Made by a program: the position numbers and the translations under genes
Shown: positions 1 through 64,000 of the stretch, piece by piece
Numbering within the stretch: position 1 is the first letter of the stretch
How the letters are laid out: the number at the start of each line of letters is the position of its first letter
DNA from: Camellia lanceoleosa
Lineage: Eukaryota; Streptophyta; Magnoliopsida; Ericales; Theaceae
Direction: 5' to 3'
Length of the DNA: 64,000 bases
NCBI GenBank assembly: GCA_025200525.1
Contig: CM045770.1
Coordinates: forward strand, 87,816,084 to 87,880,083
The notes under the pieces: generated by a model
Seen by the model: only the letters and a program-made list of their open reading frames with translations
Database searches by the model: none
What the model was told of the DNA's origin: nothing

Positions 1-615
1 AACTCAAAGTGTTCCAAAACTCAATATGCTCGGATCAAAATGTAGCCCTCGACGATCAACGCAACTTTTGTAAAGGCCAAAGGTGAGGAAACAACCCCTA
101 CTAGATCAATACCTAGAGAGAAGGCAAGGTTCTAGTGAGAGAAGCTCTCTAATGGAGGTTTGGAAAAGTAAGAGAGAGAAATGGAGTTGAAAAAGTGATC
201 CAAAAAGTCGGATCTCGATTTTATATAAGAATCGCCCCGCTCGAACGTGGAAACCCCCGCTCGAGCATCACTTACAGACTCCTACTCGAGTGTCCAAACC
301 GCCGCTTGAGCGTTGGATGCACATTCCCAGAACTTTTGCAGAACCAGGTCCCCGCTCGAGCGTCACACACAAACTCCCGCTCGAGCGTCCAACACTGCAG
401 AGGAAAAATACTGGGAGATGGAAAATCACGCTCGAGCGTCAAAATACCCGCTCGAGCGGAGAAGCAACAACGAAAGGCCCGCTCGAGCGTGAAGGGAAAA
501 ATCTGGGCAACTACTTTTGGTTTCTAAGCTCAACCAACCTGTTTCAAACCTGGCCAACACAACCCAAGACTTAAATTCAAAGAGTAAAGGATGTAAACAA
601 GAAATACTTAACCAC
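1..615. repeat. Non-coding segment with CCGCTCGAGCG palindrome cluster
   Basis: This stretch has no supportable gene. Between about 236 and 490 it holds roughly nine copies or near-copies of a palindromic core GCTCGAGC, often extended to CCCGCTCGAGCGT, spaced 20-50 bp apart. A TATA-like TATATAA lies just before the cluster near 222. The segment abuts Athila-like coding sequence that begins near 620, so it is probably the right part of another insertion whose left end is outside the window. That is inference: I cannot see a target-site duplication. Open frames across the cluster only reflect the short repeat and look like Leu-Glu-Arg or Arg-Ser-Ser runs. The same motif recurs in the two solo LTRs at 5.0-5.3 kb and 11.1-11.4 kb. 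Confidence 0.6.
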
Positions 616-619
616 CAAC

Positions 620-1349
620 TCTACAGAGCCCAAGGCACCATATGTGTCTAAGACACCCTTTCCCCAATGCCTTGATATACCATCTCCTTTTAATAAGAAG
701 GCGGGCATCTATGGAAGTATTGATGGAGGTTTTTAAACAAGTAAAAATCAACCTCCCCCTGTTGGAGGTGATTAAGTAAGTACCCTCCTATGCTAAATTT
801 CTGAAGGACCTTTGTACGCAAAAGCGTAAATCTACGACACATGTGTCCCAAAAGGTCATACTCACAGAGCAAGTAAGTTCCATCTTGTTGAATGACACAT
901 CCCCTAAGCTTAAAGACTCGGGTGCCCCAATCATTGTATGCATTATAGAGGACCATTTAATTGATAGGGCTTTATTAGATTTAGGGGCTAGTGTCAATTT
1001 GTTGCCGTACTCTGTGTACGAAGGATTTGGGCTTGGCGAGTTGAAACCCACTACTGTTACTCTCCAGTTGGTTGATCGGACCCTCAAAGTGCCACGTGGC
1101 ATGATTGAGGATATGTTAGTAAAGGTTGATAGGTTTTACTTTCCTGTTGACTTTTTGGTGTTAGCTATGGAACCGGTAGCTAGTTCTAGGAAACAAATCC
1201 CGATGATCTTAGGTCGACATTTCTTGGCTACCGCCAATGCATGCATTAATTGTCGTACCGGGGTTATGGAAGTTTCATTTGGTAACATGCAAGTGAAACT
1301 TAATGTTTTCCAAGCATCCCGACAACCCCATGAGAGAGAGGAGTACTAA
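620..1349 (+). pseudogene. Athila-like gag C-terminus and aspartic protease region
   Basis: The frame from 723 encodes the conserved gag-protease junction (MEVFKQVKINLPLLEVIK) and then a retropepsin-like domain. The active-site motif is LLDLGASVNLLPYS near 975-1020, followed by the Gly-rich MILGRHFLA motif near 1203. The aspartate and the ALLD-G-S layout are the plant retroviral-type protease pattern that matures the Gag-Pol polyprotein. Weak upstream similarity (PYVSKTPFPQ, near 638) is in another frame, so there is a frameshift between 640 and 723. An in-frame TAA at 777-779 and the terminal TAA at 1347-1349 break the frame. The same frame carries on past the second stop into the RT region. 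Family recognition is strong; function is lost. Confidence 0.8.
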
Positions 1350-1352
1350 TTT

Positions 1353-2030
1353 GTGGATGATGTGGATGTGATTGTGGAGGAAGCTTTGCCCTCCATTCTT
1401 GTAGAGGACCTTCTAGAGGCTTGTCTAGCTCATTTTGGGTTCGAAAATTTTGATATTGACGGGTCAGTTGAGGAGGTGAATGCCTTGCTTAATGCTTTTT
1501 CTACATCGGATTTTCCTCCATGGAAAGCTCGGTTTGAGTCACTTCCTCCTCTGTCGAGAGAGCCCGCCATACCATCTTTGGTCACACCACCTACACTTCA
1601 GTTGAAGCCACTCCCGGCCACACTCAAGTATACATTTTTAGGGCCCTAGGATACTTTACCAGTCATCATTGTATCTGACTTGACTGCAGAGCAGGAGAGT
1701 CAATTAATGAATGTTTTCGTGGCACATCGAAGTGCTATAAGGTGGTCGGTGGCTAATTTGAAAGGGATAGATCCCTCCGTGTGCATACATTATATACACC
1801 TAGAAGAGGACACCAAACCTTTTCGTGAAATGCAACGGAGACTTAATCCTAATATGAAAGAGGTGGTGAAAAATGAGGTATTGAAACTGTTAGATGCAGG
1901 TATTATATACCCCATCTCTTATAGCAAGTGGTTGAGTCCCATACAAGTGGTGCCCAAGAAATCGGGTATCACTGTTGTTGGGAATGAGAGAGAAGAGTTA
2001 GTCCCCACACGAACCACTACTAGGTGGTGA
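1353..2030 (+). pseudogene. Athila-like pol linker and N-terminal reverse transcriptase segment
   Basis: This is the same reading frame as the protease part. It carries an acidic linker, then the RT entry region. Near 1750-1980 the entry region contains WSVANLKGIDPSVCIHYIHLEED, the conserved RRLNPNMKEVVKNEVLKLLDAGIIYPIS block and WLSPIQVVPKKSG. These lie directly upstream of the RT palm in this family. The frame is broken by TAG at 1647-1649 and TGA at 2028-2030. The TGA stands where relatives have Arg, which fits CGA to TGA. No frameshift is needed between 1353 and 3314, only point stops. Confidence 0.75.
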
Positions 2031-3314
2031 GTGTGCATCAATTTTAGGAGACTAAATTCCTCGACTAGGAAGGATCATTTTCCCTTACCTTTTATTGACC
2101 AGATCCTAGAGCGGTTAGCGGGCCAGGGTTTCTACTGTTTTCTTGATGGCCATTCGGGGTATAATCAAGTCCCAGTGTACCCCGCTGACCAGGAAAAGAC
2201 CACATTCACATGCCCTTTTGGCACTTTTGCTTACAAGCGCATGCCCTTTGGGCTATGTAATGCACCGGCGACTTTTCAACGGTGTATGATGGCCATTTTC
2301 TCCGATATGGTGGAGAAATTCTTAGAGGTTTTCATGGATGATTTTTCAGTGTTTGGACTGTCTTTTGAGGAATGCTTTAGGAACTTGACTAGAGTGTTGG
2401 AACGATGTACTGAGGCAAACCTAATCTTAAGTTGGGAAAAGAGCCATTTTATGGTTCGTGAGGGTACAGTGTTGGGACACATTGTGTCCCCTCGAGATAT
2501 AGAGGTAGACAAGCCTCAGGTTGACTTCATTGCAGGCCTTTCTCCACCCAATTCCGTGCGTCAAATTAGGTATTTCCTAGGGTATGCAGGTTTTTACTAT
2601 AGGTTCATCAAAGACTTTAGTAAAATATCACGTCCATTGTGTAGTTTACTTATTAAGGATACGCCTTTTATCTTTGATGAGGCATGCTTGAAGGCATTTG
2701 AAACACTGAGAATGGCCCTGACCACCGCCCTAATCATGAAATCACTAGATTGGTCGCTTCCTTTTGAAATCATGTGTGATGCCTTCGACTATGCTGTCGG
2801 GGCTGTGTTGGGCCAAAGGGTCAACAAGGCACTATTTGCTATATACTATGCTAGTCGTACTTTCTCGGATGCACAATTGAACTATACTACCACCGATGAA
2901 GAATTGTTAGCTGTGGTCTTTGCTTTAGGTAAATTCCAGTCTTATCTCCTAGGTTCCAAGGTCATAGTCTTCACTGATCATGCCGCTTTGGGATATTTAT
3001 TATCAAAGAAAGAGACCAAACCTAGGTTAATTAGATGGATTTTGTTGCTTCAGGAATTTGACCTAGAGATCCGAGATAAGAAAGAATATGAGAATGTGGT
3101 GGCAGATCACCTTTCCCGAATCATTGTCGAGTATACTAATGATCCTCTTATTTTGCATGATTCGTTTCTAGACGAGCAACTTCTTGAGCTGTCACGAGTG
3201 AGCCCTCCGTGGTTTGCACATATTGTGAATTACTTGGCCATTGGGCAAATTCTGCAGAATTGGTCTAAGCAAGACAAAGATCGATTCTTTTCGCAGGTCA
3301 AGTATTATTTTTGA
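2031..3314 (+). pseudogene. Athila-like reverse transcriptase and RNase H
   Basis: The RT palm reads from [20 protein letters not shown] through [11 protein letters not shown] and [16 protein letters not shown]. The catalytic box is [10 protein letters not shown], at about residues 99-108 of this 427-residue stretch, so the YXDD motif is FMDD. The thumb and connection are followed by RNase H ([42 protein letters not shown]). The usual Ser/Thr after the first RNase H Asp is Phe here. The segment would copy genomic RNA into cDNA. It ends at TGA 3312-3314, but the same frame continues into integrase, so this stop is a lesion rather than a natural end. Confidence 0.88.
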
Positions 3315-3969
3315 GAGGATCCGGGGTTATTTAAATATTGCTTCGACCAATTGATCCGACGGTGTGTGCTGGAGAGTGAGGTGCATAGCATTCTTACATT
3401 TTGTCATTCTTCTGCATGTGGCAATCATTTTAGTGGGCATAAAACGGCCGCCAAGATTTTACAGAGTGGGTTTTATTGGCCCACAATTTTTAAAGATGCC
3501 CATCAATTTTATAGAACTTGTTTGCGCTATTAGCAAATGGGTTCGATATCTCGGCGTGACATGATGCCAATGTCCCCTATTCTTGTGGTAGAGATATTTG
3601 ATGTTTAGGAGATTAATTTTATGGGACCTTTCTCGTCGTTATTCGGGTTTGAGTATATTCTCTTGGCAGTAGATTATGTGTCTAAATGGGTGGAGGCAAT
3701 AGTTACCCCAACAAACGATCATAGAGTTGTAATCAAAATTTTGCATGAAAACATCTTTAGTCGTTTTGGGTTTCCTAGAGTTATAATAAGTGATCAGGGT
3801 ACGCATTTTTGTAATCGGTTCTTTGAGTCGGTAGTCAAGAAATACTCTATCACTCATAAAGTTGGTACTTCATACCACCCTCAAACTAGTGGCCAAGTGA
3901 AAGTCTCAAATAGGGAGGTAAAACACATAATAGAGAAAACGGTGAGGCCAGATAGGAAAGATTAGTCAC
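3315..3969 (+). pseudogene. Athila-like integrase, zinc-binding and catalytic core, broken
   Basis: The frame continues from RNase H. The HHCC zinc-binding region is recognisable (FCHSSACGNH, AAKILQSGFYWPTIFKDAHQF) but its second Cys pair is damaged: Cys to Tyr, followed by TAG at 3531-3533. Further stops are TAG 3606-3608 and TAG 3963-3965, both where relatives have Trp. In the catalytic core the first Asp is replaced by Asn in INFMGPF, the second Asp is kept in IISDQGTHF, and the Glu of the third position is Lys in GQVKVSNRE. The solo LTR at 3970 interrupts the frame. After the LTR the frame resumes exactly at 6501 when one 5-bp duplication is discounted. Confidence 0.85.
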
Positions 3970-6495
3970 TGTAACAACCCTCACACTATTTACTAATTAA
4001 TGACTGATTGATTACCGATTACTGCTAAATTAAGACTGATAATTGAATTGATCGAAATACTGAATTGGCTGACTGAGATCTGAACGAAATTGATTGCCTG
4101 TATCTGTTTGAATTGCATTTTATCTGTTTGACTGTTTAATTATCTGTTTAGTTCTTATGTTTAAACTATTAATTGAAGGCCTTATCGGCGGCCAAATCCG
4201 AAATTTACTGATGTTTTATACTCGTCATAATTTTTGTGAATTTATGGTGTACTTATATGAAAACTGATTAGGTGTGATTAAATTATATTAAATATTGATC
4301 AATTGCATAGTTGGGCTTATTTACCAAACTAGCCTTTAGTGGGCCACTACCTAACACCTATTGAGCTTTGTACACATTACAACAAAACACTTTGCTCAGC
4401 CATTCTTCTTGCATTAGCTGACCATAGAGAGAGAGAGGGAGAGAATTAAGAGAGAATTGAACTCAACTTGTTGATTTAGCTTGGAACTTGAAGGAATTGA
4501 AGTGTAGATTGTCAATTGAGCTTCTACTCTTGTGTTTGGAGATTTAAGGTAGAATCTATATCTTCTTGTCCATGGATTCAAGTTAATTTGTGTATGGTTC
4601 ATATTAGATAAAAGCCTCAAGCTATAAATTGGAGTTTAAATGTTGCCATGAAGCTCAATTGTTGCATGCATGTGCATATTGATAAGTTTTGAGGTTGTAA
4701 TCCATCATTCCTCACATGCATGTTCATAATGTTGTTATAGTCCATGTTGTCATCATGTTTTTGAAAGATTTGAGCTTATATGAGCGAACATTGAAGCTTT
4801 AATTGGATTTAAATTCATGCATGTTGCATGTTCATCTTGTTCATGAAAAGTGGTTTGAAAATAAGTTTAATTGAAACACCCTTGGGCCTTGATTTCTCAA
4901 ATTGACCCTTGTAACATGTTGTTCTATGAGTTTACATATGTTTTTCCAGAAAATTGGCCCAAGAGGATCGAATTTTATGCATCTAAACTTGATTTGGAAC
5001 TTGGAGCTCAAATCTGGGAATTCTAGATTTTGGTTGTCCGCTCGAGCGGGGGAAGTGCCGCTCGAGCTGGAAAATCGAGCATCCAGTATCTGCACTGCTT
5101 ATCAGTCCGCTCAAGCGGAGGAATGTACGCTCGAGCGGAGGATTGGGTGACACGTTCGAGCGGGCGTCGAACGGGAATTTCACCTATCCAGTACTTTTTG
5201 GTCCGCTCGAGCGGGTAAGTTAACGCTCGAGCGGGATCCCTTTGTTTGCATGTCCGCTTGAGCGGGGAAACCTGCGCTCGAGCGGGGCTCTGTTTCACTG
5301 AAAATTCTGAAAATGTTTTCTGAACACATCTTTGCATCCTCGTCCCATCCTAGGCATTTTTAGGCCTAGTTTAAGACATCTTAACAAGGATTTAGATGTA
5401 GAACACACCAAAGCAAATTAGGAATTAAGTTATGATCTTTCCCAACTGTATAGCTTAGTGTGTGTTCAATCTGTTACTGTGAAGGGTTGGTGACTGAGGA
5501 AATACGCTCTAGCTTATTGTAGCCCAGAATTTTGTGAGTAACAATTGTGTAAAGATATGTTCAACTGTGAATATTTTCCCACTGTTAAATTGAATTGTTT
5601 CTTTGACGATCTTGTTCTTGAATGAATGTATGTCCTATATTACAGGCGTATTGTGGCATCCTTAGCAACTCTTTATCGTTATCTTTATTCTGCTTGAGAA
5701 ATCTCTGCCATTGACGGTCTGTGAATGGATGGCTCCACCGACGGTCTATGAACGGGTGGATTTGTCTAATCGATTCGGTTCCCATGTTGGAAGCACTACT
5801 GTTTACTGATTGATGGCCATTATTTACTGTTTGGTCTGTTAAGACCTGGTCTTCTAAGGCCTACCGTTCATTGTACTGTTACGCTAAGGGATGTACCACA
5901 TATCACTGTATGACTGAATGTCTGAATTACTGAACGACTGAAATACTGATCTAATGAACTGTTTTCATTTTCATTACCGTAAGGACATTCATTCTAAACC
6001 TCCTTACGCATTTTGTTATTCACTGGGTTTTAGCTCATTGTTTATATATATATATATATATATGTAGGTGCTCAGCCACCAGACCGGAGCTAGGAGCGTG
6101 GGTTAGACTCCAGTTTTGTTAAGCTAGCCTATGTGCCTCACTGCGAGGTTCTGAGTTTGCCATGCTATGGCTTTGGGGTGTTTTATTTCTCCCCGTCTGT
6201 CTCCGTACTGTTTTGTGTCACTGTTTAGACTATTATCTACTGTACTGTTATCAAGGGATTAGGCCCCTGTACTGAATGATTGTAAATGTTTGTATAGACT
6301 GTACTGTTCTGAATGTATGAATGCATGAAAAGTCTTTTTGCATACTGTTATCCTGACTCATTGGACATTATTTATTTCTTGTATTGGCTTCCCGAGCCCA
6401 TACTGTTTTCTTGTATTATTGTTAGCGGGCCTTGTAATCTCGGATTCTTGGCGATTCTGATGCTAAACCCATAGGGCCGGGTTTGGGTCGTGACA
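3970..6495 (+). mobile_element. Solo LTR, family 1, 2.5 kb, inserted in integrase
   Basis: The unit begins TGTAACAACCC and ends GGGTCGTGACA, the TG...CA ends expected of an LTR. It is flanked by a perfect 5-bp target-site duplication GTCAC (3965-3969 and 6496-6500). Removing it with one TSD copy restores the integrase frame. No internal coding region is present, so this is a solo LTR left by recombination or an LTR-only unit. It contains the palindrome cluster at 5036-5290 and an AT dinucleotide run at 6046-6063. A related copy lies inverted at 9922-12472 with a different TSD, so the two are independent insertions. The retrotransposon lineage is not assigned. Confidence 0.92.
5036..5290. repeat. 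Cluster of paired CCGCTCGAGCGG palindromes in solo LTR 1
   Basis: About nine copies or near-copies of CCGCTCGAGCGG occur in 250 bp. They come in pairs 15-25 bp apart, of the form GTCCGCTCGAGCGG then NCGCTCGAGCGG. The pairs recur roughly every 70-90 bp with a spacer like ATCCAGTACTTTTTG. The cores carry XhoI-type CTCGAG and several CpG sites; some have one C-to-T or G-to-A change (GCTCAAGC, GCTTGAGC, GTTCGAGC). Confidence 0.85.
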
Positions 6496-6500
6496 GTCAC

Positions 6501-7273
6501 AATGGTTGATTGATGCATTATGGGCCTACCGCATTACTTCTAAGACACCCATTGGGATGTCACCATATAGGGTGATGTTTGGCAAAGCTTGCCATCTCCC
6601 GGTTGAACTCGAGCACCGAGCATTATGGGCCATAAAGAAGTTTAACTTCAATATGGCCGCGGCTGGGCTCAACCGGAAATTGCAACTCAAGCCTCGTTTG
6701 GGAAGCAATCGGTTTAGCCAAAAAGTCAAAAAGTTACTAAATTAGCCAAAAAGCCAACAACCCATACCAAAAAGTCAAAGATTCTTTTTTCTCTCTACTT
6801 TTTGCACATTTTTTCGTAAAAAGCCAAAAAGTCATCCAAACATACTAGTTTTTTTTAGCTCATATTTAAGCCAAATAGCCAAAAAGTTACTAAATTAGCC
6901 TGTTCCCAAAAGAGGCATCAATAAGTTGGAGGAAATCCGAAATGATGCATATGAGAGTTCGAGAATTTTTAAAGCTCAGACTAAAGAATTCTATGACAAG
7001 CACATTAATAGAAAATCCTTTGAATCCTGCCAAAAAGTGTGGCTTTTTAACTCAAAATTGAAACTCTTTCCGGGTAAGCTTAGATCTAGATGGCATGGTC
7101 CCTTTGTGGTTGTTAAGGCATTTATTCATGGTGCCATTGAGGTGCAAGATTCAAAAATTGGCCACACTTTCAAAGTGAGTGGCCAAAGATTGAAGCAATA
7201 TATAGAAGGGATTGGGAATGGGGATATGATTGAGTCCATTGCTTTGATGGACCCTTTTTACTATGATTGCTAG
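6501..7273 (+). pseudogene. Athila-like integrase C-terminal end, split by a MITE
   Basis: The first part, 6501-6690, encodes the conserved WAYR-type block and [20 protein letters not shown]. It stops matching at 6690, where a 226-bp MITE begins. It resumes at 6917-7273 with EEIRNDAYESSRIFKAQTKEFYDKHI, then the GPF-type motif (KLRSRWHGPFVVVKAF) and IEVQD. It ends at TAG 7271-7273, which is close to the natural end of pol in Athila relatives. Without the LTR and the MITE this part is a straightforward continuation of the core at 3315-3969. The protein would direct cDNA insertion; here it is not functional. Confidence 0.85.
6691..6916. mobile_element. Small MITE in the integrase frame
   Basis: This 226-bp AT-rich unit starts GCCTCGTTTGGGAA and ends TTCCCAAAAGAGGC, giving terminal inverted repeats with one mismatch in 14 bp. 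Near each end it carries the same direct motif, AGTTACTAAATTAGCC. TCAA occurs on both sides (6687-6690 and 6918-6921), but an extra base leaves the duplication unclear, so the superfamily is uncertain. The integrase similarity is continuous across the unit, which shows it is an insertion. Confidence 0.75.
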
Positions 7274-8426
7274 ATTGATTTCTTGTTCTTTTTTCTTTCC
7301 CTTCTATTCTATTATGTTTTTCTTTGTTCTTGTTGTGCTTTATTTGCGTCTAGAAGACTTTAAATCCTCTGAAGGTGTAATTCCTTTGGTGTTAGGCATG
7401 CCCGAACGACATCTGACGATCTGGTATAGCCACCTAACCGTGTTTGTAGTGAGTTCCTAGGAGACCAACTGAGACGGTGGAAACTAGAATTCGAATGGCA
7501 AAGTCTAGAACACAAAGGTTTGGAATTTTCGAGACTAGAGTCTGGTTTAAATACCTAGGGGTGTGGAGATTGGTTCAAAACAATCCCGGCTTGAACTCTG
7601 TATGGCAGCCCCATAGGTCGAGTTAGCTTTATGCGCCTCGATTCTGGATACCGAATCAACCTAGTCTGTCACCCTGTTGGAGAATAGGGAAAGTTACAAA
7701 CGCTGTTAGGGAGAAAAGTAGTGCCCGTGATTTTCGGATAAAGATTACACCTTAGTGAGCATTTAATTATTTCTGTGAGCATTTAAAAAACAAAAAAAAA
7801 TCCCGCACGTGCGGCACAAAATGTCAAACCACAAGTGTGTACTGCATTAATTGCAGGTGCGCGAAAAAGTGCATCAACCTAGTCGCATGTGCGGCTTGAT
7901 CCCCGCATGTGCGGAGCATCGTTCCTACCAAAAAAAAATCCTGCACGTGTGGGCCTACCCACGCATGTGCGGCAAATTTTTTTTTCCACCAATTTGCCTA
8001 CTACTTTAAAAGCAGGTGGGCGGGGGTGTGCGGGGTGCGTGTCCGCACGTGCAGCGTACACTCCCGCACGTGCAACAATTCTTTGAAAAAAAAAAAGGAA
8101 AAAAAAAATATAATAATTTAAACTTGCAGATTTTGTTATGTTTTTATTATTATTATTATTTTTTTTAATTTGTTTACTTATTTCAAAAAAAAAATAAAAA
8201 TAAATTTTAAATAAAAATAAATAAATATACTATTTTATTTCTTTATTTATTTTTATTTCAAAAAAAATTGAAAATATAAAAAAATATATATAAAAAAAAA
8301 ATCGCAATTTTTATTTATTTATTTTTCTATGTTTGTTTTTGAAAAATAATAATAATAATAATATCTAACCTAGACCCACTTTTCTTCTCATCACTCTCAC
8401 AGATTTTGTCTCTCTCCCTACCTCTC

Positions 8427-8461
<35 letters not shown>

Positions 8462-9185
8462 CAACCCCATAACCCACAAACTTATCCATCCCCACCATCA
8501 CCATCTTCTTCTTTCATTTTCTTCCTTCTTTTTCTTCTTCCTTTTTCCTCACCACCACCATCTCACCATCGGCATCACTATTTCCTCTCCGTCTGACGAA
8601 TCTCCGGCAACTACCATTTTTTTTTCGGCAAATCTCCATTCTTTCTCTCTCTTTCTCCACTTTTCCAACGTAAACTTTACTTTTTGTTTAGATTTGTGGG
8701 TGTAGGAGTAGAGAAGTAGAGTTTTGATTTTATTTTTTTGTTCAAATCTTGATCTATGTTTCATACTTAAAAAAATAAAAAAATAAAATAAAAAATAAAA
8801 AATCCAGGCAGCAAAAAGATGACATCCGCACGTGCGGCCCAATCCGGAGCACGTGCAGCACCTGTGCATTCAAAAAAAATACAAAAAAATAAAAATAAAA
8901 TAAAAATTCTAATACATAACTTTTCTAATTCATTATATTTTCTATCTATTTATTTAGTTGTTTAGATTTAGTTTATTGTCTTAGTATTATTTGTTAGTTT
9001 AATTTAATACTGGTAAAAATGTTAATATGTAAGTTTAAATTATTCTATTTCATTTTGTAAAAAAAAAAAAAATGATGAGAATTGCATGTGGTACATCAGT
9101 GGGCAGACTTGTGCTTTAATATTTTATTTGATTCTCATGCTAGTTTCACGGGTCTGTGTCTACTTGTTTTTGGTGTGTGCAGGAT
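7274..9185. repeat. Post-pol spacer with CCGCACGTGCGG palindromes and microsatellites
   Basis: No gene is supported here. Between 7800 and 8075, and again at 8825-8865, there are about nine copies or variants of CCGCACGTGCGG, a 12-bp palindrome with a CACGTG core. Variants include CGCATGTGCGG and GCACGTGCAGC. They are often paired 10-20 bp apart, as in the CTCGAG clusters elsewhere in the window. A (TATC)n run lies at about 8430-8461, and long A/T tracts occupy 8085-8350 and 8765-8900. In Athila relatives this is untranslated DNA between pol and the downstream ORF. Confidence 0.7.
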
Positions 9186-11099
9186 ATGAGTAGACGGCTA
9201 TCCATCTGGGCTTCCAAAAAGGCCAGAGGTTCCACCTCCTCGGCACCACCGCCACCACCGTTACCACCATCCTCACCACCACTATTGGGTGACTTACTAC
9301 AGCCGGAGTGGGCTTCATGGTTGCTTCACAAGCTCACGCAGTTCAACATTTCATATTTTCAGCATGACCTGGCCACTTCTTGGGCTGTTAAGCAGCTCTA
9401 ACTCCGGCAGCAGTTAGGCCTTTGCACGGTTACAACGCCGACTTATCCTCGTCTGGTATGACTCTTCTACCAAAACCTGTATGAGTCACTCACTGAGAAC
9501 GAACTGCTATCTATTATTGATGGTCATCTCGTTTGCGTTACCGAATTCATGATTGCCAACGTGTTAGGGTTCTTTTCCAAGATGGAACACTAGCCTTTCT
9601 CGAAAGTTGAGGACCAACAACCCATACATAGCCTCATCCGACAATACTTCCTGGGAGCCCACGGTGACGCGAGTTATACATGCTTGTGCCGGAGCAAGCT
9701 GCATGGTCGCTTGCTGTTCATTGATTCTGTGGTACACAAGAACGCCTTTCCACTGGGGCATAAAGCTGAGCGCCGTTTGGAGTTTGTTCGAGTCTTACAT
9801 GGGTATCAGCATGGCTATCAGGTCCCGCTTGCGCATATCATCTGGATACATATGCGTAAATTTCTACGAGAGGCAGTTCGACCTCAACCTATGCAGAACC
9901 TGACTTGGCCCCTGCCATTTGTGTCACGACCCAAACCCGCCCCTGCAGGTTTAGCACCGTAATTGGCCAGTAATCCGTGGATTACCAAAGGCCTCTGAAC
10001 AGATTAGCAAATAATAAGGGGTTGCGGAAGCAATAGTACAAAATAGACAAGGTCCAATGAGCTGTGATAATGTACACGGGACAGAACATTTCAAAACTTA
10101 TTTATATATATACAAACATGCCAGTCCAGATACACAATATTTACAAGGTATTTATAGAATGTACTTCCCAAGATCTGACTTTACAAAGAGTACACAAGGA
10201 CTAGCACGAGTACAAAAAACAGCCATGGCATTAGGCTTCGTTTGGAACCTTCTCGGGAGGCATAACAGTTGGCTGACAAAACAAAACAGACGGCTGTCAA
10301 CTTTGGTCCTGGTCATGTGCTGGCTTACCTACATACATAATATAAACCGTGAGCGAAAGCCCAGTGAATAATAATAGAGTAAAGGGTTTCAATGAATGAG
10401 TTCGTACAAGTTTAGAAATCGTAGTTCAGTTTCATATCAAATCATAGTTTATCTAGATGATATACAGACAGAAATCATAAATCATGATTAAGTTTACATG
10501 ATACATCCATTAGCCTTAACAGAACAGAGCAGAACGTATACACGTGGGGGTTACGAATAACCAGTTCCATAAAGGAACCTCCAGATCCGGGTAATAGGAC
10601 AGAACAGAAGCTGAGCCCCCATGACAGGTCCTCTGGTACGAGTAACAGAGTGCAGACAGATATAAGTTCCATAAAGGAACCTCCGATATCGGGTAACAGC
10701 TAACAGATATCACATGATGCTAAGGATGTCACGAATACATATCAGAAATTGAACAATCATTCATTGTACAGAACATATAATTTCGAAAAACAGATCTTGT
10801 TTTATCACACAGAAAATAGATACAGTTGAACATAACTTTACTAAATTATTACTCACAGTTAGCCTTGAACTAGAAAGACGGAGCAGATTGATCACATGAC
10901 ACGCGGCACGTGACCTACATAACACATAACAGATACACATTTGAAACACACATTCTAATTGCACAAAACTCATGTCGTCAGTTCTTTGTGTGTTTCTAAC
11001 CTTAAATCCTCACTATAGAGTCTTAAACATGGCCTGGGAATGCCTAGGATGGAATGAGGATGCAAAAATTCACTTTAAGACACTTTTCAAAATTTTGCT

Positions 11100-11440
11100 G
11101 AAATAGGGGTCCCGCTCAAGCGTGTCTTTCTTCGCTCGAGTGGACATGCAAACAAAAGGGATCTGCTCGAGTGTGTATTTCTCTGCTCGAGTGGACTGTA
11201 AACTACAGTAAAAGTACTGGATGCTTGAAATTCACGCTCGATGGGCGCTCGATACCCGCTCGAGCGTGAGACACAAGTCCTCGCTGGAGCGTGCATTACC
11301 TCGCTCGAGCGGACTGTAAACATGTGAAAAGTACTGGATACACGCATTTCACGCTCGAGCGTTACTTTACACGCTCGAGCAGACTGCATGAACTCAGTGT
11401 GTACGCTCGAGCATGGAGTTCCCCGCTCGAGCGTGAGTCC
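11100..11440. repeat. CTCGAG palindrome cluster in solo LTR 2
   Basis: About 13 copies or variants of CGCTCGAGCG lie in 340 bp, again in pairs separated by 12-20 bp. The pairs alternate with a spacer containing AAAAGTACTGGATNC, which is the reverse complement of the spacer in the copy at 5.1 kb. The pair-plus-spacer unit is therefore an ancestral feature of the LTR family. Confidence 0.85.
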
Positions 11441-12021
11441 AAAATCTGGAATTCCCAGATTTGAACCTCAAGCCCAAAACTCAACTTTTAAAGCATCAAT
11501 TTCGATCCTCTTGGGCTAATTTTCTGGAAAACTCTTGTAAACTCATAGTATAACATGTTTTGAAGATCAATTTGCAAAATTAAAGCCCAAAGGTAGTTCA
11601 ATTAAACATAATTTCAAGGAAAACTTCAAGAACATAAATTAAATATAACATGCATGAATTCTCATGACTTCTACTGCTCCAAAACATGATCCAAAACAAG
11701 ATTAAGCTCAAGAATAGGATGAATTCATGGACTATAACAAAAATGTGGACATGCATGTGGAAATTCATGAAGAACAACTCCAAAATCCAAAATATGTGCA
11801 TGCATGCATGAATTCACTCTCAAATCCAACTCTTAGAACCAATTCTAGACTTTAAACTCTAATCTTCCATGAACCATGCAAGAAATAAATCTTAAATTCA
11901 CAATTGAAAGGGGAATCTCCTACCTTAAACCTTGAATTCCAAGTCTAGGAGCTCAAAAATGCAATTCTTTTTGATTTCTTCTAAGTCTCCAAGTTAAATC
12001 CCTTGTTGAACTCAAATTCTC

Positions 12022-12064
<43 letters not shown>
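12022..12064. repeat. (TC)n microsatellite
   Basis: An uninterrupted run of about twenty CT/TC dinucleotides sits inside the solo LTR. The other LTR copy has only a short GAGAGAGAGA run at the corresponding place near 4427-4445, so the run has expanded here. Confidence 0.9.
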
Positions 12065-12066
<2 letters not shown>

Positions 12067-13037
12067 GGTCCAAGAAATGGCTGAGGAGATGTTGTGAAAT
12101 GTGTATAATTTGAGTTCAAAGCAATGGTACCTAAGTGGCCCACTAATGACATTAATGTAATAATTCAAACTAGTGTGATTTAATGTTATTTAATCTAATT
12201 TACACATTCCAAATCAAATTTCAATTAAACCCTACTATAAAATCACATAAATTCTAACTAGCACATAACACTAATCAATTTCGAAATCGAGCGCCGATAA
12301 GGCTTTCGATTCGTAGTTCAAAGTCAGAACACGAACAGATCGTTTTATGGCAAACAGATAAAAACACAAAGATAATGCAATATATATGCAATTTAATAAC
12401 AAATCTCTCCTAATCTACTATTAGACATAATTAGGTGTGAATTAACATTAATCAGAGGTTGGGGTTATTACAATTTGCCAACATGCTCACACTTGTCTTC
12501 GAGCTGAACGGCCTCCCCATTGTTTTGACTGAGGAGATTGATCAAGCTTATTCGACTTTCGGGCAGTGGGAATAACAGCATAGCATATCTCGCTTTCCAC
12601 AGTAGATTGGTGCCCCGGTTGACGAGGCCCTGGACCCTGTTCACGACCAACCAGCTCATCCTGCCTCCCTTGTGCCTCCCTAAGGGGACTCATTCTACAT
12701 GACTCACGAGGAGTACTTACAACTTTAGCACTCTGTGGATCAGGTCCACAGTACTCTTTGTGATCACCACCAGAGTCTTATGGGGTTACACACGGATTTT
12801 CAGGCGCATCGAGACTATTCTTAGGCAGCCTTTGACCAGCTACACGCCCGCCAGCTCGACATTCAGCAGTCAGTTACATCACTGCAAGCTGACTTTTATA
12901 CATATCGAGAGTTAAGCCAGCAGCGTTTTGATCAGCTCGGCCAACGGGTTCAGGATGAAGCCTTTGAGACACGATCTTTGATGAACGCCTTGTTTGCCAA
13001 GCATTTCCCGTCACCATCGCCACTGGATCCTCCCTAG

Positions 13038-14528
13038 TGCCGGCCTATATTTGTCTCTTTTATTTTTATTTTTCTTTTTAGTTATTTCTTCTTTTCAAAA
13101 AAAAAAAAAAAGTGTGTGAAGTGTGTGTTTGTTACTTTATGCCTACCTGGATGTGCACTTACAATTTTTGGTAATATTCTCTCATTTCTCTTTACTTTTC
13201 CATTGAGGACAATGTCATATTCAAATTGGGGGATGATGGTTATATTTTCTTTTGTGCATTTCCATTTGGATCATAATTCATGTTTATACCTGTTTCGCTT
13301 GATTGCATTATTTTACTTGATGTGACTTGTTGCTAGTAGGGTGATGATATTTGTATATGTTAATTGGGGAGTATAGTAGACTTGTATGAAAAAAGTTTAT
13401 TAGAGATAGTTGCATGTGATGTTTGCACTAGAAGAGTTGTTTGTGTTTGTGGTATTAGTACACTTGTTATGAGTATGCCTTAATTCACATGAACACACTA
13501 TCATAGCGGTGACCTCTTTACTATAATCCCTGGTGTACATCATTGATAATGACTAGGGTTGCAGAAAACAATAAATGAGGAGCCAACATTCTTAAAAAAA
13601 TAAAATAAAATAAAATAAAAAAAATGCTTGACTTGTTTGGGTTCGTAACCTTTTTAACTCGAATTATTAAGCCTGTAGGGGTGTCTCTACACCTAGTGCC
13701 CTAAAATTATCTGATTTGGAAGTCATTGGCCCAATACTTGTTACATGGTTTAATTAGAAAACTTAAGGAACTTAGACATTGCACAGTTAAGGGAAAATAA
13801 TGAGAATGACTTGTTCAGATTCGTAGCCTTTTCAACTCGAGTTATTAAGGCTGTAGGGGTGTCTTCACACCTAGTGCCCTAAAACCATCTGGTTTGGGGG
13901 TCATTGGCCCAATGCTTGTCACATGGGTTGATTAGAAAGTTTAATGGATTAGGACATTGCACAGTCATCTAAAAAAATAATAATAATAAAAAATAATAAT
14001 AATAAAAAAAACTTTTGAGAATCTTGGCTGCTGCAGGTTAGTTTTTCTGTATATATTGAGTGTTATTATGAGTTACACTGGGCTATTATAGTGGACAATT
14101 AACTGATATGGAGATTGGACTTTACACCGAGGGTACTAATGATTTGTCTACTAGCATGCACAAGTATAAGGGACTTTACTTTTGTATAACTAAATTGTGG
14201 TTTTTACTCAATAGATTCCTTTATGCTTGTCCACTGTGCCTTTAATGACTCATTATGACTTAATATCACACTGTAGTGGCACATAAGTTGATTGTTAGGT
14301 GGCGTAGTATGGTTAATTGTTGGGCATATATGAATATGTTAATGTTTGTGGGTATCATTTCTGAAAACCCTCATGAGATTTTACTCGTCCACTTGGGGTA
14401 ACTTTGTGGTTTAAAGACTTGTTGCATATGCTAAATGCAGCCGTTTTCCCACGAAAGAGGAAATAGCTAGATTTTGTTTAATTTAATTTTATTTTTATTA
14501 CTTGCTTAAGGACTAGCAAGTTGCAAGT
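13038..14528. repeat. Athila 3' untranslated region with a 178-bp tandem duplication
   Basis: No gene is supported. GAGGACAATGTCATATTCAA followed by TTGGGGGA near 13205-13235 is a typical 3'-region landmark of Athila elements. Two tandem copies of about 178 bp follow, 13629-13806 and 13807-13975. Both contain TATTAAGNCTGTAGGGGTGT and CACCTAGTGCCCTAAAA, and they differ at many positions. An ATAAAATAAAA run precedes them and an AATAATAATAA run follows. Confidence 0.7.
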
Positions 14529-14537
14529 TGGGGGATA
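14529..14537 (+). other. Polypurine tract
   Basis: TTGGGGGATA directly precedes TGATTAAGG, the presumed first bases of the 3' LTR. A purine-rich tract next to the 3' LTR primes plus-strand DNA synthesis in LTR retrotransposons. Confidence 0.6.
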
Positions 14538-15640
14538 TGATTAAGGCCGAATTGTACAACATTGAGACCGTTAATTAGGATCTCTTAGTTTTATTTGCTT
14601 GTCAAATTGTATACTTTATGTGTGTTTAATGTCAATCAGGTTGTACATAGTCGAAGCAGAAAATGGGCAAAAAGACAGAATTTGGGGAGAAAATAGATTC
14701 CCACATGTGCGTTGACTTTGTCCGTACGTGCGTTGACTTTTTCGCACGTGTATTGACTTTTTTTGAAAAAACGTGCCCGATGTTTTAAACTTGTTTGAAA
14801 GATAGCAGAAGTATAAATTGGCAAGAAAAATGTTGGATTAGGGTTCTGAAATTATTTTTGCAAGGAAAGAGAGGCTAGTGTTTCAAGGGGTGATTTTCTC
14901 CAAAAAGCTTGAAGAACACTTCCATGGGGTCTTCTTCCTCATCTTCTTTCTCTTCCCACTCCTCCATGAGTAGCTAGTCTTCTTTTCTAAGGTTTTGATA
15001 AAACCCTAACTATGTAATTAGTTTTTCTTTTTGATTTTCAATTATGTAAAGGTTTAAATAATTGTATGGTGTTTTAGAAGTTATATATATATATATATAT
15101 ATTCTATTATTTCTTCAAGTATTCGGCTTTCTGTGATTGTTGAATGTTTTCCATACAAGAGTTTTCGATTCTTTCACATTCAAGGTATGAGACGAACCAT
15201 ACTACGAGGGATGAGTCGTGTCACTACCCTAGTTTAGAGTGAATGATTCGTACTACTTGAGATGGTTCGTATTCGTATATTGAACGTGATGATTTTCTTG
15301 TTAAATGCTTTGAACTTGTAGTTGCGAAGCATTATTCCGTTTGAACCATAACATAATTGATTTCAATTGGAAACCCTATTTACGTGACTTGTGGTGGACT
15401 CTTTGCCATATATTTTTTCCCAAATCAGTAAATCCAATTTTATTTATAATTGATAATTTAATTACTTAGTTTAATTTATTTGTTATTAAATTAGGTTATG
15501 AACAATCAATCTTTTCATTAAAATTAATTTAGGAATTTAACAATTAAATTAGTTTAATTTCACAATTGTCCCTGTGGATCAATATCTAAACTTGTCATTA
15601 TTCTAAAAAAATTTGATATAATTTTATATTTAATTTTGGT
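14538..15640 (+). mobile_element. Probable 3' LTR of the Athila-like element
   Basis: The segment starts TGATTAAGGCCGAATTG after the polypurine tract. It carries a TATA box TATAAAT at 14812-14818 and a downstream leader with GAGTAGCTAGTCTTC and GGTTTTGATAAAACCC, features of Athila LTRs. Three CACGTG/CATGTG palindromes (14700-14760) match those in the post-pol spacer, which ties this LTR to the same element. The right end is approximate because the partner LTR and TSD are outside the window. Confidence 0.55.
14812..14818 (+). promoter_or_regulatory. TATA box of the Athila-like LTR
   Basis: TATAAAT lies about 275 bp into the presumed LTR and about 100 bp upstream of a pyrimidine-rich leader. 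It is a plausible start signal for the retroelement transcript. Confidence 0.5.
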
Positions 15641-16686
15641 GTTTGTAACGACCCATCAATATGCCCACCACAATTAATTTTAAATGCATTGACGGAGGGG
15701 TCTTTGTTCTTGACAGAAATAAAGAAAACTTTTTCATACATGAAAAGGAGTTAATAAAGACTTTGGGGTTTACTTGCTAAGAAAACTTTTTTATACATGA
15801 AAAAGAGTTAATAAAGACTTTGGGGTTTACTTGCTAAGAAGATTGCCCACCCTAAGCAAGTTAGCCAATTGGAATCAATAAAGAAAAGCTGGGGAAAGGG
15901 TTGCTTTTTGATGTTTGACCAATGAGAATAGAAGAGTAATGGTGAAGCATGTGATGAATGAAATTTCTGGTCACCTTCCATTTCGAAAACTTATAGAGTG
16001 GTCCATGTCAAATACTTACAATTTTTATTAATTTAAATGAAAAAATTTATTCATTTTATATTGAATTTTAAAAAATAACTGAATAATTATCACCAAAAAA
16101 AAAAAAAAATGTAAAATATTACTTCGAGACCATCAAACAACTTCTTGCTTTTTTTAAGACTTTCACAATTAAGAGGGTTCAAGGCATGTCTGCTAGCACT
16201 TTCCTTTGTAGAATTTACTTTTGATGGGTGGGTTGGGTTTAAGCTTTTGGTAGATTTCTTTGTAGGCTTTTCAAATCATAGCATTTAAAAAGGGATATTG
16301 ACAATCATATATTCATGACAATTATAATATATTGTTATTGAGCTTATTTGATGTAATTTTTTTTTATAGCATTTAAAAGGGATATTGACAATCATATATT
16401 CATGACAATTATAATATATTGTTAATGAGCTTATTTTATATAATTTTTTTTCAAGTTGAAAGTTAATAATCGTAAAATAAAAGTTAAAAATATTCATTTA
16501 TCAATTTTCAAATAATTAGTAAGCAAAAAAGGTATCAAAATAGGTTAATACATACTCTCAAAATAATTTTTATTATTATTTATCAATGCCATCCTTAGTG
16601 GGTAAGAAATGGACCTTATTCAAAAGAAATATGGGGTACAGTTGCACTGATGCGAGGCCACTAAAGGCTTGCATCAAATTTTTTTT
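15641..16686. repeat. AT-rich non-coding DNA with two local tandem duplications
   Basis: No gene is visible. A 57-bp unit is duplicated in tandem at 15724-15780 and 15781-15837, with only a few differences. An 88-bp unit is duplicated at 16278-16365 and 16366-16452. A TGTAACGACCCATC sequence at 15646 resembles an LTR start, but no matching end was found. Confidence 0.7.
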
Positions 16687-16696
16687 AAAAAAATTA

Positions 16697-18060
16697 GGTG
16701 AATTATAAAAAAAAATCCCAAAGTTTTGCATTTTTTTCATTTTAAATCTCCGGTTTTCAATTTCAACAAATTAAACTCTATCTTTTCACCCATGTTTCAA
16801 TCTGGCTGCCTGTCCATCCTCGTCATATTGAATTAATGGAAATCTAGGTAAAATTTTAGATTCAAAGACACATGTTGCAACACTTGTATCTCTCTCGTTG
16901 TAACTCCGTTTCAACTTATTTTTACGTCGTTCGATTCATCTCATAGCCTAATTTTTATTTTACCCCTCATATGCCTTGTTTCATATCTTTTTACATGTCA
17001 TTGGAGCTCTAAAAGTTGGCTAAAAATAAGATTTTTCTCTCTTTTGGTAAAATTTTCAAATTCAAATCCACTTGATCAAGTACTTGTATCTCCCTGGTTG
17101 TAACTCCATTCCGCCTCATTTTTGCATCGTTAGATTCACCTCATGACCTAATTTTCATTTCACCTCTCATACTATTGTTTCACCTCTTTTTGCATGCCAT
17201 TGGAGCTTTGAAAACTGGCCAAAAATAAGATTTTTTTTCTCTCTCTCTCTCTATGCTGCTTCCTTTCTCTTTTCTTTCCAATATTATTCTCTCTTTTCCT
17301 CTTCTTTCATGGCTCTTACACCAAGCTCGTGGTGGCTACCGAACTTCAAACGGTAGTGGTGCCGTCGAGTATGAAGGTATATGACTTACAAGAAGGAGAA
17401 GAAACATAAGGGTGGGGGAAGGGCCATGAAAGAAAAGGAAAAGAGAGAATAATTGTGGAAATGAAGGAGAAATGAAGAAGCATGTAGATAAAAGATGGAG
17501 AAAAAATATTTATAAAAAAAAGAAAGAAGAGAAAAATCTTATTTTCGGCCAAATTTCGGAGCTTTGACGACATGCAAAAAGAGGTGGAACAAGGCATATG
17601 AGGGATAGAATGAAAATTAGGTCATGAGATGAATCTAATGGCACAAAATGAGGTGAAACGAAATTACGACGAGGGAGATATAAGTGTTTGAACATGTGGA
17701 TTTGAATTTGAAAATTTTGTCCAAAGAGAAAACTTTTATTTTTAGCCAACTTTTGGAGCTCTAACGACATGCGATGGAACAAGGCATTTGAGGAGTGGAA
17801 TGAAAACTAACCCATAAGGTGAATTCAATGGCGCAAAAATAAGGCTAAACGGAGTTACATTGAGAGAGAAACAATTGTTTAAATATGTGGGTTTGAATTT
17901 AAAATTTTATCCAGATTTTTGTTAGTTCAATATGACGGAGATTGACGGGGGGCTAGATTGAAACACAGCTGAAAGGATATGGTTTAATTTGTTGAAATTA
18001 AAAACCTGAAGTTTAAAATGAAAAAGGCATGAAACTTTGAAATTTTTTGTGTAATTAACC
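16697..18060. mobile_element. Long foldback Mutator-like element
   Basis: Two arms of about 540 bp (16697-17240 and 17520-18060) are inverted copies that can fold on each other. The ends read GGTGAATTATAAAA and, inverted, GGTTAATTACACAAAA. An identical 10-bp direct repeat AAAAAAATTA flanks the unit (16687-16696 and 18061-18070), matching the 9-11 bp TSD of Mutator-like elements, although its A-richness weakens it. Each arm contains a partly duplicated block of about 200 bp (TTGTAACTCC through ATAAGATTTTT). No transposase is present, so the element is non-autonomous. Confidence 0.75.
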
Positions 18061-18312
18061 AAAAAAATTATTAACAACCAAAAATATATTTCTCCCTTTT
18101 TAATGATTGTTAATATTTATTTTTAGGAAATATTACATTATAAGCACCTAAAATGTAAAACAATTCATTAAAAATTGGAAAAAAATTATTTAAAAAAAGA
18201 AAAGAAATATTACTCTAGAAGCAAAAAAAAGAAAAACCGGAGCCGATCGGGCTGTGGTTCTGTGCCCCATAAGGGTTTGTAAGATGCTACTGCCCCATTA
18301 TAATTGAGGATT

Positions 18313-18759
18313 CTATTAAGTGGTTTTGATTTTAATTTTTTGAATTTAATTTTTTTAAAATTAAGTTTTTTATTTTTTGTATTTTTTTGTTTTTAGTAAA
18401 TATTTTTTGAAATTATAAATAATTTTCTTAATTTTTTAGATATACCTTACTTAGATGTGTTTAAAATGTAAAATATTTATAAAAAAAATATTTTAAAAAA
18501 TTAATAAATCTACAAAAATACGAAAAATGTACTGAATTCTACTATTTTTTTTATTTTATATTTTTGGTATTTAGTAAATTTTCTAAAGATTTTTTTTCAA
18601 ATATTAAGTATATTTATGTTAGATGTATCTTAGAAATTAAAAAAATTACTTAGAATATTAGAAAAAAAAATCAGTAAAAATAAAAAAATACGAAAAACAA
18701 AAAACAAAAATTTTAATTTTCTGAAAAGTAAATCCTGAAAATCCAAACTAAACACACTG
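18313..18759. mobile_element. Foldback AT-rich MITE, copy 1
   Basis: The left part (GTGGTTTTGATTTT) pairs with the inverted right end (AAAATCCAAACTAAACACACTG). Internally there are inverted blocks around TAGATGTGTT and TAGATGTATCTTAG and poly-A/T arms. Similar units occur at about 18854-19996, 24620-25066 and 48531-54427 in this window, so this is a repeat family. Boundaries are approximate. Confidence 0.55.
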
Positions 18760-18853
18760 ATTTATACTCCAAAAATTAATTACTATGCTCAATATCTTAT
18801 TACATTATATTAAATTATGTAAGTATATAATTTATTTTCAATACACCTTATCA

Positions 18854-19996
18854 CTCTGTTTAGTTTTGATTTTCAAAATTCATTGTTCAGAAAATTTTAC
18901 TTTTTTGTTTTTCATATTTTTTTGTTTCAATGAATTTTTAAAAATATTTTAAGCATTTTTTTAATTTTTAGACACACCTAATCAATATACTTAAAAAGTA
19001 TAATATTTGTGAAAAAAAATATTTAAAAAATTCACTAAATACCAAAAAAAGAAAAAGAAAGAAAATTCAAGACATTTTTTTTTTTAATTTTTGTGTATTT
19101 ATTAATTTTTTAAAATATTTTTTCACAAATATTTTATTTTTTAGATATATCTAAGTAAGATTCCTTTAACAAAGTAAAAAAATTATTTAAAATTTAAAAA
19201 ATATTCACTAAAAAAAACATGAAAAATAAAAAAAACTCATGTGTTTGGTTTGTATTTTGAAATAAATTTTCAAAAAAAAATTTGGGGAGAGAGCCGATAA
19301 ATTTTCTTTGTTTGTTTGGTTGTATATTTTGAAAATAGTTTTGGAGTTTGAGAAGATTTAGCGGGTGTTTGGGGTAAACTAAAAAAATGCACTTTTTGAC
19401 TTTTTCTACTAAAAAAGTAGAGAAAAAATATGTATGTTTGAAATTTTTTTTTAATTTTTTACGAAAAAATGTGTAATAAAATATTATAGTAAATATCAAA
19501 ATTATCAAATTATCCTTCCTAACACAATCAATGTTGCTGCGTTGACTTTCTCTCTTCTTTCAATTTTTTTATTTTTTATTTTTTATTTATGGGAATATGG
19601 CTACATTTTCTTTTTCTTTTTCTTTTTATGGGAAATTGTGGCTGCACAGCCTGAATTGTTTTTTTTTTTTTGATCTGACAAATTTCCCGTCAAAATATAG
19701 GTGAATAGTATGAAATTTTTTAGTTTTTTAGTGATTTTTTGACTTTTTAGCTTTTATATGTGATACCAAACAACCCCTTAATATTTTGTTATTGTTGAAT
19801 AGATGCGTGTGAGAAAAAAAGTGATTGATTGATGTGTAATAGAGAGAGAAGTAATTTTAGAATTTTTTTGAGAAAATTTGTAACCAAACATGTTTTTGAA
19901 AATTTTCTTCCAAAAACATGTTTCAAAACACAAACCAAACACACCTTCAATTTCAAGAAAATTGAATTTAGAAAATTGAAACCAAACACATTGTAT
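18854..19996. mobile_element. Foldback MITE, copy 2, with two further nested units
   Basis: The left end (CTCTGTTTAGTTTTGATTTTCAAAA) is matched by the inverted right end (AATTGAAACCAAACACATTG) near 19960-19995. Inside lies a second inverted pair at about 19238-19943 (TGTTTGGTTTGTATTTTGAAA and, inverted, TTTCAAAACACAAACCAAACA). Inside that lies a PIF/Harbinger-like MITE at 19361-19777. The structure is a three-level nest of short non-coding elements. Outer boundaries are approximate. Confidence 0.5.
19361..19777. mobile_element. PIF/Harbinger-like MITE
   Basis: This 417-bp unit begins GCGGGTGTTTGGGG and ends, inverted, AGGGGTTGTTTGGT. It is flanked by the trinucleotide TTA on both sides (19358-19360 and 19778-19780). 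The 3-bp TWA-type duplication and the GTTTGG-bearing termini are characteristic of Tourist/Harbinger MITEs. There is no coding capacity. Confidence 0.75.
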
Positions 19997-21535
19997 ATTT
20001 TTGTATAAATTATCCTTGAATAATATAATATTTTAATTTTATGATACACCGAAATAATATAAAATATATTGAAAAAACTCTCTCTTATCTTCTCAGCCAC
20101 TCTTAGGCGCAACATTATCTTCTCAGTCTTTTCATTGCCAATTACTAAAGAAGATTATTTTGTTTGGATTTTTAGACCTGAACAAAGTGAATTTATTTGG
20201 ATTTTAAAGTCTGAACAATATTGACGTAAAACAAAACTAAATATTCATTTTTGCGTTAAAAAAAAAAAACATAGAAATTAAGAAATGTACTTTGATATTT
20301 ATGTGAATACTTATCTCATCTTTGATGGATTGTTTCAAGAAAAAGTTTTGATTATTATTCTCATTCATTGTTTGATTTTGTTCACATTTTATTTATTTTA
20401 TTTTAATTTTCTATTCGTAAGTAACAACAAAATAAAAAATAATGATATTGATGATAATGGTGAGTGTTGATGGGGTGAATTGGAGTTTTGGAATGAAAAA
20501 GAAAAAAAAAAAAATTAAAACTTGGGAAAGAAGATTTAAAATATAATAAAAACAAAAATTTTAAAATTTTAATTACATGTACTAAATTATTTTTTTTAGT
20601 GCAAATCGATTCAACCCTACTTTTCGGCTACATTTGCAAGTTTCAAGCTGGGCCTATAAAATATTTAGTGGTCTGGCCGGCCCAGTATACGCAATTCCCA
20701 CCAAAAACGAAGAATGGGAAACTACAAAAATAAAAGATCAGGATTTCACTATTATAACAAAATAAATTTTAAATTTTGTCATTTTAAATTTATTTTCAAT
20801 TGAAATTATCTATCTATTTTCATTAAGTATAACTCATAGAAAAAAAATATATATTTTAGTCCTTAAATTTAACAAAAAATGATATTTTAGAGATTTTATA
20901 CACACTTATATTTCCTTCAATGACTAAAATATTATTATTATTTTTTTTTTAATCAATTTTACTTAATGAAAAAAGGGATGATTGTTTAGATTAAAAATAC
21001 ATAAAAAAAATGTTTAAATTGATAAAATTAAAAATTTAATTGGAGAAAATTGTTGAAAAATTTAATCTAAGGATCGTATAAGGCATTAGGTCCTATGGAT
21101 ATTTTTTTCTTAGTGATAAATTCACTCTTGGTAAAATATTGTGGTGACAAGTCTATTTATTATTTTGGAAGATATTTTGTTTTCAATTTTACCATTTAAT
21201 TTATCTGTTGACTTTTTTTTGTCTATTTGATCTTTTTTTTTTTTATCTTTTTAATTTTTTTGACTATCTGTTTAAATTTGTATCTATCCGTTCATTTTTT
21301 CCTCTATGCATTTAATTTTTTCCCTTATCTGTTGAAATTCTATCTGTGTGAAATTCTTATCCTAATTTTTATCTGTCTAGAATTGATTTGTTCAATTTCT
21401 TTCTTCCCAAATTTTTTCTTATTTGTTCAATTTTTACCAACAATGATATGTTGAAACCAACCATGGTCTAATCTGTTGAAACAGATTTGGGTCCAAAAGA
21501 AATGGATTTATCAATATATTTTCCATATTACATAG
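19997..21535. other. AT-rich non-coding DNA
   Basis: The stretch consists mainly of A/T tracts with short low-complexity open frames. I see no recognisable protein, RNA gene or terminal-repeat structure in it. Confidence 0.6.
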
Positions 21536-22702
21536 TGTTAAGCAATCTTCACTGTATTTAAAAGATTTTAATTCTATTGTGTACAAAACAACAATTAGAA
21601 TTAAAGAAATAAAGAAAAGGAGAGAATATGTTTGATTACAAAAATCAAACTCGAAATAAAAATAAATAAATAAATAACAGATTTTATTTTGTTACAAAAA
21701 TAAAATTAAAATCTGATTAAATAAACAAATTAAAAAAACAGAATAAAATTAAACAACTTACTTGGTTAATTTCTTTGAATTACTTTTCTGATCAAGTCCA
21801 GTGTTTAACACTGTGTCTTTAAGACAGATTCGTCCTCTCCACGGTACTTTCAAAATTTTGGACGTCTATCTCCCAAGATGAAATGATCTTACCACAAATA
21901 ATAGCAGCACTACAAATTGTTTGCCTTACGAACACACTAAGTGTTTACACTCTTTCTTTCAGAAATAAAATGCAGCAAGATGAAGAATAGAATTAGCAGA
22001 GGTGAAATACGAAATTTCTGAATTAATTACATCAAATGAGGGTGGTCCTATTTATAGATGTGAAGGTGACTCTTGGTTTTGAATTGAACAGGTATGATAC
22101 CTGTTGGTTTTGAATTTGAATATGTTTATAATTAAAACAGATAGCAAAAAACGGGAAGGGCCCTGTTTGGATGAACACTAAAGTCAAACCAGTTTATTTG
22201 AATTAAATTCAAATGTTTTTGGCCCAAAAAGATTAGTATTGGGCCGAACAAGCCCAACCCAACCCAACCCAACCTCACGACCAGACGGATGGCGGTCGCG
22301 GCGCGCGTGGTGATTTTTGGGTCCAATGGGTCTAGCCCATTTTGCCCATAACCACCCCCTCTAAAACACTTGGATACCCCTTGGGGCACACCTCAAGTAC
22401 CAAACCCATGCCTTATAAACCTTTTCAAATCCTCCCACCAAATCAATGTGGGACAAGCCTTATTCAAACTTTTAAGGAATTTCCACCAAAATTCCATTGC
22501 CATGGAGCATACTTTGGCTTCAATTTCCCATTCACTCGGTAATGGTTTTGAGCAACCAAATATACCACGTGAATCACAACGCGGCATAGAACGCGTTACC
22601 ACTTTGACCCGTGTAAATCGATGCACGGGGCCCACCTAAAAATTAGACCAAACTTAGAAAAAAATTCTGGTTTTACCCAGAATTTTATAACCATTTCCAA
22701 CA
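21536..22702 (-). mobile_element. Solo LTR of the copia family found at 34.9-43.4 kb
   Basis: The unit starts TGTTAAGCAATCTTC and ends CCATTTCCAACA on the + strand. It is flanked by a perfect 5-bp duplication CATAG (21531-21535 and 22703-22707). It is closely similar to both LTRs of the copia element, including the ACCCAGAATTTTATAACC end. The U3 block CGGGAAGGGCCCTGTTTGG is present once (22152-22170), and a TATA-like CTATTTATAG lies near 22050. No internal region remains. Confidence 0.93.
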
Positions 22703-23683
22703 CATAGATCACACATAGAGAGAAGAAAAGAGAAAGAAGAGATGCGCCCTTGATTTTAATTAACCTCCCAACAACCACACCCAAATTCCTCAACTCAGAT
22801 ACCTTAAAACCCTACTACACAACCCTCAATGGCATTACCATCAAGAGGCCTTGCATCTCTAACCGAACCACCTAGTTCCCAATCGATTCCTTTGACATGT
22901 CGAAGTTGAGCTTGTTCTGTGATGATCACTCCATTTCCTCACACAAGCGCAAGAGTCTTTGATGCATCGTTCGGAAGAGACGCCGCCACTTGTTCCAATC
23001 GATTTCCGGACGGAGCAGTGATTGGGCTGTGCATTGACACCGAAGAGAGATCTGTGATGGTAAATGGCTTCATGAGGTTTTCGATGGGAACAAGTTCTAG
23101 GGTTTGGTGGTGATCAAGATTAGTTTTTTCACTGAAGAAGAGAAAGAGAGAGAAGTGGTAGTGATCGAGAGCTTCTTTTCCACCAGAGAAGAGAAAAAGA
23201 AGATGGACGGTGGGTGGTGGTGGTGTTTGATTTGTTTTTCCATCATATAGCATATATATATATATATGGGTAGTTTGATTATTTTACAAGAATTTGTCTT
23301 TATGAACAAAATATTTTAAAGTATGGACTTTTGAGTAAAGATAATCCAAAGTTAAATTTATAAACTGAGTGTCCAATTTAATATTTATTTTAATATTTGT
23401 TTGATACTTTAAAAAAAAAACAAAAAGCATGCGCAAACCAAGCATGAAAACTCTCTCACAGAGACCCACCCATTGTTTTAATTATAGGTGTGCATAGTGC
23501 GGTTCGGATGATTTGAGAATAAAATTATAAACTTAATAACGGATTGGCGGATTGACAAATTATGATTTGGGCAGTTTTGGACAGATTAGGGAGTTGAAAA
23601 ATATTCTAACTAATTATTAAACATTTGCGTAATATATAACACTAATTTATATAATGTTTTTTATATATATAACACAAACTAAT
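22703..23683. other. Unassigned DNA between two solo LTRs
   Basis: The first half (about 22710-23250) is less AT-rich and has promoter- or leader-like pyrimidine and purine runs. It contains only a short open frame, 22919-23113 (64 codons), that I do not recognise. The second half is AT-rich. GGTGTGCATAGTGCGGTTCGG near 23487 resembles the start of some hAT elements, but no mate was found. I see no supported gene. Confidence 0.5.
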
Positions 23684-23921
23684 TGTAGTGACCCTAATTT
23701 TTCTTAAGTCATTATTATTATTATTATTATTATTATTACTTTATTTTATTTTTTTGGCTTTATTAATTGCGTAGATATATGAAAATTTAATGTGATATTT
23801 AATTATATATAATTAATCCAAATATATATATATATATATATAGGTGTTATATATATTCATCTTATATACATCAAAGGTGTTCGGGTGATAATAAGAAATT
23901 AGGTTATAATAGTGTTGTCAC

Positions 23922-23961
<40 letters not shown>

Positions 23962-24099
23962 AAAAATAGAGAGTGCGCAATTGAGAGAGAGACTCAGTGA
24001 TTAAGGTTTTGAAGCCGCAACAGCCATGAGGAGAAAGAGAAGAGGAGGAAAAAAAAAAAGGTTAGGGTTTTATTTTAGTGACTTCATTAATCCAAATAT

Positions 24100-24610
24100 C
24101 ACTACAACAAAAAAAGCCTTTGGTGACAGACTGATTTTGTCTCTAAACATCAAATTTTTGTCACTAAAATGATCTGCGATGAAAAAAATTTGTCACCACG
24201 TTCGTGGCCTATACGTCGTCGCTGAAAGTACCTGGTGATGAAAAACAGTTTTGTTGCCTATTTTTCATTTTTGGCGACGAAATGTTTTGTCTCTAAATGT
24301 TAAATTTTTCGTTTTCTAAAACATCAATTTCATCACTAAAACTAAATAATATTTTATTTTAATTGTTTTTGGCGACGAAATATTTCGTCACCAAATATAT
24401 TTTAGTGACGAAAGTTTTTCTCACCAATGATATGGATTAAGGTGACAAAAAAATTCATCACTAAAATGAGCAAAAAAGAAAATTATTCAATGACAAAAAA
24501 CATTGTCACCAAATATTTCAATTTAGCGACAAAATATTCAGCAAGTGTGACGAAATTATTTGTTTCGTACTATATTATTAGTGACAAAATTATTCGTCAT
24601 GTTTTTTGAA
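24100..24610. repeat. CACTA left end: TIR and subterminal repeats
   Basis: After the TIR, short motifs such as TTGGCGACGAAAT, TAGTGACGAAAG and GTGACAAAATTATTCGTCA recur in both orientations about every 20-60 bp. In CACTA elements such subterminal repeats bind the transposase. Confidence 0.85.
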
Positions 24611-24619
24611 AACTTTAAC

Positions 24620-25066
24620 CTTGCTTGTTTCCACTTTTCAAAAAATACTTTTCAAAAAATTTTACTTTCTTATTTTCCGTGTTTTTTTGTTTTTACTGAA
24701 TTTTTTTAATATTTTAAGCAATTTTTTTTACTTTTTAGACACACCTAACATAAATACACCTAAAAAGTAAAAAAATTGTAAAAAAAATCTTTTAAAAATT
24801 CACTCAATACCAAAAATACAAAAAAAAAATACAAAAATTCAGTACATTTTTTTAATTATATTTTTATGCATTTATTAATTTTTTAAAATATTTTTTTACA
24901 AATTTTTTACTTTTTAGATACATCTAAGTAAGGTGCATCTAAAAAAGTAAAAAAAATGTTTAAAATTTAAAAAATATTCACTAAAAACAAAAAATTACGA
25001 AAACCAAAAAAATCAATTTTTAAAAAACTTAATCTAGAAAACTCAAACCAAACACACTAAATAGCG
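24620..25066. mobile_element. Foldback MITE inside the CACTA element
   Basis: The arms around AAAAATTTTACTTTCTTATTTTCCG and the inverted AACTCAAACCAAACACACTAAA, with internal TTTTTAGACACACCTAA and TTTTTAGATACATCTAAG blocks, match the foldback family at 18.3, 18.9 and 48.5 kb. Boundaries are approximate. Confidence 0.5.
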
Positions 25067-25680
25067 ACATTTTTTATTTCGTCACTAATAAAAATTAAAA
25101 AATTTGAAAATAAGGGTACTATTTTCTTCCGAAATTTTTTCTTTTTAGTAACAAGTCCCTGCGCATTTCAATAACCTGTTCAATAAAATATCTATTACAA
25201 ATCAATACAAAAATCTATTCATTTTCATAAATATCACAATCAAATTTCAACACTATCCACAAAAATACAATATGAGCTTCATGCAGATTATAAACATGTC
25301 TCCTAATATCCACAAAAAACGTCTACTAATATCCACAAAAATATAATATCAACCGCATGCGGATTACCAAACACATCTCCTAATATCCAACAAAAAATAT
25401 GTCTACTAATATCAACAAAAATAAAATATCAAGGGCGGATTACCAAACATGCCCTGTAATACCAACAAAAATATAAAATTTACAACGCAACCAAAATACA
25501 TGTAAGGTAATATGAACAAAAACACAAAATGAGCTACCATCTGCCCTCTAAATTACCAAACATGTCCATATCAAATCTCGAATCTGCATAAAAATGGAAA
25601 AAAAAAAAAAAAAAAAAAATGCAAGTTAGACAATTATTATCTTATCCATAAATTATACAATTTAACATGCATTTTTCGAA

Positions 25681-28430
25681 TTAGTTTTCAAATCGGGAGT
25701 CCAGTTCAAGTTCCGTTAGTTTCCACAACTTACATTGGTTCCTCCTGACGTGTTTGAGGTGTTCCCTGGGCCGTTCCGTGGCTATTACACGATTTTGGCC
25801 CCCGAAGGTCTATTTTCAAGGTTAAGTGTGAAAAAGTGTAATTTTGGACGTAGTTTTCAAACCGGGAGTCTTGTGCTAGTTCCGTAAGTTTCCACAACTC
25901 ACATTGGTCTATCCCGAAGTGTTTGACATGTTCCCCGGGCCGTCTTGTGGCTGTTGCATGATTTTAGCTTCCGATGGCCTACTTTTCAAGCTTAAGTGTG
26001 AAAAAGTACATTATTGGACTTAGTTTTCAAACTGAGAGTCCCATACTAGTTTCGTAAGTTTCCACAACTCATATTAGTCCCTCCCGAGGTATTTGAGGTA
26101 TTCCTTAGGCCGTCTCGTGGCTGTTGCATGATTTTGGCCTCCGGTTGCCTATTTTGAAGCTTAAGTGTGAAAAAGTGCAATTTTGGACTTAGTTTTCAAA
26201 TCGGGAGTCCCGTGCTAGTTTTGTAAGTTTTCACAACTCACATTGGTCCCTCCCGAGGTATTTGAGGTGTTTCCCGGGCTGTCTCGTGGCTGTTGCATGA
26301 TTTTGGCCTCTAGTGGCCTATTTTGAAGCTTAAGTGTAAAAAAGTACATTTTTTGACTTAGTTTTCAAATTGGGAGTCCCGTGCTAGTTCCGTAAGTTTT
26401 CAAAACTCACATTGGTCCCTCCTGAGGTGTTTGAGGTGTTCCTTGGGCCGTCTCATGGCTGTTGCACGATTTTGGCCTCCGGTGGCCTATTTTGAAGCTT
26501 AAGTGTGAAAAAGTGCATTTTTCAACTTAGTTTTCAAACCGGGAGTCCGTGCTAGTTTCGTAAGTTTCCACAACTCACATTGGTCCCTCCTAAGGTGTTT
26601 GAGGTGTTACCCGGACTGTCTCATGGCTGTTGCACGATTTTGGCCTCCGATGGCCTATTTTTGAAGCTTAAGTGCGAAAAAGTACATTTTTCGACTTAGT
26701 TTTCGAACCGGGAGTCCCGTGCTAGTTCCGTAAGTTTTCACAACTTACTTTGGTCCCTCTCGAGGTGTTTGAGGTGTTACCCGGGCCGTCTCGTGACTGT
26801 TGTATGATTTTGGCCCCCGAAGGCCTATTTTCAAGCTTAAGTGTGAAAAAATACATTTTTGGACTTAGTTTTCAAACTGGGAGTCCCGTGCTAGTTCCGT
26901 AAGTTTTCAAAACTCACATTGGTCCCTCCCGAGGTGTTTGAAGTGTTTCCGGGGCCGTCTCGTGGCTATTACACGATGTTGGCCTCCGACAGCCTATTTT
27001 CAAGCTTAAGTGTGAAAAAGTGCATTTTTGAACATAGTTTTCAAACCGGGAGTCCCGTGCTAGTTCTGTAAGTTTTCACAACTCACATTGGTCCCTCCCG
27101 AGTTGTTTGAGGTGTTATCCCGGCTGTCTCATGGCTGTTGCACGATTTTGGCCTCCGATGGTCTATTTTTTAAGTTTAAGTGTGAAAAAGTGTATTTTTG
27201 GACTTAGTTTTCGAACCAGGAGTCCCGTGCTAGTTCCGTAAGTTTCTACAACTTACTTTGGTCCCTTCCAAAGTGTTTGAGGTGTTACTTGGGCCGTCTC
27301 ATGGCTGTTGTATGATTTTGGCCCCCGAAGGCCTATTTTCAAGCTTAAGTGTGAAAAAATGCATTTTTGGACTTAGTTTTCAAACTGGGAGTCCCGTGCT
27401 AGTTCCGTAAGTTTCCACAACTCACATTGGTCCCTCCCAAGGTATTTGAGGTGTTTCTCGGGCCGTCTCATAGCTGTTACATGATGTTGGCCTCCGACGG
27501 CCTATTTTCAAGCTGAAGTGTAAAAAAGTGTATTTTTGGACATAGTTTTCAAACCGGAAGTCCCGTGCTAGTTCCGTAAGTTTTCACAACTCACATTGGT
27601 CCCTCCCGCGATGTTTGAGGTGTTACCCGGGCCGTCTCATGGCTGTTGCACGATTTTGGCCTCCGATGGCCCATTTTTGAAGCTTAAGTGTGAAAAAGTG
27701 CATTTTTCGACTTAGTTTTCGAATCGGGAGTCCCGTGCTAGTTCCGTAAGTTTTTACAACTTATTTTGGTCCCTCCCGAGGTGTTTGAGGTGTTACCCGG
27801 GCCGTCTCGTGGCTGTTGCATGATTTTGGCCCCCGAAGGCCTATTTTCAAGCTTAAGTGTGAAAAAATGCATTTTTGGACTTAATTTTCAAACTGGGAGT
27901 CCCGTGCTAGTTCCGTAAGTTTCCACAACTCACATTGGTCCCTCCCAAGGTGTTTGAGGTGTTTCCGGGGCTGTCTCGTGGCTGTTACACAATGTTGGCC
28001 TCCGATGGCCTATTTTCAAGCTTAACTGTGAACAAGTGCAGTTTTGGACTTAGTTTTCAAACTGGGAGTCCCGTGCTAGTTCCGTAAGTTTCCACAACTC
28101 AGATTGATTCCTCCTGAGATGTTTGAGGTGTTTCCTGGGCCGTCTCATGGCTATTGCACGATTTTGGCCCCCAAAGGCCTATTTTCAATCTTAAGTGTGA
28201 AAAAATACATTTTTGGACTTAGTTTTCAAACCGGGAGTCCCGTGCTAGTTCTCGTAAATTTTTACAACTTATGTTGGTCCCGCCTGACGTGTTTGAGGTG
28301 TTTCTCGGGCCATCTCGTGGCTATTGCACGATTTTGGCCCCCGAATGCCTTTTTTCAAGCTTAAGTGTGAAAAAATACATTTTTGGACTTAGTTTTCAAA
28401 CCGGGAATCCCATGTTAGTTCCGTAATCAC
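25681..28430. repeat. Tandem array of about sixteen 169-bp units
   Basis: The phrase TAGTTTTCAAA starts at 25682, 25851, 26021, 26190 and 26359 and continues at 169-170 bp steps to about 28391. Each unit then reads like GGGAGTCCCGTGCTAGTTCCG, a CAACTCACATTGGTCCCTCC block, GTGTTTGAGGTGTT, GGCCGTCTCGTGGCTGTTGC and GGCCTATTTT before TTAAGTGTGAAAAAGT. Units differ by point changes and 1-bp indels. Open frames within the array are by-products. The unit is close to nucleosomal and plant satellite length. The array lies wholly inside the CACTA element. Confidence 0.95.
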
Positions 28431-29430
28431 AAATCAATATTTAGGGGATTTCTAAATTTTTCACAGACCAACAAAGACTTTGCTTTTGCAATTCAAGGTC
28501 TATAGATTGAAGTGTAGTGGAGACAATGAAAGTGAATAAAACAAACCTCTAAAGAAAAACCAAAGAAACATATGTTCTACCTTAAAAGAAAAAGAAAAAG
28601 AAAAATAAGAAAATAAATTTATAAATCAAAGACGGCAATAACATCATTGGTCCATATATATATTGTACGGGAAAGAAATAAACCTCCTCGTATAATCCTG
28701 TTGATCAAATCTGCGCTCCTCCGTACGATGTCGCTTTATCACCTGAAAACACAAACGTGAGCTAGCCAGCGAGTGTGTGCCGGAAACCTCTCCGATGCCT
28801 AAGTCAGTAAGCTTGACAAATAGACAATAGCTCTGTGTATTCAGAAAACAAAGTTGTGGTACCTCTCCATAGGTGATGTCTATGAGCTTTTATAGGTTCC
28901 GTGTGGCACAATCCTAGTAGGACTTTTGCTTCTCCATGCAGAGTCTTACTAGGACTCATACTCTTGAAGGATAATGCTTATCTTTCAACACCCCCCTCAC
29001 TGCTTAAACCAAGTGAGATGGTTTCACCATGACCGAACTACCATATGACCGAAGTAAACACGACTACACTTAGCCGTAGAATGGGCTGAACTACCCTTAA
29101 TTCGGCTCTTCCCTCTACTACTCTTACTTCGGCTTCTCATGTACAACTCATGGTGTGGTTAGACCGAACTAACATGTCAAGACCGGTTAACTCTAAGACC
29201 AGTCTAACTCCAAAGCATCTTTAGGCCAGTCTAACTTCAATCTTCTCTTGGACCGGACTAACCTCCGGATTTTGGGACCGGACTAACTCCAAAACTCCAC
29301 AAGATCGGAGTAACTTATACGGCCATTTTACACGGCCCTTCGTACTGCGGCCCATAACAGCCCATTACTTAGGTCGGTCCAATTTTCATATAAATTACCC
29401 TCTCATATATAATATCCAAACTAGAAAGCA
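28431..29430 (-). mobile_element. Remnant of a retrotransposon 3' end inside CACTA
   Basis: On the - strand GTGAGGGGGG (28991-29000) looks like a polypurine tract. It is followed directly by TGTTGAAAGATAAGC, an LTR-like start running toward lower coordinates from 28990. Upstream of the tract (29000-29400) are repeated motifs of the type GGACCGGACTAACTCC. The other end of the LTR and any coding region were not found, so the assignment is tentative. Confidence 0.35.
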
Positions 29431-29539
29431 ATGTTTGATGTTGTGGAATTGAAAACCCAATTGGTAAATTGTAGAAAGCCTACTATCCAAAAACAGCAAC
29501 TCACAAAAAATAACCAGAAAATAGATGTGTGGTTTAAAC

Positions 29540-29739
29540 CTGCTCAGCAATGCTTGCTACTTCAGCATAGGCATCTCGAATACTCTCAGCAGGCCTATGG
29601 AGAAATATATTTGATATTCCTCCCGTAGCAACAATAAATGGACCGATAGCTAAAGTAATGAGAGGGCAATCTGCCAGCAGTTGAGAAATCCAATCACAAG
29701 TCCGCTAAAGGAGGTCATGTTATGAATATGACTTCCAAC
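29540..29739 (-). pseudogene. Captured ABCB (P-glycoprotein-like) transporter exon, 3' piece
   Basis: On the - strand the segment reads VGSHIHNMTSFSGLVIGFLN, then CWQIAL. After a 2-bp insertion near LS it continues TLAIGPFIVATGGISNIFLH, RPAESIRDAYAEVASIAEQ. This matches the first transmembrane domain of plant full-size ABCB exporters of the ABCB6/ABCB20 type, going by recalled family similarity. The exon is bounded by an acceptor CTTGGCAG at 29740-29741 and a donor CAG|GTTTAA at 29538-29539. The frameshift means it cannot encode a normal protein. It lies 127 bp downstream of the preceding exon piece in the same order as in the gene, so genomic DNA with introns was captured. Confidence 0.85.
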
Positions 29740-29865
29740 CTGCCAAGCCAAAACTGATCAAAGGTTACAAGATATTTTAAAAGAGCAAACCAATTCAGAA
29801 GCAGCTGACTTTTATAGTAAAACATAAATACTATTTTGAGACAATGTTTCACATCTGTTACATAC

Positions 29866-30053
29866 TTTTTCACTGAGAGCAGACTGGATGAGCAGCACTT
29901 CACTCAATACTTGGCTTACAATATCTCCATTATTTCTATATGTAAAAAAAAAGAAAAAAGAACTCATGTCCTGATCTAATAATACTTGAACATATTTGAC
30001 CTGATCACTGTAGTCTGCCGTTCTCCAATAATAATCCAGCATTAGACCTTTAT
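29866..30053 (-). pseudogene. Captured ABCB transporter exon, 5' piece
   Basis: The - strand reads CWIIIGERQTTVIRS in one frame, then KYVQVLLDQDMSSFF and RNNGDIVSQVLSEVLLIQSA-LSEK in another, so there is at least one frameshift. A T-rich insertion also replaces the usual Asp-Thr-Tyr stretch. These blocks correspond to intracellular loop 1 and the following helix of ABCB exporters and directly precede the exon at 29540-29739. The donor AAA|GTATGT lies at 29864-29865. The upstream exon limit is unclear. Confidence 0.82.
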
Positions 30054-30059
30054 TACATA

Positions 30060-32690
30060 GAATGAGTTAGTATTGTTACTTGCAAAGAATCAGAATTCAT
30101 GTGGGGGAAAAAGAAAAGCAAATAGTGAATGAACATTTGGCTTAGCTATCCAAGCACATGCAAAAACACCAATGGCAATATAGACAATGGTCAAAGTAAG
30201 CTGGAGAAATAACAGAAAAAGTTAATTGACAATCTCTTTCCTTCCGAATAGTTTGTTAAATGGAAATCCATTTCATTTGCAACCTCCTTTTCTCATATCA
30301 ACAGTTGATTCAAGTACAGATCTTGGAATTAAAAAAAGTAAAAATAAACATTGAATTAGAGCATTTTACTTTGTGGGTAACATCTTTTCCAAATAATTGA
30401 ATTCAAAGGACAAGTGTTGAGATTCTTTATCTTATAATTTCCTAACCTAATTACTGTTGGTGGAAAGAAACAAGAAGGGGGTTAACGGAAAAGTATTGCT
30501 TCCTTCTAAATAGAGGATATATTAAATCATTTTCATTTCATCGCAAATATCAAATGGTGGTTAAAATACAACCCAGATATTCTATAGATCAAACTAGTGG
30601 AGAAGCAAAAAGTGTTTACCAAAAGAACATGGATTAAATTCAAATTGTTAAACTGTTTAACATGAAAACATAAAGAAATAAGCTCTTTGCCCTAAACTGC
30701 ATAGATTGTGAAAAATTTCCAGAAGCAGAATAGGTCCAGGGTCAAAACTCAAGTGGAGCCCATGGTTGTGCCTAATTTTTTTTCAATCACCACACTTTTT
30801 TTTGTTAAGTATGAAATTATAAACGTCACAACAGGATGACACCTGTATTATTATAGTAAAATCAAATAAAACGAAACACCTAAAACTCCTATATATAAAC
30901 ATTACTCAAAACTTAAAAATGTCTACAAATGTAAAAATTGGTTCAAAGAGGGGTCAACAACCCACGAATATTCAAAAGTAATATTATACACATTTTTTAC
31001 ATAGAAATGCTATTTAACTACAGTTAAAGATGATTAAGAATTGAGTCCCCTAGTGCCCTAAGATTAGGAATTAAACGAATTAGAAACCACATAGGTTAAA
31101 AACCAAACTCTTCTGAGTTCTAACCTCTATCAATAGTATGCTTCACATCCTATACTGAAGTTATTCAAAAAGCTCAAGATTCAATGAAAAATATTTCCAG
31201 TATTTTTTACTAAATGAAGTCATTCAAAATAGTATCTGTAGGGTAAACAAAAACCCTCTAATTCTCACTCAGCCATGCATCTTCTTTAAACAGTTATGAG
31301 AAGCTGAGAACCAAGAGAGCCAGTTACTGTAATTAACTACACTAGATCATTTTAAAGAAGGAAAACCAACTTCAAATTATTAGGGCACTGGGAATCTTAT
31401 GTTTGAATTAAAACAGGACGGAAAATATCAACTTTGATATTCACCTAAACAACAACCAGGCATGGTAAATCCTCTCACCATAGAATGAAACTACAAAGTG
31501 ATGAAAGCCAATCTAGTGCACAACAGATGGTCCACCTACTTGCTACTCTGCCTGTTCAATGAACTACAAGCCCACCCATTCCGAGAAAACATTACAAGCT
31601 CATACTAATATGGGTAGCACACTAATAACATTCTGAGATTTATTTATTTTCCCAAAGATCTTAGAAGCTTAATCTCAATTTCCAATTGCAGATAGATGTT
31701 CAGGAAACTTTTAGAAATTCCCTAAACAGTAGGTGAAATATATATGTAGGGAACTTGCCCAAACTAACATTTTTTTGACAAAGAAGCTAAAGCTTTATTA
31801 AGTATTTTCCCTAGGTACCACTAATATGATTTGACCTTTCCCTCCCCCCTCATATCCATATCCCAAATCTTTCAATTTTCCCTTTTTTAATGCATCAAGC
31901 ATTTTGAATGAGGTGCCTTCATCCAATGTATAATCTGAAAGATTGAAATAAAAATTGCCACATGCCTTTACTTCTCCATCTATCTTTATTGGACAAAAAC
32001 ATAGCCAAGAGGCACAAATAATAAGTCAAATAGGTGATACAAAATTACAATTTTGTCTTGCCACCATACCTTTCTCCATGTAGCAGATAAGTACAACCAG
32101 AAATCAAACAACATCAATCCACTGTTAAATACAAACAAACTAGAGCGTAGAAGGAGTTCACTTAAAAGTTTTTTCTAGGTTTGACAACCACCAAGTATGA
32201 ATGAAGACTAAAATGCTTCCAACATTCTAGGATTCACCAAAGATACTTCTGCCATCTAAAGAAGAACCTTCATTTGATAGCTCCTCTTATCTAATTGTCA
32301 ATTATAAAGGCTCAACAACAAAAGCAACTCCTCATTCAGCATATAAACCCTATTGAATTTTCAAATTAGTCAAACATGTTAAATCATGATCCAGAAGTAC
32401 AAGAGTACGTCAAAAACAGAAATCACACTTTTTCTTGTTTGGTTTCAAGCAATTAGTGATTATAAGTTTCATGTGTATATGACTACCTACAACTTGTTTA
32501 GCACCTGATCAAAATTGCTTGGATGTTCATTGTTCCTTTAGTGGAATGGATAAAAAGGAATTGCAACAAAGAAATGCAAAGACAATCAACATGGACAACT
32601 TTTTCCATGAAATAGAAAATGGAAGTCATAAAATCCATCAAACGAGCAGAACTAAAAAATAGAGAGCTTAAACTATAGAGATAATGCACC
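30060..32690. other. AT-rich interior of CACTA, probably captured intron-like DNA
   Basis: No protein family is recognised in any frame. Base composition and scattered short open frames resemble plant intron or flanking DNA. It lies between the ABCB pieces and the amino-acid-transporter exon, so some of it may be captured gene sequence that I cannot identify. Confidence 0.4.
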
Positions 32691-32694
32691 ATAC

Positions 32695-32779
32695 CAGATT
32701 TGGTGATATGCCACGAGCAACTACCGAACCGCCAATTGTATATTCCAATATTAGAGCCCAACCAATTAACCAAGCAACA
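32695..32779 (-). pseudogene. Captured exon of a cationic amino acid transporter (CAT family)
   Basis: The 85-nt - strand exon reads VAWLIGWALILEYTIGGSVV, then ARGISPNL. This is the conserved early transmembrane block of plant CAT (APC superfamily) permeases, which carry cationic amino acids across membranes. It is bounded by an acceptor TTTATTTGCAG (ending at 32780) and a donor CTG|GTATGG (32693-32694), and it has no stop in this frame. Entry phase is 2 (one base completes the first codon); exit phase is 0. Only this exon of the gene was recognised. The rest is missing or too diverged. Confidence 0.8.
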
Positions 32780-33154
32780 CTGCAAATAAAGAAAATCCTA
32801 AATCACTAACTGAAAGAATATCTATAGCCTCAAGAGTCAAGAGAAAACACCAAATTGGTTTTAGTTATCTCCTTATTCTCAAACCTCAAAAACACAATCT
32901 CGAACCACAATGTCTGGAAGATTAAAATATATATGTTTACATTTTAATCTGTACAATCCAAAAAAATACAAAGCATAACCCAAGGTAATGTCTACAACTA
33001 GGAAAAAGAGACAGCTCTGTATGAACTCAAGAACTATCTGAGTAAGACATGAATTTGGAAAGATGTTTTGAATGATATCAGAGGCAGTAACAAATTAATG
33101 GGTAATATTAAAGCTAGCTAGAAAAAACTAGTCACTCTTCAATATCTCCCTTAC

Positions 33155-33240
33155 CTAGCATATTTCACTAAATCCACATTTCTACTTCTAGCTCGCTGTT
33201 GTGAGTTTTCGCCCCTCAAACGGGCCTGTTCCAATTTCAT
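33155..33240 (-). pseudogene. Candidate first exon upstream of the captured CAT exon
   Basis: On the - strand an ATG at 33240 opens 28 codons beginning MKLEQARLRGENSQQRARSR, ending at GCTAG|GTAAGG with the donor at 33153-33154. I do not recognise the peptide. It leaves two bases of an unfinished codon. The CAT exon at 32779 supplies the third, so splicing would join them in frame. A chimeric transcript is therefore possible; this is inference, and no expression evidence exists here. Confidence 0.4.
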
Positions 33241-33719
33241 TTCAACATTTTGTCAAACACATGGTGAGCAAGAGGGTGAAAGGGAAAGAAGAAGGGAAAA
33301 TACAGGGTGTGCTCCAATGGTTGCTGCGAGCGAGAAATAGAGAGAAAAAATGCTGCTCTTGCGAGAAAGAGAGAGAGAGAGAGAGAGAGGAAGAGGCTGA
33401 AAATATCTGGTGTGTGCTTGAGGAGACACAAATCGAAGAGCTACTGTTGTCCGTCGTTAGTGGGGAAATGGGTGGTACCGTTGCTGGTAGGGAGGTGGGT
33501 TGTACCGTCGATGGTGAGGAGGTGGGTGCTCGTGTGCGACAATGGTGGACGGTAGGAGGATCGCCTACGATGGAGAGACAGAGAGACAGAAAGAGGGAGA
33601 TGATAGAGAGAGTGAAATGGTAGCAGCAGCGGCGAGGAATGTGAATGAGTAAGGTGTCTGTGTGTGAAATCAGGTTTGATGGAGAAATTATTGTGTGTGT
33701 TTGAGAAGAAGAAGAACCG

Positions 33720-34207
33720 ATCTGCTTCTACAGGCACCAATACATTTTTATTTCCCCCTAAAATATTTAGCAACTAAATCATTTATTGGTGATAAAATTA
33801 TTTTTTCACCAAAGATAAAAATATTGGCTACAAAAATAGTTTTGTCACTAAATGATATTAAATTATTAAAAATTATTGGTGACAAAAATATATTCGTCAT
33901 TAATAATTTTATAATTGGTGACCAATTTTTTCGTCAACAAAAGTCTCAAAATTTTCCTATCCTCCGAAAAAATTAGCGGGAAAATATTCGGTGGCAAAAA
34001 AAAAATAATAATAATAATGACGAAAAATAATTTCGTCACCTAATTTTTTTATTATGATTTAGATTGGTGATGAAATTTTATTTTTGTCTCTAAAAATTGT
34101 ACATTTGGAGATGAAATATTATTTTTGTCATTAAAAGATACGTATTTCGTGACAAAATATGTTTTCATCATTAGTTTTCGTCTCTAAAGACTATTTTTGT
34201 TGTAGTG
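33720..34207. repeat. CACTA right end: subterminal repeats and TIR
   Basis: GGTGATAAAATTATTTTTTC, GGTGACAAAAATATATTCGTCA and similar motifs recur in both orientations up to the terminal TTTTTGTTGTAGTG. They mirror the left end. A (GA)n run lies at about 33366-33389, just inside this region. Confidence 0.85.
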
Positions 34208-35298
34208 TATTCTTTGATTTTTGAAAAAATAATTCTGAGTGCAAAACCCACTTTCCTTAATTTATGTTTTCTTTCGTTGTTTTTATTTATTTGATGTTGG
34301 TTTGATATTGTACTTGTTTGTAGATGATGGATTGATTTCAACTATTTTGATTAGTTGTGTATGCAATGTTTAAGGTTTTTATATATATTTATTTTATGGA
34401 TATAATCACACTCATGGATATATAAAAGTAAAATAAACTAGGAACTCATAGATAATTTCTAAATACTTCACCAAGACTCTATGAATTATTATTTTATTTG
34501 AGTGCAGGTGAGAAAAATTGTATAAAAAAAGTGAGGATTATGAGATTTATTTGAATGCTTTACGCTCGGCATTGTTATGTTTGTTCTCATGAGTAGATGA
34601 GGGATTGTGTATATATATATTGTTGTTTCGTTCTCAGGAGTAAACGAGTGTTTTGATTTATACGCGTACGTAGATGAGGTTTATTTGAATGCCTTAGGCT
34701 TGGCATTGTTATGTTTGTTTTCATGAGTAGATGAGATGTTGTGTATATATATATTGTTGCTTCGTTCTCAATAGTAAACGAGTGCTTTGATTTATACCCG
34801 TACGTATATGCTAACCGTCTAGGGAGTGTGGATCAAACTTGGGATGATATTTCTGTGCAAGTTTGGCTTCGGAGCGATGTTAGGTATACGGGAGGTGTTA
34901 GTCAATCTTCACTGTATTTAAAAGATATTAATTCTATTGTGTACAAAACAACAATTAGAATTAAAGAAATAAAGAAAAAGAGAGAATATGTTTGATTACA
35001 AAAATCAAACTCGAAATAAAAATAAATAAATAAATAACAGATTTTATTTTGTTACAAAAACAAAATTAAAATCTGATTAAATAAACAAATTAAAAAACAG
35101 AATAAAATTAAACAACTTACTTGGTTAATTTCTTTGAATGATTTTTCTGATCAAGTCTAGTGTTTAACACTATGTCCTTAAAACGATTAAATCCTCTCCA
35201 CGGTGCTTTCAGAATTTGGACGTCTATCTCCCAGGATGAAATGATCTTACCACAAACAATAGCAGCACTACAAATTGTTTGCCTTACGAACACACTAA

Positions 35299-36429
35299 GG
35301 GTCTGTTTGGTAACATTTACGTTTTCAGTTTATATTTACAAAAATTTTATAAACTGGTTTTTGTTTATTTTTTGTTTATTTTTAGAAAAACATAAACTAC
35401 AAACGCGTTTGGTAATTGACAAAATGTTTTAAAAAAATTTAAAATATAAAAAAGAGTGAGAAATGACAAGTGGTGGCACTTGACGGTGGAAGACGGTAGT
35501 GGAAAGTGGTAACGGTGGGTGGTGGGTAGCTGGTGGTGGTGGGTAGTGGCGGGTGGGTAGGTGACAGTGGCGGGCGGTGGGTGGTGGTGGTGGTGGCGGC
35601 GGGTGGTGGGTGGTGGTGGCAGGTGAGTGGTGGATGGCAGGTGGTGGTGGGTGGTGGCGAGTGGGTGGTAGTGGCGGGTAAGTGGCGGGTGGTGGTGGTA
35701 GGTTGGTGGGTGGGTGGGTGTGGTGGTGGGTGGTGGGTGGTGGCAGTGGGTGGTGGTGGTGGTGGTAGTGGCGGGTGGTGGGTAGTGGGTGGCGGATGGC
35801 GGGTGGTGATAGGTGGTGGCGGTGGTGATGGTGGGTGGGTAGGTGGCGATGGCGGGTGGTGGGTGGTGGTGGCGGTGGGTGGTGGTGGTGGTGGGTGGGT
35901 GGGTGTGGTGTGGTGGGTAGGTGGGTGGGTGTGGTGGGTGGTAGGTGTGTGAATGGGTGGTGGTGGTGGTGGTGGTGGTTGGTGGTGAGTGGTGGTGGCA
36001 GGTGGGTGGCAGGTGGTTGGTGGGTGATGGTGGTGGTGGTGGTGGTAGGTGGTGGTGGCTGGTGGGTGGTGTGGTGAGTGGTGGTGGTGGTGGTGGTGGT
36101 GGGTGGTGAGTGGTGGTGGCAAGTAGGTGACGGATGGTGGTAGCGCAGGTGATGGGTAGTGGTGGCGGGTGGTGGTGGTAAGTGATGGGTGGTGGGTGGT
36201 GGTGGCAGAAGACGGTGGTGGAAAATGGTGGGAGGGGGTGGCTAGTGTTGGGTGGTAAAAAAAGCGAAAACTCAAAGCGGAAACACATTTTTGTATTTTC
36301 ATTTTTGCTCAAATTCATAAAGCGGAAATCTTGATTTATAAATCAAAAATTTTACCAAACAAGTTTTTATTTGAGTTTTTAAATTTTTGTAAATATAAGC
36401 GAAAGCGTAAATGTTACCAAACAAAGACC
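35299..36429. mobile_element. PIF/Harbinger-like MITE filled with a GGTGGT minisatellite
   Basis: The terminal inverted repeats run about 55 bp (GGGTCTGTTTGGTAACATTT and, inverted from the right, GGTCTTTGTTTGGTAACATT). TAA is duplicated on both sides (35296-35298 and 36430-36432). The other LTR has an uninterrupted CACACTAAGTGTTTAC at this site. Nearly all of the interior is a G-rich minisatellite, so the element has no transposase. The long Thr/His/Pro open frame on the - strand is a by-product of the repeat. Confidence 0.9.
35470..36260. repeat. G-rich (GGTGGTGGGTGG)n-type minisatellite, about 790 bp
   Basis: The + strand is built of GGTGG, GGTGGGTGG and GGTGGCGGG words with little A or C. 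GGGTGGGTGGGTG occurs at about 35707 and 35890, satisfying the pattern for a G-quadruplex. No fixed higher-order period is obvious by eye. Confidence 0.95.
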
Positions 36430-36535
36430 TAAGTGTTTACTCTTTCTTTAGAATAAAAATGCTGACAAAATGCGAGAGAATTATAGAGAGGATGGAGTAC
36501 GAAAATTGGAGTGAAAAATCCAAATGGGAGGTGGT

Positions 36536-36545
36536 CTATATATAG
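36536..36545 (-). promoter_or_regulatory. TATA box in copia 3' LTR
   Basis: The palindromic CTATATATAG sits downstream, on the - strand, of the repeated U3 block, at the same place as in the 5' LTR. Confidence 0.55.
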
Positions 36546-37232
36546 ATGTATTGGTGGCTTTTGGTTTTGAATTGAGCAGTATGAAACTGTTGGTTTTGAA
36601 TTTGAACTGTTAATTCAAGCAGAGATAGCAAAGCAGGAAGGGCCTGTTTGGATGAGCATTAAATCCAAACTAATTTAATTACATTTGAAAGCAGGAAGGG
36701 CCTGTTTGGATGAACAAAAATCCAAACCAGTTTATTTGAATTAAATTCAAATGTTTTTGGCCCAAAAGATTAGTATTGGGCGAACAAGCCCAACCCAACC
36801 TCACCACGCGACCAGCGCCCACGGCCCAGCCAATGCGTGGTGTGATTTTGGGTCCAATGGGTCTAGCCCATTTTGCCCATAACCTCTCACTCTAAAACAC
36901 TTGGGTACCCCTTGGGGCACACCCCAAGTACCAAACACATGCCTTATAAACCCTTTCAAAACCTCCTACCAAATCAATGTGGGACAAGCCTTATTCAACC
37001 TTTAAGGAATTTCCACCAAAACTCCATTTCCATGGAGCATACTTTGGCTTCAATTTCCCATTCACTCGGTAATGGTTTTGAGTAACCAAATATACCACGT
37101 GAATCACAACGCGGCATAGAACGCGTTACCACTTTGACCCGTGTAAATCGATGCACGGGGCCCACCTAAAAATTAGACCAAACTTAGGAAAAAATTCTGG
37201 TTTTACCCAGAATTTTATAACCATTTCCAACA

Positions 37233-37241
37233 ATCCCCCAC
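37233..37241 (-). other. Polypurine tract of the copia element
   Basis: On the - strand TGTGGGGGAT immediately precedes the 3' LTR start TGTTGGAAATGG. This is the usual primer site for plus-strand synthesis. Confidence 0.75.
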
Positions 37242-37833
37242 ATGAATGGAATTTGAAGACAACGGAAATGCAACAATATGCAGACTTAACGAAAGAGTAT
37301 AAGTCGAAAATATCTTGCATCAGGATAGGTAGTTTTCGGCCTTGAACCTTCCCTAGTGATAACCTATCGGACTTACTGGCTAACCAATGGACGCGATGCC
37401 TTGAATTGTTCAGCCGTTTGTGTAAGCCAAGACAATAGATTTCACACAAAATATCTTCTAACACATCGTGGTTCTCACTGTTGTGTTCATTTTGGCCTTG
37501 AACGCTCCTGGTTTTCATGAGTGTTTCCAGATAATGTAGCCTCTTTCATTCTCATAGAACCGGCCCCAGTTCAACACTCATATAGGTGATTCTTATTTTG
37601 AGTATCTCCTTATACTCATCTTGATTGTATGCCTTAATCAAGATATAAGTAATCATTAAAAGCAAAGCTTATCCTTATACCTCTGCAGACAACATATGTT
37701 GCAGATATCACTCTCACCATAGGAATGGGTAGGGAATTTAAATCCCTTGGTGATTTCTGGCGAGCCATACATAACTTAGTTGTCCCTTTGAACTTAGTTC
37801 TTGGGATCTCCAGTCATATAAGTAGGGTTACCA

Positions 37834-38352
37834 TTATGACGACTCTTTTAATCCCATTCCCTTCGATGAACTATACACTAGCTCTTTTGTCAAACCTTTT
37901 GTTAACGGATCTGCAATATTCTCTTTAGATTTTATATAATCTATTGAGATTATTCCGTTTGACAAAAATTGCCTTACGGTATTATGTCGACGACGAATAT
38001 GTCGTGACTTACCGTTATACATGTGATTCTGTGCCCTGCCTATTCCAGATTGACTATCACAATGAATGCAAATAGCTGGCACAGGTTTTGGCCACATTAG
38101 AATGTCTTCTAAAAAGTGACGAAGCCATTCTGCTTCTTCACCTGCTTTATCTAAAGCAATAAACTCGAATTCCATTGTGGAACGTGCGATGCAAGTTTGT
38201 TTCGTGGACTTCCAAGAAACAGCAGCGCCTCCTAGAGTAAAGACATATCCACTTGTGGATTTTGAATCTTTAGTATCCGATATCCAATTAGCATCACAAT
38301 AACCTTCAAGTACTGCTGGATATCGAGTAAAGTTCAAACCATGATCACGCAT
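37834..38352 (-). pseudogene. Copia RNase H and polyprotein end
   Basis: The 172-codon frame contains the Ty1/copia RNase H motifs: [20 protein letters not shown], the block [18 protein letters not shown], the catalytic IHCDSQSGI, and [16 protein letters not shown] followed by [11 protein letters not shown]. These residues degrade RNA in the RNA-DNA hybrid. It ends naturally as KGMGLKESS. Upstream it is separated from RT by stops and shifts (38353-38500), so the polyprotein is broken although this domain looks well kept. Confidence 0.88.
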
Positions 38353-38499
38353 TGAATCTTAGATATCTAAGAACCGAATGATCGCTTTCAATGGTCTTCT
38401 CGGGGTTACTAGTGTACCTACTCAATTTCTTGATAGCATAAGCTATATCGGGGCAGTACAATTCATTAGGTACATTAGGCTTCCAATGATTTGGGAGTA

Positions 38500-39330
38500 T
38501 TTTAAGCGAGACATTGCATCACCTTTATTTTTGATAAATAAAACCGATGTCTCTGTGTTCTAGCTAAATTCAAATCATCCTTGATAAATTTATCAAGAAT
38601 TTTCTCAATATAATGAGATTGAGATAATGCATATCCGTCAGATGTTTTAGTAATTTTCATTCCTAATATAACATCAGCGACCCCCATATCTTTCATATCA
38701 AATCTTTTGTTAAGCATTTGCTTAGTTGATTTGATCATGTTTTGACTGCATCCAATGATAAGCATGTCATCTACATAAAGACAAACTATGACATATCCTT
38801 GGTCAGTGTTTTTAACATAGACGCATTTGTCACATTCGTTTATCTTAAACCCATTAGTAAGCATTGCATGATCAAATTTTTCATGCCATTGCTTAGGTGC
38901 TTGTTTTAATCCATAAAGGGATTTTACAAGTACAGACTTTCTTTTCTTGCCACGATACTACAAACCCTTGGGTTGTTCCATATAGATTTCTTCATTTAGA
39001 TCACCGTTTAAGAAAATTGTCTTAACATCCATTTGATGTATTTCTAAATTAAACAATTTGCTATAGCAATAAGCATGCGAATGGATGTTATTCTTGTCAC
39101 GAGGGAATATGTGTCAAAATAATCCAGACCTTCCTTTTATGCGTAACCTTTAACTACAAGTCTTGCTTTATACTTGTCAATTGAACCATCTGCTTTCATT
39201 TTTCTCTTGAATATCCATTTATATCCAAGAGGTTTAGAACACAGTGGAAGATCCACCAATTCCCAAGTATGATTTTGCATAATGGATTCAATTTCATTAT
39301 TATGACCTCTTTCCACAAAGGTGCTTGAGG
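38500..39330 (-). pseudogene. Copia reverse transcriptase, frameshifted
   Basis: The part at 38864-38502 carries the palm motif VCLYVDDMLIIG, so the catalytic YVDD box is intact, and then DMKDMGVADVILGMKI. Upstream, in other frames, are recognisable LGYKWIFKRKMKADGSIDKY-type sequence (39140-39240), an IHQMDVKTIFLNGDLNEEIY-type block (about 38985-39050) and LYGLKQAPKQWHEKF-type sequence (38880-38930). They are separated by frameshifts and stops. Together they cover the RT domain. Confidence 0.82.
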
Positions 39331-39442
39331 ACTGTCATTCTTTTAAAGCTTTGAGGTTCATTTTCTAACAAGTATGTCGGAAAATCTGGACCAAAGGATT
39401 TTGATGTTCTCGCTCTCTTACTTTTTCTTGGTTCATCATCGG

Positions 39443-40391
39443 TTAAATCACATTGGTTGAGACCATTACTAGTCTCTTGTGCTTGATTGTCATTAGTCTC
39501 TTGACTTTGTGTACAATCATAAGTTTTTCTGTGAACTTAATTCTGTCCTTTCTTGTAAGGAAAGACATGTTCAAAAACTGACATTCCTTGACTCTATAAT
39601 AGTGTTCATATTTATATCGGTATTTACGATTTATAAGTCGAAACCGATATGCACTACTATTACGAGCATAACCAATAAACACACAATCTCTTGTTTTGGT
39701 CCAATCTTAGTCTTTTTAGGAACAGAACTTCAACTTTTGCCAAACACCCCACACTTTCAAGTATTTGTAGGAAGGTGATCGACCTTTCCATAATTCATAA
39801 GGAATGCTTTTAGTTTTCTTGTGGGGTATTCTATTAAGAACATAATTAGTGACAATATTGCTTCCCCACAAGTTACGTAGTAAGCTGAACTTAGTAACAT
39901 GGCATTCATCATTTCTTTTAGAGTTCTATTCTTCCTTTCAGCAATTCCATTTCTTTGTGGAGAATAAGGGTAGTTTGGTGAATAATGCCATGTTGTGCAC
40001 AAAATTCATTTAATGGTGCATCATATTCACCACCCCTATCACTTCTAACCATTTTAATGGTTTTACCAAGTTGATTTTCAACTTCTGTTTTGTAGAGTTT
40101 AAACATTTCTAAGGCTTCATCTTTACTTCTAAGTAAATAAACATAACAATATCTTGTGCAATCATCGATAAATGTTATGAAATATTTTTTGCCTCATCTA
40201 GTTTGAATAAATTTTAGATCACATACATCAGTATGAATTAATTCTAGAGGTTCAGTTTTTCTTTCAACCGATTTAAATGGAGCCTTAGTTAGTTTTGCTT
40301 CTACACAAATTTCACATTTATGATTAGGATTAATTTCAAACTTTGGTATATAATCCAAACCAATTAATCTACGCAAAACATCAAAATTCAC
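39443..40391 (-). pseudogene. Copia integrase, several frames
   Basis: The HHCC region appears as [13 protein letters not shown] sequence and [16 protein letters not shown]. The catalytic core shows LIHTDVCDL (first Asp), VRSDRGGEYDAPLNEFCAQHG (second Asp) and NGIAERKNRTLKEMMN (third-position Glu). All three catalytic residues are present, unlike the integrases of the two gypsy elements here. The C-terminal part is VFIGYARNSSAYRF. Frame changes occur near 40195, 39950 and 39760. The usual Trp-Gly of LWGEAIL is altered to TCGEAIL. Confidence 0.85.
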
Positions 40392-40409
40392 ATGTCCTAA
40401 TCTACCATG

Positions 40410-40870
40410 CTATAAATTTGACTCAAGAATATAAGCAAAAGATGTGTTATTCTCATTCATAGCAACTTTTGGTACAACTGTCATTACATTAAGTTTAAAG
40501 AGACCATCACTCATGTATCCCTTACCAACATACATACCACTCTTTGTTAATACAAACTTATCAGACTCAAAAACAAGCTTAAAACCATTTTTACTTAACA
40601 AAGAACCAGAAACTAAATTCTTCCAGATGTCAGGTACATGCGATGCGTTGTTGAGGGTCGATTCTTTCCCGATGTCATCTTCAAGATCACTTTCCTTGTC
40701 CACCCAGTAGAAGTAGAAGAATTTCCCATAAAAAGTTGCTCACCATTTGCGGCCTCATTGTAGGTAGTGAACATCTTCTTGTCCGCACAAATGTGACGAG
40801 TTGCTCGGTGTCAACCCACCACTCTTTGGGATTTCCAACCAAGTTAGCCTCGGACACCACGGTGAGAGGT
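40410..40870 (-). pseudogene. Copia protease-to-integrase linker, degenerate
   Basis: The 97-codon frame at 40703-40410 contains LNNASHVPDIWKNLVSGSLL, which is the typical segment following the copia protease, and continues VFESDKFVLTKSGMYVGKGY. The protease active-site region further upstream (40704-40870) is shifted and not clearly readable, although WWVDT-type sequence is visible near 40810-40830. Confidence 0.7.
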
Positions 40871-40879
40871 TGATATCAT

Positions 40880-41802
40880 TCATTCCGTCGGAGATGTAAT
40901 CCAATTCACATTGGCTTGATTGGTGGTCTTCTTACTTGTACTTCCATGATCCTTCTTAGGGCGGCAATCGAGCTCGATGTCGATCTTGCCACAGTTATAG
41001 CATTTTCCTTTGAACTTCTTGTTGCCACTGTTGTTGCCTTGTTTAGGACCATCTCCAGTAAACTTCCTCTTTTTATTATGTGGTTTTTGAACTTGTTCAA
41101 CCACATTAGCCTTGGACTCAATGGGATTTTTCCCATACCTCTTGTCAGCCTTTCGGTTATCTTCCTCAACTCTTAATCTTACAATTAACTCATCCATGGT
41201 TATCTCTTTGCGTTTATGTTTTAAATAATTTTTGAAATCTTTCCAAGCCGGTGGTAACTTTTCCACCAAAGCAGCGACTTGGAAAGACTCGCTAAGAGAC
41301 ATACCTTCTGAATGAATATCATGCAAAATTATCTGAAAATTTAGAACTTGAGATATTACTGTTTGGGAGTCGACCATTACAAAATCCAGAAATTTACCGA
41401 CGACAAATTTGTTTGTGCCGGCATCCTCTGTCTTGTATTTCTTCTCCAAAGAATCCCACAATTCTTTTCTTGACTTGAGAGGTGTATACATTATCTGACA
41501 TGTTGTCAAGGCCATTTAGGATGTAGTTTACGCACAGAAATCTGAATGTTTCCAAGCATCTCTGGCAACAACTTGCCGATCACTTTCACCCTCTTTAAGT
41601 CTTGGAGCCTCTTTATGGAAAAACTGGCCAAATTAAGAGTTATAAGATAGAAACGACATCTTCTGCGCCATCTCTTAAACTTCGATGCAGTTAAATTTTT
41701 CGGTTTTTCCCCATGATTGATTGGTACATGAACATGGTTACGAATAGGGACCGATGTTGGTGTAACAAGAATACCTTGCCGAATCTTGATTGTAGTAGCC
41801 AT
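40880..41802 (-). pseudogene. Copia gag, two overlapping frames
   Basis: The start is the ATG at 41802 (MATTIKIRQGILV). The first frame includes FKRWRRRCRFYLITLNLASF and runs to 41506. The second frame, from about 41515, holds the conserved ELWDSLEKKYKTEDAGTNKF, LPPAWKDFKNYLKHKRKE and the Lys-rich linker. The zinc knuckle CYNCGKIDIELDC (near 40980-41015) has lost the His of the CCHC pattern. Gag packages the element RNA. One frameshift and the altered knuckle indicate a non-functional protein. Confidence 0.85.
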
Positions 41803-42138
41803 AATCTCTGATTACAAAAATCAGAAAAAATTAAAACACAAATTAATTTTCTAGTTACTAAAACCAGAAAATAAAATATAACACAAAATAATTTTATTTT
41901 CCTTGTTACTAAAATAGAAAAAATAAAATACCAAAATAATTTTCTGTAATACCAAATAATATTCTGAAATTGTTAATGACACCAGTATCGTACTACTAGT
42001 TGTCAAAGAAAAGAGACAGTATATTACTACTATCTGTCAAATAGCATAAAGGACTATTTGTTTTTCCAACCAGAATATTTCTTTGAAAAACAGAAAATTA
42101 AATACAATGAAGATACCAAAAGGATTCTGTCTTAAGAT
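41803..42138 (-). other. Copia 5' untranslated leader
   Basis: The segment between gag and the 5' LTR has no gene. I could not find a convincing tRNA-iMet primer-binding site directly next to the LTR. The sequence there is ATCTTAAGACAGAATCC, and TGGTATC occurs only about 25 bp inside. Confidence 0.6.
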
Positions 42139-42648
42139 TGTTAGTCAATCTTCACTGTATTTAAAAGATATTAATTCTATTGTGTACAAAACAACAATTA
42201 GAATTAAAGAAATAAAGAAAAGGAGAGAATATGTTTGATTACAAAAATCAAACTCGAAATAAAAATAAATAAATAAATAACAGATTTTATTTTGTTACAA
42301 AAACAAAATTAAAATCTGATTAAATAAACAAATTAAAAAACAGAATAAAATTAAACAACTTACTTGGTTAATTTCTTTGAATGATTTTTCTGATCAAGTC
42401 CAGTGTTTAACACTGTGTCCTTAAGACAGATTCGTCCTCTCCACGGTGCTTTCAGAATTTGGACGTCTATCTCCTAGGATGAAATGATCTTACCACAAAC
42501 AATAGCAGCACTACAAATTGTTTGCCTTACGAACACACTAAGTGTTTACACTCTTTCTTTCAGAATAAAAATGCAGCAAAATGCAGAGAGAATTATAGAG
42601 AGGATGGAGTACGAAAATTGGAGTGAAAAATCCAAATGGGAGGCTGGT

Positions 42649-42658
42649 CTATATATAG
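42649..42658 (-). promoter_or_regulatory. TATA box in copia 5' LTR
   Basis: CTATATATAG is followed about 50 bp downstream by the ATTCTCTCTGCATTTTGC region on the - strand. It probably sets the start of genomic RNA. Confidence 0.6.
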
Positions 42659-42747
42659 ATGTATTGGTGGCTTTTGGTTTTGAATTGAACAGGTATGAAA
42701 TCTGTTGGTTTTGAATTTGAACCTGTTAATTCAAACAGATAGCAAAA

Positions 42748-42905
42748 CGGGAAGGGCCCTGTTTGGGTGTGCGAAAATACCAAACAAGTTTATTTCGGGA
42801 AGGGCCCTGTTTGGATGAGCATTAAATCCAAACTAATTTAATTCTGTTTAAAAACGGGAAGGGCCCTGTTTGGATGAACAAAAAATCCAAACCAGTTTAT
42901 TTGAA
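42748..42905 (-). promoter_or_regulatory. Triplicated U3 block upstream of the copia TATA box
   Basis: CGGGAAGGGCCCTGTTTGG with a variable tail (GATGAGCATTAAATCCAAAC or GATGAACAAAAAATCCAAAC) occurs three times at 48-59 bp steps. The 3' LTR has two copies and the solo LTR at 21.5 kb has one. The location just upstream of TATA suggests enhancer-like repeats, as known for U3 regions of other plant copia elements. The function is inferred. Confidence 0.6.
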
Positions 42906-44056
42906 CGAACAAGCCCAACCCAACCTCACACTACGCACCCGCGCCCAAGCCCAGGCCCAACCCAGCCCGCCCGACGGACGGCGGCGGCGCGCGTGTGGTG
43001 ATTTTTGGGTCCAATGGATCTAGCCCATTTTGCCCATAACCTCTCCCTCTAAAACACTTGGGTACCCCTTGGGGCACACCCCAAGTACCAAACCCATGCC
43101 TTATAAACCCTTTCAAAACCTCCCACCAAATCAATGTGGGACAAGCCTTATTCAACCTTTAAGGAATTTCCACCAAAACTCCATTTCCATGGAGCATACT
43201 TTGGCTTCAATTTCCCATTCACTCGGTAATGGTTTTGAGTAACCAAATATACCACGTGAATCACAACGCGGTATAGAACGCGTTACCACTTTGACCAGTG
43301 TAAATCGATGCACGGGGCCCACCTAAGAATTAGACCAAACTTAGGAAAAAATTCTGGTTTTACCCAGAATTTTATAACCATTTCCAACAGGAGGCACATG
43401 GGATATATGTGTAGGTCGAAAGCTAAGGGCCGAAGTAGTGGAGTTAAAGTACAAAGAATTAAATATGAGTTTATTAGTATAGTTTGAATTGTATTGATTT
43501 GTACATCTAGAAAAATTGTAAACGACCTCAATAAATTATGAAATTTGAGCAGATGCATGTATACGTGATTCTAAACAATTTTTGTACTTTAAATTTTTAC
43601 TAAAAAAATCAATTAGAACTTCTAATCGGATGATCTTAATTACAACAGTTTTTATTTATTTTAGCAATGTAGACTTTAGATGCTTTTTTAACCCACGAAA
43701 CGAGTTCATTTTCATTGATTTCGCATAAATAAAGTAAAAGATTATTCCGAACACTTTTTGTGTTTTGAATTTTTCCGAAACAAATCATCCTAGGGCAGTT
43801 TCTTTTCATTTTCAACTTTAGGTTTTTTGGTCAAATTCCATCTAGGTTCTTCTATCAAGTTTTTCTCTCAACCTGTTTAGTTTATACTAATTCCTTCCGC
43901 GCTAGCTTTTAGGAAATTTTATTCGGTACAACTTTTGTTCTTTGAGTTTTGGTCAATTCGAATGAGTTAAACATGAAGCGATGCATTTTTATACTTCTTC
44001 AATAATTTCTTTATGATTAAATTACACTGACTTTATTTTTTGCAGGACGGTGAGAC

Positions 44057-46944
44057 TATCACGCCCCAAAATTTGAACAATTAAATATTAAATTAGGACC
44101 AAATCCCAATCAATATTCTATCATCCAAATCCTAGTGGTGAAACAAAATCTAAACGTTCACGCCTCTAAAGGGTTTAAGTAAATTTTCATCCTCAAAAGA
44201 TTACAAGAGAAAAAAAAAAAAAACTAACAAAACGCCAACCAAACCATCTACCATAATTTCATAACTAACCAATACCTCCAACATTAAAATAACCATAAAT
44301 AGTCAAAATAACTTAAATAATGTAACGTTGGAAAACAACCCACAATGTCAAATTGTTAAAAATATTAAGGTCATAAAAAATAATAAATACATAAACTAAT
44401 ATCAACCTTAAACTCAAGAAAACCAAAAGAAGTCCAAAAGACATGTCCTACGATCATAGTTATTTTTTCTCACCACCATAGTTCTAACTAATCTTGCAAA
44501 GGAAGCTCGGTTGCGCTCAAACAGAACGCATCCGAGTTCTCAAGAGACAAAATGGGTTAGTATACAGGTATACTGGTATGAGTACAAGATTTAAAACTCA
44601 CGTATCCACCAGACACAAACAAGGATACATTTAATTATTGTTACGCGACAAGACAAGTAGTTCTAATCGCACCGAGACGAAGGGGTAGTTTCCCGCGATA
44701 TGGTGGCATTTAGTTTTTTGCCCGTACACAACTAAATATAAATTGAGTATAAAATAAACAAAATAAAAATAAAAATATGGTGGGTCAGCCCTACATAAAA
44801 AAATAGCAAGACCCATCATTCTGCAAGAAAATATATATATATATATAAAGTTAGTAGAATTCAATCATAAGTAACTTGTTGAAAAAATATAAAAATGCAC
44901 CGTTTCATATTTAAATAATTTGAATTAACCAAAACTCAAAGAATAAAAGTTGTACAGAATCAAATTTCCTAAAAGGTATCGCGGATGAATTTAGTAGAAA
45001 TTAAATAGGTTGAGAGAAAAACTTAATAGAAAATCCTAAACGAAATTCGATCGAAAAATCTGGAACTAAAAACGAAAAGAAACTGTTGTAAGATAATTTT
45101 TTCGAAAAAGTTCAAAACATGAAAAGTGTTCAGAATAATTTTTTACTTCATTTTACACGAAAGCAATAAAAATAAGCTTATTTCGTGAGTTAAAACAGAA
45201 TCTGCAATACTAAAATAAATAAAAACTATTGAAACAAAGATCATCCGATTATAAGTTCTAATCAATCTTTCTAGTAAAAAGTTAAAATACAAAAGTTGTC
45301 TAGAATCACGTATACATGCCTTTGCTCAAATTTCATAATTTATCGAGATCGTTTACTATTTTTCAAAATGTACAAATCAATACAATTTACACTATAACAA
45401 TAAACTCATATTTAATTCTTTGTACCTTAACTCCACCACTTCGGTCTCCATTTCCGGCCTACACATATCTCATGTGCCTCCCGTATACCTAACACTGCTT
45501 CGAAGCCAAATTTACACGGGATATCGTCCCGAGTTTGACTCATACTCCCCGGATGGTTAGCATATACGTATGCGCGTAAATCAAAGCACTCGTCTATTCA
45601 TGAGAACGAGGCAACAATATATATATGCAAAACATCTCACTCATGAGAACACACATAACAATGTCAAGCCTAAGGCATTCAAATAAATCTCATAATCCTC
45701 ACTTTTTCTATACACTCTTTCTCACCATCACTCAAATAAAACAACAATTTATGGAGTCATGGTGGAGTATAAGGAATTTATTTATGTGTTCTAAATTTAT
45801 TTTAATTTCATATATCCATGAGTGTAATTACAATTATAAAATAAATACATATAAAAACTCTAAACCTTACATACACATCTAACCAAATAATGAAATCAAT
45901 CCATCATCTACATGCAAATACAAAATCAAACCAATATCAAATAAATAAAAATAAATAAATAAAAACAATGAATCAATCCATCATTTAACCAATATTTATG
46001 GATTCTAAGTTTATTTCAATTTCATATAACAATGAGTGTGATTATAACCATAAAATAAATACATAAAAAACTCCTAAATCTGGTATATACAACTAATCAA
46101 AATAATTAAAATCAATCTATTATTTACATACAAATATAAAATCCAACCAACATCAAATAAATAAAAATAACAAATTAAACATAAATCAAGAGAAGTGAAT
46201 TTTGTACTTTCCATATTTTTTTTGAAGCTCAAAAAATTATTTAAAAACTAATAAAGCCACCAAAACAAAACCCTAACTATTTTTTTCTTTTCACTTCTCT
46301 CTTTTTTCTTTCTTCCGCAGTCTCTCTTCCTCACCTCCCTTGCGGCTGTTGTGCTGCTCCTCACTCTCCCTCTCTTTTGTTTTAGTGAGCCCTAAGGCCC
46401 TGTTTGGTAGAGCTGTGGGAAAGTGCTTATAGCTTATGCCTAAACAGCTTACAGCTTATAGCTTATAACTTTCAGCTTAAGCTGATTTTCAGTTTATTCT
46501 TAAAGTATCTCCTGTCCCACTCAAAGAATAAGCTTATTTCTGACTTCCACAAAGCTATAAGTTATAAGCTATATGCTAAACCAAACACATCAAAATAGCG
46601 TAAATTAAGCTGAAAGCTGAAATAAGCTGTAAATAATTTCTGCCAAACAAGCACTAAGCCTTGTACCCTAATTGACTTATTATAATATTATATAAATACA
46701 CATAAATATAACATATATAAATATAAATATAAGATCAATATGTATAACACCTTTTATGTATATAAAAAAATATCAATATAAATAAATATTCAAATTAATT
46801 ATATATATAATTAAATCACACATTAAATCAATTAAATATCACATTAAATTCTCATGATCCACACAATTAATAAAACCAGAAATAAAATAAAATAATAATA
46901 ATTATAATAATAATAAATGACTTAAAAAAATTATAATCGCTACA
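44057..46944 (-). mobile_element. LTR Y: inverted solo LTR nested in LTR X of the same family
   Basis: On the + strand it begins TATCACGCCCCAAAATTTG and ends ATAATCGCTACA. On the - strand it therefore starts TGTAGCGATT and ends GGCGTGATA, a one-base change from the expected GTGACA. GAGAC (44052-44056) and GAGAG (46945-46949) look like a 5-bp duplication with one mismatch. It aligns in reverse with all four pieces of X and lacks the CACTA and copia insertions. It carries a MITE at 46396-46654. No coding region is present. Confidence 0.85.
46396..46654. mobile_element. PIF/Harbinger-like (Tourist-type) MITE
   Basis: The 259-bp unit begins GGCCCTGTTTGGTAG and ends CTGCCAAACAAGCAC. It is flanked by TAA on both sides (46393-46395 and 46655-46657). 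The interior repeats AGCTTATAGCTTATA-like words in both orientations. Confidence 0.8.
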
Positions 46945-48112
46945 GAGAGTTACTAATTTTTTTTATACAAGACTGACCCAACATATTTATTTTTTATTTT
47001 TTATTTTTGTTATCCTGAATTTATATTTAGTTTTGTACGAATAAGAAACTAAATGCCACCATATCTCGGGAAACTACCCCATTATCTTAGTGCGGGTGGA
47101 ACTACCTGTCTTGTCTTGTAACAATAATTAAATGTACTTTTGTTTGTGTTTGGTGGACACGTGGGTGTCAAATCTTGTACTCATACCAATATACTTCTAT
47201 ACTGACTCGTTTTGTCTCTTGGCATCTCGGGTGCGTTCTGTTTGAGCACAACCGAGTTTCCTTTGTAGGATTAGTTAGGACTACGGTGGTGACGATAAAT
47301 AATTATGGTTGTAGGACACGTCTCTCAGATTTCTTTTGTTTTCTTGAATTTGGGATTGATATTAGTTTTTTTTTTTTTTTTAGAGCATCCTCATCAAGCT
47401 CTTCAAAATCATTTTTTAGCTAATAAATTTCAAAAAATCAACTCCATCAAACTCGCTTGCAGCTCGTCAAAATTTACAATGGCTACAATAACTCGTTACA
47501 ACAAGCGAGACATTGTTCATCACTACTTGTATGTTACCAGATGTCTGCTCGGAAGTCCGGCCGGTCAACCGGCTAAAGGGAATTTTTTTTTTGACTTTTT
47601 TTAAGGATTGTTTGGCTGGTAATTAACTTATCAATTTAATAAAAAAGAAAGGCTAACAAACACAATAAGAAAATAATATTTAATAAGAATAAGTAAGAAT
47701 AGAGAGTTTGATGCAGTAGGTGCTAAAAGATGACTAGCCAAAATAAAAAAATAGCTTTAATTTGACTAAAAATTTGAAGAGATTAGTGTGGATGCTCTTA
47801 GTATTTTGATGATTTGACATTGTGAGTTATTTTTCAACTTTATGTTATTTAAGTTGTTTTGATTATTTGTTGTTACTTTAATGTTGGAGGTATTAGATAA
47901 TTATGAATTTATGATGGATGGTTTGGTTTTCGTTTTAATAATTTTTTTTTATCCCTTGTAATTTTTTTTTAGTATTAAAATTTACTTAAAACATATTGAG
48001 ACGAAAACATTTAGATTTTGTTTCACCCTCAAGATTTAGAGGATTGAATATTGGTTGGGATTTAATCCTAATTTAATATTTAATTGTCCAAATTTTAGAG
48101 CGTGACACTAAT

Positions 48113-48530
48113 TTTACATAATATGTTTCATATATACAACTACTAATTTATAACAAATTTCACATTTTAAATATTTTTCACACTAATTTTATTTTGATAT
48201 TTAAGTAGAGATTAAAAAATATATACGTATTAATTATAGTAGAGCGGAGTAATTTTGAAAGTAGATTATAAATTTTAAGGTTATTTACACATAAGTCATA
48301 ATTTATGAATTTATACTCCATTAAGTCATAACTAAGAATTTTTAGACCTTCAAGTCCCATTAAATTTTTAATAGTTGGAATTACCTTTCAAACAACGATT
48401 GTTTTATGATTATGTATAAGAGAACATGATGATTTGACATTTTGATTTTCAAAATTATAAAACATCAATTTTCAAATTGAAAAAGCTAAAAAAAAAAATT
48501 TATGTGCCAAAAAAATAAAAATAAATAATC
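48113..48530. other. AT-rich non-coding DNA
   Basis: A short AT-rich stretch lies between the end of LTR X and the next foldback MITE. I see no gene or repeat structure in it. Confidence 0.6.
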
Positions 48531-50229
48531 AGTGTGTTTGATTTCAGTTTTCTAAATATCGTTTTTTAAAAATTGAGTTTTTTGTTTTTCGTATTTTTTT
48601 TAGTGAATATTTTTAAAATTTTAAGTGATTTTTTTACATTTTTAGATGTATCTTATTTAAATATATCTAAATAGTAAAATATTTGTGGAAAAAAATCAAT
48701 AAATATACAAAAATATGAAAAATATATTGAATTTTCATTTTTTTTTGGTATATTTGGTATCAAGTAAATTTTTTAAAGATTTTTTTCTCAAATATTATAC
48801 TTTTTAAGTGTATTTATGTTAGTGTAACAACGCCCGCGGGGGACCTCGCTACAGCTCGAACTCGATTTTATGTTGCGGTTCCAAATCTCGAACCAAAGAG
48901 TCCAAATCCGGCAAATCGTTTTGAAGAAAAACAAATTTTTTGAAAGAAGTGCCAAACATGGACTGCTTTGCCAGATAACAGAGTCGCCACCTAAATATTT
49001 TTTAAATGGGAAATTTAGGAAACCCTAACTCAGTGCCAAAGGCCACGTGTCCGTCATCACCAAAGTTGGCTCGGGAACTTGGGTACGATTGGGGAAGGTC
49101 ACATCGTGAGCACCACTTCGCCGGCCGAAGACCTCCCTCTGCTAACCATGATATTTGTTTTTGAAAACTTTGTGCGTTCTTATTAGATTATTGGCCTAGG
49201 TTACTATGTGATGCTCATGAAACAAGTATAGACTGGGCCGTCTGAATTGGAACGAAACATTTCATGTTTGTTTGTTTGAAAATGATGTGATGGTGCTGCC
49301 CGCAGGCAGGCTAAAATGCGGATTTGCCACCCTCGGGTGGGCTTAGAAAACATGATTTTGCCACAATCTAGTGGGCTTAAAACAAACAATCAATGAATTG
49401 TCCCAATTCAAATAACTCAACCTCCACCCACAGGCATTCAAGGCAGTTATATCACATAAGCATTTAGCCTCATGGCAAGCATGCTATCATGGCAACACTC
49501 ACACGCATGCAATGATGCTAAAGCATAACCACTTACCGAGTACTCCAAGCCAAAACAGAAAGCTTATTAGAAATCATGCATGATCCTAAAATATACAGAA
49601 TGCCTAATGCAACACATGCAAAAATGCAACTATAGCAGGCTCGGCTATTCTAGAGATGGCATATGAAATGCAACGGCTAACATGTATTCAACTTAGAATT
49701 GAAATACAAATGCAGTTTGTATGATGCGCCGAGCCCGATGCATGCAATACAGATGAATGATGCAAACATGCTGTCATGCTGTATGCTAATTGAAATATGC
49801 CCATTGAAATATGCCCTATATCTAACCATTCAAAGCGGGTAAATAAAAGGGAGAAAGAAATGGGGGTTGGAAGACATACATCACACTCACACACCCTTAT
49901 TACATTTATGCCCTCAGAGGGTCGAATAAATAATATCTGAGACGAATAAAAGAATATCTGATCCGAAATATCTGATTCTAATTAATTAACAAATTAATTA
50001 CAAAAGAATTGAGATGGCGTGCAAGCCGAGGCGCCTCGCTTCAGTGGATAGTATATCTTTGGTTGCTTTCGTGGCAGAAATCCTTTGGGATGCCTGATTA
50101 GCCTCATTTTGCGTTTTCCTCGAATTGCGTGCGGATTAGGAAGGCGATAATTCTTCATTTTCTTTAGCGGAGGCGGGGAAAAGGGCATAGCATGTATTTC
50201 ACAAATATATGCATGTCTCGATCCTCGCG

Positions 50230-51660
50230 CCACCAATCACGCATATCGATGCATGATGGCGAGGCGATTACACAACTCAATATTGGGATGAATACACATG
50301 AATGCTCGAAAAAATGGGATGCCTCGAAATCGTGCCCGCGCATAAGCCGAGGCGATCTTTGAAGATGAAAATCGGATAAAACCGCAAAGTGCCTCGAAGT
50401 GCGTGCCTGGTAGCATAAGCCGAAGATGAAACCAAAATGGAGATCGAGATGGCGGAGTGCCTCGAGATCGTGCACGGGCACGCGAGCAAAGCGATGATGT
50501 ACGATGCAAAATCAGATAAAATCGAAGTGCCTCGAAATGCGTGCACACGGACACGCAAACCGAGGCGATGATGTAATGAGAAAAACGGATAAAACCAAAG
50601 TGCCTCGAAAAGCGTGCCCACAGGCGCGCAAACCGAGGCGATGACAAAATCAGATGAAATGTCAGATAAAATCGAAGTGCCTCGAAATGCGTGCCCACAG
50701 GCGCGCAAATCGAGGCGATGATGAAAGATGAAAGTCGGATAAGACCGAAGTGCCTCAGCAGCGTGCCTGGTAGCGCCGAAATCGGCGGCGATGAAAGAAA
50801 AAATCGGATAAGGCAGAAGTGCCTCGAAGCGCGTGCCTGGTGCGCCGTCGGCGACGATGAAAGAATGAAAATCGGATAAGGCAGAAGTGCCTCAAACGCA
50901 TGCCCACGTAGCGCCAAATCGAGGCGGCGATGAAAGAATGAAAATCGGATAAGGCAGAAGTGCCTCGCAGCGTGCCTGGTAGCGCAAATCGGCGACGATG
51001 AAAGAATGAGAATCGGATAAGACGAAGTGCCTCAAAGCAGCGTGCCTGGTAGCGCCGTCGGCGGCGATGAAAGAATGAAAATCGGATAAGGCCAAGTGCT
51101 TGAAGCAGCGTGCCTGGCGCGCCGTCGGCGATGATGAAAGAATGAAAATCGGATAAGGCCGAAGTGCCTCGGCAGCGTGCCTGGTAGCGCGCAAATTGAA
51201 GCGACGATGAAAGAATGAAAATCGGATAAGCGAAGTGCCTCGAAGCAGCGTGCCTGGTAGCGCAAATCGAGGCGACGATGAAAGAATGAAAATCGGATAA
51301 AACCGAAGTGCCTCGAAACGCGTGCCCACAGGCGCGCAAATCGAGGCGATGATGAAATGCAATGAAATGGCATACGGAATGCAATGATGGACTTACACCA
51401 ACATGGGAGAGCCTCAGCTCACTCACATAGGAGGCCGTCGGATAAAAACGAAGTGCCTCGAAATGCGTGCACACGGGCACGCAAACCGAGGCAATGCAAA
51501 AAATGATACAAATGGCATACGAAAATGCAACGATGGGCTTACACCAACATGGGAGAGCCTCAGCTCGCTCACATAGGAGGCCGTCGGATAAAAACGAAGT
51601 GCCTCGAAATCGATACAGCACGCATAACCGAAACAATGCAAAATGATCTGAATGGCAGGG
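50230..51660. repeat. Tandem array, about 70-bp units, within the long LTR
   Basis: GAAGTGCCTCGAAATGCGTG-type starts recur near 50525, 50597, 50672, 50747, 50817, 50885, 50958, 51024, 51093, 51161, 51233 and 51306 (period 66-75 bp). Two longer, 146-bp steps follow, to 51450 and 51596, containing GCTTACACCAACATGGGAGA. Units include GCCCACAGGCGCGCAAATCG or GCCTGGTAGCGC and GATGAAAGAATGAAAATCGG. Confidence 0.92.
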
Positions 51661-52079
51661 AAATGATATGCAAGCATGGTAATGGAATTTCAGCACCTAA
51701 ATAAAGGGAAAACAGCCCCGAAACAAATCAAACGACACCAAGCATGCATTCATCCGGAAAGTACGAAATTAAGCCCCGAAATGGCCTATAGCCATGCTAT
51801 GCATGCAAAATATGATCATGGCAGCAAGAACAGTAGCAAGGAAGTCCCAAATATGGAATTTTTTCAGTAATAAACATGGCCAAAATGCAAGCATAGATAT
51901 GGCAACAAAAGCTCGCAAGAATACGGTAAAAGAGAGGATTTTCAAAGCAAGTAGTATATAGAAAATTCAAATAGAAAAATTTTCTTCTACAACATGAAAG
52001 AGGGCCCAAAAATAAGCATATATGCAGAAGATGGCAGCCTCTAAATCATAAGACAAATATGCTAGAAATAGAAGGCAAA

Positions 52080-52540
52080 AATGAAGCCACAAGAGGGTAT
52101 AACCTAAGACATGCAATCTATACACCAAATGACCAAACCTTCTTCATGAAACATGTAAAGGGGGTCAAAATAAGACTAAAAACAGTAGGGGTCGAAGTCC
52201 TAAAACCAAACACAAATAGGTCAAAAATTGCATGCAAAAAGTGGCACACTTGATGAAATTTGAAGGAGGTGATAGATACAAAGGCCAAATGAAGTTGACC
52301 CTATCTACAATGTTGTAGAGGGGCTCATTTTAAGCACAAAATCAGTATGGGTCGGACCCCCAAAAACCAACACAAATAGGTCAATTTTATCATGAAAAAA
52401 TGTTACCAACTTGAGGAATATTGAAGGAACTAGTGTATACAAACACCAAATGAGGTTGGGCCCTTCTACAAAGTTGTAGAGGGGCTCATTTTAAGCACAA
52501 AATCAGTATGGGTCGGAGCCCCAATCCTCAACCAATTAAA
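52080..52540. repeat. About 162-bp tandem repeat in the long LTR
   Basis: Two and a half units share TTGTAGAGGGGCTCATTTTA and AGCACAAAATCAGTATGGGTCGG. The phrase AGTATGGGTCGG recurs near 52345 and 52506, and a more diverged earlier copy (AACAGTAGGGGTCGAAGTCC) lies near 52180. Confidence 0.75.
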
Positions 52541-53089
52541 GGATAGAAAAGGATCAAGAAAATGCCCTAAGAGTTGGTTTTGAATACTTACCCTTGAAGA
52601 CTTGTCTTTCTTTGCTTCTTGGCTTGGATTTGTGGCTTATCAACCTCTGAAATCCACTTCCTTGCTGCTGGAATCGAAGTTGGAATGGTGAGGCTTAGGG
52701 TTGATGAAGGAATCAAGCAAGAACTTGAAGCTTTTTTGGAGTTTTTAGCTATGAAGATGGAGGTTTTTGCCTTGGTGTTCTTGAAGAGATTTTTTCCAAC
52801 CTTGAAGAAGGAGGGGGAGGGGCCTTCAAATAGGCAAGAAAATGGGGTGTAAAAGGGGAGGGAAAGCATCCAATCTTTCCCTCCTGAAATGTCCCTCGGA
52901 TGAGGGAGACACTTTGAAGCAGTGGAGCAGTGTCTGGCAATTTGGCCAGCAGTGGTTTTGCTCAAGGTGGCCACCACCCACCATGGCGGCCACCACCTCC
53001 ATGGCCGGCCGACCACCTCAAAAACCAACTTCAAAATTTCTGCCGACCACCAAACACAAGTGTCCTCCCATGTGTGTAGAATAAGGCCC

Positions 53090-53330
53090 AGTGGTCGGAA
53101 TTTGGCAATGAACCAGAGCCACAACATAGAGCTTGAAGGAGAGGCCCAAAATGAAAGGCACAATTCGGCCGACCACCATACCAAAGTGCCCTCCTAGATG
53201 TGTGCAACAAGGTTCCAAGAGGAAATTGGCAACACCGGCGAGTCACAACATAGAGCTTGAAGGAGAGGCCCAAAATGAAACTCACGGTTCGGCCGACCAA
53301 GAGTTGGTAGGTCCTCCTGTGTCCCTCATC
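53090..53330. repeat. About 128-bp direct duplication in the long LTR
   Basis: CACAACATAGAGCTTGAAGG followed by AGAGGCCCAAAATGAAA occurs at about 53121 and 53247. The first copy is followed by CGGCCGACCACC and the second by CGGCCGACCAAG. Confidence 0.75.
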
Positions 53331-53399
53331 ACGGATATGTAACTTTGGTTGGAAGAAAATACCCCCAAGGTGTTCAACATTGGCGGAAGTGAGCAAAGC

Positions 53400-54010
53400 G
53401 GGCTCGGAGGAGCGAAACCGTTATGTGGGATAATTGCTGGCCTCCACCCCGTGATCTTCGATGTTGAAACAGAGGTACCGCCAAGTTTGAACAAAAACTA
53501 ATGAGAAATGAGCGTCGGGCCAAAACCGAGCAAATCGGGATCCGAAAATGAAATTTGCCTGGGAAGTGGTGTTCGGCAGCGAAGTGGGTATCTGCGACCC
53601 CAGTGTCCTCTGGAATGACAAAACAGAGGTACCTGCCAAAAACCGGAGAAGATGGATGCGAAATGAATGCTCGGGACCAAAACCGCTCGGTTTGGGGTCT
53701 CAAAAACCGGCTATGAGCACCGAAAGTGGCATACGGCCACGAAGTGGGCATCGGGGGCCCCAGGGTTCCTCGAAATATTAAAACAGAGGTTCCTGCCAGA
53801 AACCGAAGAAAGCGGATGTGAAATGAATGCTCGGGGCCCAAATCACGCAGTTCGGGGTCCCGAAAATGGGTCGCCGGGCACCGGAAGTGGTGTTCGGCTG
53901 CGAAGTGGGCATCAGGGGCCCCAGTGTTCCTCGGAACACTAAAACAGAGGTCTCCGCCAAAAACCGGAGAAGTCGGAGATGGTTGGGCGGTCCCGAGGCA
54001 CACAAACTTA
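53400..54010. repeat. About 160-bp tandem repeat in the long LTR
   Basis: ACAGAGGT with a following CCNGCCAAAAACCGGAGAAG-like block starts at 53470, 53623, 53783 and 53944 (steps 153, 160 and 161). Units include GCGAAATGAATGCTCGGG and GCCACGAAGTGGGCATC. Open frames here on both strands are repeat by-products. Confidence 0.85.
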
Positions 54011-54427
54011 ACGGCCCCAAAACCGGAACCGGGCCCGAACGGCAAAATGGCCCTCTGCCACGAAAAGTAGCTCACGGCCACGGAGATAGTCTACAAGACC
54101 ACCCTTCCTCGAAAGAAAACAGAGAAAAACGAGTCTGGTTCGCAAACCGAGACAAGGTAGAGAAGAGGGTTCGGAAGTCCGGAGGCAGGGCGCGCGGCCA
54201 CGACTCTGAGACTTCGGAACGAGCACAGTATGCAACATCACCGAGTGCTCAATCAGCGACGTCTGAGTCTTAAGGTCGGTCAAAAATGGGGTGTCTACAG
54301 TTAGGTGTGTCTAAAAATTAAAAAAGTTGCTTAAAATTTAAAAAAAAAATTAAGTGAAAATAAAAAAATATGGAAACAAAGTGATTTTACTGAAAGGTAA
54401 ATTTTGAAAATTGAAAACAAACATAGT

Positions 54428-55149
54428 AAATGTTTTTTTTTTTGAAAAAATTAAAAAACTAAATTATTTTTTTTTGTGCAAAACTGAAAATTTTGTGTCT
54501 ATAAAGAAGCATATTTATGGAACATTGATATGCAAAATTGAAAAAAAAAAATTAAAAATAAAAAAACTGATAATATTCTCAGTTTTAAAATTAAAAAAAA
54601 TTGATAATATTTTCAATTTTATTAGATAGTTAAATCAAATGAACAGATAGATGGGCAAAAACATTTAATCTCATACTCTGTTTTTTTTTTTAACGAATTA
54701 GTGAAGCAATTATTTAGAATATTAGTATACAAAATTAATAATGTTTTTAGTTTTAAAAATTAAAAAAATTGATAATATCAGTTTTACTAAGTAGGACTTA
54801 TTGATTTAAAATTTTTTAGATAAAACCTGAACTATCATAACATTTGCAAATAAATTTTTTAGATGATTAACCCTCAATTTTAAAGTTTAATTAAGTGGAT
54901 AGAAGATTTGTCTGATTTTAATGGATTAGAAGATATTTTACATCAAAAAAAATATTATATGTCTTAAAATTTTTTATAAATAAATGACTAAATATCTCGT
55001 ATAAATATAACCCTACAGTTTTAGGAACTCCATACCTATTTAATCACTTATTTAATCACTTATTTAGTATAAAATTTGATAAATTACACTTTGCACCCCC
55101 CTCCCCCCAACGTTAGTTTCTCTCACTCTCTCTTCAAAATCAATCAATC
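54428..55149. other. AT-rich non-coding DNA
   Basis: A/T-rich sequence with long A and T runs and no recognisable gene. A C-rich run, CACCCCCCTCCCCCCAACG, lies near 55096-55114. Confidence 0.6.
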
Positions 55150-56626
55150 TGTACGGGGGCGAAATATCCTCTGCTTTCCGTACTTTTTGTACTCCAAGCT
55201 TCTCTTGGCGTCACCAGCAACACGTAAGCGGTGAGTTGCTGGCGGTGGTGTCTTGGGATAGTCCTCCGACGATCAAGTCAGTCCACTTGAGGAAGAAGAA
55301 GACTGTTAGAGAGAGAGTATTCTCTTTGGGGAAAAAGTTGCGTACCTCTAACGTTCACCTTCCTCCTTATTTCTAGGTCGCCACGCCTCAAGATCGTCTT
55401 GTACTACCTCTCTTGTCTTTCCTCGACAGTGGCGATCGGCCCTCACCACCTTACGCGTGTAAAGGTTTTGTCCTCCAGCCAGTACATGCAGAACTGCCCA
55501 ACGGTATTGGTGCGTGCGTGGAGCAGATTTCCTCCTCCTCACGCCATTGGCCCAGGTGGCACACATAACCGGAGTACCACGACCGGCCTATCCCTTGTGG
55601 AGAATTGCCACCACAAGCATAAAACCGAGCTACGCATCGCCGACCTATCCCTCGGCCAAGGAGCACACATCAGACCCTCATGGCCGAGGTAATCTTGACC
55701 GATCAATTCCAGCTAACCGGCCGCGAGCCAAGCTGGCCTCACCCCGTGCTATCTTCGATCTCGGCTATATGAAGCCGTCTATCTTGGCTGGCCAGTTAGA
55801 GGATTGCTGGCCTCGCCGCAGCCTCAGTCTAGCCCGGATTATCCTTCAGCTCGATTACCATCGCTACTCCGAGCTCCGCCCAACACGTGCAAGTCGCAGC
55901 TCGGCTAGGCCAGTTCGTGCGGGAGCGGTCAACGTCTCCGACCGTGCACGTCAGGCTGCAGGCCGCAGCAATAGAGAAGTTAGCTCGGCGCCGTGCGGTC
56001 CGTCACGTCTGACGTTATCTTAGCTCGGCCGTACTGTCCGGTGCAAATCTCCCCTCTCAATTGCCCCTTAATCCCATCCGAGCTATCGTGATTGGGGTTA
56101 CCACCGTGACCGAGCCACAATTGAATTGCGCCATTACCAAGCCGAGCATGATTGGGGAAATATTTGTCGCCGAGCTATCCCATTTGGCCGGCCATCTCCT
56201 TGGTGATTTTGTCAAGGGTCAAATACTAACGACGCGTTCGATGCCACGTGGCTTCACGCCATTGGGTCGTCACCACTGCTTTTGCACGTGCGAAATTCAA
56301 ACGCTACCGTTTGGTTTCCCTTTTTATGCACCAGTGAAGGGTCATTTTGCCCATTCACTATTCATTTTTGCTTCCAAACAAACCCTAAACCTCCCAACTC
56401 TTCGAGCCTCCAAGATCATTGCCATCACTGTCCCTATGCTTCTTCTTCCGTTTCAGTTCCTTTCGAAGGCTGCAATCGAGCTCTCGAAGTTGCATCCTCC
56501 TTCGCGTCTGCCACTGGTAAGCTCCATTGCCCTTCCTTACTTCCTCTGTTTATGTTCTTCATGCTTTTCATTCTGTACTCTACGAGTTCTTCGCGTTTCT
56601 TGCTTGGGGACGTTGGAACCACATCA
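55150..56626 (-). repeat. Probable 3' LTR of the Tat-like element
   Basis: On the - strand the LTR would start TGATGTGGTTCC just after the polypurine tract and end CGCCCCCGTACA near 55150, about 1.48 kb. It is rich in GCTCGG/CCGAGC words and has no supported gene. Open frames on both strands in this span lack family similarity. The left end is uncertain because no partner LTR or TSD is in view. Confidence 0.5.
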
Positions 56627-56641
56627 GTCCCCCTCCCCTTT
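56627..56641 (-). other. Polypurine tract of the Tat-like element
   Basis: On the - strand TAAAGGGGAGGGGGAC directly precedes the LTR start TGATGTGG. Confidence 0.65.
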
Positions 56642-57210
56642 AGATTAATAGCGCCACACCCTAGAAAAACTGGAACAGGTGGAATGGAGGGGGCTTTCGT
56701 GCCCCTGTTTCCCCTTAGTTTGAACGAATGAGCCTTGAACTTAGGATGAACAAGATGAGCAGGATGAACATTGTGCACAACCGAGCTAATTGCTCACTTA
56801 GATCCATAGGAAGAGTCTACACCGAGCAAAAATGGTTTGTGGCTTCTCGAGGAGCAAGCCGAGCTAAATGCTTAATTAGATCGGCAAGTAGGTCTAACCG
56901 AGCTAAAACTTGCCTTGACTAAACCGAAAATAGATTCAGAACCAAACCAAGAAGGCTAAATCAGCCATGCCATCAAGCCGAGATAGGGTTAGACTGACCA
57001 AACACCCAAAAACTATCGCCGAGCTAAGAGTTCCAGCAGGAGCCATGCAGTTTATGCTGTGCTAACCCTTGGAATTATTTTTTAACAATGCAGAACACAT
57101 TAGGACTGTCCAGGCCAGTCCAGCACTATCTCTGGTGGAGTTCAAAGTCCGAGCAAACACACCAACATTTTTGACAGGGATACACACTAAACCAAATAAA
57201 ACCGAGATAA
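56642..57210. other. Region between polypurine tract and antisense ORF
   Basis: The stretch has repeated CCGAGCTAA words and no supported gene. It would contain the promoter and leader of the antisense ORF on the + strand; I see no clear TATA box. Confidence 0.45.
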
Positions 57211-59272
57211 ATGGGGAAGTACCGATTTATGGTTAGCTCGCCTGGCGCGATGGCGGAGTTTCGAAGGGAGTACAAAATTCCTGACGACGTCATCTTAGAG
57301 CTCGCCAAAAAGGGAGATACTCCTTGGGGCGATCTAGACCGGTGCCCCTTTACCGTCGTGTCAATAGTAGAAGGAGGGCTCCGTTTCCCGGTTCAACCCT
57401 TGATCTGCGAGTTTTTGAGGCAGACAAGGCTTTGCCCGAGCCAAGTCTCAAATAACACATACAAAATAATAAGCAGGTCGCGTAGAAATAAGCAGGAGGC
57501 TCGGTCTCAATCTCGGTCTGGCCGAAATTTTCCATCAGTATAGTCTTAGTAGAAATAAGAGTGGGCTTTGCTAGTACCTCAAAGTCAAGAAGGGCCGAGC
57601 AAAACTCATAGAGGGCAACCTGGACAAGGAGACAAAAGACGACGACGACTTTTTGTAGGTGTCCGGTCGCTATGAAGACACTGAGGCACCCATACCGGGA
57701 TAACCGTGCTATTTTCTTTATGCATCAATTACTTCCCATGCCGATCTAACACTTCTTCTTTTTGCAGATAAACACCTAGCAGCAGACTACCACCAGGCCA
57801 ACCAAGAGGCCATCAGAGCCCTGCTGCGCCATCCTGCCGAGGAGAGGGAGGCTTCGAAACTGCTCTGCTTCGAACAGACCTACCATTACCAAGCACCGCG
57901 CAAAAGCCGCGTCACCGACTTCCTGCGCGCTCCTTCGCCAGAACCTGACCCCAGCCTTCCGCCGATCAACCTAGTCCCGCTAACAGCCGAGCAAGAAATG
58001 GCCAAAATTCGAGCCATCAAAGCAATGATCACAGGCGAACCGAGCGACTTCCAGCCCCCAAAAGCTTCTGGGGGAACTTCCTCCACACTAGCTGGGCAAC
58101 AAGAAAGAGCTGTGCTAGCTTTGGCCAGTGAGCAACCCGCTGGTCGGTCCAAGAAGCGGCCGAGGAAAGAACGAGCCGGTCAGCGTCTGGAAGATGAAGC
58201 CTCCACCGATCGTGCCTCCATCGAGCTCGGGGACCAGATCGAGCAACCACAGACCGGCAAATCCAAGGGCCCAGCCACCCTCCCGGTCTGGGCGCCCGAG
58301 TTCAAATACCAGGGCCGAGCAGTTTCGGCTGAAGACTCGGTTTATGCGGACAAGGACTACTTGCTTGGTTTTAACTTGACCAAGGGGTTGATCTTACCCA
58401 CTGACATGAAGAGACATGACGAGCTTTCGGACCTGAAGGTCCTCCGCTCGGCGGCGAAATCCATAGTGCTGGTAAGTTCTTCATTCTTTGCAACTGTTTA
58501 CTCGGTTTTTGCTCGGTTTCTCAAATACTCATAATCCTTCATTTGTTTTCAGGCCGCGCAAAAGAACTACTTGGCCCACGATCAGATGATTAGAGTGCGG
58601 CAGAGCCTTCGAGATGCTATCGCAGAGAATGAGGCCTAAGCGGCCAAGATAGCAAAACTCAAGGCCGTGCAGGAGGCTTTGGTGGCGGAGCGGGATGAAC
58701 TGAGCCAAAAAGTCGACCGAACTGAATCTGACAAACAAAGGGCCGTGAAGTCGACCAAAGCTCGGTACCTCGCCGAGCTCCAAAAGCTGCGTGATGCCCA
58801 CAAAGAGGAAAGGGACAAAGCTGTGGATGACGCCGAAGACCGGGGATACGCTCAGGGGGAGAAGACTTACGAGCAGCAGATCCAAGCGACCAAGGACATC
58901 TTTTTCCAGTGCGGCTGGAAAGTTGCTGTGGAAAAAGTTGGCCTTGGTCAGGATGTGAAAATGTTTGTGAACCCCCCTGCAGCCTATATCCTGGTCTACA
59001 TGCAGGCCTATGCCAATGCTACTCAAAATCGGCTCATTGCGGAGGCAAGGAGAGAGGCCAAGGAAGAAGCCGCCGCCGCCACGCAGTAAACCGAGCAAAC
59101 TTCTCCTGCAGCATCTCAAGATGCCGAAGATGAAGAAGTTATTGATTGGGAGGTTGTCACGGCGGAGGGTGCTAATGATGACGCCGAGGAAAACTTGCCC
59201 GAGCAGACAATTGTGATCGTAGAGCAGACGGTGGGGGGAGCCGAACAAACCGCTAACCTTGAACTGGATTGA
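57211..59272 (+). pseudogene. Antisense ORF (putative gypsy-type transposon domain), three exons, broken
   Basis: The ATG at 57211 opens MGKYRFMVSSPGAMAEF, then REYKIPDDVILELAKKG and VVSIVEGGLRFPVQPLICEF. This resembles the N-terminal part of the plant putative gypsy-type transposon domain (Pfam Transposase_28). A shifted continuation near 57573-57700 gives YLKVKKGRAKLIEG and VSGRYEDTEAPIPG. Exon 2 (57778-58471) encodes a polar, Pro/Ser/Lys-rich stretch with RSKKRPRKER, a possible nuclear signal. Exon 3 (58553-59272) has a long Glu/Lys-rich predicted coiled coil and an acidic tail ending at TGA 59270. Introns have GT-AG ends (58472-58552 clear; acceptor at 57776-57777). Stops at 58637 and 59087 and the exon 1 frameshift break it. 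The function of such Tat antisense ORFs is unknown. Confidence 0.75.
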
Positions 59273-60183
59273 AGATTTTTCTTGTTCATTTTCTTGCTTT
59301 TCGTTGCTGCTTTTTTTTTTTTTTTGAAATGTAACCGGGCTATGTCCCCCCCTCTTGTACTGAATTTTCCTTTATCAATGAAAGTTGTGAACTTTTTGCT
59401 CGCACATCTGCATGGATTCCTTGATTCAATCGTTGGTAATTCACAACTGCCAGGTCGGCCATGCCGCACAATTTGCCGAGCTAAAATCACCTTAAACGTT
59501 TTTAATCAAATTGCAGTTCGGCTCCTTGAATTTTCAAATGAGCTGGCATTTTAACTCGGCCGAGCAAAACCTGCTCGGACTTCACTGGTTTGCACTTTAT
59601 AGAATTTCAATACTTCAATGTGACCGAGCAAAATCAGCTCGCCTTTTAAGTTGGGCAAACCGCCAATATTTCCTTTCTGCCGAGCAAAGTCAGCTCGACT
59701 TCTTACCGGTTGGACAAAACACCAACATTGCAAATTCCGCCGAGCAAAATCAGCTCGTTTTTTGATATTAGACAAGGCACCAATATGCCACCTAGGCCGA
59801 GCAAAATCAGCTCGGCCCTTACATTGGGCAAAACACCAATGTTTCAGTTGGTCATGACGCCAACATTTCAACCGAACGAGCAAAACCGGCTCGGCCTTAA
59901 TGCGAATTAGTCCATACGCCAATTATATCGTTGGCCAATGCACCAACTGTTTATGCGGTCTGCTTCCATTCCGGCGAGAGGAAATCAGGCCGGTCCCATT
60001 CAGGTCGGTCTCCTTGCCTCTGGCATTCATAATTGCCTTGTGTCCTTGCGATGTCATTGTACAAAGATGTAATACCAAACAACAAGAGGGCTATTTTTCA
60101 TTATAAAAGCATTGCTATCTTTTACATCAAGTGCCAAAAGGCCAATGGTCTAGAAAAGCTAAACAACACAAGCAAATTACATC
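59273..60183. repeat. 3' region with about 60-bp GCCGAGCAAAATCAGCTCG repeats
   Basis: Between 59555 and 59900 the imperfect palindrome GCCGAGCAAAATCAGCTCGGC occurs about six times at 56-75 bp steps, each followed by a GGGCAAAACACCAATNTTN-like spacer. No gene is supported. AATGAAAGTTGTGAAC near 59377 may be part of the antisense transcript's 3' end. Variable tandem repeats in this position are known for Tat/Ogre 3' regions. Confidence 0.8.
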
Positions 60184-61035
60184 TTAAAAGTAAAAGACCT
60201 TAAGGTTGGTCGCATTCCACGGTCTGGGGACAGCCTTGCCATCTAAATCTTCCAGATGGTATACCCCTTTTCCAACAAGACCAATCACCTTGTATGGTCC
60301 TTCCCAATTTGCACCGAGCTTTCCTTCGCCAGGGACCACCGTGTTGCCAAGCACCTTTCTTAAGACCCAGTCCGCAATCTTGAATAGCCTGGGGTGCACT
60401 GCCTTGTTGTATTTTTTGGATAGTTCTTGTTGGTAAGTAGCAATGTGGACTAGCGCTCGCTCCCTCCTTTCCTCAACGAGGTCAAGTTCCAATGCCACGG
60501 CTTCATCGTTTAGGTCAGGTTGGAAACTTTCAGAGTGGATGGTTGGCATGCCAATTTCCAACGGGATGACGGCCTCCATGCCATAGGCCAAAGCGAATGG
60601 TGTTTCCCCGGTCGACCGTCTTGGGGTGGTGCGGTATGCCCAGAGCACATTAGGGAGTTCTTCAGCCCACTTGCCCTTAGCCTTCTCAAGCCGCTTCTTC
60701 AGCTCATCCAGGATGGTCTTGTTTGAGGCCTTTGCTTGACTATTTGACTGAGGATAGGCCGGTGTCGAATTGTAGAACTCGATCTTCAACTCTTTGCAAA
60801 ATCCGCGAAAGAGTTTACCATCAAATTGAGTGCCATTATCTGAGATGAGGGCCTTGGGTATACCAAAACGAGTGATGATGTTTTGCCATACAAACTTCTT
60901 CATGTCCTTTTCTTTTATGGTCGCTAGTGGCTCGGCCTCAACCCACTTGGTGAAATAGTCGGTGGCGGCGATGAAGAACTTGCGATTGCCCGGTGCAGCT
61001 GGGAGTGGCCCAACAATATCCAACCCCCAAAGCAC
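60184..61035 (-). pseudogene. Tat-like integrase core and C-terminus
   Basis: The 283-codon frame starts within pol (MLWGLDIVGPLPAAPGNRKF). The first Asp (GLDIVGP) and second Asp (ISDNGTQF) of the catalytic triad are present. The third position is Lys in SNSQAKASNKTILDE where relatives have Glu, so strand transfer is predicted to be lost. The C-terminal part has WAYRTTPRRSTGETPFALAY and the GANWEGPYKVIGLVGKGVY, then LEDLDGK block. It ends at a natural-looking stop (LKVFYF). Upstream a TAG at 61036-61080 separates it from the zinc-binding part in the same frame. Confidence 0.88.
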
Positions 61036-61077
61036 AAATGGCCAAGGACTTTTGAGAGGGAGCAGATCTCTGGCCGG

Positions 61078-62079
61078 CTAGTGGATCTGGTGGGCGAACT
61101 TCTGACACTTCTCGCACCTGCGAACATATTTTTGCGTATCTGCCTGCATGCACGGCCACCAATAACCCTGAGAAATTGCTCGGTAAGCCAAGGATCTGCC
61201 CCCAGTATGGCTGTCGCAGATGCCTTCATGGATCTCGTAGAGAAAAGCTTCCAGCTTGGCAGGGTGGACACACTTCAAATACGACCCGGTAAAGGTCTTC
61301 TTATACAAGGCCCCGGACGGGGAGAGCCAAAACCGCTCTGACTTTGCCCGGATCTTGTGGGCCGCCTTCTTTTCTTCCGGTAGAATTCTATCCTTCAAGA
61401 AAGCGATGATAGGATCCATCCAAGAAGGACCTAAGTCGGTGCAAGGTACCTCGGTTACCTCTGGTTCCTCTATACTTGGCCGCGGTAAAAATTCGATCAT
61501 CAAGGGATTGGGAAAGGCTGTCTGAGTAGAAGCGAGCCCGGTCAATTCATCAGCCGTGTTGTTTCCTTCGCGGTTGATCTGTTCTACTCTTATGGCATCG
61601 AACTTCTTGAACTCCACGCGTACCAGCGCCTGATACTTGGCCATTCTTTCATCCCTGGCCTCATACTCTCCTGAGACCTGATTGACCACCAACTTGGAAT
61701 CATTGAATACCATAAGGGCTATGGCTTTCATTCTCAACGCACTTCTCAGTCCGGCCAGGAGGGCCTCATATTCGGCCTCATTGTTGGAAGTTGGGAAGCC
61801 GAGTGTAATCACCTGTTCGATGACCAGCCCATCTGGAGAGGTCAGCACGATGCCCAGCCCTACCCCATGTCTGTTGGATGCCTCATCGACGAAGAGCTTC
61901 CACATCTCGCCAATGAACAGCTTCCAGCAATCAGAGGGATTTTGGGAACTCCTCAAATCAAAGTCTCTGGTCGGCTCATTCTGGTCTCTTTCCTTGTCAT
62001 GGTTGACTCCGTCCTCAAACGAGTCACTCGCCTTTTGCTGGTTCGGTAGCTCTTTGCCCCTCCTCTTGCGCTCCAACAC
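61078..62079 (-). pseudogene. Tat-like archaeal-type RNase H and integrase zinc-binding domain
   Basis: The 333-codon frame first shows a linker, then an RNase H of archaeal type: [20 protein letters not shown], the block [18 protein letters not shown], the motif [20 protein letters not shown] and [15 protein letters not shown]. Catalytic Asp, Glu, Asp and Asp are in place. This second RNase H is known mainly from the Tat branch of plant Ty3/gypsy elements. The C-terminal third is the integrase HHCC domain ([20 protein letters not shown], then [20 protein letters not shown]). The frame ends at TAG where relatives have Gln. A frameshift separates it from the upstream RT frame. Confidence 0.88.
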
Positions 62080-62245
62080 TTGCTTCTATTGCGTGAGCCA
62101 TGGGCTGTGCCAAGTCCGCACCAGCCAAATCAACCGGGCAAACTGGATGCGTTCCGGGGGCAAACTCCGCCACAATGTCTGCAAGAGCTTGAGCTTTGAT
62201 TGCGGTGCGCGGGCGAAACTTGATGTCATACTGTCCTAGTTCCAC
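62024..62245 (-). pseudogene. Tat-like pol segment between the two RNase H domains
   Basis: The frame AVELGQYDIKFRPRTAIKAQ, then ALADIVAEFAPG is the conserved end of the Ty3-type RNase H region followed by an Ala/Pro-rich linker. It is in frame with the RT part but separated from it by a TAG at 62249-62251 where relatives have Trp. It overlaps the next frame because of a frameshift near 62050. Confidence 0.8.
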
Positions 62246-62248
62246 GGC

Positions 62249-63640
62249 CTATTTCAGAATCTTCCCAGTGAAGTCTGTCTTTTCAAAGAGCACCTTAAGC
62301 GGAAACTCGGTCAGTACCACTATTGTATGGGCGTGAAAATAGTGTGCTAGCTTCCTTGACGCCATCATCAGGGCCAGCGCCAATTTTTTCAAAGGAAGAT
62401 ACCTCGTCTCGGCCGGGAGCAAAGTCTTGCTTACATAGAAGATGGGCAAGTGTTGGACACCTTCTGCGCGAACCAGGACGGCGCTCACCGCATATTGAGA
62501 GACCGCCAAGTAGAGATACAACTCTTCGCCCGGTTGAGGTGTTACCAACATAGGGGCTGAGGAGAGGTATGCCTTTAGATCCGCCAGTGCGCGGTCACAC
62601 TCATCGTCCCAGAAAAACTTAGCCTTCAAAGTCTTGAAGAAGGGCCTGCAACGATCCGAAGACCGGCTGATAAATCTGTTCAACGCGGCTGCCATTCCAG
62701 CAAGATGTTGCACGTCCCTTGTGGAGTTTGGGTGCTCCAGTTCCTGTATCGCCCTGATTTGGGATGGGTCGGCCTCGATTCCTCGGTTTGTGACCAAAAA
62801 TCCCAGAAACTTTCCGGTTCCAACTCCGAACGCGCACTTGGATGCATTCAAACGAAGCTTGTGGTGCTTAAGTATAGCGAACATTTCTGCTAGGTCGGCG
62901 AGGTGTTGAGACTTCTCCTTACTCTTTACCACCATATCGTCGATATAGGCCTCCATCGTTCGGCCCAAGAGGGGAGCAAACATCTTTGTCACCATTCGCT
63001 GAAAGGTCGCCCCCGTGTTCTTCAGTCCGGACGGCATGACCTTGTAGCAATATAAGCCTCTGGGGGTGGTGAATGATGTGATCTCTCTGTCCGGTTTATA
63101 CATGGCTATCTGGTGGTAGCCGCGATATGCGTCCAGGAAGCTAAACCTCTGATGGCCAGCGGTCAAGTCTACCAGCTGGTCAATTCGAGGGAGGGGAAAG
63201 CTATCCTTCGGGTAAGCTCGGTTGACGGTCTTGTAGTCGACGCAGACTCGCCACTTGCCGTTTTTCTTTGGAACAACCACCGTGTTGGATATCCACCGAG
63301 GGTATTGCACCTCTTCTATTGCCCCGGCTTCCAACAGATTTTTCACTTCTTCTGCCACCACTTCAGCATGGTGCAGGGCTGAACGACGCGTCCTTTGAAT
63401 GACTGGCCGCGCGTTGGGGAAGACATTCAACTGATGACAAATGAAGCTCGGGTCGACGCCAGGCATGTCGTAAGGCGTCCAGGCAAAGGCCTCGAAGTTG
63501 GAAACCAAGAAGTTGACATAATCTGTCCGCTCGGCGCTAGACAAAGATGATCCTAAGAGGAAGAATTTAGTTGGATTGTTCTCATCAATGCGCACTTCCA
63601 CCAAATCTTCGACCGATTTTTCCTCAGCCTTTCTTCCCAC
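62249..63640 (-). pseudogene. Tat-like reverse transcriptase and Ty3-type RNase H
   Basis: The 463-codon stretch contains the full RT: GAIEEVQYPRWISNTVVVPK, then WRVCVDYKTVNRAYPKDSFP, FSFLDAYRGYHQIAMYKPD, GLKNTGATFQRMV and the catalytic box MEAYIDDMVVKS. After the connection a first RNase H follows (YLYLAVSQYAVSAVLVRAEG). In it the usual catalytic Asp is absent, as is typical of Tat elements that rely on a second RNase H. The usual Phe-Gly before Leu-Lys-Asn is Pro-Ser. The domain reads without internal stops over nearly 1.4 kb, so decay is mild compared with the Athila copy. Confidence 0.92.
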
Positions 63641-63652
63641 GTCTTCGAGGAC

Positions 63653-64000
63653 TTACTTCCCCTCAGGACCCTCAATCATTTGGACAAACCCTTTGGCTGC
63701 TCGGCTGCCATTTATCACAACGAAGCATTGTTTTGCCATCACCTGGTCTCCCCAAACTTCCTCTATTTGCCCGCTCGGTGTTGGAAAGCGCATGACCTGG
63801 TGGAAGGTCGTAGCAACTGCTTGCATGGCGTGCAACCAGCCCTTGCCCAAGATCAAGTTGTAAGTTGATGGAACTTTGAGCACCCAGAATTCAACTTGCT
63901 TTACGACCGAACCAGCTTTGACCGGCAAAATAACTTTCCGATTGGCCATTCTGGCTGCGAGTTGAAGCCAACCGGAGGGGATGTCGCAGGAGCCAAGTCC
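63653..64000 (-). pseudogene. Tat-like protease C-terminal region, continues beyond window
   Basis: The frame includes VEFWVLKVPSTYNLILGKGW and LHAMQAVATTFHQVMRFPT, the Gly-rich flap-to-end region of plant gypsy proteases, then an acidic linker ending GPEGK. A TAA at 63653-63655 interrupts an otherwise continuous frame into RT. The active-site Asp-Ser/Thr-Gly would lie to the right of the window. Confidence 0.75.

What the first reader, a model, noticed from the sequence alone, without database searches (positions are those of the whole stretch)
1..11440. Clusters of 12-bp palindromes CCGC-TCGA-GCGG in three loci
Three clusters (about 236-490, 5036-5290 and 11100-11440) each pack 9-13 near-perfect CCGCTCGAGCGG palindromes into 250-340 bp. 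In the two solo LTRs they come in pairs 12-25 bp apart, with a shared spacer (AGTACTTTTNG or its inverse). Random DNA or ordinary satellites do not give short palindromes held constant while the spacers diverge. Possible explanations are a protein-binding array, a recombination or RNA-hairpin element, or a small mobile palindrome that inserts next to itself.
Basis: partly seen in the sequence, partly recalled or inferred. Interest (0 to 1): 0.75.

Follow-up and report, generated by a model that had tools for sequence, protein, structure and literature searches.

The report
Paired palindrome arrays in retrotransposons
Jumping genes (LTR retrotransposons) of one large plant genome carry tens of thousands of copies of a 12-letter mirror-symmetric DNA word, often set in pairs exactly two helix turns apart, which looks like a protein-docking array that helps switch the elements on; related arrays were known from another retrotransposon group, but not in this form.

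Summary
CCGCTCGAGCGG occurs 50,091 times in the window's 3.0 Gb plant genome, against 43 for the reversed word. It is neither a plain satellite nor a mobile palindrome, but the core of homologous arrays in LTRs of at least two chromovirus-related Ty3 groups, including both solo LTRs and an LTR piece at 1-~603. Palindromes pair exactly 20 bp apart: 62,164 exact pairs genome-wide against 862 at 21 bp. Spacers diverge (66 distinct of 77). In 21 copies of one LTR array, changes other than C>T/G>A are 7.7 times rarer in palindromes than in spacers.

The element that received the solo LTRs carries another version, CCGCACGTGCGG (9,298 versus 11), paired at 20-21 bp. These two symmetric words make up 96% of 61,891 CCGCNCGNGCGG sites. 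In the cluster-1 family a TATA-like box mostly starts 8-9 bp after the array.

Best reading: a promoter-proximal array for an unknown dimeric DNA-binding protein, built like the palindromic motifs of Sireviruses, but in Ty3 elements and with rigid two-turn pairing. New variant of a known kind; binding is inferred, not shown.

The parts
1..603 (-). LTR piece of a second chromovirus-related family, cut off by the window start; holds cluster 1
   Evidence: 72-73% alike over 1-603 to L011 and L012, where chromovirus-like pol lies nearby; strand taken from the pol orientation in L011; right edge approximate
237..490 (-). Cluster 1: 8 palindromes, mostly CCGCTCGAGCGT on the + strand; pairs at 20 bp 237/257 and 428/448
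221..227 (-). TATA-like box TATATAA starting 9 bp beyond the array
   Evidence: at 8-9 bp also in 5 other arrays and at 44 bp in a sixth
3970..6495 (+). Solo LTR A, 2,526 bp, 5-bp target duplication GTCAC (3965-3969 / 6496-6500)
5038..5285 (+). Cluster 2: 9 palindromes; pairs 5038/5058, 5107/5127, 5203/5223, 5254/5274, all 20 bp; CpG observed/expected 1.32 against 0.47 in the rest of the LTR
9922..12472 (-). Solo LTR B, 2,551 bp, target duplication ATTTG (9917-9921 / 12473-12477)
11112..11434 (-). Cluster 3: 12 palindromes at up to 3 mismatches; 20-bp pairs 11112/11132, 11163/11183, 11281/11301, 11351/11371, 11403/11423
2034..2480 (+). Reverse transcriptase piece of the Ty3-type element that received the solo LTRs
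   Evidence: Pfam RVT_1; 30-41% identical to the array-bearing RTs in comparisons of over 100 sites, the 30% being the frame-broken L005
3621..3962 (+). Integrase core piece of the same element, cut by LTR A
   Evidence: Pfam rve
7803..8075 (+). Array of CCGCACGTGCGG palindromes between pol and a later ORF; pairs 7883/7903 and 7941/7961 (20 bp), 8043/8064 (21 bp)
8826..8858 (+). Further CACGTG-type pair (21 bp)
14701..14753 (+). CACGTG-type pair (21 bp) and a third, more degenerate copy, probably in the LTR of the host element (LTR start about 14538, inferred from a polypurine run, not tested)
   Evidence: Tandem Repeats Finder also calls a 20-bp period here, 2.7 copies at 14707-14761

Best explanation
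The clusters are cis-regulatory arrays of Ty3-type LTR retrotransposons. Each 12-bp palindrome (core CGC-W-CG-W-GCG) is a site for a homodimeric DNA-binding protein. Two sites 20-21 bp apart (two helix turns, same face) form one composite site for a dimer of dimers. Several composites stacked in 250-350 bp make an enhancer-like block that drives the LTR promoter and, in the host element, probably also an internal promoter upstream of its last ORF. Shown: the arrays, the fixed spacing, slower change in palindromes than in spacers, two symmetric half-site versions, occurrence in at least three Ty3 groups, and a TATA-like box 8-9 bp from the array in one family. Inferred: that a protein binds, that it is dimeric, and that it activates transcription. 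The protein is unknown. For the CACGTG version a BZR1- or bHLH-like factor is a plausible candidate from the motif alone.
For: Excess over the reversed word: 50,091 vs 43 and 9,298 vs 11. With the two variable positions left free, 59,389 of 61,891 CCGCNCGNGCGG sites carry one of two symmetric combinations. Spacing: 62,164 exact 10-mer pairs at 20 bp vs 862 at 21 bp; locally 77 of 168 neighbour distances up to 130 bp are exactly 20, 1 is 21, none 19. Host-element version: 55 of 124 neighbour distances are 20 or 21, none 19 or 22. Constraint: changes other than C>T/G>A at 0.0076 in palindromes vs 0.0586 in spacers over 21 copies, 1 of 247 mask shifts as extreme; 0.040 vs 0.177 in the host-element copies, 0 of 272 shifts; transversions 0.046 vs 0.178 between LTR A and LTR B. 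Of 139 array sites in the 20 ten-kb loci taken without regard to positions 5 and 8, 137 have T and A there. Place: 7 of 26 arrays have a TATA-like box within 60 bp, where about 1.5 would be expected from 0.029 per side; 6 of the 7 start 8-9 bp after the last palindrome. In four LTRs of two families the first matched core lies 1,037-1,070 bp from the LTR start, with 20-23 CpG per 250 bp after 750 bp with 0-1 per 250 bp.
Against: No binding, expression, methylation or small-RNA data could be consulted. 19 of 26 arrays have no TATA-like box within 60 bp, among them LTR A, LTR B and L013/L014, and the TATA pattern was chosen after seeing the sequences. The arrays are homologous to each other, so spacing, constraint and TATA counts are not independent events. 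The outermost bases (1 and 12) are not kept symmetric in the second palindrome of a pair: 32% complementary, 35% expected; first palindrome 55%, 41% expected. Longer gaps fit helical phase only loosely: best period 9.75 for neighbour distances, 18.5 for all chromovirus distances and 20.25-20.5 for the host-element set. One of two direct-repeat copies in L009 has a badly damaged array although its flanks are nearly identical, so sequencing error or real damage is concentrated here.
Confidence: 0.6

Rival explanations
1. RNA-level element: two palindromes 8 nt apart fold into a 10-12 bp hairpin with a short loop, and self-complementary stems let genomic RNAs dimerise or be packaged.
For: Any two copies can pair, and the loop length is nearly fixed at 8-9 nt. 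The outer hairpin pair (P1 position 1 with P2 position 12) is complementary in 53% of 77 pairs, 45% expected from composition.
Against: A hairpin needs complementary arms, not self-palindromic ones, yet the 10-bp core of each arm is itself palindromic. The inner closing pair (P1 position 12 with P2 position 1) is complementary in 18% of 77 pairs against 32% expected. Of 82 core changes in 78 chromovirus pairs 2 are restored between arms and 0 within an arm; of 99 in 54 host-element pairs 4 and 4. Neither kind of compensation shows, but most changes look like decay after insertion, so the test is weak.
Confidence: 0.15
2. Host-silencing or anti-silencing landing pad: CpG-dense palindromes attract methylation, or are protected from it, through a sequence-specific factor, like VANC targets in VANDAL elements or small-RNA hotspots in Sirevirus palindromes.
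For: Arrays are CpG-rich in CpG-poor LTRs. C>T and G>A dominate the changes, and mostly at the CpG positions, which points to methylated inserted copies. VANC targets are short motif arrays that differ between related elements. Sirevirus palindromes are described as small-RNA hotspots.
Against: CpG density alone does not explain the T and A kept at positions 5 and 8, the 20-bp pairing or the TATA-adjacent place in one family. No VANC-like gene was looked for.
Confidence: 0.2
3. Concerted evolution or slippage of a tandem repeat without function.
For: Arrays gain and lose modules: LTR B aligns with an extra pair relative to LTR A.
Against: Homogenisation would have to stop at the edges of a 10-bp core: position-1 bases differ by place in the array, and spacers are 0.404 alike against 0.901 for cores, the cores having been picked by similarity. 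Nearly the same spacing recurs with a different centre in other elements.
Confidence: 0.04
4. Small mobile palindrome that inserts next to itself.
For: Only the clustering.
Against: Palindromes align at the same places in 21 copies of the LTR A array, and arrays lie in homologous LTR contexts.
Confidence: 0.01

Closest known systems
Palindromic repeated motifs (RM) of Sirevirus (Ty1/copia) LTRs, Bousios et al. 2010, PMC2829016 (abstract, section 9 and passages seen)
   Same: Short CpG-rich palindromes in many copies per element; clusters mark CpG islands in the LTR, with a TATA box on average 37 bp after the island; extra copies between pol and the envelope gene; centres differ between elements. 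The window's host element has an array between pol and a later ORF, and the cluster-1 family has the TATA-adjacent place.
   Different: Here the elements are Ty3. The paper calls the motif Sirevirus-specific and absent from the classic elements it compared, which were Ty1/copia. The core here is CGC-W-CG-W-GCG rather than CGG-CCG, and pairs are locked at 20-21 bp; I saw no such spacing rule in the passages read.
'Plastic' 5' CpG islands in LTRs of Del (Tekay) chromoviruses, Cruz et al. 2014, PMC4029996 (outline with abstract, and passages seen)
   Different: The paper found the 5' island in all its groups except the eudicot group I and the monocot group II, and the word palindrome does not occur in its text. 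Here the CpG peak consists of paired palindromes, in what is probably a eudicot (not verified).
VANC target motifs of VANDAL DNA transposons, Hosaka et al. 2017, PMC5735166 (passages seen)
   Same: Arrays of a short motif in non-coding parts of a transposable element, evolving by repeat gain and loss, with different motifs in related elements.
   Different: The VANC21 motif YAGTATTAY is not a CpG palindrome and belongs to a DNA transposon; no element-encoded binding protein is known here and none was looked for.
BZR1 sites: BRRE CGTG(C/T)G and G-box CACGTG (PMC10165856, passages seen)
   Same: The 10-bp core CGCACGTGCG contains the G-box and, on both strands, the BRRE CGTGCG.
   Different: The five times more frequent CTCGAG version contains neither; binding was not tested.

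Membership tests
Sirevirus-type palindromic RM | Element is a Sirevirus (Ty1/copia) | tested here: not met
   RVT_1, rve and a C-terminal chromodomain match in the L013/L014 element; RVT_1 and rve in the host element: Ty3-type
Sirevirus-type palindromic RM | At least 8 copies of one short palindrome per element, in the LTR | tested here: met
   8, 9 and 12 copies in the three window clusters; the other arrays printed hold 3-11, so not all reach 8
Sirevirus-type palindromic RM | CGG-CCG core | tested here: not met
   Order here is CCG...CGG with core CGC-W-CG-W-GCG
Sirevirus-type palindromic RM | Cluster forms a CpG island | tested here: met
   CpG observed/expected 1.25-1.32 in the three clusters vs 0.40-0.53 around; 1.05 in the CACGTG cluster. 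No island caller was run
Sirevirus-type palindromic RM | TATA box shortly after the cluster | tested here: inconclusive
   7 of 26 arrays, those of the cluster-1 type; none near LTR A, LTR B and L013/L014 arrays
Sirevirus-type palindromic RM | Extra copies upstream of an envelope-like gene | tested here: inconclusive
   CACGTG arrays lie between pol and a later ORF (7803-8858), but the ORF piece 9594-9920 had no Pfam match
Chromovirus (Del/Tekay) | Integrase followed by a chromodomain | tested here: met
   PF00385 E=1.7e-4, 21.9 bits, below the curated cut-off of 25.1, at residues 477-522 of the 537-residue integrase ORF; tested on L013/L014 only
Chromovirus (Del/Tekay) | Placement in the Del/Tekay clade by an RT tree | not tested
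   Only pairwise RT identities were computed; the clade name is recalled from LTR length and architecture
Simple tandem repeat / satellite | Head-to-tail units diverging evenly | tested here: not met
   Tandem Repeats Finder at score 50 lists no array at the three clusters, though it lists one at 14707-14761; palindromes and spacers diverge at different rates
VANC-type target array | Element-encoded protein that binds the motif | not testable with these tools
   No binding data
BZR1/G-box site | Contains CACGTG or CGTG(C/T)G | tested here: inconclusive
   Met by the CACGTG version, not by the CTCGAG version (letters of the words themselves; motifs). Binding not testable here

The most novel reading that the evidence does not exclude
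Large plant LTR retrotransposons of both superfamilies share a convergent cis-code. A half-site from a small alphabet (here CCGCTC or CCGCAC) is doubled into a palindrome, two palindromes are set two helix turns apart, and composites are stacked before a promoter. Families change the half-site symmetrically on both sides. Mixed arrays (L073, L077, L079) with CTC/GAG, CAC/GTG and hybrid CAC/GAG sites are the intermediate steps in switching from one dimeric host factor to a related one (homodimer to heterodimer to homodimer), possibly to escape silencing or to change host tissue.
Probability: 0.3. Interest if true: 0.8.

Novelty: new variant of a known kind. Interest (0 to 1): 0.62.

Why it matters
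Palindrome arrays in plant retrotransposon LTRs were described as a feature of Sireviruses, and the authors could not name what binds them. About 60,000 exact sites, read here in Ty3 families wherever the element could be told, with a rigid pair spacing and two symmetric half-site versions, suggest a general design rather than a lineage oddity. They also give a sharp probe, a 32-bp composite site, for finding the factor by DNA-affinity methods. If that factor activates the elements, it would help explain how such families came to fill a 3 Gb genome. The hybrid sites offer a rare look at how a dimer-binding site may change specificity.

Tried and rejected
Cloning-linker artefact: CCGCTCGAGCGG is, from memory, also a commercial XhoI linker. 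Rejected, since it lies in decayed LTR contexts tens of thousands of times.

Paper search for the letters CGCTCGAGCG with 'retrotransposon' gave one unrelated hit, listing only. A scan of viral contigs gave two matches, both in GC-rich contigs (61% and 65%) and read as chance. Helical phase of the longer gaps is only suggestive. A scan for other clustered palindromes in the 20 loci and the window gave, besides CTCGAG, AT-rich and CATGCATG-type clusters; 158 seeds passed, against 65 in five shuffles together. The RNA covariation test was negative for both models. The ORF piece 9594-9920 had no Pfam match. Random background stretches of the genome could not be fetched, so I have no unbiased estimate of how many element families carry arrays, nor whether Ty1/copia elements of this genome do. 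No tree of reverse transcriptases was built. The counts of the hybrid CCGCACGAGCGG and of 19-bp pairs did not complete. The species (perhaps Camellia, from 3.0 Gb and about 15 large contigs) was not verified. In L009 the limits of the two direct repeats are uncertain, because the right copy runs to the end of the fetched stretch and the gag ORF runs into the left copy.

Full report
What is there. The window lies in a plant genome of 3.0 Gb (that it is a plant follows from its elements and gene-free repeats, the species was not verified). Its first 15 kb is a nest: a Ty3-type element (RT piece 2034-2480, integrase piece 3621-3962), Athila/Tat-like by recall only, has received two solo LTRs of about 2.5 kb, LTR A at 3970-6495 and LTR B at 9922-12472 in reverse, each with a 5-bp target duplication. 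A piece of another LTR lies at 1 to about 603 and is 72-73% alike to L011 and L012.

More than chance. In the window 15 matches with up to one mismatch stand against a mean of 0.02 in shuffles. In the genome the exact 12-mer occurs 50,091 times and its reversed control 43 times. With the two inner positions left free, CCGCNCGNGCGG occurs 61,891 times against 295 for the control: 50,091 T..A (80.9%), 9,298 A..T (15.0%) and 2,502 for the other 14 combinations together. Two symmetric words therefore account for 96%.

Grammar. In the first 20 listed places on contig 1 plus the window, 77 of 168 neighbour distances up to 130 bp are exactly 20 bp, one is 21 and none 19. Of the 20 places, L010 holds a single palindrome at the two-mismatch limit, the others two or more. 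Genome-wide, exact cores 20 bp apart number 62,164 (control 0) and 21 bp apart 862 (control 0). The 8-bp spacers are diverse: 66 distinct among 77, mean identity 0.404, against 0.901 for the 20 core letters, which were picked by similarity. Longer gaps cluster near 30-32, 50-52 and 70-73 bp, with a minority at 25, 35 and 45, and hold a recurring CCAGTAYTTTT-like stretch in either orientation. A jitter test favours helical phase (0 of 300 at 10.25 bp in both sets), but the arrays are homologous and the best periods were 18.5 bp in the chromovirus set and 20.25-20.5 in the host-element set, so I treat this as suggestive only.

Constraint. Twenty copies of the LTR A array were aligned with the window's: 20 of the 39 other places scored (40 scored of 5,890 candidates), best first, leaving out one that is probably the second LTR of an element already taken. 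L029 is the segmental duplicate of the window's own copy and so not independent. Changes other than C>T or G>A occur at 0.0076 per cell in palindromes and 0.0586 in spacers; 1 of 247 mask shifts was as extreme. C>T and G>A are somewhat commoner in palindromes than in spacers (0.042 vs 0.029), as expected for methylated CpG, though miscalls at methylated CpG could add to it. Between LTR A and LTR B transversions are 0.046 in palindromes shared by both, 0.178 in spacers and 0.223 outside. In the 20 ten-kb loci, sites chosen without regard to positions 5 and 8 have T and A there in 137 of 139 cases.

Lineages. L013 and L014 together contain an element with two LTRs (95% alike) and ORFs for gag, protease, RT, RNase H and integrase (RVT_1 and integrase domains); the integrase ORF ends in a chromodomain match below the curated cut-off. 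L009 holds two direct repeats of about 2.5 kb (96% alike) around 1.1 kb with a gag ORF, probably a shortened relative; its limits are uncertain. RTs near arrays fall into two groups (L013, L018 first piece; L011, L016, L017) that are 68-74% identical across groups; the frame-broken L005 RT stands apart at 40-54%. The window's cluster 1 belongs with the L011 group; window 1-900 aligned with LTR A only over a 36-bp stretch inside the array.

A second version. The host element carries CCGCACGTGCGG between pol and a later ORF and in its probable LTR. Twenty loci drawn from the 46 other matches were read, the segmental duplicate left out; some loci hold two of the matches. With the window's linker and LTR piece, neighbour distances are 20 (29 times) or 21 (26 times) out of 124, never 19 or 22, with a second peak at 80-83 (21 times). 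Changes other than C>T/G>A: 0.040 in palindromes, 0.177 in spacers, 0 of 272 shifts as extreme; L048 and L052 are near-duplicates. A sample taken by the word alone (14 of the first 16 listed loci) gave 31 of 46 neighbour distances between 19 and 22, 21 of them 21 bp; against the window's linker, LTR and pol 8 of the 14 had no match, 5 only matches of 17-37 bp, and L071 a 198-bp match to the probable host LTR. So CCGCACGTGCGG arrays also lie in sequences unlike the window's host element; what those elements are was not determined. L073, L077 and L079 mix the two words with hybrid CAC/GAG-type sites, exact in L079.

Place in the LTR. In LTR A, LTR B and both LTRs of L013/L014 the first matched core lies 1,037-1,070 bp from the LTR start, and the array bin has 20-23 CpG per 250 bp after three bins with 0-1 (which stopped before the L009 repeats). 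These LTRs have no TATA-like box within 60 bp of the array. In the cluster-1 family they do: of 26 arrays, 7 have TATAT[ATC]A within 60 bp reading away from the array on one side, where about 1.5 would be expected (0.029 per side, two sides); 6 of the 7 start 8-9 bp after the last palindrome, one at 44. The pattern was chosen after seeing the sequences and the arrays are related. Where pol shows the element's direction (L011, L012, L016) the box is on the downstream side.

How it most likely works. Core dyad symmetry, a fixed two-turn pair distance with free spacer sequence, symmetric replacement of both half-sites between versions, and a place before a TATA-like box in one family fit a site read by a dimeric protein, two dimers side by side. 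That a protein binds and activates is inference. For the CACGTG version, BZR1-type factors are candidates, since the core contains the G-box and CGTGCG. For CTCGAG I have no candidate. RNA hairpins remain possible: compensatory changes are nearly absent, but the test is weak because most changes look like decay after insertion.

What is known. Bousios et al. 2010 described palindromic repeated motifs in Sirevirus LTRs, forming CpG islands close to the TATA box and repeated upstream of the envelope gene, and called them Sirevirus-specific (abstract, section 9, passages). Cruz et al. 2014 reported CpG islands in Del LTRs of most monocot groups and none in their eudicot group; the word palindrome does not occur in the text (outline and passages). 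A 2016 paper on maize Sirevirus palindromes and host epigenetic response was seen only as a citation and is not held. Passages of papers on Retand elements and on nesting of LTR elements gave nothing on such arrays. My searches (open-licence papers only) listed no report of paired palindrome arrays in Ty3 LTRs, but most hits were seen only as listings.

Verdict. It works like the Sirevirus motifs and is not a member of that family: superfamily and core differ. It is a new variant of a known kind.

Noticed in passing
G000:C13:88160410-88163456 versus window 4960-8090: A second copy of the window's nest (LTR A inside the Ty3 element) lies about 340 kb away at 92-95% identity in the two pieces compared: probably a segmental duplication.
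   Followed up: no
L009:3768-6337 and 7441-10000: Two direct-repeat (LTR) copies are nearly identical around the palindrome array, but the array itself is shredded by small losses in one of them; one-base losses also occur in arrays elsewhere. Sequencing or assembly error at methylated, hairpin-prone DNA, or real local damage.
   Followed up: partly
window 4663-4830 and 11649-11880; also L008, L014, L015, L020, L023: CATGCA/TGCATG words (RY-like, seed-factor sites by recall) cluster a few hundred bp from the palindrome arrays in several LTRs; in LTR A and LTR B they lie upstream.
   Followed up: no
L073, L077, L079: Arrays mixing CTCGAG, CACGTG and hybrid CACGAG-type palindromes.
   Followed up: partly
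window 25668-28426: Tandem array of a 169-bp unit, about 16 copies.
   Followed up: no
window 50308-51657: Tandem repeats of about 73-150 bp whose unit contains inverted repeats.
   Followed up: no
window 60253-63385, minus strand: A further Ty3-type pol region; the scan for clustered palindromes found only a CTCGGCCGAG cluster at 59555 nearby.
   Followed up: no
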